From NCBI GenBank assembly GCA_021904315.1, contig CM038918.1, positions 3,177,349 through 3,241,348 of the forward strand: 64,000 bases of DNA. The letters are read 5' to 3'. The notes under the pieces are model-generated. The model was not told where the DNA came from and did not search any database. It saw only the letters and a list, made by a program, of their open reading frames with translations. Each line of letters starts with the position of its first letter. Within the stretch, counting starts at the first letter, position 1. This document shows, piece by piece, positions 1 to 64,000 of this stretch. The translations under genes and the position numbers were made by a program. This DNA comes from Sphagnum magellanicum (taxonomy: Eukaryota; Streptophyta; Sphagnopsida; Sphagnales; Sphagnaceae).

Positions 1-2700
1 AAAGGGTTACCTGTCTATGTATGTGATGGCAATAAAATGATTTTTTTAGAATAAAAAACTAATAATCGAAGAATAATAAAAAAGAAAAAAAATTAAAATG
101 ATTCTCACTGTCCCCATTGTTCTTGTTGTTTTTGCTCCTCCTGCTGTAAAAAAAAAAATCCAAAAAAAAATTTTGCAGCAAAAAAATGAGTTGCTGTCAT
201 ATTTTTTAAACTGGAAAAATATGATACATGTGTTGGCATCACTATTTTTGCTACTCTTGTTGCAAGAAAACACAAAACTTACAACAATAACATATCAAAT
301 GTTGCAAAGATTAAATATAAAATACAGCAAAGATCTACAATTGTAGAAGAGAAGTTGCTGCAACTCATTATCATCAAGTGTAATATCTTGTGAGAAAAAA
401 CAAAGAAGAAAAAGACAAAAAATAAAATGGAATAGTAGCAGCACAATTGTGAGTGAAAGAGGGGAGGAGGGATAAAATTTATAAGTAAATAAAGAAATGG
501 GCAGGTATGGAAGGTAGGTCGGATTAGAGATCCGTTGAGGGGGTGGGGCGGGGCCAAGGGGGGTGTGGGTGGGAATTGAGGTAAGTGAAGTTTATTGACA
601 GGAAGGCCAGCCGGCCGAGAGAAAATCCAGTGGGGAGGGGACCAGGGCCAAATTGGATGGAAGAAATGAAGAAAATCCAAGGGGGCAGGGGATCAGGGCT
701 AGTGGGCGTGGGGAGGGGCGGGGGTGGCAACAAAATTTGTCAAAGAGGCGGCGGCGGCTCCTCTATACATTTTTTAAGATTTAAAGTTTAGGTTAGTTAT
801 TAGGTTTGGTGCAGGTTAATAAATTAGGTTAGTAAGTTAGGTAGGTCAATAAATAAGTAGGTAGGTTAGTAAATCAATAAATAAATGAGTAAGTCAGTAA
901 ATAAGTTACTAGAGAGGTTAGGTATGTCAGTAGAAAGAGGTGCCAAACAATTGAAAAAAAGGTACCATGGTACCTTTACCATTTCGGCATAAATAAAATA
1001 TATATTTTTGTTTTGCGGAACTTTTGAGAAATTATTTTATATTTGTGAGAAAATTTTAATAAAATTGAAAATTTCACTGTTAGGTTTGAACCACATATCT
1101 GCAAGGACATTGCTTGTTTTCAAGGAATCTAGACACATGAAGTTGTTCCATAACTCTGAGAGACAACTGTTTATTACTTCAGCTAACCATTACCTGCCAA
1201 CAATTTCAGAATTGAAAAACCAAGTGCCAAAATTAAGATTTAAAATTCTATTAATTATTCGACAGTCTATTGCCGAAATGGTAAAGGGATTGCAATAAAG
1301 AGAGTTTTTTTAAAAATCTGGGTAGGGGGAAGAAAAAAAAAGAAAAAAAAGACACCAATGATTAAATTACTCAAGTTCATCCCAAAGTGGCCGAAAGGGC
1401 CTCATTCAGATCTGGTGCATTCACGGGTGCTATGTCACTCAAGCCCCCAAAGACAGGGTGAAGGCATGGTTACTTTATGGATAACTCTATTATCATTCCT
1501 TGACTTTTGAGTTTTCGCTATGTACTGCATGAGATTTTAAACCAAATGGGCACACAAAAAATGTTGTGGAATACCTGAAGAAGAGTGAAACAACTATGCT
1601 CACCAAATGTTTGATAGTAGTGTTATTGGAATGATAGTTTGTCTTTGAGGTAAGGTTGGTTATGCAATTAATGATGATCAAGCTCATGCTGCACATACAG
1701 CCCCAATGTGTTTATGCAATTAAGGAGTGTGCCTACAGTTCGAAAAGTTTATGTTGCATATTTGTGTTGAGAATCACAATCAATACGATTTGACAATACG
1801 ATTTGGCAAGTCAAGGAGGTTTACCAAGACAAGGAAAAGCCATTGAAATTTTTTATTATGTGTGCGTCAAGATGCACTTTCAAACATGTTACATTATGAA
1901 ATTAGCATGTGAAAGATGAAACGGATGATAAAGGACAAGAAAAGAAAACAATCAAATAAATGACAAGCGAATAAAGTATTAAAATGGATATTAAAGCTAA
2001 TTGAAACACACTTAAAATTGGTAAACGATTGAAAGATTCATCAAGCACAAAGGTAGTTCAATAATGGAATTGAAAAACTGATACAAATGAAAATTTCTAT
2101 AAGAACTAACTTGGGTTTCTTTTTTTCTGTCAATTTCTTTTTTTGCATTTGTCTCCTTCCCTAAATATGTTCCCACAAGATGAGACTCTTCTAGAACCCA
2201 TTCTTTTGCATTTAGACATCTAAGTTTCTTCTCTTTTTTTATATCTATATTAGTTTTTTTTTATTATAAAAAATTCGCAAAAATTCGACCTGAAAAATAT
2301 GATTTCAACCAATTCAAAGGATTTTTCATGAGAAAAATGGTCCAAATTCGCCAAATTTCGAAAAGAAAAAAATTCAAATTGCCATATTTCTACAATAAGT
2401 TCTAGTAGGTAGCCAAGAATATAGGAGGATCCTAGTTTTTTTCTATTTTCATATCTGGCATGTAGCCATAATTAGCTAAATTAGTTTCTGGATGGTCGCC
2501 ACCTTGGCTACATCACAAAATCCTTTAAAAAACCCCTGATCTATATGTGTTTCAGTGTGTCTCTCTAGCTCTCTTTCGATAGGTTGTCTCTTTCTTGGAC
2601 ATTATTGATTCAATTGCTCATTACTAGAAGCAGATGAGTGGGGAGTTCATGCAGAATCAGTGTTAATCTCGTGGAACATCCATTTCTGGGAGGCTATTGT
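1..2700. other. Gene-less low-complexity region
   Basis: No convincing gene is visible. The stretch holds A-rich and T-rich runs, a G-rich patch around 530-740, and a degenerate tetranucleotide zone listed separately. Short ORFs (for example 1008-1298) resemble no family I know and lack composition or splice signals that would set them apart from chance. I find no transposon termini here. Confidence 0.6.
783..925. repeat. Degenerate GGTA/AGTA repeat
   Basis: Irregular runs of GGTTAGTA, GTAGGTAGG and AATAAGTAAGT type. It resembles a decayed version of the GGTAGGTCGATAGG array found in the Helitron tails after 60.9 kb, so it may be a Helitron relic. No hairpin or CTAG terminus survives beside it. 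Confidence 0.4.
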
Positions 2701-2770
2701 TGGGTGGTGCCTAGATGACATTTTCATTGTTGTAATTTTTTTTCATCTTTCAAGAATATTATGTTTTTGA

Positions 2771-3000
2771 TTGCCCCCAAGGGTCAATTTCTTTGGTCAG
2801 TACTTTTTCCTTTTTTTCTCCTATGCCTTTTTTTGGTTCGTATTGTGGTGCATTATTTTCCCAACTTACTTTTTTTTCTCCTGGCCCTTCTTGTTGATTT
2901 ATTTTTTTCCCACCACACCCAATCCCAAGTTTTTTTTTGACTCCTACCTACCCCCCCCCCCCCCCCCCCCCCCCCTACCTACAAGACCAAGAAACCTACC
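2771..3000. repeat. T-rich block with a C25 tract
   Basis: T-rich runs interrupted by short C/G words, followed by 25 consecutive cytosines at 2951-2975. The start (AGGGTCAATTTCTTTGGTCAG) resembles the start of the poly-T blocks inside the Helitrons (GGGGTCAGTTTACTTGGTCAG at 46919). This could be a diverged relic of the same sequence; the similarity is short and T-runs are uninformative. Confidence 0.35.
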
Positions 3001-3234
3001 TAGTTTTTGGGTTTAACTTGGATTAGGATTTGAATTTCATTCATTTTGAGTTTGCAGAGCTTGAAGAGTCTGAGTTGCGTGAAGAACCTTTAGGACTATG
3101 AAAAGGGGAGGAGGAAGAGCTTGAAGGTAAGCCTCCTTTTGTTTTTTTTCTTGTTTTTTTTTTGGCTATGTGTTGCCTCCAAGGAGACAACAAGCTACAA
3201 GCTTGTTGTTAAGTGTTGTTATCATTTTTATTTT

Positions 3235-3680
3235 ATTTTTGGTGTGCAGTGCAACTTTGCAAAGAGGACAATGATGATGCCTAACGCGTTGTTGTCTTTG
3301 TGCAATTTGCAAGCGAAGAGGAGGAGGAGGAGGATGACAACGCCTAATGCATTTATTTTTCTTATTGTGGTGCATTTTGCAAGCGAAGAGGGGGAGGAAG
3401 AGGACATTCCTAGTGTGTCATCGTTGTTTTTTTATGTAGCCTTTGTGAAGAGGACGCCTAGCACATCATTGTTTTTATAAAAAAAACTTCAATGCAGTTT
3501 GCAAGCAAAAAGGAAGATGATGATGACAACATTCCCAATGCATTATCATTTTTTTCTTGTTGCAACGCAACTTTGTGAAAAGGAGGAAAACGCACACCTA
3601 GTGCATTTCAATTTTTTTTGTTGTTGTAGTGCAGCTTTGTGAAAAGGAAGAGGTTTTTTTTTTTTTTTTTTTTTTTGCTG
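3235..3680. repeat. Degenerate tandem repeat with GA-rich units
   Basis: Roughly six irregular units of 60-90 bp. Each runs through T-rich DNA, GTGCAACTTTG or GTGCAATTTGC, a GAAGAGGAGGA-type purine tract, then CCTAGTGCAT or CCTAATGCAT. Short ORFs through it code for Lys/Arg-rich or Thr/Pro-rich strings and are a product of the repeat. It ends in a ~27-base T run near 3651. Confidence 0.5.
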
Positions 3681-4221
3681 CAATGGAACCTTAGGAAAAA
3701 AAGGAGGCGTGTTTGCTTCTTTTTTTTTCTTTTGTTATTGCCTCTAACCCAACTCACATTAGCAAAACACAACAACATATTATGCTCTTATGTTGTTCGT
3801 TTATATGTTGTTTGTGTTTTTGGTAAATGCAAATTCAAAAAAGAAGAAGGACTAATGTTTCTAATTAGCAAGCTTTGGTTGAATTTGCAGATGGCATGGG
3901 AGGTGCAATGAATGAAGAAAATTTGGAGACATGGGTGATCAAATAACAAGCGTAATTTGGCGGTATTGAAGATATGGGTGCATTGACTTTGAGTGGGAAT
4001 ATTGAAAAGCAAGTGCAAGTTGGTGTTGATGTTGGGAAACATTTACAATAGATGTTAATAGAATTGAGGTTGAGTTGTACAAAACTATTGACATGATAAA
4101 GGAGCAAGAAATTGTAATTCTTAATGCAATGCTAGAGTAAGAGAATGCAAATGGGGATGTTGAACTTCATGTTGAAATTGATGGAAGTGACATATTGAAC
4201 TTTATTTATTATAGTTGATTG

Positions 4222-4270
4222 CCCCGCCCATCTTCTCAAGTGGAGAGGATGGGTGGGGTTTTTTTTTGGT
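4222..4270 (+). repeat. Hairpin CCCCGCCCATC...GATGGGTGGGG plus T run
   Basis: Inverted arms at 4222-4237 and 4243-4258 form a 16-bp stem with two wobble-type mismatches and a short loop, followed by a run of Ts. A reversed relative lies at 45797-45834. Both sit just outside a C2H2 zinc-finger relic, so the hairpin probably belongs to a repeat family carrying that gene. It looks like a terminator, but I have no evidence that it acts as one. Confidence 0.55.
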
Positions 4271-4379
4271 CAAATTTTTGGTTATAATACCTTCATTAAT
4301 TGTGATCTTTAAACCTTTACCCCACCTTCCTTTTCCATGTGAAAAGGTGGGTGGGTCATTTTTTTTTGTCTAAGTTTTT

Positions 4380-4600
4380 AAGCAATACCTCAAGGCTTTG
4401 TAGGTGATATTGCCTTTTTTTAGGGTTAGTTTCATTTCTTGCAAATATGAACATTAGGTTTTAGCAATGCCCTCATATTTTCTTTTTGATATTTTTTTAT
4501 GCAATACCTTCATTCTGTGTTTTTATCTTTTTTTGGTGCAATACCCTCATATTTAGTTTTTGATCTTTTATCTATCTATGCAATACTTCATCATGTAAAA
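4380..4600 (+). repeat. Cluster of GCAATACC(T/C)TCAT motifs
   Basis: The word GCAATACC or a one-base variant recurs about every 40-80 bases (near 4383, 4462, 4501, 4538, 4579), usually followed by TTCAT or CTCAT. The same word is dense at 8.8-10.4 kb and, on the other strand, at 43.4-45.8 kb. No coding potential is visible. Confidence 0.5.
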
Positions 4601-4709
4601 GTTACCTTCATCTAAAATGTTAATTCTCGTATTAGGTTTTTTACTTTTGTTATTTTGGTTTCAAATGTGTTTACTCTTCTCTCAATTACCCTATATGGTG
4701 TACATTAGG

Positions 4710-5290
4710 CAAGGGGTGGTACCAAGTTTGTTTGTAAGGTTGATAAATGCAATGTGACCTACATTGCGAAATCCAACTTGGTACACCATTTGCAAATATG
4801 TCTCGATGTTACTTTGGAGCCTAGCAAGCCCAGACGCCCATTTACTTAGGAAGAAGGCCCAAGGCATCAAAACCATGTGGCCATGAATGTGTAGGTCTTG
4901 AGTAACCAAATGGCTTGATTCTGCTGCAACTAACAAAAGGCAATTGCTAGGGCTAGGAGGCATGCAAACTTGGAATGGGAAAGATTCCATGTTGCCATGG
5001 GGGACACACACGAGGTTCTTAAGCCCGCATTTGTCAAACTAACCTTTAGTGCCATCCTTGATCTTCTTGGCATGATTGCATGGGGTGTGGGGTCCATCCC
5101 ATTCAATGTGTAGGCCAAGGTGGAATCTTATGAAGACATGGCAATTGTGATTCAAATGACTCAAGCTAGGTATGTAAAGGCACTCAAAGGTGCTTAGAAT
5201 GAACATGATTAGAATAATGCATCCAGTAAAATGGTGCAATAAAGGGAGATTGGCCTTCTTATGTAATACCATGAACAATAAATGATTCAT
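4710..5290 (+). pseudogene. Decayed C2H2 zinc-finger gene of a repeat family
   Basis: An acceptor-like TTAG precedes 4710. The plus-strand frame then shows a C2H2-like finger: FVCKVDKCNVTYIAKSNLV, followed by His residues. Downstream is a NHVAMNVxVLSNQMA segment, then KAIARARRHANLEWERFHVAM. The pattern MNVxxLxN...KAxxRA also occurs in the minus-strand relic at 45.1-45.6 kb, which marks the two as homologues. At least five in-frame stops interrupt it, and each is one C-to-T step from a Gln, Arg or Trp codon. A function in DNA binding is suggested only by the finger. It is probably carried by a mobile element, given the linked hairpin at 4222 and motif cluster. No intact start was found. Confidence 0.5.
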
Positions 5291-5399
5291 GGTTGGTAAG
5301 TTTTAATAATGCCATACTTAATTTAATTTTAGGTTTTAAGTCGTATATGGCATTTTAAAATTTTTGTTGGGGTTGTTTTAAGGTTCAAAGCTCCACTAA

Positions 5400-5549
5400 G
5401 GGGGTGTTTGTGGCCAATGTTGTGCATGTAACATTGGCCAATCAAGGTGTATTTACATGTCGGCATGCCCAAGATGCATAGGTTGCCACAACACGTTACA
5501 AGAGGGTGAATGGGATCCCATCCCCCTCCAGTGTTGACACAAATAGCCC
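5400..5549. mobile_element. Possible small MITE
   Basis: The left end GGGGTGTTTGTGGCCAATG and the reverse complement of the right end, GGGCTATTTGTGTCAACACTGG, are imperfect inverted ends about 150 bp apart. The left part also has a perfect 8-bp hairpin (CCAATGTT / AACATTGG, 5414-5438). No clear target-site duplication can be assigned, so the class stays open. Confidence 0.3.
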
Positions 5550-6329
5550 ATAGTTTATTTCCATTTTGGTTAGGCTACTATTTTGGACTTGAAGATGTGA
5601 GGGTAGCATTTTATGTTTGAGGTGACCATATATTTACCAATATGACATGTTTCCCATTTTACTTAGGGTTTGGTTTTGATTTGAGCATTTTTGTAACACA
5701 TGTCATCCAACTTTTATTATTTGTGGCATTTTATTTTCTTTTTACACCGTCTTGTGTCAATGGTTATAAATATAGTTCAACATATGGGAAAAAAATTCAT
5801 ACTTGATGAAATAATCAAATAAAATATTATAGTATTTCACTCAAACTAAAAAACCTTATTTATTCCCAAAAGTTTAAAATTCAAACCTAGAAGGAAAACA
5901 ATACATTCATTGAGGTATTCTATAAATAGCATGGGCTAAATTGTTTTGTTCTATGCTATTGGAAGGGTATTGCATAGCCCTACCAAAATTATAAAGAAAA
6001 CAATATCGACACCATATTGTGACAATATCCTAAACCATGATATAAATGATTTTTTTAAAAACACTTATTCCATGTTCAATATATCATGCCATACATAATG
6101 ATTAAAGTAACTAAGGATATTGCAAAGTTGGTCACATTGATGGTAAAAGGTATAACTTGAACAAAGTTATGAAATTTAAATGTAATACCCGCATCTTATT
6201 GTGATAATTTCATTAAACATGAAACATAAGAATTTTAAATATGTGATTCCCACCCAATATATAATGAAATTCATGTTTTCAAAATATTTGTTCACTTTAC
6301 AATATGATTATATATATATATATATAATG

Positions 6330-8770
6330 ATGGGAATGCAAAATTGATCACAGTGATGGTAGAAGGGTTTAGACTTTAGGGTTCAATGTGAAATTTACTA
6401 CTTAATGTTAGAATTCAGATTTTGTCAAAATAAAAAAAATGAAAAGTTAATTTTTAACATTTTTCCAATTATGTACATATTTAGGTTTTTTCCCTCTTAA
6501 AGTTGTAAATTCATTTCAAGAAACAACAACCTAAAACACATGATTTTATACTGATTTAATGGTTTACATAATAAAAATAAAATATATCTATCCTATATAT
6601 TAAGTGTATGTATGATTGAAATGTTATTTTATAGTTTTTTGAATATAATAATTAATTTCTCACCTAAAATGATTATATAGTACATCATTATTATTTTATA
6701 TTATATAAATATATAACATAAATTCTTATGTACATCTCATTTTTTATGATGTATATATAAACCCTTGGTTATGTATAGTGCAATTTGTTTATGGTGTATT
6801 TTATTTTCAAAGAGGATTAAAGTTCTTCAAAAAAAAATTATTAAGATTGTGTATTTTACTAATGTATGTAATTGAAAATCATATCAATGTAATATGAAAT
6901 TTAGTTTATAACATATCAAATAATGCCATATATGATCAATAATTTTTTAACAGTTTAATGTCGATTTCGTTTTGTATTATCACATATTAAATTTTTATTT
7001 TTTAAAATTTCTATTAAAAAGAAAAATACATGTAATTTTTTTTTGAATAAATGAATGGTTACTTATGATTCAAAAAATGTAAATAATGTATAAATATGAA
7101 ATTTTAATTTAAAAATAATTTAATTGAAAATTGAAATATAAGCACCAAATATTATGTATGTTTAGTCAATTAATTTTACATAAAATTTAGTTTATGATAT
7201 ATCAAATAATGATGTACTTAATTGATTAATGTATAAAATTACAATTTTTTTTTTCTCGTTCCTATACATTTAATATCTTAATAATTATTTTGAATTTTTA
7301 TAAAATTTTCTTAAACATTAAATATTGGTAAAAAAACATTTTCAAACTCAAAAACAATTTTTGTTTTTAAAAACAATTCTTCTATGCCCAATATATCATC
7401 CTATACATATTGATTCAAATAAATGATAGTATTGTCAAGTTGGTCACATTGATGGTAAAAGGTAATGAAACTTTAATTTATGAATTTGAAAATGTCTTTT
7501 AACTATATTTAATGTTTACATAAATTTCTAACATAAAATAATAATTATGATATTATATGTATAAGAATGAATTTTTAAAAATAAATCCACACATTAATTA
7601 ATTAAAGTATATCATTATTTGATATATTGTAAACTAAAATTTACATAGAGTTAACGAATTACATTGATTAAAACATACATAATATTAGGTGTTTATATTT
7701 CAAAATTCAATTAAAATATTTTAAAATTAAAATTGGCATTTCTGCAACATTTATATCTTTTGAATCATAAATAACCATTCATTTATTCAAAAAATATATA
7801 TGTATTTTCTTTTTTAAAAAATTTTAAGAAAATTAATATTTTAATATTTTATAATACATAAGGGAATGGACATTAAACTATGAAAAAATTATTGATCATA
7901 CATGGCATTTTTTGATATGTTACAAAATAAATTTCATATTACATTAAAATTATATTCAATTACATGCATTAACACAATCTCTATAACTTATCTTTTGGAA
8001 ATTCTTAATTCTCTTGGAAAATAAAAAAATCATAAAAAATACATTATACATAATAATGGGTTTATATAGATTCAATTTTAATTTAATGTAATTTTAAATC
8101 AATTATTATCTTATTTTAAATAAATATTAAGATATTATATGTATCAAAATGAAGCAACATTATAATTTTGCAATATTATTAAATGTTTATAATGTATTAC
8201 ACTATATGTTTTAAACAACAATATATGTAGTTCAATATTTAAGTCAATATTATACATCATGAAAAATAAGCTTAACATAAGAACTTGTTTTATATATTTA
8301 TAAAATACATAATATCAATGATGTACTATATAATTATTTAGTTTAAAAATATTTATTATATATATATTTAAAATATAAAATAAAATTTCAATCATACATA
8401 GGATTAATATATGGGAAAGATATCATTTTTTATTATTATGCAAACCATTTAAAAAGGTAGAATATCATGTGTTTTAATTTGTTTTTTTGAAACAACCATC
8501 AAAATTTTATTAAATAATAAACTTTAAGTTTATGTTTCTTGAAATAAGTTTACAATTTTAAGATGGAAAAATAAAATGAAAAATGTATTTCATTGAAAAA
8601 ATGTTAAAAATTAAGTTTTAACCCTAAACCCTAAATATGTACATAATTGAAAAATGTTTAAAATTGACTTTTACTTTTTTTGAATTCTACAAAATCTGAA
8701 TTCTAACATTAAGGATTAACAATAACCTTACACCATCAACATGACCAATTTTGTAATACCTGCATTGACA
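6330..8770. repeat. 2.4-kb AT-rich foldback (imperfect palindrome)
   Basis: The left arm (about 6330-7330) is matched in reverse complement by the right arm (about 7500-8770) around a ~170-bp centre. Anchors: TTAGAATTCAGATTTTGT near 6410 against its complement near 8700; AATTATGTACATATTTAGG near 6468 against 8630; GAATAAATGAATGGTTA near 7045 against 7785; AATATTATGTATGTTT near 7148 against 7675. Arms are diverged with small indels. The centre contains a copy (7370-7475) of a segment also present at 6050-6165 (ATATATCATxCxATACATA ... TTGGTCACATTGATGGTAAAAGG). No ORF is present. This fits the long inverted ends of a foldback-type DNA transposon, but no transposase lies inside. Confidence 0.7.
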
Positions 8771-10400
8771 TGGATTAACCATCTTGCATGGTAACCCCAT
8801 CATTATGCCAACACAAGGATGATGCAATGCCCTCCATATTATAACAATGCAATATCCCAAAGGTAGTCATGCCACAAACTTTTTCAATCTCAAAATTTAG
8901 GGTATTGCAAGTGTAGCCGATCTTTTTGGATGCATGCAATAACCTTTTTGTAGCCTACGCCAAAATGGTGGATCCCATGGCGTTTACAAAATACCCCAGT
9001 TAAAGTATTACAAGGCAATTGAAACTTTTTTAACATGAGCAATAACCTACCCACCACCTATGCCAAAATGGTGGTTTTCATGTTGTTTTCAAAAACACCC
9101 AATTTGGGTATTACTTTTCCCCTAGGTTTTAGTAGAGTTATGCAATACCCCTTGTAATGTCAAAAGGTGTGATTGAGTTCAAAGCATTTTTGGGATACCC
9201 GGAGGGGTTATTGCAAGTTCATTTCATCTTTTTAGTCATGAGCAATACCCTTTTGATAGTGTAGCCCAAAATGATTCAACCCATGGTGTTTTACAAAGTA
9301 CATGAGTGAATGTATTACTTTCCCTCTAGGTTTTGATAGGATTATGCAATACCATTCAAAGTGTCAACATGGATGTCAGTAAAAAAAAAACCACTAGACC
9401 TTAAATAATTCCAATGGTGGATGCCATGAACCATGATAATTATGAACAACCAACTACACATCACCTTAAAAAAATCACACATAACCACTATTGAAGCAAA
9501 ATATTCAAACACAAATTAAATAAAAATTTAAATAGATCAACATGGATACTGTTAAACAAATAAAGATTAAATAGTAAACCCTAAAAAATTACAATGGTAA
9601 ATGCCAAACACTCTAATAACTATATGATCATTTTTAGATGCCCAAAATTTATAATTAGTAATTAAACCCTATTTTAAAGTTGTAACTAAGTGAAACAAAG
9701 AAATGAATGGAAGCCATGGTGTGTTTTTAACTTGTTTGTTTGGTTTATCAAAATGAACCTTTCTCCGTTTTCCTTAACATGAAAAGAAAAAAATGAATAT
9801 GTCTTGTGCCATATATGTACAAATGTCAATTTGCCTCCAAAATCCATATTAGGTCTAATTTTAATTAAGCTTAAAAGATGCAAAAAATCATAAATGTTTG
9901 TTTTTTCTGTAACTCAAAATTAAAAAACCCTAATGTTAAATAACATCAATAATTATAGAAACATAATATTGCTAACTTTAATCCACATTACTTAAGTATA
10001 CCATTAAAACAAGCAAATTAAATTGTTCAATTTAAGCCTAATTGCTTGATGAACCTAAATACAACATCCATTTAATGCATCTAAACTAAATTGGAGCTCC
10101 ATATTCCCTGGACATATGCACTAGGTTTGCAATACCCCCATCATATTGCAAATCCCTCTCTAAGCGCAACTTGCAATACCTTCATTGGAGGGTTTTAGAT
10201 ACTTTGAATTTTCAAAAAAAATTGCAATATCTTCAGAACACACTAAAACATCATTTTTGAAACCAACGTCTATTTGCAATACCTTTATATATGTGGTGAA
10301 AAATATTTTAAATTGTGCCCCTAGTTATCTGCTTGTGTGAACAAGATCAAGTTCCATGCAATACCTTCATTTTAGTCTTTCCTCATCATTTTCCACTGTT
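8771..10400 (+). repeat. GCAATACC-rich non-coding region
   Basis: No gene is visible. The word GCAATACC and close variants recur (near 8826, 8851, 8937, 9135, 9241, 9346, 10131, 10172, 10225, 10276, 10360), often followed by CTTCAT, CCTT or CCCAT. With the cluster at 4.4-4.6 kb it flanks the foldback in the same orientation, suggesting one element of about 6 kb. Confidence 0.45.
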
Positions 10401-10419
10401 GGGGTCTGTTGGAGTGGCA

Positions 10420-10600
10420 ACTAGGTAGGTAGGTGCTGTCATATAGGTGGGGTTTGGTAAGACCCTACCTAAATGTAGGTAAAAAAGTAGAACTGTAGGT
10501 AGGTAGATAATCAGATGTGCGGGTGGGTACGTCGGTGGGGATGAGAGTACCACATTTATAGGTGAGTAGGTCGGGGGGGGGGGGGGGGGTGCGGAGAGGG
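10420..10600. repeat. GGTAGG-type degenerate microsatellite with G run
   Basis: Repeated GTAGGTAGG, GGTGGGTACGTCGGTGG and GAGTAGGTC words end in a run of about 17 G near 10573-10589. The make-up matches the tails of the Helitrons at 60.9, 62.6 and 63.4 kb. About 230 bp downstream, 10812-10845 (GGTGCACTGGTGGGTGCGG, then CACTCTGGCCC) resembles the Helitron 5' region at 46470. This may be an old Helitron relic. Confidence 0.45.
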
Positions 10601-10620
10601 GAATTTCAAAAGCGAAAAAA

Positions 10621-10736
10621 AAAAAACTGGGTGGGGGCGGGGAGAACTTTATTTTCTCCCCGCCCCCTTCCCAGTTTCTTTTTTTCCCCTGATCTCAAAT
10701 TTTTTTTGGAACTGCAAAAAAAAACTGAGATCAGGG
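10621..10736. repeat. Two adjacent hairpins
   Basis: Hairpin 1: the left arm 10621-10646 (ACTGGGTGGGGGCGGGGAGAA at its core) pairs with 10654-10685 across a 7-base loop. Hairpin 2: CCCTGATCTCA at 10687-10697 pairs perfectly with TGAGATCAGGG at 10726-10736, with T-run/A-run extension inward. The arms share no sequence between hairpins. Short ORFs across them are incidental. No role can be assigned. Confidence 0.6.
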
Positions 10737-10975
10737 CTAAGAAAAAAGTCAACCTGAGATGGCACAGGGATAGAAAAGAGAAACCTATCAGTGCACCATC
10801 CATCCACGTTGGTGCACTGGTGGGTGCGGTTCACTCTGGCCCGTCTTTGGGCCTCCTTTCACCCCCTATCCCCTCTTTCAGTGGTATAAAAGTGAAAAAT
10901 GAGTCTTTTGGTTCCAAGGGTCATGGAAGAAGTGGTGAAATGTGGAAAAAGTTGGATATTTCTATTTTAATCTAA

Positions 10976-11737
10976 CTATAAAATTCCATTAAGGTTAAGT
11001 TGAAGACCCACACGCTTACCTTTTGTTTCTCTTTGCCATTTGGTTTAAAAGGTTATGCAATACGTGGTTAAAACTTAAGGAACCTATATATCTGGTTTAA
11101 AAGTTCAAAATGGGAGTTTTGCTTTCCAAGGTCATGGAAGCGTGGATTTATTTGGGGGCAAGAATTTGCCATTTTGCTAAAAAAAGAAGTCCCAGCAACA
11201 TGGTCAAGGAACTTTTTGGACATTTTTCAGAAAAATCCCCACATTTCAAGGAAGAAATTTATGAAATGGCCAAGCTTCTTGGCAATAAGAATAATTCTTG
11301 GCAGATTTGGTAACTTTCTACTTGTAAAATTGCGATATTTAGCTAATAGGTTCTAGTGGTTTGCCACTAGGTAATAGGATTCCCAGATTCCTTACTTCTC
11401 TATTTGTCTTGTAGCTAGATTTGGCTAAATCCTCTTGCTATTGATCACCATTTTTAATGCAACATGGGAAAATTGGAAAAATAAATAAAAATTGGGATGA
11501 ATTTATGAAGAAAAAGAAAAAAAGTTGGATATTTCTTTTGTAGTTGAATTTTGAAATTCTCATAAGGTTAAGTTGAAGACCTACACACCAGTGTTTTTCT
11601 TTTGCAATTGGGTGATGTCACAATTGCTATCGTCTACATGAGGATTTAGCCAAGTCACATAGAGAAGTAGACAAAATTCAGAATCGTGCTATAGTTTGGC
11701 GACCTGTTGTAACCTTTTGTATAAATCTGACAATAGG
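10976..11737. other. No feature recognised
   Basis: AT-rich sequence with several short ORFs and an internal echo: AAAAAGTTGGATATTTCT recurs at about 10947 and 11520, followed in both places by AAATTC(T/C)...AAGGTTAAGTTGAAGACC. This indicates a duplicated segment of roughly 570 bp spacing. No coding family is recognised. Confidence 0.4.
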
Positions 11738-12010
11738 CTATAGGCCTGCATTTCTGGCGAAAATTCTACAAAAAGTTTCAGTTTTCCTTTTGCAAGTGCC
11801 ACAGAAGGTCTCCTGGAAATCGCAACAGTGCAAAAGAAAAAAAACGCCGCTACACAGCCGCCCATAAATAGCAAGTGACTGATATGGCCATCCGTCGTCT
11901 GTATAGGCGGCGGGATTCTCCAGGCGTAACCTCATTGTTTCATTCTTCTTCACCTCTGTAGGGTAGTTAGGCCCAACACCACACACATGCCTGCCAATGA
12001 ACGCCCCCAT
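11738..12010 (-). CDS. Unidentified minus-strand ORF, possible first exon
   Basis: The ORF opens with ATG at 12010 and codes for about 90 residues. Its first 50 (start MGAFIGRHVCGVGPNYPTEV, then NETMRLRLENPAAYTDDGWP) have the mixed composition of real protein and are GC-richer than the surroundings. The later part turns Cys/Phe-rich and looks like run-on past an exon end. I do not recognise the family. No downstream exon, promoter or poly-A site was identified. It may be an exon fragment or chance. Confidence 0.25.
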   Translation of the reverse strand: MGAFIGRHVCGVGPNYPTEVKKNETMRLRLENPAAYTDDGWPYQSLAIYGRLCSGVFFLLHCCDFQETFCGTCKRKTETFCRIFARNAGL

Positions 12011-12626
12011 TAGTTCAGGGGAGGACCTTCAAGCAAACAACCCTAATTTGTTTTGTTGCACAGTTGACTGTCTATGACTGAACGTCTGGTGTCAAATTGA
12101 TGCGTTCAATTTTTTTTGATGATAAACAGTGGCCCAAAATAGTGCCTTTTATGCTCACTGATTGGTGTAAAACTGAAGGGAATGGATAATTCTCTTTCTC
12201 ACCCACGTCATGGTCTTGTAATGTTTAGTAAATGGAGGTTTTGTAAACACAATCAAGAATAAAAATAATTATAAATCATGGACACATGGGGGGGGTAATA
12301 TTGGGGCTGTTGGGGTTCAGATTTTTAAAAAGCATTGGACATTTGCAAAGTTTTTGTGTCATATTAGGGGGTTTGGTGTTCATTAAATCAGAGAAAGGTA
12401 ATAAGGGGGGGGGGGGGGGGGCGTTTTTGTTGTTTGGTGTTGGGGGTGTTTTGGGGAAATTTCATTTATGGAACATTGGCAAAAACTTTGTTTAGTGTTG
12501 GACACATGGGTTGTTCCATCAAGAAAGGAAACTGACCCCAAATCTGAAGAAAAACTTAATAATGTTTCAAAGCCTAAATCGGGCTCATTGATTACCATCA
12601 AGTGGTTCTTACAAAGAAAAGAAATT

Positions 12627-12923
12627 CTGATACCTTTATTGAATTGGTTATTCCAGCAAGTTGATACCAAGTGGGACTCCAAAATCTGATACCTTTATTC
12701 AACTGGTTATTCCAGAAAGTTGATACCAAGTGGGTCTCAAAAATCTGACACCTTTATTGAACTGGTTATTCCAGGAAGTGGATACCAAGTGGGTCTCAAA
12801 ATCTGACACCTTTATTGAACTGGTTATTCCAGCAAGTTGATACCAAGTGGGTCTCAAAAATCTGATACCTTTATATTGAACTGGTTATTCCAGCAAGTTG
12901 ATACCAAGTTGGTTTCAAAAATC
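12627..12923. repeat. 59-bp minisatellite, five copies
   Basis: Units start at 12627, 12686, 12745, 12803 and 12862, each beginning CTGAYACCTTTATT and containing GGTTATTCCAG then TTGATACCAAGTGGG. Lengths are 59, 59, 58, 59 and about 61 bp with few differences, so the array is young. It is followed by a TTGATATTTTG-type AT-rich run to about 13015. A 17-base G run lies upstream near 12405. Confidence 0.85.
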
Positions 12924-13015
12924 TTTTAAAATCTTGATACTTGATTTTTGATATTTTGTAAATCTTGATATTTTGATATTTTTTATATTTGATATTTGAT
13001 ATCTTGTTGCCAACA

Positions 13016-14320
13016 ATTTCAAACACAAGTGTGCCAAGAAGGTCTAGTTGTATGCGCAACACCCTCAGAAACATCAGCCAAGTTGATTTAGAGGGCATGT
13101 TTGCATGTGGAAGAAAGAAAACGTTTGCTGCCCCCTTACTTAGGCTCTTCCACTGGCACAGAGGGCATTATGAAAACATGTTGAGGACTAGCTTCCAGCT
13201 CTTTTTGTCTTGGGCTCAACATAATTACTAATTACAAGACACTCTCAAGTTTGTAAAGCATCGACCTGATTTTTGTTTGTTATTTGACTAGTCTTGTTAG
13301 GCAGAATATTTCAAGACAAGCTTCTGGTCTATAAATTGTTTTCCCTATCAGCTTTCTTATTGCCTGTTTTTCTTCCCAACTCTTTTTTCACTGGTTGCCA
13401 CAGGGGATATGTTTTTTTAACAAATTGATGTTGGGTCAACGCTAGCATCCCAAGAAGGATTTAGCATTAAATGGTAACAGGTTTTAAGAACTTATGTGAA
13501 TAGTTTAAAAACTAGTTTTTACAACGTTACTAAATTCAAATCAGAATCCAAAATTGATGATTTTTATCAAAAAATTGAGGAATTTTCCTCCAAGAAGGGA
13601 TTTTTTTTCATTCTCCTCTATGTACAGCATCAGAAATGTTCTAGTGTGTTTGGAGGGGACCTTATTATATCCATGAATATCCTTCTTACTCGCAACACCT
13701 CATGATCTACTACCTGTGTTATAGACTTATGATAAGTTTCACTTGGTAAACTTTTCCTCGTTTAAGGTCCATTGGGGGGAGAAACATTTCTAAACGTACT
13801 TGAAGATGCTGTACTTAATGATTACTTGCCCATTCACATTAGTGGATGGTTGGAGTAAACGCATGTTTACCTTTTGGTTTCACCAAAAACAAATTAGTAT
13901 CACATAGGAAGTACCTATTCAAAAGTTGACCAAAGTTAGATAGTAGATGAAATAAGCGTCAAGATGTGTTCAGAGAAATATTCACAGCCACCTGGGCAAA
14001 TGTCTGTAAAGAATTGGTAGAAGTTTTAAAAGTGTATCTGAAGGGCTCCTTAGTACTTACAGTCAGTATGATCTCTGACTCAAAAGAGTATGGCAACTTG
14101 CAAGTAAATAAGGTTCTGCAAAAGGTGCTTCATCTCCTCTTAAATGAATCACAGCCATCTTGTTCATGAAGGCCAAAATTCTAGCAGCTCTTTACAGCTA
14201 GTAAGGACCTCAAACTGGTTGCTCTGGGAATTGGGATCCCACACTTGGCTCAGCTCATGCCTCAACTAGTGCTTGTGACATACATAGTGCCCAGATTTAT
14301 ATCATTTGCTACATTTTGAG
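13016..14320. other. No feature recognised
   Basis: Mixed-composition sequence with only short ORFs, none longer than about 80 codons or resembling a known family. No transposon ends are visible. It lies upstream of the receptor-kinase pseudogene and could hold a decayed promoter, but no element stands out. Confidence 0.4.
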
Positions 14321-14327
14321 TGAATCA

Positions 14328-14560
14328 TCTTCTTTCTCTTTGATCTGCAGGAGCCTGATTGATACTTCTTCTTTCTCTTCAATCTGCAGGGGCCTGATTG
14401 ATACATCTTCTTTCGCTTCAATTTGCAGGGGCCTGATTGATACATCTTCTTTTGCTTCAATTTGCAGGGGCCTGATTGATACACCTCTTTCTCTTCAATC
14501 TGCAGGGGCCTAATTGATACACCTTCTTTCTCTTCAATCTGCAGGGGCCTGATTGATACA
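14328..14560. repeat. 39-bp minisatellite, six copies
   Basis: The unit is roughly TCTTCTTTCTCTTCAATCTGCAGG, then GGCCTGATTGATACA. Each copy carries a pyrimidine tract, CTGCAG and G, which is the shape of a 3' splice acceptor. A minus-strand ORF through it (14302-14772) reads as a 13-residue Lys/Arg repeat and is probably a by-product. The array ends about 65 bp before the putative signal-peptide ATG of the receptor kinase. Confidence 0.8.
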
Positions 14561-14625
14561 CTGTGGTTGCAGGTAGTTTGTGCTTTGTACACCACCAATT
14601 CAAGGCTGTAGTCACATATCATCTC

Positions 14626-17600
14626 ATGAGGTTCCTCTGCTGCAAGCTGCATCTCGTTTTGCTCCTTTTGCTCTCTAGCAGCCAGTGCATCTTCAGTGAC
14701 GACTGTTCTTCTGTACAAACCTTCTTTGATCCAGATGAATGTAAGAAAAGTTGTGACATACAACCCTTCCATTTCTGTACTAATTTTTCAGAGCTAATTT
14801 TTCATATATGTATATACAAGGTGCAATCCAGGCAAAGTTCAGATCACCAGCTCCCAGTCACTGCTGCTCAAGATTCAAATTGGTTTTACTCTTGCTTAGA
14901 GTTTATGAACTAGTCTGGCAGCCAAAATAATCATCATGTTTCCTGAGGTTATATGGTTTTGTTCAGAATTATTGTTAATATATAGGCTCTCTAGATGGTG
15001 GCCTGGGAATTACCTGCCAAAAATTATACCCTACTAGGATGAATGATCCCATTGATCTCTATGATAAAATTTTCAGAGCACCATGAAATGATCTCCAGAA
15101 GTATAATTCCCTTGGCTCACTTTTGGAGAGTATAATTCCCTTGGCTGACTTTTGTGTGTACACCCCCCTGTTTGCAGTGGAACAAAACTGCAGGAAGCCA
15201 TTCTACAAGCATGGAACCAAACTCCTGACATGAGTACAAATTTGGCAGGATGGAATTCCTCGCAACCCAAACCTTGCTTCCAACCTACTGCTAATTGGAA
15301 AGGGGTAGGATGCTATAGATTTCCAAACACAAACAGTGAGGGCAACATCACGAACTGTACTGCCTACATCACAGGCTTGTAAGACTCCTTATTCCCAGAA
15401 CAACAATGGTTGTTCAGAAGGAAAGAAACATGAGTTCCCCATTCATAGATTGCCAAATCCTTCATGTACTATGGAATTATCGATCACCAAGCCCATTATG
15501 CTGGGTAAGGTGCCAGGTGAGCCTACTAGGGTCATGAGCTAGGTGATGCATCCAACATAATGGGGAATTAGGTTGAGGCCATTCCATGATATTAGGGTCT
15601 TGGGTCTAGGTTGGCATATTCTATAATTTTAAAGGGAAAAATTATGTTCTGTATAGACACATTTTTGGTCACAATTAGAGCGTACTATTGTCATCAGAAG
15701 ACATGTGTCAAATGATGTGGTCAAGAAATGACTCAATTTACCATCCCTGACCTTAATGTACTATGGGTAAGGCCTGTTCCACCCAGGAATGTGGTGAGCC
15801 TGGTAGAGTGAGCCACCGGTTAGATGGTAATGAGTTCTTCCAAGGCCTGTTCCAAAGTGTAACTGATTTTTGACCATTGATTCACATTTCAAGCACCTTT
15901 ATTTGTATTAGAATTGACACCATTAGCACCAAAAGTAGAGCCCATAAATAACTGCCTGTCCTGCCTAGGAAAACACCTGTAAAAACTTGCATGAATACAG
16001 GACATACAAGTGAGTTACTTCATTGTAATGGACTAAGTTACTGAACTGAGTTCAGTGTTCCATTTCTTTGAACATGTCAATTACTTCTCATTTTGTGGAT
16101 CATGGATTTTGCAGGAGCTTAACTGACGCATCTATTGTAGGCGCTTTGCCCCAAGAGATTGGAAACCTTGCCTTCCTCATTGAGCTGTAAGATACCATAT
16201 ACCACATACCAGTTCTTAAGATTGTGATGAGAATTTCATAGCTTTAGTCTCTCCACGACAGGCTCAGCATCTTCCCCTTGCAAATGGTTGTGGATTCAAT
16301 TCAATGTTATGCCACTCTAGATGTTTAAAATATGAGCCGCACCTAGGGAGTTATGTACTATGGAATGGTCAAGCCTGCCCATTATGTTGGGTCAGGTGCC
16401 AGGGGCGCTTGTTAAGGCAGCTTGCCCTCATTGGTTTGCATGATGCATTACCAAACATAGTGGGTAGGGAAAGGCCATTCTGTGACAGTAAGATCTGGGT
16501 TGGCAGATATAATGTTTAACTATGAGTGTATGATCATCATGAGCAGATTATGTCATATAATGTGATCAAGAAGATGACACTTAGAGTGAAAGTCCTAGTT
16601 TGGACGAATAGGTATTATGACCTATCTGATCTGTTGTTACTTGTGTTGTAAATGACAATTAGAGTGGGAGGTCATAGTTTGAAGGAATGGATATTGAATA
16701 ACCTATTGAATTGTTGAGTGTTATATGGGCTAGTTCAAATTTCAAACTAGCAACAGTTAAAATAGGTAATGTTCCATGAAGTCTCCTCAAAATGTGCTCA
16801 CTGTAATACCTGGTGAATATTTTCTCAAATTTCTCCATCAATCTCTAGTGTCTCATTATGAGAGGGCAAAGACAACAAGGACCCTTGGTTAGGTTGAGTG
16901 CTTGCAAAAAGCCAGGGCTACTTATCCCTTGCCATAAGAATATTCAAAATACCTCAGGCTCTCTTGACCCTGGCCATGAGAATATTATATATGCACATGG
17001 CTGCCAGGATCAAGAGCGCCTAGGCATTCTGGAATATTCTTCATATTAACCAGGGTCCTCGCTATTTATGACAATTGGTACAAGATTATGTTTTGTAAGA
17101 TACTTGCAAAAGCTCATTTTTAATGGGAGCTTTTAATGATTAAATTTGCACACAACAGAAAAATAGGTCAGATTTCTTATGTAATGATAATAGTTCTGAG
17201 TCAAAGTGAGTGACTAGGTGATTCTGGGTGCAATGTTCAAATTCATGCATTCCTTCTTTCAGGAAGTTGTTAGTGCATGTTCTCCCTCCTTTACTAATTG
17301 ACAAACAAGTTTGTCAAACATTGTTTGTTAATGGGGTAGAGATTATCCCGTATATTGTTTGTTGTACATTCAACTACCTATTTTAGTTAGTGGCCATCAT
17401 GTGGAAGCTTCATATCAGCAGCTCAATCACCTAATGTGGAAATCTTGTGCAGAACCTTGGCAAACAATCCGGGTCTTTCTGGTCCGCTACCAAGTGGGCT
17501 TTTTCAACTTGTTAACTTGGTTATTTTGTAAGCAACTCCAAACTTATTCATTTTGGTAATGCAATAATTTGTTCTTACAATCTGTTAGGACTTTGCCCAG

Positions 17601-20600
17601 CTTGAAGTCAGTGTGAATTTAATTCCTTTTTAGGTCATGCTAGACGTTGCCAGTAATACCTCCAACCCAAGTAGAATATAACCATCCACTTAAAAGTGGC
17701 AACATTATTTTTCTTACATTATGCCTGGTAGAAATTAGTGTTACCTTCAAGCAGGGCATGGTTGAAAGGTTATTTTAGTCATACTTGGTTTCCAAACCTC
17801 ATTGTCATTTATACTACTGCATGTAGCCTGTGCTGTTGGCCCAAGTGTGAACTGTTTAAACAACTAATTTTACATTCCAAAACCTTTCTCATAGTTTAAC
17901 TGAATTTCCAACAACAAAAAATACTCAAAATTCAATATCTCTCACACCGTAGGTCTCAAAAATTTCAAATCACCTTCCTTAAATCCTACTTCTAAGGGTT
18001 TTCCAACAATACCAAGAGTGTGCCCAAATTCCCCTATAATTTTCAGTTTTAATTTAAATAAAATTTCACTGAAAAATTCGTTCAATGTTCAATAACTTCT
18101 CCACAATAGGTTGAAACGTTATGAAACCAACTTGGTGCACACCTAGTCATGGAGGGATTCCAACTGTACCAAAAGTGCAGCAAGAGCTGCCCTGATTTGG
18201 GAGATCTCAAATGACAAACAAAACAAACGACTTTCCTTCATAAATAGATTATTCTTGAATACACTTGTGAATGAACTACTTTGCAAGTATGCCACTAATA
18301 ATGTGGGGTGTGGGAATCACTTGTCTCCAGGGATCTTCATAATTGTAGTTTTAATGGAAGCATTCCTGATAGGCTCTTTTATGAGTCATATCTTATGCAA
18401 ATGTAAGTTATCATATTCCCTTTTACTCAAACCATGTTTGCCTCAGTGGATGCTTTTAATTGTGAAAGCCTTGCTTTGAACATTACTCCCTATGTAGGCT
18501 AATACTCAAAAAATGCATTGACAACTTACCCAAGGCGATGCATGTGGCTCATGCGCATGTGTATTTGCAAAATGCTCAGAGAAATTTTCTAGTTTATTTG
18601 GATGGCACTTTGTTTTCATGAATATTACAAGAGGAAGAATCTTATACCTACTCATATTGATTTTGGTATGCTTCAACAAAAATTGAAGAAAATTGCATTG
18701 TGACACTAACTTTGGGGCACTCCTTCATGCATTCACCATGTAGTTGAACTAGTTGGTGCTAGGAAATTCTTGACTACCTAATAAATGACAGCATTGTCAT
18801 TGTTTTGTGTTCTAGGGATTTAAGTGCAAACCAATTTACTGGGCACCCTCCAAATTTTGGTGGAGCAAAGTATTTGCAAACATTGAACGTTTCCCACAAC
18901 GAACTATCAGGGCCAAGTCCACCATATTATAATAGCAGCACAAATTATGGTCTTCTAAACTTGACATCCTTGACTATAGTGTAAGGCAAATTTTCACCAT
19001 CTTCTATGTTGATTAAATTTATTTTTTCATCAATGTTTTTTGCCATGTGTCCATCTATAAATAGTGTTGTTAGGTGTTACCACATTGTTTCATTCAATGG
19101 CTAAACAAATATTCATTACACATGTCATGGATCATATTATTTCACTCAACTTGTTCTTGCTTCAATTTTTTTCTGGAACTCAACCTTGAAAAGTTACACA
19201 AGAAGAATCAAGGGCTTCTTAGACTCAAATAATCATGTTATTTAACTTGGTATTTGTTTCTTTCAAAGTAGGTTTTGGGTTCTTATTTACTAGTTCAAAC
19301 AACCATAGTGTTCAACAATTTTTAGTTGTCAATCATATGTCCTAATCATTTTTATTTGATTTTAAATAGTGATTTTTCAGGAAATAAGCTGGTAGGACCA
19401 CCACCTAATTTCTCTACAAGTTTGACGCTCCAATTTGTGTAAGTAATACAATTCACATCACAAAAGTTCCAATATTTGAAAATCAGAAATTTGTAAACAA
19501 AATTGACCTTTCATTTGTGATAATCTTCATGCCTAATTTGTAAATTCATGAATATTCCTAGATCATTCTAGGAATTTGTTTCTAGCCATTGGTCTTGAGT
19601 ATTCCTAATTATTTTTTCCACCGATTCTTGAAAACGTTTTTCTAATTCTTTTCAAGCTGCTTAGAATATATATTTTTGAATTTTCTTTGTTTCATTTGAT
19701 TGCTCATTGATGTTTTGTTTTAATATTGTCATTATGATTTTTGCCTAATCACATTAAAAATTTGGTTGTTCTTAGGAATTTGAGTTCGAATCTATTCATG
19801 AATCAAACATATCTTATGTATTTCAACAATGCATCAAAGTTGACAGTGTTGGATCTATCGAACAACAATTTCATTGGCTCCCTACCTGATTTCAGCATAT
19901 TTCCAGAAATTTTACAAGAACTGTACGTTCTTGATCTCAAAAACATATCTTTCTCTTTATCAAATTAATGAAATTGTAATGATTCCAAATATTTGCATGT
20001 TGTTATCCCCCATTGAAATTAAGTCAAAATATGAGGTTTGTTCATAGCAATGGTTTAAATAAAACAATTTTGTCATGTAAATTTCCATATGTTCATTTTG
20101 GTTAGCTCTTATAAGAATCCACTATCCACAAATTGTTAACCAAGAAAAATAAACCACATAGCATAATTTCATAATTGAGCACACATTTATGATTTTTTTT
20201 CTCTTTTTTTGTATACATAATCATATGTGTTACATTTTGAATAGATTTGACCAACTTCTTATGCAAATATTTAACGCGAACTTAATCAAAATATGATTTT
20301 CAAAATAAATTTTTATAATATGAATTTTAAATATGCAAGGTTTCAAATTATATATGTGTCATATCTAATCATATAAGACATTGTATTTGACATTTAGGAT
20401 ATTGTTGTTTTGTAGCAACCTTGACAACAACCAGTTTAATGGGATCTTAAACATAGACAACATTCAAAACTTGGAAAGGAAAATGAATCACAATTCATTG
20501 ATATATATTGGGCATTTGCAAACATTAAACATTAGATGCAACAACATCTCGAGTGTTAATTTCTCAATTTCTGATATTGAAAATGTCATTTCTATCATCA

Positions 20601-23600
20601 AGTAAGTAGTTTGATTCTTAAATTGTTTTTTATTACAATAGTTGCAAGATGTAAAAATGTGGTTCTAGGTTTGAATTTTCATATTCAACATTTTATGACT
20701 TACAAACATGTGTTTGTAATTATATGCAACATAAATTGTTTATGTTGTTTATGAAATTAAAATTTTGTCATGCACTAAGTAATTGTCATGCGTTTTTAGG
20801 CTCCAAAACAACCCTTATTGTTCACATCAACAAAGCTCAATTATTGGACAAAAGTGTTATTGCAACCAAACTTGTGTAGTACCAAATGGTAAGTAAGTTT
20901 GATTAAATTTTCAAATAGTTTTTGTTAGAGATTGGCAAAAGTATTCATATATGTATTTACATATAACATATAATTTTATGGTGGATATATTGAATGATGC
21001 ATGTTGGTATTGAAATAATTGAGTTCCATAATCCTCATGTTATTTAATATAATGAATTTATGTTGCTAAGAGATCAAATTGTATATGAAAATATTTATTT
21101 ATATATACATATCTCCTATCCAATAGAATCATGCTCTCATATTATGGTAATTTTAGCCAATCTTGTAAAATACACGGGCCAAATCTTTCAATTTTTCATA
21201 TGGTTGACTTCAAATATTGTGCACTTAATCTTTCAAATTGAATAGATGACGAACAACGAAATGTTCAAAGGGCGATTATTATTGCAACAACTTTAAGTGG
21301 TACCATACTAGTACTTGTCATTGCCATCAGCAGTTGGTTACTGTGGAAGAACAAACAAAAGCATTATGTCCTACTTCACCAAGCTCAAGAAAGTAAGTGA
21401 TAATCACATATGATTCATGTTTATTGATCATAAATTTGACACCCTTAAATAATGTTTATCAAAAATTTGTTTTTTGCTCATATCAAAAACAATTATCATC
21501 ATTTAATCATTTTAGCATTAAAGTACCATGTATAGAATCTTGCTAGACATTGATTGCCTGTAATGAATTTTGAAACCTTCAAAGTATCATTGAACCTTGT
21601 CTTTTTGTTATTGGGCATAGAATTTGCGGAATTTGATGTTCAACCTACAATCTTTTCATATTCTGAACTAAAAGCTGCTACTAAAGATTTTCACCCAGAT
21701 ATGAGGTTGGGTCAAGGGAGTTATGGGGTTGTATACAAGGTGACTTTTCACTTATATAATCAATATGTTTTCAATTTATCAAATGAATTAAGTTTTCAAT
21801 TTATTTTTTTTTAAACACCAAGATTTACAAATTAAGTATGCATGCATGTGAATGTGTCATATTCATTAGATATACTCAACAATCAATTTCATATGTTCAA
21901 ATTAAATATCAATACTTGTGATGTATACGAAAGATTGAGAAATGGAATCTATGACACTACCAACATTACAGTTTAAGATGTCCATATATTTGAAAAATAA
22001 TATTGTAGACAAATTGGGAAAGTACTCAAAATTATTGATCCCATGCTTCCACATCTGAGAAAAATACGAAGATATAGTTTTGACTATTTAAAAATAACAT
22101 ACATGGCAAACAGTAGAGAACAAAATTGAATTGCTTTATTAAATTAGCATATACATCTTTTCCAAGTTACATGTGGTCGTGTAACAAATATGATATAAAA
22201 GAAGGAAAGAAAATTAATTAAAAAATGTTGACATATGGATTACATGTAGAAACATTGATTAAAAGGTGTTGGTAGTATGATGATAATGGATGGTATTCAA
22301 ATGTTAATCACAATCTGTCCAAGGAATAAACACGTTTAATTTTGTTCCAATGAATTTTGTGCAAAACATTTGATTCATTTTTATGTTTAATGACACCTTG
22401 ATATTAGCATAGAAAAACATAAGATCATGTCAAAAATTATGTCATGATTCATTTTGATTACCTTTTTTTAATAAAAAAATGTTGAACTTACAGGGGATAT
22501 TTCCAAACAAGAATAAAGTGGCTGTGAAACAACTTTTTAATGAAAGCCAACAAAGCATTGATGAATTTCTCAATGAAATTATTCTTATTACTGGAGTGAA
22601 ACATCGTAACCTCGTGAAGTTGAAAGGTTGTTGCATTACCACATCAAAGAAAAGGCTCCTTGTGTACGAATATGTTGAAAAGAATGATTTGGAGGAAACA
22701 TTATTTGGTGAGTTTATCAATTTGAAAAGTATTTCATGTTAAATTTCATAGAAATTTATATCTATTGAATTAATATGCACAATTCTTATTTGAATATGTG
22801 ATTTTTAAATTTATTACATATTGATAATAATAAATAGGTTTGTTGAAAGATTTATTCCATTAGTGTTTTTCAGAAATTCGTAAATGATAATCATAATAAG
22901 GGCAATCATGAACATCTACCTTAAAGTATGCACAAAAGCCAACAAACTTATTTCAAATAATTGATTAAAAGATAAAAACTTTGTAAAAATTTAAAATTGA
23001 CCACAATTACAATGTTGTTTTACAATAGGCAAAGGAAAGCAAATGTTGAATTGGCTAGTGTGATTCAATATTTGTCTAGGAGTGGCTCGTGGTTTGTTTT
23101 ATCTTCATGAGATTGCTCAACCATGAATCATCCATCGAGACATCAAGGCAAGCAATATCTTGCTTGATAAAGATTTACAAGCAAGAATTGCAGATTTTGG
23201 CTTGGCTCTCTTATTTCCAGAAGATCAAACTCACATCACCACCATGCATATTGCTCGCACAAAGTGAATGAAAATATATAATTTCAACCTATCATTTAAT
23301 AATCATTTTTTTTCCATGCAAAGTTCATACATTAACAAAGTGCAACTCCCATTTAACTAATGATTAAGATTAAATGGACATTAACAAAATTGTACATTGG
23401 TATAGAATTAACAAATGTTAGTGATGATATTCAACTTTGTATTCTTTATTTAATGCCATGTTTGTATTGCAAGTAATAGGTAGTCAGTAAAAGCCAATCC
23501 AAAGCAATGTCTTTTATTCGACCACAAAAATCTTAAATTTAATCATATGTTGTATGGAAAATATAATGACTTGTATATTAATGGAGATACATGGTGGTCA

Positions 23601-26118
23601 ACTAACAAGTTATTACCACCATTATGTAAAGCTAACCTTTTCCAAAACCCATTACCATAAAAAAGTCATGATGAATGGAAAAGATTTACAGTCACCTTGT
23701 TCCAACCTAGGATGAACTTAAATATTCTTAGGTAATTTTTTTTGTAAATATAAAAAATTGGTGAATGAAAATGAAAATAGATTTAGGTGAAGAGTTGTGT
23801 CATGAAACAAAGTTTGCAATTGGCTTTAAATAAATGTAAATGTTTGGGTCATTTAATTGTGCAGGGGTTATCTAGCACCTGAATATGCAACTCGTGGTCA
23901 ACTCACAGCAAAAGTTGATGTTTACAGTTTTGGGGTTTTGGTGCTTGAAATTATGAGTGGAAGAAAAAACATTGATCCCAACTTGCCACCCCAAGATATT
24001 TATCTTTTGGACATTGTAAGCCCATCATTCCTTTTCCATGGACATTGATTGTTATCAAATTTAACTCATATTATTATATTGATATGGCAAGTCCCTAGAG
24101 TCCCATCACTATTTTTCCTTGGTTGGGTTCATGAATATAACCAAATTGTATCAATAAATCATATACTTGGGTATGAAAAAGATAAAGTAAACTAAAATCT
24201 CATTTTGACAGTCTATTTGTTAAGCTAACAAAAAAAAAACCAAAATTCATCATAAAATTATTATTATACATTTAAAATTTTACTTGAATCAACAACAATA
24301 TATATGTTTTTTTTCACTATTGTGTATTAATTTTCAAATTTTTCATTGTAAAAATTGGTTTCAAGTATGTATTAAGTACGTTCCAACAAAGAAAAAATAT
24401 GATTATTTTTAATAAATTATTTTGAATATACACTATTACAAAATGTGGGTGCAATTCATTAATCCATGTTCACTAGACTAGTGAATTCACTCAAAATCTA
24501 ATGAAATCATTTGGCATATAGGGACACCTTTTGTTGTAGTGATATCATGATCTTTATTTGCTAACTTAATAAATAAATCTATTTCATTAATATTTATTAA
24601 AAAATTAACACCATATTGACCAATAAATTTCAAAAATATTTTATCCCTGATTATTTTTTTAAAAATTATTCAAATTTTGTATTCAATTTATCATAAAATG
24701 AATAGAACACACAATGATTTCATAACGATACTTAAATAGATTTTGAATTTACTTTCTTGTACTTATGTTAAAAATTCTCTCATTTTTAAACTTGCTTTTA
24801 TTTTGTCAACTTTTTTTGCATACTTTACTATGCTTTCACTCACCTAGTCATAATTATTGGGTAAATTTCCAAGTAAAATTGAAATATGCCACCCATGCAT
24901 ACCAAATAACTTTTGGGTGAGACCATGTTATTGGGTATTTTTTCCTTGTTTTGTGTCATGTTATATATTTGCCTAAAGGTTATGATGATCTATTGAATAC
25001 CTAAACATGAAACTAGCTAAGGATGGAAATCCTAAATAGAAAACAAACTAAATGTTGATTTTGGGGCCCAAGCCAACTAAATATTATATCATATTTAATT
25101 TAATGATCATCAAATTGATATGCAAGTTCAATAAAAACTAACACATATTCATTGATGCCATCAAAGTTCAACCTTAACTTGATTATTAAAAAAATCTTGA
25201 ATATAGAAAAGAAATATCTTGATCCATATTTTAGACCTAAAGTATATATCTTGGCACATCATAAACATTAATTTTTTTTTACCTACATATTATATCATAT
25301 GGCTCTAGATATCTAGATTCAATGCAAACATTTTTTGAAAGATTATATGTGTCCTCACCTAATGCATACATATATTGGACATTCTTTGTACTTGACAAGT
25401 GGCAACTTAACATGAATTACATATTAATCCTTACATTTGCTTGATTAGTAATTACCATTTTGGAAACAAACATTGCTTGAACAACCCAACCTAGTTACAT
25501 CCCAAAATATGATTTTTTCCAAAACTTATGCCAAACTTCTAGATCAAGCTAAGGGAGTTGTCTAAATTTAAATCATTACTTCATGATAATTGCTAGATTA
25601 TTGTGTTGCTTGAGTGTAATTGCAAAGATAAATAATTACCACTAGGCAAGTTTGACACTTTCATGTTGTTATTGTGCACAAGGTCTAAGCATATCTATGC
25701 CTTGTGTGTTTAGGCTTGGAGATTGGCACGAAGAAAAGGAAACTCAATTATGAATCTTGTGGATTGCACACTTGAATTACATAATGATGAGATGAAGGAA
25801 GCATTACATGTGGTGAAGATAGCCCTTTTGTGTTTGCAACAAGAACCAGATAATCGACCTACCATGGCTCGTGTATTGGCAATGTTACAAGGTGAGGCCG
25901 AAATTATGGAAATTGTATTAGATGACAATTTAGAAATTGAAAGCATGAACGAGGTTTATGAAAGCACTTTATTATCGTCTAAAATAAACTTTTCTTCCAT
26001 TTCACAGTGTTTTGAAAAACCCAATAAGGCAATGTTGAAAGGATCATCATCAAGTAGTCAAAGTTATGATTTTGCATCCAAATGCGAGCCATTTGATGTA
26101 GAAAGTTTCAATAGATGA
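14626..26118 (+). pseudogene. LRR receptor-like kinase, 15 exons, two in-frame TGA
   Basis: Membrane receptor kinase of the plant LRR type, readable through GT-AG junctions with matching phases. Exons: 14626-14684 (provisional; signal peptide MRFLCCKLHLVLLLLLSS), 15178-15378 (LRR cap, NWKGVGC), LRR exons 16115-16186, 17453-17527, 18816-18980, 19370-19438, 19776-19922 and 20416-20601, Cys-rich 20800-20888, transmembrane 21246-21392, kinase 21621-21739 (G-loop GQGSYGVVYK), 22494-22707 (VAVK lysine), 23029-23263 ([11 protein letters not shown]), 23865-24015 (APEYA), 25714-26118 (C-lobe and tail). The total is about 777 codons. The catalytic residues are all present, so an RD kinase is predicted. 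Two TGA codons, at 23061 and 23124, each probably from CGA, cut the kinase. No malectin domain is seen between the LRRs and the membrane segment. The exon 1 donor is weak: the stronger-looking donor at 14741 breaks phase. It is either a recent pseudogene or an allele with premature stops. Confidence 0.85.
17893..18190 (+). repeat. Unclassified dispersed repeat, intron copy
   Basis: Contains AAAATTCAATATCTC, CACCGTAGGTCT, GTGTGCCCAAATT and GAAACGTTATGAAAC in that order. The reverse complement of 31335-31620 has the same words in the same order and similar spacing. The two copies are therefore an inverted pair of one family. This copy lies in the receptor-kinase intron between 17527 and 18816. 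No ends or coding capacity are evident. Confidence 0.6.
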
Positions 26119-27430
26119 ATTTCTATCAATTGGAGGAATTTGACCAAAATTTAAATATGGTTACATACATATGATGTGTGTGCGTGTGTGTGATGCCTTT
26201 TGTTGTACAACTTGGAAAGATGAATACATGTGGAATAAATTGGTTTATTTGAAATTTGGCATTAATATCATCGTTAAATGGTTCCATTCAGCAAACTTGA
26301 TATTCTCACATAATTAGTCACATCAATATTTGAAACACAAATACTTGTGCTAAAGAATGATGTATCTTTCTGTGTTTGAATAAAAATTTGATGGTCTAAT
26401 TTGAAAAAGGAAATTTGTGTTTATTATTGTACAATCATGTGTTTGATGATTTGCTTACATTTTCCCCAACATTGTTGGATGAATTTTTTATTTTTTTTCT
26501 AATGGCGACTTTATGGATGTTTATAAGGATATTTTTTAGCTTGTAAATAGATCTTGACCTATGATTGTGCACAATTCAACTTCATTTATGATAAGTGATT
26601 CCAAATAATTGTTATTGGAGATCACATTTATGGCAACATATAAGTTATTAACATAAAATACTAAAAAAAATGATTATACAAGTGATGATAAAAAAAAAAA
26701 TGGATTTTAATCAAATTCAAAATATTGATTTGGGTAAGTGTTTTGGCAATTGTCAAAAGGGTTTCAAACATTAGGTTCACATTTAACACCAATGTTTGGT
26801 GAAAATGGTCTTTTGGAAAGACAAATTGGTATATGTATGAAATTTTCAAAAGAAAAAAAAAAAGGTCTTAGTATATAAAGGGTCTCTAAAAGAAAGCCTC
26901 ATTTTGGTATACATAATCCTCAATTATTTATAAATTGCAAAATAATACCTAGTAGCAAAATTTGGTGCCAATGTAATAATAATATTGGTTTTCCTTTCAT
27001 CATATATCAATGAAAATGGCATATTTTAATTGAAAAAGTCAAGTGAGTAAGTTTTGTTTAAAAACATACCTTCCACATGATGTAAAAATTCAAATTGGTT
27101 GTCCATTACACATAATACCCACACTACTTCCATTTTGTTACACATTATGGCTCTCAAAGGTGCAATGAAATGTGTAGCTTCACTACATAATCCATGTGAA
27201 TGGGGCAATATTGGTAATGTATAAGAATCTTACAAAACTAGGATTATAAAGCAAGTAGGGTATCCATTTTCAATCCATGCAATTGAATATATGGGGGCCT
27301 AAATTAAGTATGACCCACATAATGCAACAAGGATATATACCAAGAAAGCCTTCATGGATTCATCATGGGTCATGTCCCATTGCCATTCAACTTTTGGTTT
27401 AAATCATTGTCAATGTTAAGTATGTATGTG
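26119..27430. other. Spacer after the receptor kinase; no gene seen
   Basis: AT-rich sequence with a TGTGTGCGTGTGTG stretch near 26175 and several A runs. Short ORFs resemble nothing known. It separates the receptor-kinase pseudogene from its decayed duplicate. Confidence 0.45.
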
Positions 27431-30400
27431 AACATATCATATTCAATTTATCATTAACCATCAATTTCATTTGTTGAAATTTAATTTGAAATTTCCTATG
27501 TACATGACAATAATTGATGTGTAACTATGAAGATCCAAAATGTGATAGAGCATGATAAGTACATGACCATTGATTTGCAAAACGATAGAATGGATGAATT
27601 TGGGGGAATTAGAACCATTCATTAAAAGTTTCAATCCCATACTTCCATGATTAAGAAAATTAAGGATAAGTCAACTATTTAAAAAGAACAAATGTGCCTA
27701 GGGGTTACACTCTTCAATAGGTTTTGATACTTGAATGTGACAAATGACTAATTTTGGGGGTGTATATTACCTTTTAGGATTGTCACTTTTGTTATTCATG
27801 TATTATCTAACTATATAATTACATATAATTCCAATATTTAACAATTGATGGTGGGTAATTATTTAGATTGATTTAAACTCTTTCTTTAATTTCAAACTTT
27901 GCAATTTTTTTTGTTGGGTTTTTTGAAATGTGAGAGAGAAGATTGTGAATAGATTATGATTTGGACATTTGATTGTGTTGATTTTGGCCATTTGATTTTT
28001 AAAATAATTACTAAGTTCAATAGCGTTTCAACCAATTACTGATTCACGCTAAAATCCCAATTTCAAAGTTTCAAAAGTTTGGGCATGACAAGACTTGACC
28101 TTAAATTAGTCTCGTAGATATTTCAACTTATCCTAATGTATCAAACTTAAAGCTTATATTTGATTAAATTTTTAATAAAAAATTACTTAGGGCATTATAT
28201 TAAAATACTTTAATTATATAGTGTAATTGAAATGAGCATGGTTTTTAAATTTAAATTATTGTTTTATTATTTTTATCTCAAACATAAATATGACTTTATA
28301 TTTTGTCTCACATAGTTTTTTAATATATATATATGTCAAAACACAATAAATAAACTCAAATTGATTTATAGTAATGATACATCTAATTTTCCAAGTTCCA
28401 TGGAGTCATGCTGCAAATACAATATGAAAAAAATAATCATTTACTAAAATGATTGAATAATTCATTTAGATTTTATCAAACGTTGATGTTAACATATATA
28501 AAAAGACATGGGTGGTGTCTTGTCAAAGATTATGTCATGATTGATTTTGATTGCTCATTTTCACAATAAGGCTTTTAGTTTATGAATATGTTGAAAACAA
28601 TGATTTGGCAAAAAACATTATTTGGTGGGTTTACCAAATTTTCTTAATACTTCTTAGTTAATTTTATAAAAAATCTTCATGCAACTCAATATGTGCAACC
28701 CATATTAATTTGCGTAATATATTTTTTGGTTTCATGATTTAAAAAAAGAAGTAGATGTGACCCACAACTTTGTAAATGATTATTCTTAGGACAATAATTA
28801 GCATCCACATGATTAAATTTTAAAAAAAATCCAATGAAATTGTCTCAAATAATGGATTCAAAGTTACAAAATTTCATAAAAGCCTTAAATTGACCACCTA
28901 AGTTTAATAATGTTGTTTTCCAAAACAAAAAGGAAGCACAAAGGAAATAATGATCCAAATTGGCTAGTGCAATTTAATATTTTCCTTTGTGTGGTTCATG
29001 GTTATTTGATTTTCACGAGATTGCTCAACCATGAATCATCCATTGAGACATCAAAGCAAACAACATTTTACACCCAAAAATTGCAAATTTGGCTTGGCTT
29101 TCTTATTTCCAAAATATCAAACCCACATTACAACCATGCACAATGTTCGCAAAATGTGAGTAGTTTCAACTTATTAGTATTCTAATTATTTTTTCCGTTC
29201 TATGCAAAGTTTATATAAAATTACATGATTGAATGGAATTTAACATATATATGGTGTTTATATTGGTATAAAATTGGCAAAGTTTGATGATGATAATCTA
29301 GTTTTTAACTTTTTTGTGTGGAGTACTATATTTGCAAATAACAATCACTAGATCGATGCAAATGAAACCAAGGTCTATTCCACATTAGTCGTAAATGAAT
29401 TTTATGGTCAAACAACACGAACTAAAAATATATTATTAGGGCTTAAAGGTGGTGAATTAAAAAACCAATGTCACCACCCTCAAAAGTTAACCTTCTCAAA
29501 AACCCATTTACCTTAGGAAAGTCATTATAGGCAAGGGAAAGATTCCATGTCACCTTTTTCCAATTTAGGTTTAAGTATTTGTGGGTTATATGTGTTTTAA
29601 AATATTAATAATAAATGAAAATAAGAAATCAGATAAATTTTGCAATTGCTTAAATTTATGAATATTATTTATATCACACAAACAAATGTGTGTCCATTGT
29701 GAAATATGTAGGGGTAATCTAACACCTGGGTATGCAACTTCTTGTCGTCTCATGGAAAAACAATGATATTTATAATTTTTGAGTTTTGATGCTTGAAATT
29801 GTAAGTGGACAAATGAACATCAATCCTAGCTGACCACTATGTGACATATGTCTTTTGGACATTGCAAGCCCATCCTTTTACCTGAACATGATTGATTGTT
29901 CTAAAAAAAAACAATTCTTATTTCCCAAAAATAAACAAAGAAAATTCACCATGGTTTGTTGACAAAACACAAGTTGATCTCTAGTTTTCACTTACTTCAC
30001 TTGCCACCTCCAAAAAGGGCGCAATATCCAAGTCTTGATGTGGGAGCCATCCACGAACACTTTCATGGCTTCCTAATAGAGGCATTTATTTTTAACCACA
30101 ACTTAAACCTTTTGGGTGAATTGAACTTGGGTGTTGTTAATTTTAGGTTAGGAATTTAGTGATGGTGAAGATCTTAATACTTAATCATACAAATTGATTT
30201 AGAATAGGGGATTTGATTTCATGAACAAGGAGTATATTCACATACAGTAGTACCTTTACCATTCTGACAGTGATTAAATCATCTTCAATAAATGTTAAAT
30301 TTTCCCAAAATCAGCTGCTTGCTTGCAATGCCGAATTTTTTTGAAATTTGTTTGGCATTACTATTGACTGCATACCTTAGAGCTTGGTGGTGCAGTGTCA

Positions 30401-32240
30401 TGCCTAAGTAGTGCAAAATTACTTGGCATTTTTTTCCAACCTCAACTATAGGAACTTCAGGAATTTTTTATTTTTACTACCAAAGTGAAAAACCCATCAA
30501 GAAGAGGTGGGAATGGTAGAGGTGCTACATTATATTATTTAAGGTTGACCACATTTCACCTAAACCAACTCATATAAGAAAATATAATTATTTATGATGC
30601 ACAAGCAAGGTTTTTGTTTTTTTGTTTTTTTTTTTTCAATTTTTTGATCATAGCGAAATTTGGCTACAAGTCAGAGAGGGAACCTATAGGAAACTTTAGG
30701 AATAGTACTATATTTTGGCCACATGCTGAAACCACACGGTTTCACTTTTTTTTCCCGCATGTAACAAATATTTTTTCCATATCTTGATTAAACCTAGGTC
30801 AACCAATATTTGACTCTTTCATATGTCACGTTTTATATTTATTTAAATGTTAGGATATGTAACTGGGCACTTGGACACAAACCTGGGTAATGCAAAAAGT
30901 GCATGCCAACTTTTAGGCCAAAATAAAGATATTTGCAAAAATTGGAATCCATTGGTGAATTTGATATGCAATGTACAAATAAGTTTTTTTCCATTCCAAT
31001 GGTGCCATCAAAATGTAATTAGACTTGAATGAAATACACAAAAGAAAAAATTTTCTGATCCATGCCCTGAGATTGAAATGAATATCTTAACATGACAACA
31101 TATTGGAAACTGAAGTGTCCATTATTTTCCATGAAAAGATAATATGACTTTAGCTAGGTACCTAACTCTTCTAGAATGATTGTTTTGGGAAATTACATGT
31201 CCTAACCCAATTAGACAATATATATTGGTGATTTTTTTATACTCATGTTGGTTAATTCCTCTATTGAGGAAGGTAGTTTGTTTTGTTATGTTTCTGGTGT
31301 AGAGATCTCCCAAACTGCTACACCCCCTCATTGTGCTCTTAGTACCATTGGAAAGCTCTCAGGAAGTAGAGGTGCATGGAGGTTGTTTCATAACGTTCAG
31401 ACCTATGGTGCCACCTTTATCTAATGTTAAACAATTTTGTCATTGAAAATTCAATATTATCAAAATTAATATTTTAAGGAAAATTTGGGCACACTTTTGA
31501 TATTTAAAAAAATGGTTAATGAGTAGAATAGAGAGGTGATTTTAAGTAATTTTTAGACCTAAGGTGCAGGAGATATTGAATTTTAAATAATCGTTGACAT
31601 TGAAAATTCAATAACATTTAAAAACTCAAAATCAATTAGTTAGGTGATGATTTTGCACTTAGGCAAATGGCACAAGCCACAATAATTAATATGAAAACAT
31701 AAACTTGAGCATTAATTATCATTTTGCAAAACATAGTCATTATTCAATTAACTTAACATATTTGAATGGACTAAAACAAACTTTTTTCCCAAACCTATAT
31801 CAAAACTCTACCAAACTATGAAAGTTGTCTTTAATGAGGTAACTACGCCCAAAATTGTCATTATTGTGTTGGTTTAATTTGTGAATGTAAACATAAGTAC
31901 TTAGAAATGCCAATCTACTGACACTTCAATATTTTCATTATGTGTGATGTTCAAGGACACTAATGCCTTCTGTTCAGGCTTGAAGATGGGCATGACAAGA
32001 AGGAAATTCAATTGTGGATCTTTTGTACTGCACATTACATAATGATGAGGCAGAGGAAGCAATATGAGTGAGGAAGATAAGCCTCTTGTGTTTGTAGATC
32101 TCACCAAATAAACGACCGACATTGGCTATGTAGTGGCAATGTTACAAGGACAGTTGATATTATAGAAGGTGTGTTAAATGAGTCTAGAAATGGAAACCAT
32201 CAACAAATTTTATGAAAACATTCTCTTATCATTTGAAATA
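27430..32240 (+). pseudogene. Decayed tandem duplicate of the receptor-kinase 3' half
   Basis: Successive blocks match the kinase half of the upstream gene in order. 27430-27500 resembles the intron after the G-loop exon. 28567-28640 matches the exon encoding LLVYEYVEKND. 28924-29157 matches the HRD/DFG exon. 29713-29870 matches the APEYA exon (here GNLTPGYATS). 31977-32235 matches the last exon. Many indels and stops make it clearly dead. The TGA at 29032 occupies the same codon as the TGA at 23124 in the other copy, while the codon matching 23061 reads CAA here (28970). No LRR part was found, so the duplication either began inside the gene or lost its 5' half. Confidence 0.75.
31335..31620 (-). 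repeat. Unclassified dispersed repeat, inverted copy
   Basis: Reverse complement of this stretch aligns with 17893-18190 through shared words (GAAACGTTATGAAAC is ATAACGTT-type here; GTGTGCCCAAATTT; CACCTTAGGTCT; AAAATTCAATATCTC). It sits in the long last intron of the decayed kinase duplicate. No terminal structure is seen. Confidence 0.55.
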
Positions 32241-32249
32241 TAAGTATTG

Positions 32250-34150
32250 TTGGGCATTAGTTAAGCCTAACTCAAGTTTCAGTTGCAAAAACTCATTTTA
32301 CTGGCTCATTCGCAAACCTTTGAGGAAGGGTGGTTCTCAAAAAGATAAGATAAAAACAGGGAGTAAGGAAGGGAAGATGTTGGGGGATAGTCCTCATTTT
32401 GCAAAGGGGACTCAGGATGCTTGTTGTGCGAGATAAATTCTTGGGAAGGGTAGATGGTCTGTTGCCCAGGCTTGGACAAGCTTATCTTCCCCTCTCCCCC
32501 CTTAGGATTAGATAATGGTCAAACAAAGAATAAGGGGAAGGGGAAGTGTTTCCTTGGGATGCTTATTTTGTGCTGGAGGGCCTCAACTATAAGATAGGTA
32601 GTGCCTTCTTCAAGCAAGACATTTAGCATTACAATTTGAAAAACAATCTTGTTGATTACACTCATGAGCTAAGGCATGGTCATGGTGAGATTTCTAACAT
32701 GGTGGAGGCCTGGGCATCATGAGCACTTGCAAGGGAGTGTGGAGGTGCTAGTCACTCCTGAAAAGGAGATTTGTCCTCGGCTTAGACGTTTACTAGAGAA
32801 GTATTCAAGGTTGGGGTTGGATTGGTGCATCATGATGCAGCAAGCAATATTGACAATGATTCTTCTATGTGTTATGGAGGGAGGTTCAGGAGGAGATGTA
32901 GGAGGATGGGAGAAAGAGGTTAGATGTCCATTATGTAGGAAGGTTCAATGGGAGGGGAAAGGCCAAGTTGTGGTGATTTTCTCCTTTCGTTGTTTTCTAG
33001 GGCTTAAGGAGGATAGGAGCTTCATCTTTGAAGGGAGGATGCAAGGTGTTGAGTTGATTTTAGAGATAGAGTATTCATGAGAAAGTAGCATAAGCTAGAA
33101 CCCTTACAATCTAGGAGATGGAGGATGAGAGTTGAAGACTTGAGCTGTTAGGAATTGTGATTTTTGAATGTATGGACCTTCTTTTATTTCAATAGAGTTG
33201 AATGTAAAGTCGAGGAACTTGGTTGCTCTTTTGCTTGACATGGTGTTGGTAGTATGTCTATAGGCCCACTTATGTGGTTGATGTCCAAATTGACTACCTT
33301 GATTATCTGGTTGCTATCATTCAAGAGAGGTGGGAAAGGAAGTAGTGGCAAGTGTATAAGGACCTAAAGTAGAGGAAAGATAGAAAACAAGAAAACTAAT
33401 AAACAATAACACAATATAGGAGCAGAAGAATGAGGCATAATTAGATCTTTTGTTAGTACACTTAGCTTAGTGAGAAAGGTGTTGTATGGAGTGAGGTGTT
33501 ACTTTGGCTTAAGCTGGAGAAGAGCATTGGTGAACTAGGTGAGGAGACAGGCACAGATCTTCCTCCTCCCTCAACATCCAACCAAGGTCAACAACTTATC
33601 CCAAGTGAGTATTAGATGGGTGAATGGTGTGGAAAACAATGCAGAGGTTTAATGTTGGGACTAGGGCTATTGGTTGGAGTTGTTTTAACTATTGGGATGG
33701 TAACTAAAGGTTGTAGAACTGTTGTCCCTCGTAATGCTTGGACCACTGCACATGCATGTATCTTAAAGGACGGACCTACCTAACCCGAGAAGAAAATTCT
33801 CCTCCAGTTCTCCATTGAGATTGCACATCCACCTCAAATTACTAAACAGACACCCAGAGGATGGTGCCAGATGTGGGTCCTTCTCCTCTTCTGACTAATC
33901 ATCTATCTAGAAATTTCTGAAGTCTGAGAAGCAATGGGTATGCAGCTTGCCTACCTAAAGAACCTGACCCTATGTTCAAAAGCTTTTTTTCCAGGGTTCT
34001 GGTTTCCATTCTGGATCTAGCAAACGATTAGTTCTACAGTCCGGTTCTTGTCCCAATTCCAACAGAAGGGTGCCAATTCAAGTCTGAATCACAAGAACCT
34101 TAAACCCTGAGAGGTCCAGGGCACAAGAACCTGAACCTGAACCCGTGGAT
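32250..34150. other. Possible decayed coding or retroelement DNA, unidentified
   Basis: Composition is richer in G than the flanks, and several frames hold open stretches of up to about 130 codons (for example 32676-33080). None shows reverse transcriptase, integrase, gag or other motifs I recognise. Reading across stops between 32280 and 32720 gives protein-like text (for example LNYKIGSAFFKQ), which suggests an old pseudogene, but I cannot name it. Confidence 0.3.
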
Positions 34151-34275
34151 TTAACACTGCAAACTCGATACCTTCACAGAGGTCCAGGGCACAAGTGTTA
34201 ACACTACAAACTGGATACCTTCACAGAGGTCCAGGGCACAAGTGTTAACACTACAAACTGGATACCTTCACAAAC
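34151..34275. repeat. 47-bp tandem repeat, 2.7 copies
   Basis: Units start at 34151, 34198 and 34245 with TTAACACTRCAAACT, then GGATACCTTCACAGAGG and TCCAGGGCACAAGTG. The period is exactly 47 bp. An isolated piece of the unit (GAGGTCCAGGGCACAAG) also lies near 34110. Confidence 0.85.
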
Positions 34276-34338
34276 CCTGGAGGTATGCTCCTTGATGGAT
34301 GGTGACCTATGGATTACCCGCCACGAGGATTACCAGAG

Positions 34339-34919
34339 CTATGCAGTGCTGGAGGTGCTGGAAGTCCTCAACAAGGCACCGATTCCAGCTTCTGCAGCAG
34401 ACAAAGCAAATCCAATTCCATGTCTGGAGTTGGTCCAAAGGCACAGATGGCGGAAACCAGCAAACCCACCAACAAAGGCACCGTTTTCTCGATGGATCCG
34501 GCGATGTGGGGATAGAAGCAAGTGGTAACAGGAGCTGTCAAGAGCGTGAGAGTGGCAAAGGCAGCTACAGAGACACCAGCATTCACGAAATCCGAAAACT
34601 CTAGCACGTACTTTGTGCCTGCCCCCGTGTAAATTGAGCCTTGAACACCCGAGATGTTGGCAGTTTTGAAATTCGGATTCCACAATCCTGTGCTAGTCAC
34701 AAGCCCGTAATACAACACCCCGTTCTCAGCTTTATAGCTATCCGTGAAGCAAGTAACGCAACAGAGGGCGCTAAGGACGAAGAGGGTGATACTAGTCACC
34801 ACTTTCTCAGTCACGCCGCAGTCTCCGTTGTTGGTTGCCAAGGGCGCTAGCACTTGGAACACCAGGAAGGTGCCCGTGGGAAGCACATTCGACAATTGGG
34901 TCAGAAGATCTGATGACAC
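34339..34919 (-). pseudogene. DMP (DUF679) membrane protein relic
   Basis: The minus-strand frame 34919-34368 has the DMP family signature: LLTQLSNVLPTGTFLVFQ, then an NNGDC loop, FTDSYKAENGVLYYG, a D-F-V segment (EFSDFVNAGVSVAAF), CFYPH and a last hydrophobic segment. DMPs are small four-helix plant membrane proteins with roles including senescence and gamete fusion. The conserved C-terminal RHGIGF motif lies in the next frame (about 34440-34339), so one base has been lost near 34425-34440. The frame begins at GTG with a TAA four codons upstream and no ATG, so the usual N-terminal extension is missing. It looks like a truncated, frameshifted copy. Confidence 0.75.
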
Positions 34920-37270
34920 TTTTCTATTTTAAACACTTATAAGTGCAAACATTCTATTTTCCAAAATGCCTCACATCTTTTTTTTCTTTTTTTTCCCTGT
35001 ACCTATAGAGTGATTATGACATAATTTTCATCCATGCAGAAAATAGTTACTCGTTCATTAGGCCAATAAGAGCAAAGCATGGTATTAATATCTTCATCCA
35101 TGCAGAAAGTCATTACCCATTCATTGGGCCAAGAAGAGTTGGGGGTGGTATCTTGTGCTAACTAGTAGGTTGCTAATGAAACATAGGTCCAACATTATGG
35201 GTTGTAACTCGTGACTTGATAGCCAATTCGAGCATTTAGAAATAGTGGTTAGGTTTATCCTTGATGTGTCTCTTTCTTTTTCTTCTTTTTCTATTTTCAA
35301 ATCTTTGATCCTGATAATGGGGCCCTCTTGATACACTAGAAATTTTCTGTTAGTAATTTACCATTGGTGAAAGTGCTAACACAAGGGAGATACTTCCTCC
35401 TTTAATTTAAGGAGGAAAGAAGAGCAACTACAAGAAAAAATAAAAATCCATGTACTTTACAATATGTGTCCCATCAAGAGAGAAAAATATAATACTATGT
35501 CATATTATATATACCTCTTGCCTAGAGAAAAAAGGCAAATGAAATATATGACAAATTTTAGACTTGTGTGTGCTTGTTCAGTATTTTCTTACTCACTACT
35601 TGGACTTTTGTACGTTGGGATCAACCTTTTTTTTAAAAATTCTAACCATATGTGGCCAAACTTCATCCTTGGCAGGGAAGCTACCACTAGGCCAAAAAGA
35701 GTCCTCATGTAAATTGCTATGAATGTTGTTGGATGATTTTGTATGCTATGGAAAGTTTACATAAAGAGCATGCACCTATGTTGCCATGATGATCATTGTT
35801 GCAGGGAGCAATGCTATGGACTAGGGATGATTTTCTGAACATGTTTAATAGGCATTTCCTACCCAATATCTAAAACAATTTCCAATAATTTGGCATTACT
35901 AACTTGTTCAAGGATAAGTTCTAATGATGGGTGGCTCAATATCCAAGTTATATCCAAGTAAAATTTAGCCAAAAGTATGATAGAAGGCAAGTTAATGCAA
36001 TCTAAACGCATAGTAGTAGATCCCTGTATGTGGGACAAACCATTTGGCATCTACCAATGAATTGTCATGCCCATCATTTACACAAGCTGTGCACACAAGA
36101 CAAGAAAGTCAAGAAGATATTTCTAGATTCAATGTATTTGATGAGAAAGTTTTTTTTTAACATGGAGAAATAGGTCAACCTTCTATAAGCAGTCAATTTT
36201 TGACATGGAGAGATTTTGACATCTAGTTCAAGCTAACTTGATGTCATGCAAATTCTCTTGTTTCCTTTTTGTTATTCCTTTGTACATTTTCCAAATCTAT
36301 GGTGTCTTTATAAATAAAGTTTTGCAGGGTTGCATCATACTTTGTTTCATTTTAGTGATTAGTGCATGGGTTTTCTATAGGCTCAATATGAATGGGACCA
36401 ATGTTTTTAAATTTGTGGTGTGAATGGCAAGAGGATGTGAGAAGGTAAACTCATATGGCCATTTGGAAAAAAAAATTAGACTTGCGATATTGGTGGTTAT
36501 ATTGCATTAACACCTATAAATTGGGTGAAGAGTTTTGAAGTTCTTGCTAATTCTTATCTTGACATATGTGTGTGTACAAGATCAGTATCCACACATGTAA
36601 AAGTGTTTAGCTTTTAGACTTTTAACAAATAATTATTTGATGCAATTTGATGATGTGTGGTAAATACAAGTAAATTCTAAAACTAGAAACTTTAACTTTA
36701 AACACCTCGGGGGAGGGGGGGTTTGTACTTTAGTGAGAAGGACCTTATTTGTTGCAACACCAAGTACCTATAGAAGTTAACAATGTTAGTACTATAATAT
36801 ACAAACAAAACATGATCATGCAATGTGACCTGACATTGGAAATGTAATCACACTTACAATCTTCAAAAGTTCAACCTTGCATTCAAAATTTGGACTCCAA
36901 ACCTAATGCCCATGTGTTCACTTTCATACCTTGACTTTATTTCCATCAATCCAATGTGTAATAACAAGTTAGAAAGTTGGAAAAAGAAAGTTTTTTTAAT
37001 AAAGAATTCTTGAATAAATATGTATGAAAATATTCAGATGTTTTAAGAATCAATTCTGCAATTTGAATTCATAAAACTTATAGTGGAAAATGTTTTTTCA
37101 TTTTCCACCTTGTTAATGATACCTGGTCACACAAATTCATCAAAACATAAACAAATTATAACATAGGCAAAACACATGGCAAGCCCAATATTGTACTAAC
37201 ATAACACTAATTCACCAAATTGATTTTGGTTGCTTCCATTAACCCACTAATAGTTGCTATCTTAGCAATT
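34920..37270. other. No feature recognised
   Basis: AT-rich sequence with near-repeat phrases such as CATCCATGCAGAAA near 35030 and 35095, each followed by CCATTCATT-type words and GGCCAA, indicating a small local duplication. ORFs are short and unremarkable. No RNA gene or transposon terminus was recognised. Confidence 0.45.
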
Positions 37271-37274
37271 AGAG

Positions 37275-37810
37275 TCTTGTAGGGCATATTCACAATTAGG
37301 GTAGCACTTTTTGAACACAAGACTCAAGGATTTCATTTTTGTTATTTATGAAATAAAAAATCTACATGGAATGAATTTTAAGTGTGAATTTTGAATAAAA
37401 ATCAAATTATGATAATTCATATGGTGGTGGTGATTTTTCACATGTGTATGTAATTATGCATCAATACTTTGGTAAAAAAATACAAATGCAAAAAATGAGT
37501 ATATAAGTTTTTATACAGGACTTGACATGTTTTCTTGCATGACTATTTTTTGGAGCCACAAATTTTAAATGTAGGGTCCATTCATAGTTGGGGTTCAAAA
37601 AAAAGAAAAAAGGATTTCAAGACATTTTTTAGGGCTACATTTTGTAAATGACATTTACATGGAACAAATTTGTGAGAAAAAATGAATAGTCCAAAATAAA
37701 ATAATTCATGTGGTGGTGATGATTTTCCATATACATACATTATTGTGCACCAATATTCTGGTTTATAAGTAAAATTGTAAAAAATGCTAAAATGAGTTTA
37801 TAAAATCAAG
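37275..37810. repeat. Direct duplication, about 290-bp spacing
   Basis: Two diverged copies, roughly 37275-37510 and 37575-37810. Shared words in order: CACAATTAGGGT or CATAGTTGGGGT, AGGATTTCA, TTTACATGGAA, AATAATTCATxTGGTGGTG, ATTxTGCAxCAATA and AAAATGAGTxTATAA. No coding potential. Confidence 0.6.
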
Positions 37811-37871
37811 TAAATCAGATTTTTCACATGTATATTTCTTGCACATGTGATTTGCACTTAAAGCTAGGAAT

Positions 37872-38500
37872 TTTGAACTTAGTGAATATAAACAACCAAC
37901 CATATGATTTTTAAAAGGAACCATTTCCCTTGTAGCCCTTTGTTTCAAAATTTAAAAACTTTGAAATTTCATATGATTTATTTTTTCATCAAATTGATCA
38001 AATGAATATGGAGTGTCATAAACGGAAACATATTTTTCCTATACAAAAAAATTGAAATCAATTGCATTATTTTATGCATTCCTTTTTCATTCCTTTATTA
38101 AAAAAATAATATAGACAAAATATTTTAAATCGGTCAAGGCTTCAAAAGGACTATAAAACAACGGCCAATAATTACTCAACTTTTTAAAAAGCTTGTCTTC
38201 TTAATATTCCAAAATTTCCTTTTGAAGTCCTTTCAAAATAGGTCATTCCTTTTTGGAACCCTAATTGTGAATGGGCCCTTTAGTGAATAGAAACAATCAA
38301 CCAAATGGCTAAAAAGTAGTCTTTTTCCTTGCAGTTCTTTTAGAATAAATTATGTAGCTTTCAAATTTTTTCATACCAGGTATGATCTAATCAATTGCAT
38401 TTAATGAACATTGCCAAACATAGATGGAAGCACAACTTATCCATGAAACAAAATTAAACTCAATTGCATTGCTTAATGCATTCATTTTGATTCTTATAAG
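37872..38500. repeat. Direct duplication, about 405-bp spacing
   Basis: Copies near 37872-38100 and 38278-38500 share TAGTGAATAxAAACAA(C/T)CAACCA, CCTTGxAG, TTCAAATTTTTTCAT-like words, then AAATTxAAxTCAATTGCATT and TATGCATTC. Both are AT-rich and diverged. It follows the 290-bp duplication, so 37.3-38.5 kb is built from nested direct repeats. Confidence 0.5.
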
Positions 38501-39224
38501 ATGAAAATTGCAATGACAACAAGGAATCAAGTTATTTAAAAGGGTTCAAAGGGACATTTATATTGAACCCAATCTTTTTTTATAATTAATTTAACATGAA
38601 ATCATTTTAGTTATATGCATACAGTAATTATAAACAAATAATTACTATAAAAATCTAAAATAGTCATTTGCAATCTTTTTTTTGTTAGACAATCCTTTTT
38701 TCAATAATTGATGAATACTTACATGAATAATTCAATTATCAACATACATAATAATGAGTTTTACAAAATATTATTCAATACTTGATATGTTGAATATTCA
38801 AACAATTCAAATTGTTATTCAATAATTCTTAAGCAGAGGTGAAAACATTATTAAACCATTTTGGTTCACTAACCACTTACCTATTCATTGTTCCATTCAA
38901 CCCTATCATCAACCAAGAATATACAAATAGTCAAATGTGGGTATTGCACTTAAGCTTAGTATTTTCGATAACTCTGTTTCAACTTTGGCCCATTTAATGC
39001 ATGATGTACAGTTAGGGATATTTTATTTCCTAGGCAAAAATGAATATAGGTATTTTTGAAAGGCTAGGGAAATGTGCCATACTTTTATGACACTAAATGT
39101 TTCTTGCAACCCACAACCCACTCTCTAGATACTAAATAAAATATAATCACAAAATATTTAGGTAGGATTAGGAGTTTTTCTTGATTAGATGTATATAAAA
39201 CAAACTCAAATAATTTGTTCTATT

Positions 39225-40265
39225 TTCAAAGGAAGTGGAAACAAATTTCAATATGAAAGGTGAGAGCATTGTTTCCTTTGCCTCCCTTAAGGTTCATTAT
39301 TTCAATAAGTTTCAATCATTTTTTATAATTAGGCCTTGATAAAAATTAGTTATTATAACATATTTATATCTTTTTAATTTATTAAAGTAGTTTCCAATAA
39401 TACATTTACCATTTTTAGGGTTTAATTAGTTTAATGTTGCTAGATTTGGGTTTGTAAACATACGAAGGTAATGTATGTTTAACTATGTTTTCACTTTAAC
39501 AAAAAAATAGTTTGTTTTTTCATTCATAATTATTTCGCCTTGATAAGGAATGTGGGGTATTATGTTTGTAGATTTTGAAGAAGCAATTTGAAAGTTGGAT
39601 CTTGCTTGAAGGAAAACAAAGACAACTTTCAATATAAAAAGTAAGAATAACTCCTACTATTTGCTTCATTACGAACTTTTAATTTCATGATATATATATG
39701 ATTTTTTGTTTATTAAAGTAATTGCCACCAATGGACATATGACTTGTAGGGTTTAGGTTGTGTATTGGTATGAAAGATTAGGGTTTTAGTCATGTGAGAG
39801 TAATGCATGCTTAACCATGGTTGAGCTTGAATATTTATGCAAGTAGAATGATTTTTATTTTAATATTAAGGTCATAATGATTGAGCCTCATTAATAAAGG
39901 TGGGGTGGTACTTTTGTAGATTGAAGAACCACATTGAAAATTAGATCCAACTTGAAAAACAATGAAAAAAAATTCAATTTAAAAGGTAATAGTAACAAAT
40001 CTGATTTTGTATCAACAAAGGTTTTAAGTGCACAAGGTTTCATTTTTTTTTCTAGAATTATCCCCTCATAAATTTTTTCTTACAAATAAAATTGTGCAAT
40101 TCCATAAGATTTTTTATGTATTAAAATGATTGTTAGCAATGCGCATCCCAATTATAAGGTCTTTATTGTGCATTGGTATGGAAGATTAATGTTTGCAAAC
40201 AAATGGGGGTAATGCATGTTTTATCCATGCTTATGGGTTTTGACATGGGTTCTTTTCTTGTAGGG
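39225..40265. repeat. Three diverged direct repeats before the MULE
   Basis: Units of about 350-410 bp share TTTCAATATxAAA(A/G)GT near 39250, 39630 and 39975, TATTAAA(G/A)TxxTTxxCA near 39382, 39710 and 40122, and GTAATG(T/C)ATG near 39468, 39800 and 40210. The last unit runs up to the first MULE exon, so the array may be the 5' terminal or regulatory part of that element. Confidence 0.5.
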
Positions 40266-40287
40266 CACATTTTGGATAATCATAATC

Positions 40288-42739
40288 ATGGGACGAACTC
40301 CCAAGTCTCAAAGTATAGAGGTCAAAAACCTTACAAAGTCGCCATTTTCAAATGTGGACTTGGTGTGGAAGAAGGGTGAACAACATGGAGGCACAAACAA
40401 GATTTCCATTGAATGTGCATATATACAACATGCACATGTTCATGAATTCTTGGAAGGTGAATGAGGTGATTTGCATACCCTAGTAGAATGGAACATTTTC
40501 GAAAATGTGCCCACACAAAAGAATATAAAAAATGCAACAATTAGGCACCACCTTGGCCATACTTGATAAATGTCATATTCCATACCTTGTTATTTGATGT
40601 CAACAAGTTGAATTTCAAACAAATAGGTTATGTTTCTTAATTATCATATGATGTTTTATAGGTATGCATGTGGGTATGGTCCGAATGATCATCATGAAAA
40701 CCCAAATTGTGGAAGATCTATGAAACACGATTGTTTAGCCTCATTTTCCATCAAACAGTTATACATATGGCCCGAGGTTGTGGAGTTATCCTTTTACCAT
40801 CATGCACACATTCGAGTAAATGATGAACCTACACATGGCCAATATGATCTTGAATCCATGGCTCGCATGTCACAATATGCTCCATGAATGTCCTAAGTTC
40901 TTAAGGATCATATTTGGACCCCATTGAACTTGGGTCACATTGTCAAACAAATATATGACAAATGCAAGGCAATTTGGGGGGTCAATGTGGGAGAAGCCAT
41001 GGCATGAGATGATTTTATTAGGCAACAAGATATTGCCTATTTGAACCACAAGCATAAGATAGGAAGTTACCATTTACACAAAAATCTAGCCATTTCTATT
41101 CAAACATGGGCATTCAATCACTCGAGGAATGTTTTTTATTTCCAAGTTATGGGTGAAATAAATGGGGTTCATGTCCCATTCACAATTGGGATCTAAACTC
41201 CCATGCAATTACAATCTATGATCTTGTGTGGCCACAACAGGGTGATTTCACTGGATGCCACATTTGGCACGAATGATGTGAAATTTCATTTGTTCAAATT
41301 AATGGTTTTTGATGCACATTACATCGGAGTGCCAATGGCTTGGATCATCACAAATAAAATAAAATGTGAGGATTTGTTGGAGTGGTTAACTCCACTCAAG
41401 GCAAAGCTTTTATCACACATGTTCGAGTGGAAACCCTTTTGTTTCATTGTTGATAACATCCCACAAGAATTATGGGCCCTATAATGAATCCTAAATTTCC
41501 TCCATCATTCTTTTGTGTATTCAATTGTTTTAATTTGCATGATTTGAATTTAAAGTAAGGATGTTAGCCATTTTTTTATATGCATGCATAGGATTGTGTG
41601 GAGTCAAAACAATGTGCCCATTTTCCTTTGCGCATGGCATGTTTTGAAGGCATGACACTTATGGTCAATGGAAATAATATAGGATGAAAAAATGTGGCTT
41701 GCAATATTTGATGACCTCCATGAGGTCACGTACATGTCTGTAAACCCATATGAGAACATTGAATCCTTCAAAGACCATGGAAGAAAAAATGCGGTTGAAG
41801 GTTTTGAACAACATAAGCCTGATGAATCACGGACACTATTTTTGGGCTTACTATTGTCAATTTGGTATGTTAATGCACTTTCATTATTGCTTTGTTATTC
41901 TTGATTATCTTACATATGCAATTTTTTCCATTCCTTGAGTTATTGAAAAAACAACCCAATTTATATCCTTTCATGCATTGTGTTTGTTGTTGTAAAATTG
42001 TGGATGATTGAACTTTGACAACTACCACATTCCAACCAAGATACACAAGTGAGTATAAAGTTTTATCATAGGGCATTGAGGCATTGGTTTTCCCTTGAAG
42101 CAAAGGGACTTAAATGGTGTTGCATTGATTGGTTAATATAGAAGTTAACCACAACAATAGGACAACACTACATGCACACAATGGAAATGAAGAAACAAGG
42201 CTTTATTAAAAATAAGGTCATGGAGCGCATGATTAAAGCCAACATTAAAAAGGCGGCATTAATCCCACCCACCCATGTTCTCCAACCCACCTTTGAAGGT
42301 GATGAGGATGATGGAATTTGGATGGTTTGGAGTCAACAACATTCCAATGTTGTTTACAAACTTCAATCCCCTTCATTGAATATGCATCTTGCATGTGTGA
42401 GGTGGGAATTTGTGCAAACATCAAGTTCTTGTTCTCCTAACAAGTATTGATCTTACCAAGGAAAATATCATAGAGTATTGTGGAACATGGTTTGGATCTA
42501 ATCGTGGAGGTTTTCAAGCCATGTTTACAAACCCGAGGTATTTGCAACTTGATGATAGAGCTTTGAATGATGAGGATAATGAAGATGTTCAAGTCGAAGA
42601 GGCAGGAATCATTGACATGGATGGGTTCGTGACCATGAATGTCAATGTCCTTGATACCAATGACACTTCATACATAATTAATGAGCTTGAAAACTCACTT
42701 GCACCCATGGAGAATCATTATTTCAATTACAAGATGTAA
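40288..42739 (+). pseudogene. MULE-type transposase with SWIM finger, decayed
   Basis: The first exon starts at ATG 40288 and carries KGEQHGGTNKISIECAYIQH. An acceptor TTTATAG leads into 40661-41484 (CGYGPNDHHENPNCG, then the core VISLDATFGTNDVKFHLF, MAWIIT and FIVDNIPQELWAL). These match the MULE transposase pattern, with Asp in LDATFGTN and in FIVDN as likely catalytic residues. After an intron ending near 41590 comes VPIFLCAWHVLKA. The C-terminal part has CV...LCKHQVLVLLTS, a SWIM-type CxC/CxH finger split by a frameshift near 42410-42430, then an acidic tail. Stops at 40462, 40885, 40894, 41005, 41194, 41482 and 41653 are each one C-to-T or G-to-A step from a sense codon. MULE transposases cut and paste DNA; FAR1-type regulators share the same domains, but this looks like an element relic. 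Confidence 0.7.
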
Positions 42740-43700
42740 TGCAAGAGATTACCAATGAATGCAAAGGTGGTGGAATTCAACTATGTGACCATGCCACATC
42801 ATTATTGAAAGTTGTTGCATTGGATATCCAAAACATTCAACTTGCTCAAGCCAATGAATCTTTACACCCATGAATGGTCTTTCATTGTGTGAATGATGGC
42901 ATGGGCAATTCAATTAACCGAATGAAAGATTGGCATGAATCCATGCTTAAGCACATAGACATTCCAAGAAAGAAAGATTGTTAATAGACAATGTCCAAAG
43001 TGTTGAAGACTTATACATGGATGTCCATGACACCAAATGAAATCCCCTATCCATACATTAATATAATATTATAAGAATAGGTATGTGGAATTGCAATATC
43101 ACTATTGTAAATGATAAATGTTAGTGTTCATTTATTGAATGGTATGATACAATTAAATTCCTTGCTACACCCATGAGGTTTGATTGGGTTGCATTAAATT
43201 TATTTGTAGGAAGAAAAAATCTATTTTATGATAATTGAATGCCAATGGAATTTTTAAACACATTATGTCAAAATAAATGAAGTTAGTTTGTAGACATTAT
43301 GCAAGTTTATAAAAACAAAAATCCAATTATTCCTTGTTTGGTATCTCATTAAAACTTATATGTGGATATTGCATGGACATTCATAAAACACAATAAATGA
43401 TGAGAAATATATAAAATTATTTCATGTACATAATGAATGTTTTATAATTGTATAAAGGTATTGAAGGTTCAGTGATTTACATAATGAAAATTATCTTGTG
43501 ATGCAAGTATTGCATGTTTCAGTATTGTATACAATGAAAGATTACCAAAAAAATACAAGTATTGCAAGTTTAATCAAACATGGTGAAGGTTTATATTATG
43601 ATGCAAGTAGTGTAAAAAATTCATTATTCTTCATTTTGGGTACCTTTGTTTTGCCAATGTAAGTAATACATTAAGTCCATATGTGGGTATTGGAATTAAT
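42740..43700. other. No gene seen; motif-containing spacer
   Basis: AT-rich sequence following the MULE relic. A few stretches read like protein (for example 42745-42900), perhaps the decayed C-terminal part of the same gene, but stops are frequent. AGGTATTG and AAGTATTGCA words begin to appear from about 43455 and lead into the ~55-bp array. Confidence 0.4.
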
Positions 43701-43719
43701 GTTGTGTAAATGAAACACA

Positions 43720-44360
43720 TTTTTTTAATGCGGGTATTATATTTTAGGTAGATGCACATAGTGAAGATTAAGGGTTTATGCGAGTATCATATTTTGTTGA
43801 ATGCCCATAATGAAGGATTGGTTTCTGATGCGGGTATTACATATGAATTCAATTAAATGCCCATAGTGAAGGATTGGTTTCTGATGCAGGTATTGCATAT
43901 TTAATTAAATGCCCATAGTGAAGGTTTGGTTTTTTATGTGGGTATTGCATATTCGGTTACATGCCCATAGTGAAGGATTGGTTTCTGATGCAGGTATTGC
44001 ATATTCAATTAAATGCCCATAGTGAAGGTTTGGTTTTTAATGTGGGTATTCCATAGTTAGTTAAATGCTCACAGTGAAGATTTTGTTTTTGATGCAGGTA
44101 TTACATGTTCAGTTGCATGCACACAATGAATGATGGTTTTGTGATGCATGTATTGCATTCATGGTTATATGGACACAATGAAGGTAATTAATTCCAAGAT
44201 GTGGGTATTGCAATCATAGTTAAATGGACATAGTGAAGGATTGATTTATGATGCAAATATTGCATATTCAGTCAAATGCACATAGTGAAAGATTTCTTTA
44301 TGATGTAGGTATTACATTCATGGTTATATGGACATAATGAAGGTTAATTCAAAGATGTAG
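43720..44360. repeat. Array of ~53-58-bp units with GGTATTGCAT
   Basis: About eleven units share TGATGCxGGTATTGCATATT, then TTAAATGCCCATAGTGAAGG and TTTGGTTTTT. Best-conserved unit starts are near 43826, 43881, 43933 and 43986. Spacing stays at 52-58 bp while sequence decays toward 44360. GGTATTGC is the complement of the GCAATACC word clustered at 4.4 and 8.8-10.4 kb. Confidence 0.75.
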
Positions 44361-44894
44361 GTGTTGTAGTCTCAATTACCTTCATTTTTAATACAAATTG
44401 TTATTGAAAATGTACACACAAATGTAATGGTTTCATATTGAATGCAAATTATACCTATACAATGGAAAATGTTATAAGAAGTTAATTGCAATAATGTCTT
44501 GGTCAAGCTTTTACAAAAATTTCATGGGGATAAATCTTACAAAATGTTCATGGGCAAATTATTACAAAAATGCATGTGTTAATCAAGTTTCAAAAGTATT
44601 TCCTTTATATTGAAATTTACATTATAAGTTATTAAATTTCAAATGCAAAACCCTCCATATCATCATCACTAATTGAATGTGCTTGTCAATAAGCTACTGC
44701 AACTTGAGCTGTTGAATGCACATGTTGCATTATGTACATGGCTTGAGTCTTCAAAGTGAAACGGATTGCCTCCATTATAAATTCATCCTTTGTGGTATCA
44801 CAGATCATACATATGCAACTCAAGATTAATTTTTGCATCACAACAAGGCCAAAAGATTTACAAATATATTAGTAGCAAAAGAGTTACAAACTTA

Positions 44895-46105
44895 TCAGCC
44901 ATGAATCATATGTGATTCACAGTAAGATATAATTGCTTGCATTTCTTTTTTTTGCCTTGCCTTGGAGGGCCTATGTTTCTTGCACTTAGGGTCCCATGTC
45001 GTGCACATTTCTTTGGTATAAACCATTTCATTGTTTTTAATGAACGCAACCAAATCATCATCCTTTTCCAAGATGGAAATGGTTGTGCTTGCTAACAATC
45101 CCACACCCCATGTTTATATCCCAAATATCTTATGAACAATGGAGCTCGTAAGTTTCACAAGGATAGGTTTGTGTATTTTTAGCACACATTGTGCTTCAAT
45201 TTGCAACCTATCAAATTTTGCTACAGTTTCTTTTTAGCACGGTCCATAGCCTTGGCTTCATTTCACTTATGGAGTTTATAAGGATTACCCAAGATGTGAA
45301 CATTCATGTCAATATGGTCTTGACATCTTGGTCCTTCTTCACAAGTGGAAGGGCAACCAGATCTACTTGCTAGCATAATGAAAAAATGGTCTTTATTCGC
45401 ATGCCTACAAAGAAGCCATTTGGTTGCAAAAGATTTTTTGCATTCCCCAAACTTGCAAGTGTACCTACAACCTAGTACTTCCCAATCTACTCCCTCATTT
45501 GCAATGTTGTGGGGGCCAATGGGACCATTTACATTTTCTAGGACAAAATTTGAAATGTTGCCATCAGAACCCTCTAAAGAATTTTGCACAATTGGTTCTA
45601 TCAAAACATGACAATAAATAAATAAATAGTTTTAGAATAAAAATTATATTTGATGAAGGTATTGATCTAATGAAGATGACATAAAACATTATGTTGTTAG
45701 GATATTGCAACATACACATGACCTAATAACTTTATGTAACTCAAAATAACATCAAATCAAATAAGGGTATTACACACAAAAAATTGCCAAAAAAAACCCC
45801 ACCCATCCTTCTCCCATGGAGATGATGGGTGGGGTCAAATTAAAAAATAGTCTTGGCATGGCAAACAATGTTTAATACATCCATCTAAAAGAAATTTCCT
45901 TATATTATAATTATCCTTACGATGTCATTTTTCATTAATGGAAACTTGCATACCTCTCATAGCAAGACCAATCTTTTTGGCATAATCTGCTAAAACTGCA
46001 TTGTCTTCATTTTCAATTGACACATTTGGGCCAGCTGTTGGTTCTTCAACAACATGGAGGTTCTCTTGAATTGGCTCATTTGCTATAACAGTTGTGTCTT
46101 CATCT
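44895..46105 (-). pseudogene. Decayed C2H2 zinc-finger gene, minus strand
   Basis: Exon 1, about 46105-45950, encodes an acidic stretch (NEPIQENLHVVEEPTAGPNV ... YAKKIGLAM) and ends at a GT donor. Exon 2, from an AG near 45600 to about 45245, has a classic finger YTCKFGECKKSFATKWLLC with HxxxxH following (C-x4-C-x12-H-x4-H), then DHIDMNVHILGNPYKLHK and, past a TGA, NEAKAMDRAKKKL. A further piece at 45104-44895 is Lys-rich. The MNVxxL...KAxxRA part matches the plus-strand relic at 4710-5290. Stops at KLHK* and KKKL* are of TGA and TAG type, consistent with former Arg and Gln codons. It is probably an element-borne or high-copy gene family; a role in DNA binding is inferred from the finger alone. 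Confidence 0.5.
45797..45834 (-). repeat. Hairpin CCCCACCCATC...GATGGGTGGGG, reversed relative
   Basis: The arms CCCCACCCATC (45797-45807) and GATGGGTGGGG (45824-45834) are perfectly complementary across a 16-base middle. In reverse complement the context (TTGACCCCACCC ... GTGGGGTTTTTTTT) parallels 4222-4270. It lies in the intron of, or just upstream of, the minus-strand C2H2 relic. Confidence 0.6.
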
Positions 46106-46679
46106 TCAACACAATCCCAAAATTAATTAGTTAAAAAATAAAAATCAATGCTTCAAATATATTACTACAACCTCAAATTCCAAAAATATATTTGAGGTTG
46201 TTTTGACTAAAGACAAAACCAAAAAGAAATAAACAAACCTTCTATTAAAATTTCCATGTAAGAATCTTTCCTCACCTTGGTGATTGGAATAATCGGGAAT
46301 TGAAGGGGGGGGGGGGGTGCACATTACTTATATTAAAAGAACGATGGTACCGCGCGATGAAGCCACCCCTGAAGCTGTGCGATGAAGCCGCCCCTGAAGC
46401 CGCTCACTCTGGCCCACTGTGATATGATGGAAACCGGTGTTCAGGCATCCAGTGGATGGATGGTGCGCCGGCGGGTGCTGAGTCACTCTGGCCCAGAAGC
46501 CACCCCTGAAGCCGCTCGATGAAGCCTCCCCTGACTCCGCTCGGTACGGACAGTGCCAGTACCTGTTGACTCCGGACGGACGGTGGAAATATTTTTGCAG
46601 GGTCATATACTGAACCTCGGTGGGAAGAGAGAGAGAGAGAGATAGAGACAGAGAGGCAGAGAGAGATTTTTGTGAAGAC

Positions 46680-46900
46680 ATGGCCCGAAATGAGGAGAAA
46701 GCGCAGTCCATGTTGAGTAGGTTTGTGCAAGCCGAGAAATACAGAATCCGGGCTTGAGAGAGCATCGTCTCCGTGACCTCAATGACGAGATCAACAAGCT
46801 GATTCGTGAGAAGGGGCACTAGGAAATGAGGATCTTGGAGCTTGGAGGCCCGGATTATGCCAAAGTTGGCCCTAAAGTTACCGACAGTGAAGGAAAGGAG
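46680..46900 (+). pseudogene. ISY1: Captured ISY1 splicing-factor fragment (Helitron A)
   Basis: ATG at 46680 opens MARNEEKAQSMLSRF, the conserved start of the spliceosomal protein ISY1. A later part, EHRLRDLNDEINKLIREKGH then MRILELGGPDYAKVGPK, also matches ISY1 and lies in a different frame after an internal deletion. The piece ends at GAAAGGAG before GTAAGC, an intact-looking donor, so exon and intron borders were carried over. The GA-rich 60 bp upstream may be the donor gene's 5' leader. A TAG replaces the Trp codon of GHW. It is non-functional as protein. Confidence 0.85.
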
Positions 46901-46919
46901 GTAAGCCACAAATCCCAGG

Positions 46920-47640
46920 GGTCAGTTTACTTGGTCAGTAGTTTTTTTTTTTTTCCCTTGAGCCCTTTTCGTATCATGCTTTTTTTTTCCCTTGCTCTCA
47001 CTTTTTTCATGGGCCTTTTTTTTCTCTCTTTTTTTACTTGGTCGGTATTTTTATTTTATTTTTTTCCCTTGAGCCTCTTTCTTATCATGCTTTTTTTTTT
47101 CCTTGCTCTCACTTTTTTCCTGGGCCATTTTTTTTCCTTGCTCCCACTTTTTTCTTGGGCCTTTTTTTTTTCTCTTTTTTCTTTTAGCAGCAATTGGAAA
47201 AATATAAAGAACTGCCTTGCTGTCACTTTTTTCTTGGGCCTTTTTTTTTCTCGCTTTTTTCTTTTAGCAGCAATTGGAAAAATATAAAGAACTGCCGAGG
47301 AGAGAAAGAGAACGAGACACACACATGGGAGCGAGGGAAGGAAGGAGGGAGCCAGGTTGCCTGCTCGGTGGAGTGCATACGTGGACGGAACCATACGGGT
47401 TCACTTTTTTCATGGGCCTTTTTTTTTCTCTCTTTTTTTACTTGGTCAGTAGTTTTTTTTTTTTTTTTCCCCTTGAGCCTTTTTCTTATCATGTTTTTTT
47501 TTTCCTTGCTTTCACTTTTTTCCTGTGCCATTTTTTCTCCTTGCTCTCACTTTTTTCTTGGGCCTTTTTTATCCTCTTTTATTTCTTTTAGCAGCAATTG
47601 GAAAAATATAAAGAACCGCCGGGGAGAGAAAGAGAACAAG
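46920..47640 (+). repeat. Poly-T block array in Helitron A
   Basis: Tandem, irregular blocks of T9-T18 joined by CCCTTGAGCC, CTTATCATGC, CCTTGCTCTCAC and TTGGGCC. A second module, CAGCAATTGGAAAAATATAA, GAACxGCC, GAGAAAGAGAACxAGACAC, occurs at 47188, 47268 and 47593. Open frames through these T-runs are Phe/Leu strings with no sign of being genes. Helitron B has the same blocks at 54131-55060. Confidence 0.8.
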
Positions 47641-47864
47641 ACACACACACGGGAGCGAGGGAAGGAGGGAGGGAGCCAGGTTGCTTGCCCAGTGGAGTGC
47701 ATACGTGGACGGAACCATACGGGTTGTGATTGACGTAATGGTACCCGGTTTTCGGCAAGAATAGAGCGAGGCTGCCGCAACTTTCCGATTCGTATACCGA
47801 TTAGTGAATGTTGAAGTTGTGGCCTCCACAGATCTGAAACTGAGCATTTCATTTGGTTTCCCAG

Positions 47865-47936
47865 GTTGGGTTGATCTTTCGTACGGGAGGTGAGAGAATT
47901 AAGAATCTTCAAAGTCGTTCTGGGGTCCGCACTGAG
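47865..47936 (+). pseudogene. Captured KH-domain exon (Helitron A only)
   Basis: The 72-bp segment lies between a good acceptor (TTGGTTTCCCAG) and donor (GAG|GTATGT) and encodes 24 residues: VGLIFRTGGERIKNLQSRSG, then VRTE. This matches the KH-domain core VGxIIGKGGETIKNLQxxSGARI of plant RNA-binding proteins. The GxxG loop is altered (FRTGGE for IGKGGE), so nucleic-acid binding would be lost. Its sharp borders indicate a whole exon with flanking intron DNA. Helitron B lacks it and goes straight from the GAGACACACACACGGG module to the A-rich block. The donor gene cannot be named. Confidence 0.7.
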
Positions 47937-48069
47937 GTATGTCACAAAGACTATATACATTATGCATTCTAATTCTGTTTCATACCATTGCTTTCCATGC
48001 ACTCAGAGATTGGATTTTCTTTGTTCAACTAAATGCCCATCAAACTATATTGTCATCAAAGCAGTTATG

Positions 48070-48445
48070 TTTCCTACTAATTAAAACCTGAAACAAACAT
48101 AAGCAAAAAATAAAATAAAAACATAAAAAATAAAAAAAAGGAATGGAAATAATTGAAACAACGAAAGAGAAATACAAGAAAATTTTAAGAGACAAAAAAA
48201 TTACAAAAAAGAAGAAACCCAAAAAAAAGTAGAAATTTAAGAAAATAAAAATAAAAATAATGAAGAAAAAGCCTACTTGAAAAAGAATGAAGTGTGTTTT
48301 CTTTCTCCAAACTTCAAACTTACATCGAAATAATCGAAAATACAAAAGTGAAAAACAAACACTTTATTTTTATTATAGAAAAGCATAATAAAAAGAAAAA
48401 AACATGAAAATAAAAAATAAAAAAACTTTTAGTTTAGTTCTAGAT
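48070..48445. repeat. A-rich low-complexity block in Helitron A
   Basis: AAAATAAAAACATAAAAAATAAAA-type sequence with short unique words (GAATGGAAATAATTGAAACAACG, CTACTTGAAAAAGAATGAAG). It is repeated almost identically in Helitron B at 55105-55460. A minus-strand Phe-rich ORF through it is a composition effect. Confidence 0.7.
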
Positions 48446-48569
48446 CATTGAGAGCTTTGCGAACTTTCCATTAATCTTAAATCATCTGGATTTGATGGGG
48501 ATTTACAAATTAATTTATGTGTAACCTTGACCTTCCTCGAAGAGTGTAGGAGAAACCCCCCGCCCCAAG

Positions 48570-51500
48570 ATGCTTGAATTGTTTGGAGACAAAAATGCGT
48601 TAGCGCAAGGCACGTCAAAATCTGCACATGAACGTCGCAATCGCCTACAGAGAGAACGGCGTGTTAAACAACGTGAACACCCTTCTTTTCGCAATGACGC
48701 ATTACAATTGTTTAGAGATAGAGATGCGTCAGCTCAAGGCACGTCAGAATCTGCACATGAACGTCGCACTCGCCTATAGAGAGAACGGCGTGCTAAGCAA
48801 CGTGAACACCCTTCATTTCGTAATGACGCGTTACAATTGTTTAGAGATGGAGATGCGTCAGCTCAAGGCACGTCAGAATCTACACATGAACGTCGCACTC
48901 GCCTACAGAGAGAACGGCGTGCTAAGCAACGTGAACACCCTTCTTTTCGCAATGACGCGTTACAATTGTTTAAAGATGGAGATGTGTCAGCTCAAGGCAC
49001 GTCAGAATCTGCACAGGAACGTCGCAATCGCCTACAGAGAGAACGGCGTACTAAGCAACGTGAATAGCCTTCTTTTCGCAATGACGCATTACAATTGTTT
49101 GCAGACGCAGATGCGTCAGCCCCGGGACGATGGGATTGTGGAGAAATGGACACAATATGTGGATTCTACAGCGCGAAAATGTGGATCAAAGAATGATTGG
49201 CAAACTCAACAAACAACAACCCATAATTTTCTCTGTGTTGTGAAAATGGCAAAGTTCTGTTGCCGAATCTTCCTGCAACACCGCAAGAGCTGGAAGTTCT
49301 TTTAACCAGCAAAGAGAGAAGTGCCGTCAAATTTCGAGATGAAATTTGCATGTACAATTCGGTGTTGGCATTCACTTTGCTCAATGCCAAAGTTGATGAC
49401 TCGGTAACAGGAGGCCCTGGACCGTATTCCTTTCGCATTCAAGGTGAACTTTATCACAAAATCGGATCCTTCTGTCCTGCCGAAGGACAACGGCCACAGT
49501 TTGCACAGTTGTACATTCATGATACGAAACGTGAACGTCAAAACCGACATGTTGTTATGCCCTCGCTTGATCCAACGACGTTGGATCGGTTGTTGACCAT
49601 GATGTACAATATCAATCCCTATGTCGAAGTGTTCAAAATGGCGAGGGATATGATGGTAACAGAAGGTGCTCCCATGGATCTGAAATAGCATCTCATTACC
49701 TTTCGAACAAAGGATGCCCGCCAATATAATGTGCCAACGGCCAATGAAGTCGCTGCATTGATGGTAGGAAATGGTTCTGAGGCTGTAGACAGACGTGACG
49801 TCGTCCTTGCTCAGCAAGCTGGCCTGCTTCAGCGCATTTCTGAACTACATGTCGGATACATGGCTCTACATTATCCGTTGTTATTTCCTTATGGTGAGGA
49901 TGGATGGCATCCGAATATTCTGATCAATGCTGTTGTTGTTGATGCAAATTTGGATGAAGACCATGCGAGAAAATCTGAGCTTTAAAGAAAGCATTGCAAT
50001 GTGACAATGGCGAAATTTTATGGTTATCGACTTCAACATCGAGACACCGATGGCATTGCGTTGCTTCGGGGTGACCGATTACGGCAACAATACATTGTGG
50101 ATGCCTATGCGGGTATCGAACAAAGTCGCTTGAAGTATCTGCGCTTGAATAAAAAAAAACTTCGCGCGGATCTTTATCAAGGCCTTCAAAACGCCATTGC
50201 TGCACGTGACACTAGCGCTGCTGCGACCGAACAAAGGATCATTCTGCCATCTTCTTTCACAGTAGGTCCACGTCACATGGTTCAAAATTATCAAGATGCC
50301 ATGGCAATCTGTAGATGGGCCGGCTGCCCGGATGCGTTTGTTACATTCACTTACAATCCCCAATGGCTTGAAATCAAGAAAGCGTTGCTGCTCGGACAAC
50401 AACCTCAGGATCGACCTGATTTGGTAACCCGAGTGTTCAAAATCAAGCTAAAGGAGTTGATCAATGACATTCACAAGAACCATGTTTTGGGATGCACGAT
50501 TGTAGGAATCTATGTCGTTGAATTTCAAAAGCGTGGGCTGCCGCATGCACACATTCTCATCTTCTTTACCGAAGATTCCAAGCCACACACGGTCAAGGAT
50601 GTGGACTGCATGATCAATGCTGAACTTCCGCATTCAGAAACAAACAAGTTGGCCCACGAGACAGTTGCTAGATGCACGATGCATGGTCCATGTGGAGCTG
50701 CGTTCCCAAATGCCCCGTGCATGGAAGAAGGCAAATGCAAAAAACAATATCCACGAAAGTTCCAATCCGAGACGGTGACGGATGTAAACGGATACCCTAT
50801 TTATCGGCGTAGAAATACGGGGCACACAATTTTGGTTCATGGCATCGAATTGGATAATCGTTGGGTGGTACCGCACAATGTCTATTTATCGACCAAATAC
50901 GATGCGCACATCAACATTGAGGTCTGCAACAACATTCGTGCAGTCAAGTATCTATTCAAGTACATATATAAAGGACATGATCGTGCGACTATTGAGATCT
51001 CGCGCCAAAGCAACAATGCCACCGAAGGAAATGTGGTCGATACTGATGAAATTAAAAAATATCTCGACTGTCGCTATGTATCCGCATCGGAAGCAGCGTG
51101 GCGCATTTTCAAGTTTGATATGCATGAGCGTTTTCCTACCGTTGAGCGTCTGCAATACCATTTGCCCAATCAGCAGATGGTGTTGTTTCGCGATGACGAT
51201 GATGTGCAGGAAGTGGCAACACGGTCAGCCATTTCGAGAACGATGCTGACAGAATGGTTCAAAACAAACCAAGAATCGAAAGTTGCACGAAGCCTTACGT
51301 TTGATCAATTCCCTCAACAATGGGTGTAGAATCAGAAGTTGAAGCGATGGACACTATGCAAACAAGGTTTTGCCATTGGTCGCATGTATTATGCACACCC
51401 GACATCGGGTGAACGTTACTATTTGCGAATGCTGCTGAACTACGTCAAAGGTGCCACATGTTACGAACATTTGCGGACAGCGGATGGTAGAGAGCAGGAC

Positions 51501-53393
51501 ACATTCAAAGATGCATGCATTGTGATGGGTTTGCTTGCAGACGACAATGAATGGCATCAAGCCTTGAAAGAAGCCGGTGTTTGGGCCTCGGGACAACAGC
51601 TGCGTGACATGTTTGCCTCCATGTTGATGTTTTGCGAGGTCACGAATCCTAGACAGCTATGGGATGCACATTGGGAGTCTTTGAGCGATGACATTGAAGC
51701 AATGACACGTTGCGAGCGTGCTGATCCAACTGTCACCCTTCCTAAGGATGCGTTGAAGGATCGTGCATTGTATGAGATCGATCAGGTTCTCATCCGCATT
51801 GGACACCGCTTGGATGACTTTCCAACCCTTCCCAAGTCTAATTACATCCCTTCTATTCATGGAGGAAACCGATTGGTCCAAGAAGAATTGACTTATGATC
51901 GGCATTCATTGACCACAGATGCGAATAATGCAGAAGATAGGCTCAATGATGATCAATGCAACGCATACGAAACTATTTTGAATGTCGTGACAAACAAACA
52001 GGGCAAGCTGTTCTTTGTGTATGGCAGTGGTGGGACTGGCAAAATATTTGTTTGGACAACACTTTTGTCCCGTCTACGAGGGCAAGGCAAAATCGTGCTT
52101 GCAGTTGCCTCATCAGGAATTGCATCTTTGTTGCTTCCGGGCGGCAGAACCACCCATTCAAGATTCAAGATTCCAATTGATCTGCACGATGAGTCAACTT
52201 GCAACATCACACAACAGATGAAAGTGGCGGAGTTGGTGCGTAAAGATGATCTAATCATTTGGGATGAAGCACCGATGATGCATCGCCGAGCTTTCGAAGC
52301 TGTTGATCGCACCCTGCGTGATTTGATGCAGTTGGATGACGCACAGGCAACCGAGAAAATCTTTGGTGGGAAAACCATGGTCCTTGGTGGGGATTTTCGA
52401 CAAATCTTACCTGTGGTTCCCAAGGGAGGACGAGAAGACATTGTCAGTGCTTCTTTGCTTCGGTCGTATCTTTGGCAGCATGTTACAATTCTTCGTCTTC
52501 ATATCAACATGCGAGTCATGGCAACCAATTCTGAAGAGCAGCGAGAGTTTGCCAAATGGGTGTTGAATGTTGGAGATGGTAATCTTCCCGCCATTGCAGA
52601 AGAAGAAGGTGTCGATCCAGATTGGATCGAAATTCCACCCCATATGAGGCTGCCAGCAGAAGATTGCAGCTTAAGAGGATTAATCCGAACCATCTATCCG
52701 GATCATCGGTGCCACTCTGGAGATGCCATGTATCTTATGCAACGCAGCATTCTAGCCCGCAAAAATACTGATGTTGATGAAGTCAACAATGGAATTTTAG
52801 AATCGCTATCTGAAGAATCGCACACGTACTTGAACGCAAATTCTTTGACTCTAACAAAAGAAGGTGCAAGTGTTGCTGCAGGAGTTTCAATGGATTCATT
52901 GTATCCGGTGGAATTTTTAGACACTTTGCGATTTAGCGGTATCGCAAATCATGAGCTCGAACTCAAAGTGGGTGTGCCAATCCTTTTGTTGCGTAATCTC
53001 AATCAATCAATAGGATTGTGCAATGGTATGAGGTTGATTGTCAAAAGATTGGGTCAGCGTGTCATTGAAGCGAAAATCATCACAGGAAACAATGTCGGCA
53101 AATGTGTGTTCATACCCCGCATCATCATGTCCCCCTCCGGGACTAATTGGCCATTTGTTTTGCGTCGTCGTCAATTTCCAGTTCGAGTGGCATTTGCGAT
53201 CACAATCAACAAGAGTCAAGGTCAAACATTCAACAACGTTGGGGTATATTTATCGTCTCCGGTCTATTCCCATGGTCAGCTCTATGTTGTTATTTCACAG
53301 GTCACAAGTAGTGCAAACATTAAGATTTTCAACGGCCAGGGTCCCGATGGATACATGCGGAATGTTGTATATAAAGAGGTTTTGGAAATGTAA
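48570..53393 (+). pseudogene. RepHel protein of Helitron A, 1,608 codons with stops
   Basis: Replication initiator fused to a Pif1-type helicase. One frame runs from ATG 48570 to TAA 53393. Order: four 43-residue basic repeats, Helitron-like N region (GYMALHYPLLFPYGEDGW, near 49857), Rep domain with FVTFTYNPQW, HUH motif GLPHAHILIFF (His codons 50544 and 50550) and catalytic-Tyr motif YLFKYIYKG (50949), then helicase with Walker A GSGGTGKI (52023), [32 protein letters not shown] and VISQVTS. Stops: 48777, 49065, 49194, 49224, 49686, 49983 and 51327. Against copy B, six of these are C-to-T or G-to-A changes. Walker A Thr is Ile and the motif VI Arg is Gln, so the helicase would be dead even without stops. 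The start was chosen because both copies keep this ATG. Confidence 0.9.
48577..49092 (+). repeat. 129-bp tandem repeat, four units, coding
   Basis: The anchor AATTGTTT recurs at 48577, 48706, 48835, 48964 and 49093, exactly 129 bp apart, giving a 43-residue repeat in the RepHel N-terminus. The unit includes LQLFRDGDASAQGTSES, then HERRTRLQRERRAKQREHPS. Arg-rich repeats there may bind DNA. A second frame is open through the repeat (48628-49305), which is expected when one open unit is copied. Confidence 0.9.
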
Positions 53394-53540
53394 TTGGTAG
53401 GTGTAATTTTGTAATATGTATCGTCAAATGCACATGCAAAAATGAATTCATACTACATTTTTTATTTAAAATAAACAAAGTAACTACGACACCAATATCA
53501 TTGAGCACCATTTTGTAATATGTACCGTCAAATACACACA

Positions 53541-53570
53541 CTTGTGCATTATGCACGGGACACACACTAG
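53541..53570 (+). other. Helitron A 3' hairpin and CTAG end
   Basis: CTTGTGCATTATGCACGGG forms a stem with a one-base loop (GTGCAT-T-ATGCAC core), followed by ACACACACTAG. A palindrome about 11 bases before CTRR is the hallmark 3' end of Helitrons, where the rolling-circle cycle stops. The next base, 53571, is already the T of the next element's 5' end. Confidence 0.95.
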
Positions 53571-53886
53571 TCTCTTATATTAAAAGAAGGATGAAGCCGC
53601 CCTTGAAGCCGCTCACTGTGGCCCACTGTGATCTGATGGAAATCGGTGTCCAGGCATCCAGTGGATGGATGGTGCGCCGGCGGCTGCTGAGTCACTCTGG
53701 CCCACAAGCTGCCCCTGAGGCCGCTCGATGAAGTCTCCCCTGACTCCGCTGGGTACAAATAGTGGCAATACCTGCTGACTCCGGACGGACGGTGCAAATA
53801 TTTTTGCAGGGTCATATCCTGAACCTCGGTGGGAAGAGAGAGAGAGAGATAGAGACCGAGAGGCAGAGAGAGATTTTTGTGAAGAC

Positions 53887-54111
53887 ATGGCCCGAAATGA
53901 GGAGAAAGCGCAGTCCATGTTGAGTAGGTTTGTGCAAGCCGAGAAATACAGAATCTTGGCTTGGGAGAGCATCGTCTCCGTGAACAAGCTGATTCGTGAG
54001 AAGGGGCACTGGGAAGTGAGGATCTTGGAGCTTGGAGGCCCGGATTATGCCAAAGTTGGCCCTAAAGTTACCGACAGTGAAGGAAAGGAGTTAAGCCACA
54101 AATCCCAGGGG
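53887..54111 (+). pseudogene. ISY1: Captured ISY1 fragment (Helitron B), first copy
   Basis: Opens with ATG 53887 and reads MARNEEKAQSMLSRFVQAEK, then NKLIREKGHW and ILELGGPDYAKVGPKVTDSE in one frame. Compared with Helitron A, 17 bp are missing from the HRLRDLNDEIN region, which happens to restore one frame between the two ISY1 parts. The donor GT seen in A is TT here (GGAGTTAAGC), so the frame reads on into LSHKSQG and the poly-T block. The full ISY1 protein is far longer; this covers only N-terminal parts. Confidence 0.85.
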
Positions 54112-54130
54112 TCAGTTTACTTGGTCAGTA

Positions 54131-55060
54131 GTTTTTTTTTTTTTTTCCCTTCAGCCTTTTTCTTATCATGCTTTTTTTTTCCCTTGCTCTCACTTTTTTC
54201 ATGGGCCTTTTTTTTTCTCTCTTTTTTTACTTGCTCATTAGTTTTTTTTTTTTTTTTTTTTTTTTCCCTTGAGCCTTTTTCTTATCATGCTTTTTTTTTT
54301 TCCTTGCTCTCATTTTTTTCGTGAGAAGGGGCACTGGGAAGTGAGGATCTTGGAGCTTGGAGGCCCGGATTATGCCACACTTGGCCCTAAAGTTACCGAC
54401 AGTGAAGGAAAGGAATTAAGCCACAAATCCCAGGGGTCAGTTTACTTGGTCAGTAGTTTTTTTTTTTTTCCCTTCAGCCTTTTTCTTATCATGCTTTTTT
54501 TTTTCCCTTGCTCTCACTTTTTTCGTGGGCCTTTTTTTTTCTCTCTTTTTTTACTTGCTCATTAGTTTTTTTTTTTTTTTTTTTTTCCCTTGAGCCTTTT
54601 CTTATCATGCTTTTTTTTTTCCTTGCTCTCATTTTTTTCCTCGGCCATTTTTTTTCCTTGCTTTGACTTTTTTCTTGGGCCTTTTTCATTCTCTTTTTTT
54701 TTCTTTTAGCGGCAATTGGAAAAATATAAAGAACCGCCGGGGAGAGAAAGAGAACGAGACACACACACGGGAGCGAGGGAAGGAGGGAGGAAGCCAGGTT
54801 GCCTGCCCGGTGGAGTGCATACGTGGACGCTACCATACGGGTTCACTTTTTTCATGGGCCTTTTTTTTTCTCTCTTTTTTTACTTGGTTAGTATTTTTTA
54901 TTTTTTTTTCCCTTGAGCCTTTTTCTTATCACGCTTTTTTTTTCCCTTCCTCTCACTTTTTTCCTAGGCCATTTTTTTTCCTTGCTCTCACTTCTTTCTT
55001 GGGCCTTTTTTATCCTCTTTTTTTTCTTTTTGTCGTAATTGCAAAAATATAAAGAACCGC
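54131..55060 (+). repeat. Poly-T block array in Helitron B with duplicated ISY1 piece
   Basis: Same T-run modules as in Helitron A. At 54319-54420 part of ISY1 (REKGHWEVRILELGGPDYA) recurs, exactly 325 bp after its first occurrence at 53994, together with the following CCCAGGGGTCAGTTTACTTG and T runs. This is an internal tandem duplication unique to Helitron B within the window. Confidence 0.8.
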
Positions 55061-55104
55061 TGGGGAGAGAAACAGAAAGAGACACACACACGGGAAGTTG
55101 TGTT

Positions 55105-55460
55105 TCCTGCTAATTAAAACCTGAAACAAACATAAAGAAAAAATAAAATAAAAACATAAAATATAGAAAAAAGGAATGGAAACAATTGAAACAATGAAAC
55201 AGAAATACATGAAAATTTTAAAAGACAAAAAAATTACAAAAAAGAAGAAACCCAAAAAAAACTAGGAATTTAAGAAAATAAAAATTAAAAAAATGAAGAA
55301 AAAGCCTACTTGAAAAAGAATGAAGTGTGTCTTCTTTCTCCAAACTTCAAACTTGCATCGAAATAATCAAAAATACAAAAGTGAAAAACAAACACTTTAT
55401 TTTTATTATACAAAAGAATAATAAAAAGAAAAAAACATGGAAATAAAAAATTAAAAAACT
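55105..55460. repeat. A-rich low-complexity block in Helitron B
   Basis: Near-identical counterpart of 48070-48445, including GAATGGAAACAATTGAAACAATG and CTACTTGAAAAAGAATGAAG. No gene is visible between here and the RepHel ATG. Confidence 0.7.
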
Positions 55461-55597
55461 TTTAGTTTAGCTCTTGATCATTGACAGCTCTGCGAACTTT
55501 CCATTAATCTTAAATCATCTGGATTTGATGGGGATTTACAAATTAATTTATGTGTAACCTTGACCTTCCTCAAAGAGTGTAGGAGAAACCCCCCAAG

Positions 55598-58500
55598 ATG
55601 TTCGAATTGTTTGGAGACAAAGATGCGTTGGCGCAAGGCACGTCATAATCTACACATGAACGTCGCAATCGCCTACAGAGAGAACGGCGTGCTCAGCAAC
55701 GTGAACACCCATCTTTTCGCAATGACGCATTACAATTGTTTGGAGATGGAGATGCGTCAGCTCAAGGCACGTCCGAATCTGCACATGAACGTCGCAATCG
55801 CCTACAGAGAGAACGGCGTGCTAAGCAACGTGAACAGCCTTCTTTTTGCAATGACGCATTGCAATTGTTTGGAGATGGAGATGCGTCCGCTCAAGGCACG
55901 TCCGAATCTGCACATGAACGTCGTAATCGCCTACAGAGAGAATGCCGTGCTGAGCAACGTGAACATCCTTCTTTTCGCAATGACGCATTCCAATTGTTTC
56001 GAGATGGATATGCGTTGGCTCAAGGCACGTCGGAATCTGCACATGAACGTCGCAATCGCCCACAGAGAGAACGGCGTGCTAAGCAACATGAACACCCTTC
56101 CTTTCGCAATGACGCATTCCAATTGTTTGGAGATGGAGATGTGTCCGCTCAAGGCACGTCCGAATCTACACATGAACGTCGCAATCGCCTACAGAGAGAA
56201 TGCCGTGCTGAACAACGTGAACAACCTTCTTTTCGCAATGACGCATTACAATTGTTTGCAGACGCAGATGCGTCAACCCCGGGACGATGGGATTGTGGAG
56301 AAATGGACACAATATGTGGATTCTACAGCGCGAAAATGTGGATCAAAGAACGATCGGCAAACTCAACAAACAACAACCCACAATTTTCTCTGTGTTGCGA
56401 AAAGGGCAAAGTTCTGTTGCCGAATCTTCCTGCAACACCGCAAGAGCTAGAAGCTCTTTTAACCAGCAAAGAGAGAAGTGCCGTCAAATTTCGAGATGAA
56501 AATCGCATGTACAATTCGGTGTTGACATTCACTTCGCTCGGTGCCAAAGTTGATGACTCGGTAACAGGAGGCCCTGGACCGTATTCCTTTCGCATTTAAG
56601 GTGAAATTTATCACAAAATCGGATCCCTATGTCCTGCCGAAGGACAACGGCCACAATTTGCACAGTTGTACATTCATGATACGAAACGTGAACGTCAAAA
56701 CCGGCATGTTGTTATGCCCTCGCTTGATCCAACGACGTTGGATTGTTGACCATGATGTACGTCAAAACCGGCATGTTGTTATGCCCTCGCTTGATCCAAC
56801 GACGTTGGATTGTTGACCATGATGTACAATATCAATCCCTATGTCGAAGTGTTCAAAATGGCGAGGGATATGATGGTAACAGAAGGTGCTCCCATGGATC
56901 TGAAATTGCGTCTCATTGCCTCTCGAACAAAGGATGCCCGCCAATACAATGTGCCAACGGCCGATGAAGTCGTTGCATTGATGGTAGGAGATGGTTCTGA
57001 GGCTGTAGACAGACGTGATGTCGTCCTTGCTCAACAAGCTGGCCCGCTTCAACGCATTTCTGAACTACATGTCGGATACATGGCTCTACATTATCCGTTG
57101 TTATTTCCTTATGGTGAGGATGGATGGCATCCGAATATTCTGATCAATGCTGTTGTTGCTGATGCAAATTTGGATGAAGACCATGCGAGAAAATCTGAGC
57201 TTCAAAGAAAGCATTGCAATGTGACAATGGCGAAATTTTATGGTTATCGACTTCAACATCGAGACACCGATGGCATTGCGTTGCTTCGGGGTGACCGATT
57301 ACGGCAACAATACATTATGGATGCCTATGCGGGTATCGAACAAAGTCGCTTGAAATATCTGCGCTTGAATAAAAAAAAACTTCGCGCGGATATTTATCAA
57401 GGCCTTCAAGACGCCATTGCTACAGGTGACACTAGCGTTGCTGCCATCAGACAGAGGATCATTCTGCCATCTTCTTTCACAGTAGGTCCACGTCACATGG
57501 TTCAAAATTATCAAGATGCCATGGCAATCTGTAGATGGGCCGGCTGCCCGGATGCGTTTGTTATATTCACTTACAATCCCCAATACCTTGAAATCAAGAA
57601 AGCGTTGCTGCTCGGACAACAACCTCAGGATCGACCCGATTTGGTAACCCGAGTGTTCAAAATCAAGCTGAAAGAGTTGATCAATGACATTCACAATAAC
57701 CATGTTTTGGGATGCACGATTGCAGGAATCTATGTCGTTAAATTTCAAAAGCGTGGGCTGCCGCATGCACACATTCTCATCTTCTTTACCAAAGATTGCA
57801 AGCCACACACGGTCGAGGATGTCGACTGCATGATCAGTGCTGAACTTCCGAATTCAGAAACAAACAAGTTAGCCCACGAGACAGTTGCCAGATGCACGAT
57901 ACATGGTCCATGTGGAGCTGCGTTCCCAAATGCCCCATGCATGGAAGAAGGCAAATGCAAAAAACAATATCCACGAAAGTTCCAATCCGAGACGGTGACG
58001 GATGTAAACGGATACCCTATTTATCGGCGTAGAAATACGGGGCACACAGTTTTGGTTCATGGCATGGAATTGGACAATCGTTGGGTGGTACCGCACAATG
58101 TCTATTTATCGACCAAATACGATGCGCACATCAACGTTGAGGTCTGCAACAACATTCGTGCAGTCAAGTATCTATTCAAGTACGTATATAAAGGACATGA
58201 TCGTGCGACTGTTGAGATTTCACGCCAAAAGCGACAATGCCACTGAAGGAAATGTGGTCGCTACTTATGAAATTAAAAGATATCTCGACTGTCGCTATGT
58301 ATCCGCATCGGAAGCAGCGTGGCGCATTTTCAAGTTTGATATGCATGAGCGTTTTCCTACCGTTGAGCGTCTGCAATACCATTTGCCCAATCAGCAGATG
58401 GTGTTGTTTCGCGATGACGATGATGTGCAGGAAGTGGCAACATGGTCGGGCATTTCGAGAACGATGCTGACAGAATGGTTCAAAACAAACCAAGAATTGG

Positions 58501-60614
58501 AAGTTGCACGAAGCCTTACGTTCGATCAATTCCCTCAACAATGGGTGTGGAATCGGAAGTTGAAGCGATGGACACTGTGCAAACAAGGTTTTGCCATTGG
58601 TCGCATGTATTATGCACACCCGACATCGGGTGAACGTTACTACTTGCGAATGCTGCTGAACTGCATCAAAGGTGCCACATGTTACGAACATTTGCGGATA
58701 GTGGATGGTAGAGAGCACGACACATTCAAAGATGCATGCATTGCGATGGGTTTGCTTGCAAACGACAATGAATGGCATCAAGCCTTGGAAGAAGCCGGTG
58801 TTTGGGCCTCGGGACGACAGTTGCGTGACATGTTTGCCTCCATGTTGATGTTTTGCGAGGTCGCGAATCCCAGACAACTATGGGATGCACATTGGGAGAC
58901 TTTGAGCGATGACATTGAAGCAATGACACGTTGCGAGCGTGCTGATCCAACTATCACCCTTCCTGAGGATGCGTTGAAGGATCGTGCATTGTATGAGATC
59001 GATCACGTTCTCATCCGCAATGGACACCGCCTGGAAGACTTTCCAACCCTTCCCAAGTTTAATTACATCCCTTTTGTTCATAAAGGAAACCGATTGGTCC
59101 AAGAAGAACTGGCTTATGATCGGCATTCATTGACCACAAATGCGAACAATGCAGAAGATAGGCTCAATGATGATTAACGTAACGCATACGAAACTATTTT
59201 GGATGCCGTGACAAACAAACAGGGCAAGCTGTTCTTTGTGTATGGCAGTGGTGGGACCGGCAAAACATTTGTTTCGACAACACTTCTGTCCCGTCTACGA
59301 GGGCAAGGCAAAATAGTGCTTGTAGTTGCCTCATCAGGAATTGCATCTTTGTTGCTTCCGGGCGGCAGAACCACCCATTCAAGATTCAAGATTCCAATTG
59401 ATCTGCACGATGAGTCAACTTGCAACATCACACAACAGATGAAAGTGGCAGAGTTGGTGCGTAAAGCTAATCTAATCATTTGGGATGAAGCACCGATGAT
59501 GCATCGTCGAGCTTTCGAAGCTGTTGATCGCACCCTGCGTGATTTGATGCAGTTGGATGATGCACAGGCAACCGAAAAAATCTTTGGTGGGAAAACCATG
59601 GTCCTTGGTGGGGATTTTCGACAGATTTTACCTGTGGTTCCCAAGGGAGGACGAGAAGACATTGTCAGTGCTTCCTTGCTTCGGTCGTATCTTTGGTAGC
59701 ATGTTACAATTCTTCGTCTTCATATCAACATGCGAGTCATGGCAACCAATTCTGAAGAGCAGCGAGAGTTTGCCAAATGGGTGTTGAATGTTGGAGACGG
59801 TGCTCTTCCCGCCATTGCAGGAGAAGAAGGTGTCGATCCAGATTGGATCAAAATTCCACCCCATATGAGGCTGCCAGTAGAAGATTGTAGCTTAAGAGGA
59901 TTAATCCGAACCATCTATCCGGATCACCGGTGCCACTCTGGAGATGCCATGTATCTTATGCAACGTAGCATTCTAGCCCCGAAAAATACTGATGTTGATG
60001 AAGTCAACAATGCAATTTTAGAATCACTATCTGAAGAATTGCACACGTACCTGAGCGCAAATTCTTTGACTCCAACAGAAGAAGGTGCAAGTGTTGCTGT
60101 AGGGGTTTCAATGGATTCATTGTATCCGGTGGAATTTTTAGACACTTTGCGATTTAGCAGTATCGCAAATCATGAGCTCGAACTCAAAGTGGGTGTGCCA
60201 ATCCTTTTGTTGCGTAATCTCAATCAATCGATAGGATTGTGCAATGGTACGAGGTTGATTGTCAAAAGATTGGGTCACCGTGTCATTGAAGCGGAAATCA
60301 TCACAGGAAACAATGTCGGCAAACGTGTGTTCATACCCCGCATCATCATGTCCCCCTCCGGGACTAATTGGCCATTTGTTTTGCGTCGTCGTCAATTTCC
60401 AGTTCGAATGGCATTTGCGATCACAATCAACAAAAGTCAAGGTCAAACATTCAACAACGTTGGGGTATATTTGCCGTCTCCGGTCTATTCCCATGGTCAG
60501 CTCTATTTTGCTATTTCACGGGTCACAAGTAGTGCAAACATTAAGATTTTCAACGGCCGGGGTCCCGATGGATACATGCGGAATGTTGTATATAAAGAGG
60601 TTTTGGAAATGTAG
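55598..60614 (+). pseudogene. RepHel protein of Helitron B, frameshifted
   Basis: Same domain order as copy A, from ATG 55598 to TAG 60614. Its span, 5,017 bp, equals copy A's 4,824 plus one 129-bp repeat unit, 63 and 1. The +63 is a 4-bp deletion followed by a 67-bp tandem duplication at 56693-56826, leaving a TGA at 56747 but restoring frame. The +1 is an extra A near 58228. Other stops: TAA 55646, TAA 56597, TAA 59175, TAG 59697; the last three are CAA or CAG in copy A. Here Walker A is intact (GSGGTGKTF at 59244), as is motif VI (AISRVTS), and the HUH motif and YLFKYVYKG are present. It is inactive as it stands, but its helicase residues are better preserved than in A. Confidence 0.9.
55605..56249 (+). 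repeat. 129-bp tandem repeat, five units, coding
   Basis: Anchors at 55605, 55734, 55863, 55992, 56121 and 56250, all 129 bp apart, so five full units against four in Helitron A. Units encode the same LQLFGDGDASAQGTSES and RRNRLQRERRAKQRE text, with Cys/Ala variants (RRNRLQRECRAEQRE) in units three and five. Alternation of variants suggests unequal exchange of a two-unit block. Confidence 0.9.
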
Positions 60615-60761
60615 TTGGTAGGTGTAATTTTGTAATATGTATCGTCAAATGCACAGGCAAAAATGGATTCATACTACATTTTTTATTTAAAATAAACAAA
60701 ATAATTGCGACACCAATATCATTGAGCACCATTTTGTAATATGTACCGTCAAATACACACA

Positions 60762-60795
60762 CCTGTGCATTATGCACGGGGTTCACCAATGGTTG
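60762..60795 (+). other. Bypassed Helitron B hairpin without CTAG
   Basis: The hairpin CCTGTGCATTATGCACGGG is intact but is followed by GTTCACCAATGGTTG instead of GCACACACTAG. The same altered junction occurs at 62464 and 63272. With its CTRR end lost, this hairpin probably no longer ends transposition. Confidence 0.8.
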
Positions 60796-60916
60796 TCCAA
60801 AATTAGAAAAATTGGTTTTGACCCAGACCCATGGTTCTCACAAAAATAAAGGATCAGTCAAAAAATGGTGCTATTCGGAATTATTTGGGAACACACAGGT
60901 TTCTACCCTCCAGTGT

Positions 60917-61262
60917 AGTAGGTACGTAGGTGGATCGGTAGGTAGATAGGTCAATAGGTAGGTAGGTAGGAAGGTGGGTCGGTAGGTAGGTAGGTAGATA
61001 GGTAGGTAGGTTAGTAGGTAGGTAGGTAGGTCGATCGGTAGGTGGGTCGATAGGTAGGTAGGTCGATAGGTAGGTCGGTAGGTAGGTAGGTCGATAGGTA
61101 GGACGGTATGTTGGTAAGTGGGTATGTAGGTAGGTAGGTAGGTAGGTAGGTAGGTCGGAAGATCGATCGGTAGGTAGGTGGGTCGATACGTAGGTAGGTA
61201 GGTGGGTCGATAGGTAGGTAGGTGGGTCGGTAGGTAGGTAGGTGGGCCGGTAGGTAAGTGGG
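60917..61262. repeat. GGTAGG/GGTCGATAGG array in Helitron B tail
   Basis: About 345 bp of GTAG-based tetranucleotide repeat with regular TCGATAGG and TCGGTAGG interruptions. The same array follows the bypassed hairpin in the two small elements (about 62618-62905 and 63427-63745). Length differences arise from extra GGTAGG blocks. Confidence 0.9.
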
Positions 61263-61320
61263 ATTGGGAGATAGTGGGGTTTTTATTTCACCTGTGCATT
61301 ATGCACGGGGCACACACTAG

Positions 61321-62159
61321 CTTCCCTTGAAGCCGTGCATTTGGTTGGCTTCCCCTGAATCCGTCCCGTCATCCGTCCTCTGTCCATCCGTCCAGTCATC
61401 CATCCAAACAGAACATGCATGCTAAGCCTTCCCATTGGTTGCATGAAATTTCTATTTCCAAAACTGTTCGTCACCATATAAACTGGGGGTACTTATTTAG
61501 TATTAGGGATGCCATATTTACCAGGGTTAGAAGCATCCTAAAAAATGTCAGGGTTTTGACCAGTGTGGGTGCCGGTTCATCGGGCTCTTTGATGTGCCCC
61601 CAAAAAAACTTATATATATAAACTATAAAGGGGGCCAAAGGGAAGCACCTCTGTGCTTCTATTTTGGGGCGGGAGTGCCATATCCTTTGTTATATGTAGA
61701 CTACCTTACATTGTTCCCATAGTTCCAATATATGGAATGCCAAAATTTGGCGATTAAGGCCATTCATTTTCACAAAAAATGTTAGAATGTGTAGAAAAAA
61801 TAGATTTCAGGTTGAAACAATGAAAATAAATTCCCCCAAAAAGAACCTAGCAATGTGGTATATAGAGAGGTTTTGGAAATGTAGTTTGTAGTTGTAATTT
61901 TGTAATATGTATCGTCAACCACTGCTACTACTATTTGATGGGATCGACGGGTTAAAAAATCGAAGTGGGAAATACAAAGGATCGGGCGAGGGGGGGTCGA
62001 CGGGATAAAGAACCGGAGTAAGAAATGCGAAGGATTGGCGCGAGGGGGGGGATCGACGGGTTAAAGAACCGGAGTGGGAAATGTGAAGGACCGACGGAGT
62101 GGGGATCGACAGTTGTTTGAAAACACACACCCGTGCATTATGCACGGGGCTCACACTAG
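61321..62159 (+). mobile_element. 5'-truncated Helitron deletion derivative
   Basis: Starts right after CTAG at 61320 but with CTTCCCTTGAAGCC, lacking the T(C/T)xCTTATATT end, so its 5' terminus is missing. Unique sequence to about 61850 is followed by TATAGAGAGGTTTTGGAAATG to about 61915, matching the end of RepHel and its 3' flank at 60588-60648. A 59-bp minisatellite follows, then the perfect 9-bp hairpin CCCGTGCATTATGCACGGG (62130-62148), and the element ends CTAG at 62159. Confidence 0.75.
61940..62110. repeat. ~59-bp minisatellite, three units
   Basis: Units share GGATCGACGGGTTAAAGAAC, CGGAGTGGGAAATG and GAAGGATxGGCGCGAGGGGG. Three copies, diverged at their edges, lie inside the 61321-62159 Helitron derivative, just before its terminal hairpin. 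Confidence 0.7.
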
Positions 62160-62977
62160 TTACTTATATTAAAGGAACGATGGTACCGCCCAATGAAGTC
62201 GCCCCTGAATCCGCGCAATGAAGCCTCCCTTAACTCCGCTCACGGACGGGTGCTGAGTCACTCTAGCCCAGTGTGATCCATGGAAACCGATGTTTGGCAG
62301 CAATCCAAAAAACCCCGTTCTGGGATTTCATGGATGGGATGAAACTGCCCCCCAGGGGTCAGTTTACCGGGGCGAGGGGGGGGGAGGGGACCAATGGTTG
62401 TTTGAAAAAAATAAGTTTTTTTTAAAACCAAAAACATCAACCAAACATTGTTGAAATAATACACCTGTGCATTATGCACGGGGTTCACCAATGGTTGTCC
62501 AAAATCACAAAAATTGGTTTTGACCCAGACCCATGGTTCTCACAAAAATAAAGGATCAGTCCAAAAATGGTGCTATTGGCAATTATTTGGGAACATACAG
62601 GTTTCTGCCCTCCAGTGTAGTAGGTAGGTAGGTGGATCGGTAGGTAGGTAGGTCAATAGGTAGGCAGGTAGGTAGGTAGGTAGGTCGGTCGGTCGGTAGG
62701 TAGGTAGGTCGACAGGTAGGTAGGTAGGTAGGTGGGTCGATAGGTAGGTAGGTCGATAGGTAAGTAGGTCGGTAGGTAGGTACGTAGGTGGATCGGTAGG
62801 TAGGTAGGTTGTGGATGGGTAGGTAGGTGGGTCGATGGGTAGGTAGGTCGATCGGTAGGTAGGTGGGTCGGTGGGTAGGTAGGTGGGCCGGTAGGTAAGT
62901 GGGATTGGGAGATTGTGGTTTGGGGAGATAGTGGGATTTTTATTTCACCTGTGCATTATGCACGGGGCACACACTAG
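62160..62977 (+). mobile_element. Non-autonomous Helitron, 818 bp
   Basis: The 5' end TTACTTATATTAAAGG follows CTAG of the previous element directly and is of the Helitron A type. Internal landmarks: GATGAAGC-type subterminal repeats, CACTCTAGCCCAGTGTGATCC, CCCCAGGGGTCAGTTTACC with a G run, a bypassed hairpin (62464-62482, then GTTCACCAATGG), the GGTAGG tail, a terminal hairpin 62948-62966 and CTAG at 62977. It contains no coding capacity and would need RepHel in trans. Confidence 0.9.
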
Positions 62978-63817
62978 TCTCTTATATTAAAAGAAGGATG
63001 AAGTCGCCCCTGAAGCCGCGCGATGAAGCCGCCCTTAACTCCGCTCACGGACGGGTGCTGAGTCACTCTGGCCCAGTGTGATCCATGGAAACCGGTGTTT
63101 GGCAGCAATCCAAAAAACCCCGTTCTGGGATTTCATGGATGGGATGAAACTGCCCCCCAGGGGTCAGTTTACCGAGGCGAGCGGGGGGGGGGGGGGACCA
63201 ATGGTTGTTTGAAAAGAATAAGTTTTTTTTTAAAACGAAAAACATCAACCAAACATTGTTGAAATAATACACCTGTGCATTATGCACGGGGTTCACCAAT
63301 GGTTGTCCAAAATCACAAAAATTGGTTTTGACCCAGACCCATGGTTCTCACAAAAATAAAGGATCAGTCCAAAAATGGTGCTATTGGCAATTATTTGGGA
63401 ACATACAGGTTTCTGCCTTCCAGTGTAGTAGGTAGGTAGGTGGATCGGTAGGTAGGTAGGTCAATAGGTAGGCAGGTAGGTAGGTAGGTCAATAGGTAGG
63501 CAGGTAGGTAGGTCAATAGGTAGGCAAGTAGGTAGGTAGGTAGGTCGACAGGTAGGTAGGTAGGTAGGTAGGTGGGTCGATAGGTAGGTAGGTCGATAGG
63601 TAAGTAGGTCGGTAGGTAGGTACGTAGGTGGATCGATAGGTAGGTAGGTTGTGGATGGGTAGGTAGGTGGGTCGATGGGTAGGTAGGTCGATCGGTAGGT
63701 AGGTGGGTCGGTGGGTAGGTAGGTGGGCCGGTAGGTAAGTGGGATTGGGAGATTGTGGTTTGGGGAGATAGTGGGATTTTTATTTCACCTGTGCATTATG
63801 CACGGGGCACACACTAG
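62978..63817 (+). mobile_element. Non-autonomous Helitron, 840 bp
   Basis: The 5' end TCTCTTATATTAAAAG is of the Helitron B type. The body and tail are almost the same as 62160-62977, with the bypassed hairpin at 63272-63290 and terminal hairpin at 63788-63806, ending CTAG at 63817. The main length difference is extra TCAATAGGTAGGCAGG blocks in the tail array. It abuts its neighbours without spacer on both sides. Confidence 0.92.
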
Positions 63818-64000
63818 TCTCTTATATTAAAAGAAGGATGAAGTCGCCCCTGAAGCCGCGCGATGAAGCCGCCCTTAACTCCGCTCACGGACGGGTGCTG
63901 AGTCACTCTGGCCCAGTGTGATCCATGGAAACCGGTGTTTGGCAGCAATCCAAAAAACCCCGTTCTGGGATTTCATGGATGGGATGAAACTGCCCCCCAG
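63818..64000 (+). mobile_element. Sixth Helitron unit, cut by the window end
   Basis: Begins TCTCTTATATTAAAAG directly after CTAG and is essentially identical to the first 183 bp of the preceding element (62978-63160). The array therefore continues beyond the window. Confidence 0.92.

Follow-up and report, generated by a model that had tools for sequence, protein, structure and literature searches.

The window analyzed here, a 64,000-nt stretch of Sphagnum DNA, carries six Helitrons (U1–U6, the last running past the window end) arranged head to tail with zero host bases between the units, two with broken Rep-helicase genes and four short. We regard it as probable that the array is a train that grew as one Helitron after another inserted at the 5' tip of an element already in place. 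The units span 18,336 bp (window coordinates 46324–64659) between a host A and a host T. The right edge of the train lies 659 bp past the window end, where U6 closes with CTAG/TATGGG (slashes mark joins or insertion points), and the host target of the whole train is a single A/T, GTGCACA^TATGGG. The features, all on the plus strand, are:

46324..53570 (+), U1, Helitron with a broken Rep-helicase gene; 7247 bp; 5' end TTACTTATATT after host A; 3' hairpin and CTAG
50001..51329 (+), Rep part of the U1 Rep-helicase; PF14214, E 8.9e-54; Helraiser 7lcc, E 1.1e-124
51339..53393 (+), PIF1-like helicase part of the U1 Rep-helicase; PF05970, E 9.1e-87; 7lcc, E 1.5e-114
53571..61320 (+), U2, Helitron with a broken Rep-helicase gene; 7750 bp; 5' end TCTCTTATATT
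60765..60787 (+), internal pseudo-terminator of U2; a right-end hairpin, then CACCAATGG where CACACTAG is expected
61321..62159 (+), U3, non-autonomous, 5'-truncated; starts at CTAG/CTTCCC
62160..62977 (+), U4, non-autonomous; 818 bp; 5' type TTACTTATATT; internal pseudo-terminator at 62467
62978..63817 (+), U5, non-autonomous; 840 bp; 5' type TCTCTTATATT; internal pseudo-terminator at 63275
63818..64000 (+), U6, first 183 bp in the window; continues to 64659, 842 bp in total; internal pseudo-terminator at 64117

The original prediction had called a head-to-tail array of at least six Helitrons; six units were counted, with all five joins at the bases it gave, and the differences in length, content and 5' type that it described among them were borne out. 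The prediction saw the usual terminus at four of the five joins; CACTAGTNNCTTATATTAAA has four copies in the window (at 53565, 62154, 62972 and 63812), compared with zero in 100 dinucleotide-preserving shuffles. The fifth join, between U2 and U3 (61320/61321), reads CTAG/CTTCCC, the normal 5' end being absent from U3. All five right ends inside the window fold, at minimum energy, into an 8-bp stem with a 3-nt loop placed 11 nt before the end, and the five units ending there carry the CTRR terminus with a hairpin about 10–12 nt upstream that is typical of Helitrons. The 5' TC of canonical Helitrons (Helitron1) is present in U2, U5 and U6; U1 and U4 start with TT, and U3 is truncated. A search of Rfam gave zero matches at gathering thresholds.

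The Rep and helicase regions have the composition of a Helitron transposase, with a PIF1-like helicase behind the Rep part (PF05970, 7lcc). The translation contains HAH and YLSTKYDAHIN, aligned with Helraiser 7lcc, which we take to be the HUH motif and the two catalytic tyrosines. U2 is likewise recognized (Rep, PF14214, E 7.7e-49; PIF1 helicase, PF05970, E 1.7e-71). The reading frames of both units are broken: in the compared frame, stops lie at 49686, 49983 and 51327 in U1, one stop separating its Rep part from its helicase part, and U2 has, relative to U1, two stops and one single-base shift of its own in the compared region. The two Rep-helicase regions diverge by 4.1%, with 50 synonymous and 96 non-synonymous substitutions against 45.9 and 101.2 in a neutral simulation; these counts carry no signal of purifying selection, and its use as a clock for U1 and U2 was dropped for that reason. 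The left ends of the two units are unlike each other, and the pair is possibly a duplication. The pseudo-terminator of U2 is followed by a GGTA-rich tail of about 530 bp that is common to U4 and U5.

The genome-wide junction search that the original prediction proposed indicates that the locus has counterparts elsewhere: joins that are direct or leave a short spacer number 75, at 50 loci on 17 contigs, with zero in a reversed-pattern control, and right-end matches occur at 641 places. Repeats misassemble easily and the train is known here from assembled sequence, but the number of loci, the varied combinations of units and the location of the fetched sites on contigs of 18–36 Mb make an assembly artefact extremely improbable. 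Joins preceded by AG and similar to CTAG/CTTCCC also recur elsewhere in the genome.

What these ends insert into was read from two surveys of a single 5'-end class, which cover 74 distinct places: 28 are directly joined to CTAG, 2 are spaced and 1 is a decayed CTCG join, and the remaining 43 lack both CTAG and CTCG immediately ahead of them. Of these, 42 are preceded by A, one by T and none by G. One of the 42 (C6:8214713) sits behind an apparent decayed right end. Among the matches listed, 51 of 59 3' ends of one subtype and 21 of 22 of the other have T as the next base. Together with an unoccupied duplicate described below, these ends correspond to the canonical mode, in which a Helitron enters between A and T and duplicates no target bases. 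Insertion at G/T just behind the CTAG of a resident would yield the same joint and is one of the two options discussed by Du et al. 2008, the other of which required a later excision (PMC2267711, as excerpted). It is disfavoured by the 42 of 43 ends that follow A and by displaced tips that place newcomers in front of the resident, and we consider it very unlikely. The prediction had argued that canonical Helitrons inserting one after another should not give such joins, having considered only G/T insertion behind CTAG. That argument fails because insertion between a host A and the first T of a resident is canonical, produces the same join and restores A/T.

The order of insertion can be followed where the tip of the resident itself contains an A/T. 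In five of the six trains that were traced, a resident of this kind (TTA/TATATTG, TCA/TATATAG) is split there and the newcomers separate its tip, in front, from its body; matching tips were found in L012, L016, L020, L023 and L029. Among the 47 exact matches listed, unjoined TATATTG is preceded by A/TTA in 19 of 24 cases, by A/TCA in 2 and by other sequence in 3, unjoined TATATAG is preceded by A/TCA in 8 of 8, the tip is absent with CACACTAG directly ahead in 12, and 3 were set apart. The trinucleotide thus tracks the subfamily (TATATTG with TTA 19 and TCA 2, TATATAG with TCA 8; Fisher p 1e-5), and a host target consensus ATYA/T, which the survey of 5' ends had suggested, was dropped because of this association. 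The L020 tip is not specific, TATATATT being found after TCA and after TTA, and the front at C1:11434270 is TCA, yet TATATTG, which usually goes with TTA, is what the resident joined there shows at C1:11434686. L025 carries an extra 7 bp between tip and newcomer, and a search for a second full copy of its left flank returned the flank itself and three partial matches of 77–84%; it was withdrawn as proof of order, the newcomer and resident being common to L025 and L029 and the left flank not.

For one of the trains with a split resident, 11 kb long, the duplicated site without the train lies at a distance of 46 kb, at C17:18563404. The flanks of this duplicate are unequally diverged, with 99.8% identity over 1008 bp on the left versus 96–97% on the right (96.2% over 133 bp, 97.3% over 1124 bp), and repeat copy number differs; a precise loss of the train rather than its gain is possible. 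Train L018, like the window train, occupies a single A/T. Displaced tips and the unoccupied duplicate thus support insertion at the front for other trains. The window train has no split tip, and the same order is carried over to it from those trains as a presumption short of proof.

We also compared units with their neighbours. From 36 hand-defined units, five that were the sole ones sampled at their locus were left out, and 26 of the remaining 31, from multi-unit trains, match best elsewhere than the adjacent unit; the five that match it best are all in this window. Most of the neighbours sampled are members of different subfamilies. U3 is matched end to end by L016_b, a unit of a different train, at about 94%. 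L015_b and L015_e are mutual best matches inside one train and are not adjacent; L016_d as defined comprises a unit plus a resident.

These comparisons bear on a rolling-circle concatemer, in which replication overruns the terminator and the multimer is inserted in a single event. Adjacent units would then be copies of one element, a pattern that U5 and U6, taken by themselves, would fit (5 substitutions, 2 gap columns); the neutral divergence of U1 and U2 also fits joint arrival, which makes the window neighbours an exception. Helraiser is reported to make circles with end-to-end joints, and published excerpts include an earlier reading of tandem Helitrons in plants and bats along these lines. 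However, 26 of 31 units are closest to non-neighbours and therefore concatemers are not the general cause; 5' types vary within trains, and the split, displaced tips require insertion into a resident. A concatemer origin of the array is accordingly unlikely.

Equally doubtful is the idea that arrays are built and expanded by recombination, whether homologous or unequal, in which one joint pairs with another or a circle with a resident. U4 and U5 have a common body, with 17 columns of their alignment differing inside the opening 34 nt of U4, and the left ends of U1 and U2 differ, as if left ends had been swapped; U5 and U6 resemble a recent tandem duplication. Against this, neighbours of different subfamilies are alike mainly at their ends, and the unoccupied duplicate corresponds to a clean A/T insertion. 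The concatemer or recombination origin put forward by the original prediction is unlikely as a general cause but possible for U5/U6, a pair that could have arisen by duplication in place or as a dimer, and perhaps for U4 and U1/U2.

Right-end subtypes were compared as well. TT-type right ends are followed by a strict left-end core in 2 of 22 cases versus 24 of 59 for the C-type (p 0.007, among the matches listed); at fetched loci, chosen by their join pattern, the figures are 1 of 5 versus 33 of 42 (p 0.017). The subtype test used 81 of 100 listed matches (641 places in total), 19 other one-mismatch matches being dropped, and the right-end figures describe the listed part of the GCACGGGGCNCACACTAG and TT-subtype ends of the genome. 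An insertion order based on subtype was set aside, the relative age of the subtypes being unproven.

In repeated insertion at resident 5' tips, a newcomer would enter the A/T that forms where the host A meets the T opening the resident's left end. If there is an A/T within the tip, entry would be three bases inside the resident instead. Every insertion would leave CTAG/T behind the newcomer and A/T in front of it, and the target site would therefore never be exhausted; with newcomers at the front tip of the older element, a circular concatemer would be unnecessary for trains. The window train would have grown from right to left. The transposase may recognize the left end of the resident as its own initiation site, that nick serving as acceptor, and joined units may sometimes travel together through bypass of an internal terminator. 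The CTAG/CTTCCC join of U2 and U3 is not explained by A/T insertion. In the Helraiser system, two findings speak for insertion at tips, according to excerpts of the reports: 46 of 1,751 insertions were not at AT, with TT, AC and AA as the main alternatives, and a single-stranded end-junction oligonucleotide was cut precisely at the joint; 701 re-insertions showed no clustering near donors, which counts against tip-targeting (PMC4778049, PMC5876387). We give even odds to a self-homing mode, in which any family member's left end would serve the transposase as initiation site and acceptor. Elements would then stack tip to tail at a single base step, trains would carry autonomous copies along, and weak internal terminators would let joined units transpose as composites.

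Plant Helitrons are likewise found in tandem in the arrays that Xiong et al. 2016 reportedly described in plant centromeres. A later paper refers to these centromere arrays as truncated Helitrons inserted in tandem (PMC5148889), whereas here the units are mostly two-ended, belong to different subfamilies and occur at 50 loci on 17 contigs. The excerpts of Du et al. 2008 already list insertion in front of a resident as an alternative, and their maize pair with its G/T junction likewise has CTAG followed directly by TC in unlike elements; it is one pair whose order is unresolved, whereas Sphagnum has many trains, the longest of six units, together with split tips and a duplicate site that is unoccupied (PMC2267711). 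Maize helitrons lying near or inside others share the preference for Helitrons, a damaged internal CTAG and multiple termini (pseudo-3' ends), base-exact use of a resident 5' tip not being described in the excerpted account (PMC3288121). The bat Helraiser has a homologous transposase (PMC4778049, PMC5876387), and Helraiser and tandem fungal Helitrons show end-to-end joints and terminator bypass, as here (PMC5148889). Excerpts of that literature suggest that a Helitron can insert beside a second one or within the 5' end of the latter (PMC4778049, PMC5876387, PMC5148889) and do not describe genome-wide stacking of the Sphagnum kind. A Populus paper deals with Helitron-linked gene arrays (PMC13253262).

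Direct Helitron joins were thus already known; their abundance and the evidence on order are, to our knowledge, new. The literature, as far as excerpted, is divided on whether tandem Helitrons are circle concatemers or successive insertions, and the unoccupied duplicate and split tips bear on that order in individual trains, the 641 right-end matches providing many copies in which to measure it. Helitron trains are a source of composite elements, and they offer a testable idea of how a rolling-circle transposase chooses its target.

The window carries a head-to-tail train of six Helitrons (U1 to U6) that abut directly, with 0 bases between neighbours, which bears out the original prediction of an array of at least six units; the window stops within the sixth. 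The features are:

46324-53570: U1, Helitron encoding Rep and a PIF1-type helicase
53571-61320: U2, Helitron encoding Rep and a PIF1-type helicase
61321-62159: U3, short Helitron
62160-62977: U4, short Helitron
62978-63817: U5, short Helitron
63818-64659: U6, short Helitron, its final 659 bp past the window end
34371-34928, minus strand: DUF679-domain open frame (PF05078, E 9.8e-41), of a family known from land plants
12622-12924: tandem array of about five 59-bp repeats

The direct CTAG|T joins likewise hold: four of the five read CTAG|T plus left end, a pattern absent from 100 shuffles, and the fifth (61320, U2|U3) reads CTAG|CTTCCC. The train has a host A on its left and a T on its right, so its whole 18.3 kb occupies one A|T. 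The Rep and helicase parts of U1 match Helraiser, a bat Helitron, in the PDB. The Rep-helicase region compared is broken in both long units, by three stops in U1 and by two stops and a one-base shift in U2, with no disabling mutation in common. Upstream of Rep, each long unit has 129-bp (43-codon) tandem repeats (48577-49120, 4.2 copies; 55605-56275, 5.2 copies).

The proposed genome-wide junction search (439 Mb, 31 contigs) revealed that the window locus is not unique: in 75 cases, against 0 in the control, a left-end core lies no more than eight bases behind an exact right end. These cases spread over 50 loci and 17 contigs. Sorted by hand from the tally, 37 joins carry a full-looking left end joined directly, 24 carry TATATTG, TATATAG or TATATAT, which are left ends short of their tip (first bases), six carry short left ends of other kinds, which may or may not lack a tip, and eight show a short spacer between the two ends. 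One left-end class, covered by two overlapping surveys, gave 74 distinct places: 28 directly joined, two spaced, one decayed join, 42 after A (one adjoining an apparent decayed right end upstream) and one after T. Such a share of joined ends (28/74) would not be expected from random choice among A|T steps. A second train of two units (window coordinates 67263-70853), 2.6 kb past the first on the same strand, has a second unit opening with TCTTATATAGTAAAGG directly after CTAG and closing in a decayed CTCG. Among 100 of the 641 right-end matches, several are flanked on their far side by TATGGGATTAA or near variants, which would fit more than one hit on another repeat at an identical place.

The original prediction required a newcomer to land behind CTAG. 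This does not follow, as frontal insertion also yields CTAG|T: a newcomer entering between the host A and the first T of a resident would leave CTAG|T behind it and retain A|T for the next. We favour such serial insertion ahead of residents, backed by unlike neighbours, split tips and an unoccupied duplicate. The best match is the adjacent unit for 5 of 31 units in the sampled multi-unit trains, all five in the window, and one subfamily (L013_a, L014_a, L016_c, L018_a, L020_b) has several unlike right neighbours.

The tip survey found 222 places, of which 100 were listed; the figures derive from the 47 exact rows among these. A|TTA stands before 19 of the 24 unjoined TATATTG, A|TCA before two and others before three; all unjoined TATATAG (8/8) have A|TCA there. 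These subfamily-specific trinucleotides indicate that the tips belong to the elements. Directly after CACACTAG, six TATATTG and six TATATAG lack the tip; three rows were set apart (two after other TAG ends, one of another left-end type). A fitting tip stands ahead of the newcomers in L012, L020 (compatible, but without specificity), L023 and L029, and in L016 between the CTAG of one unit and the following units. An extra 7 bp follows the tip in L025, and at C1:11434270, among the places listed, TCA stands at the front, yet the joined resident is TATATTG.

At C17:18563404, GATAATCA passes directly into TATATAGTAAAGG with no train between. Its left flank recurs 46 kb away (99.8% over 1,008 bp, as far as the fetched sequence reaches), followed there by an 11.2-kb three-unit train and the same resident. 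The resident side matches at 96.2% over 133 bp and 97.3% over 1,124 bp, with a repeat-copy difference between. The simple reading would be that the newcomers entered an A|T target at a resident already in place; the unoccupied copy may instead have lost its train precisely.

Besides serial insertion, other processes may have shaped the window's own train. U1 and U2 diverge by 4.1% over Rep-helicase, in a neutral pattern; five substitutions and two gap columns separate U5 from U6. Either pair could reflect joint arrival or duplication. The bodies of U4 and U5 correspond but their left ends are unlike, as are those of U1 and U2, as though left ends had been exchanged. U2, U4, U5 and U6 each contain an internal right-end hairpin whose CTAG is ruined; behind it, U2, U4 and U5 have a common tail bearing a new right end, the known mark of terminator bypass. 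A train on C17 and a locus on C6 have in common a Rep-bearing unit, then CTAG|CCGCCCC and an identical hairpin variant, a pattern suggesting that joined units can be mobilised together. Unusual joins (CTAG|CTTCCC, CTAG|CCGCCCC, CTAG|GAAGG) occur at window 61320, L017 6102 (minus), L021 4321 (minus), C6:21428396, C6:21429135 and C17:18516394; their downstream left ends are apparently cut right after AG (GAAG|CTTCCC, GAAG|CCGCCCC, AAAG|GAAGG), not at A|T. Candidate causes are deletion at microhomology or another type of joining.

A Rep search of the genome for autonomous copies, scoring 95 of 575 candidates, gave at least 98 matches. Rep lies within 10 kb of 18 of the 50 join loci, the window's locus counted (uniform placement expects about 0.2), and among the matches obtained, 14 of the 22 with at least 90% identity fall within 10 kb of a join.

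Published work already describes G/T joints, tandem arrays of bats and plants, Helitrons inserted near others of their kind, and terminator bypass. In the literature searched, most subscription journals lying outside it, neither base-exact stacking of such abundance nor an unoccupied duplicate fixing insertion order came up. The data support the target, the order in the traced trains and the mixing of subfamilies; why the transposase finds tips, we infer. Helraiser transposase initiates transposition at the left end. It cuts its end joint precisely when this is offered as single-stranded DNA (PMC5876387). Most simply, recognition of its own left end would also open the tip of a resident, presenting it as acceptor.
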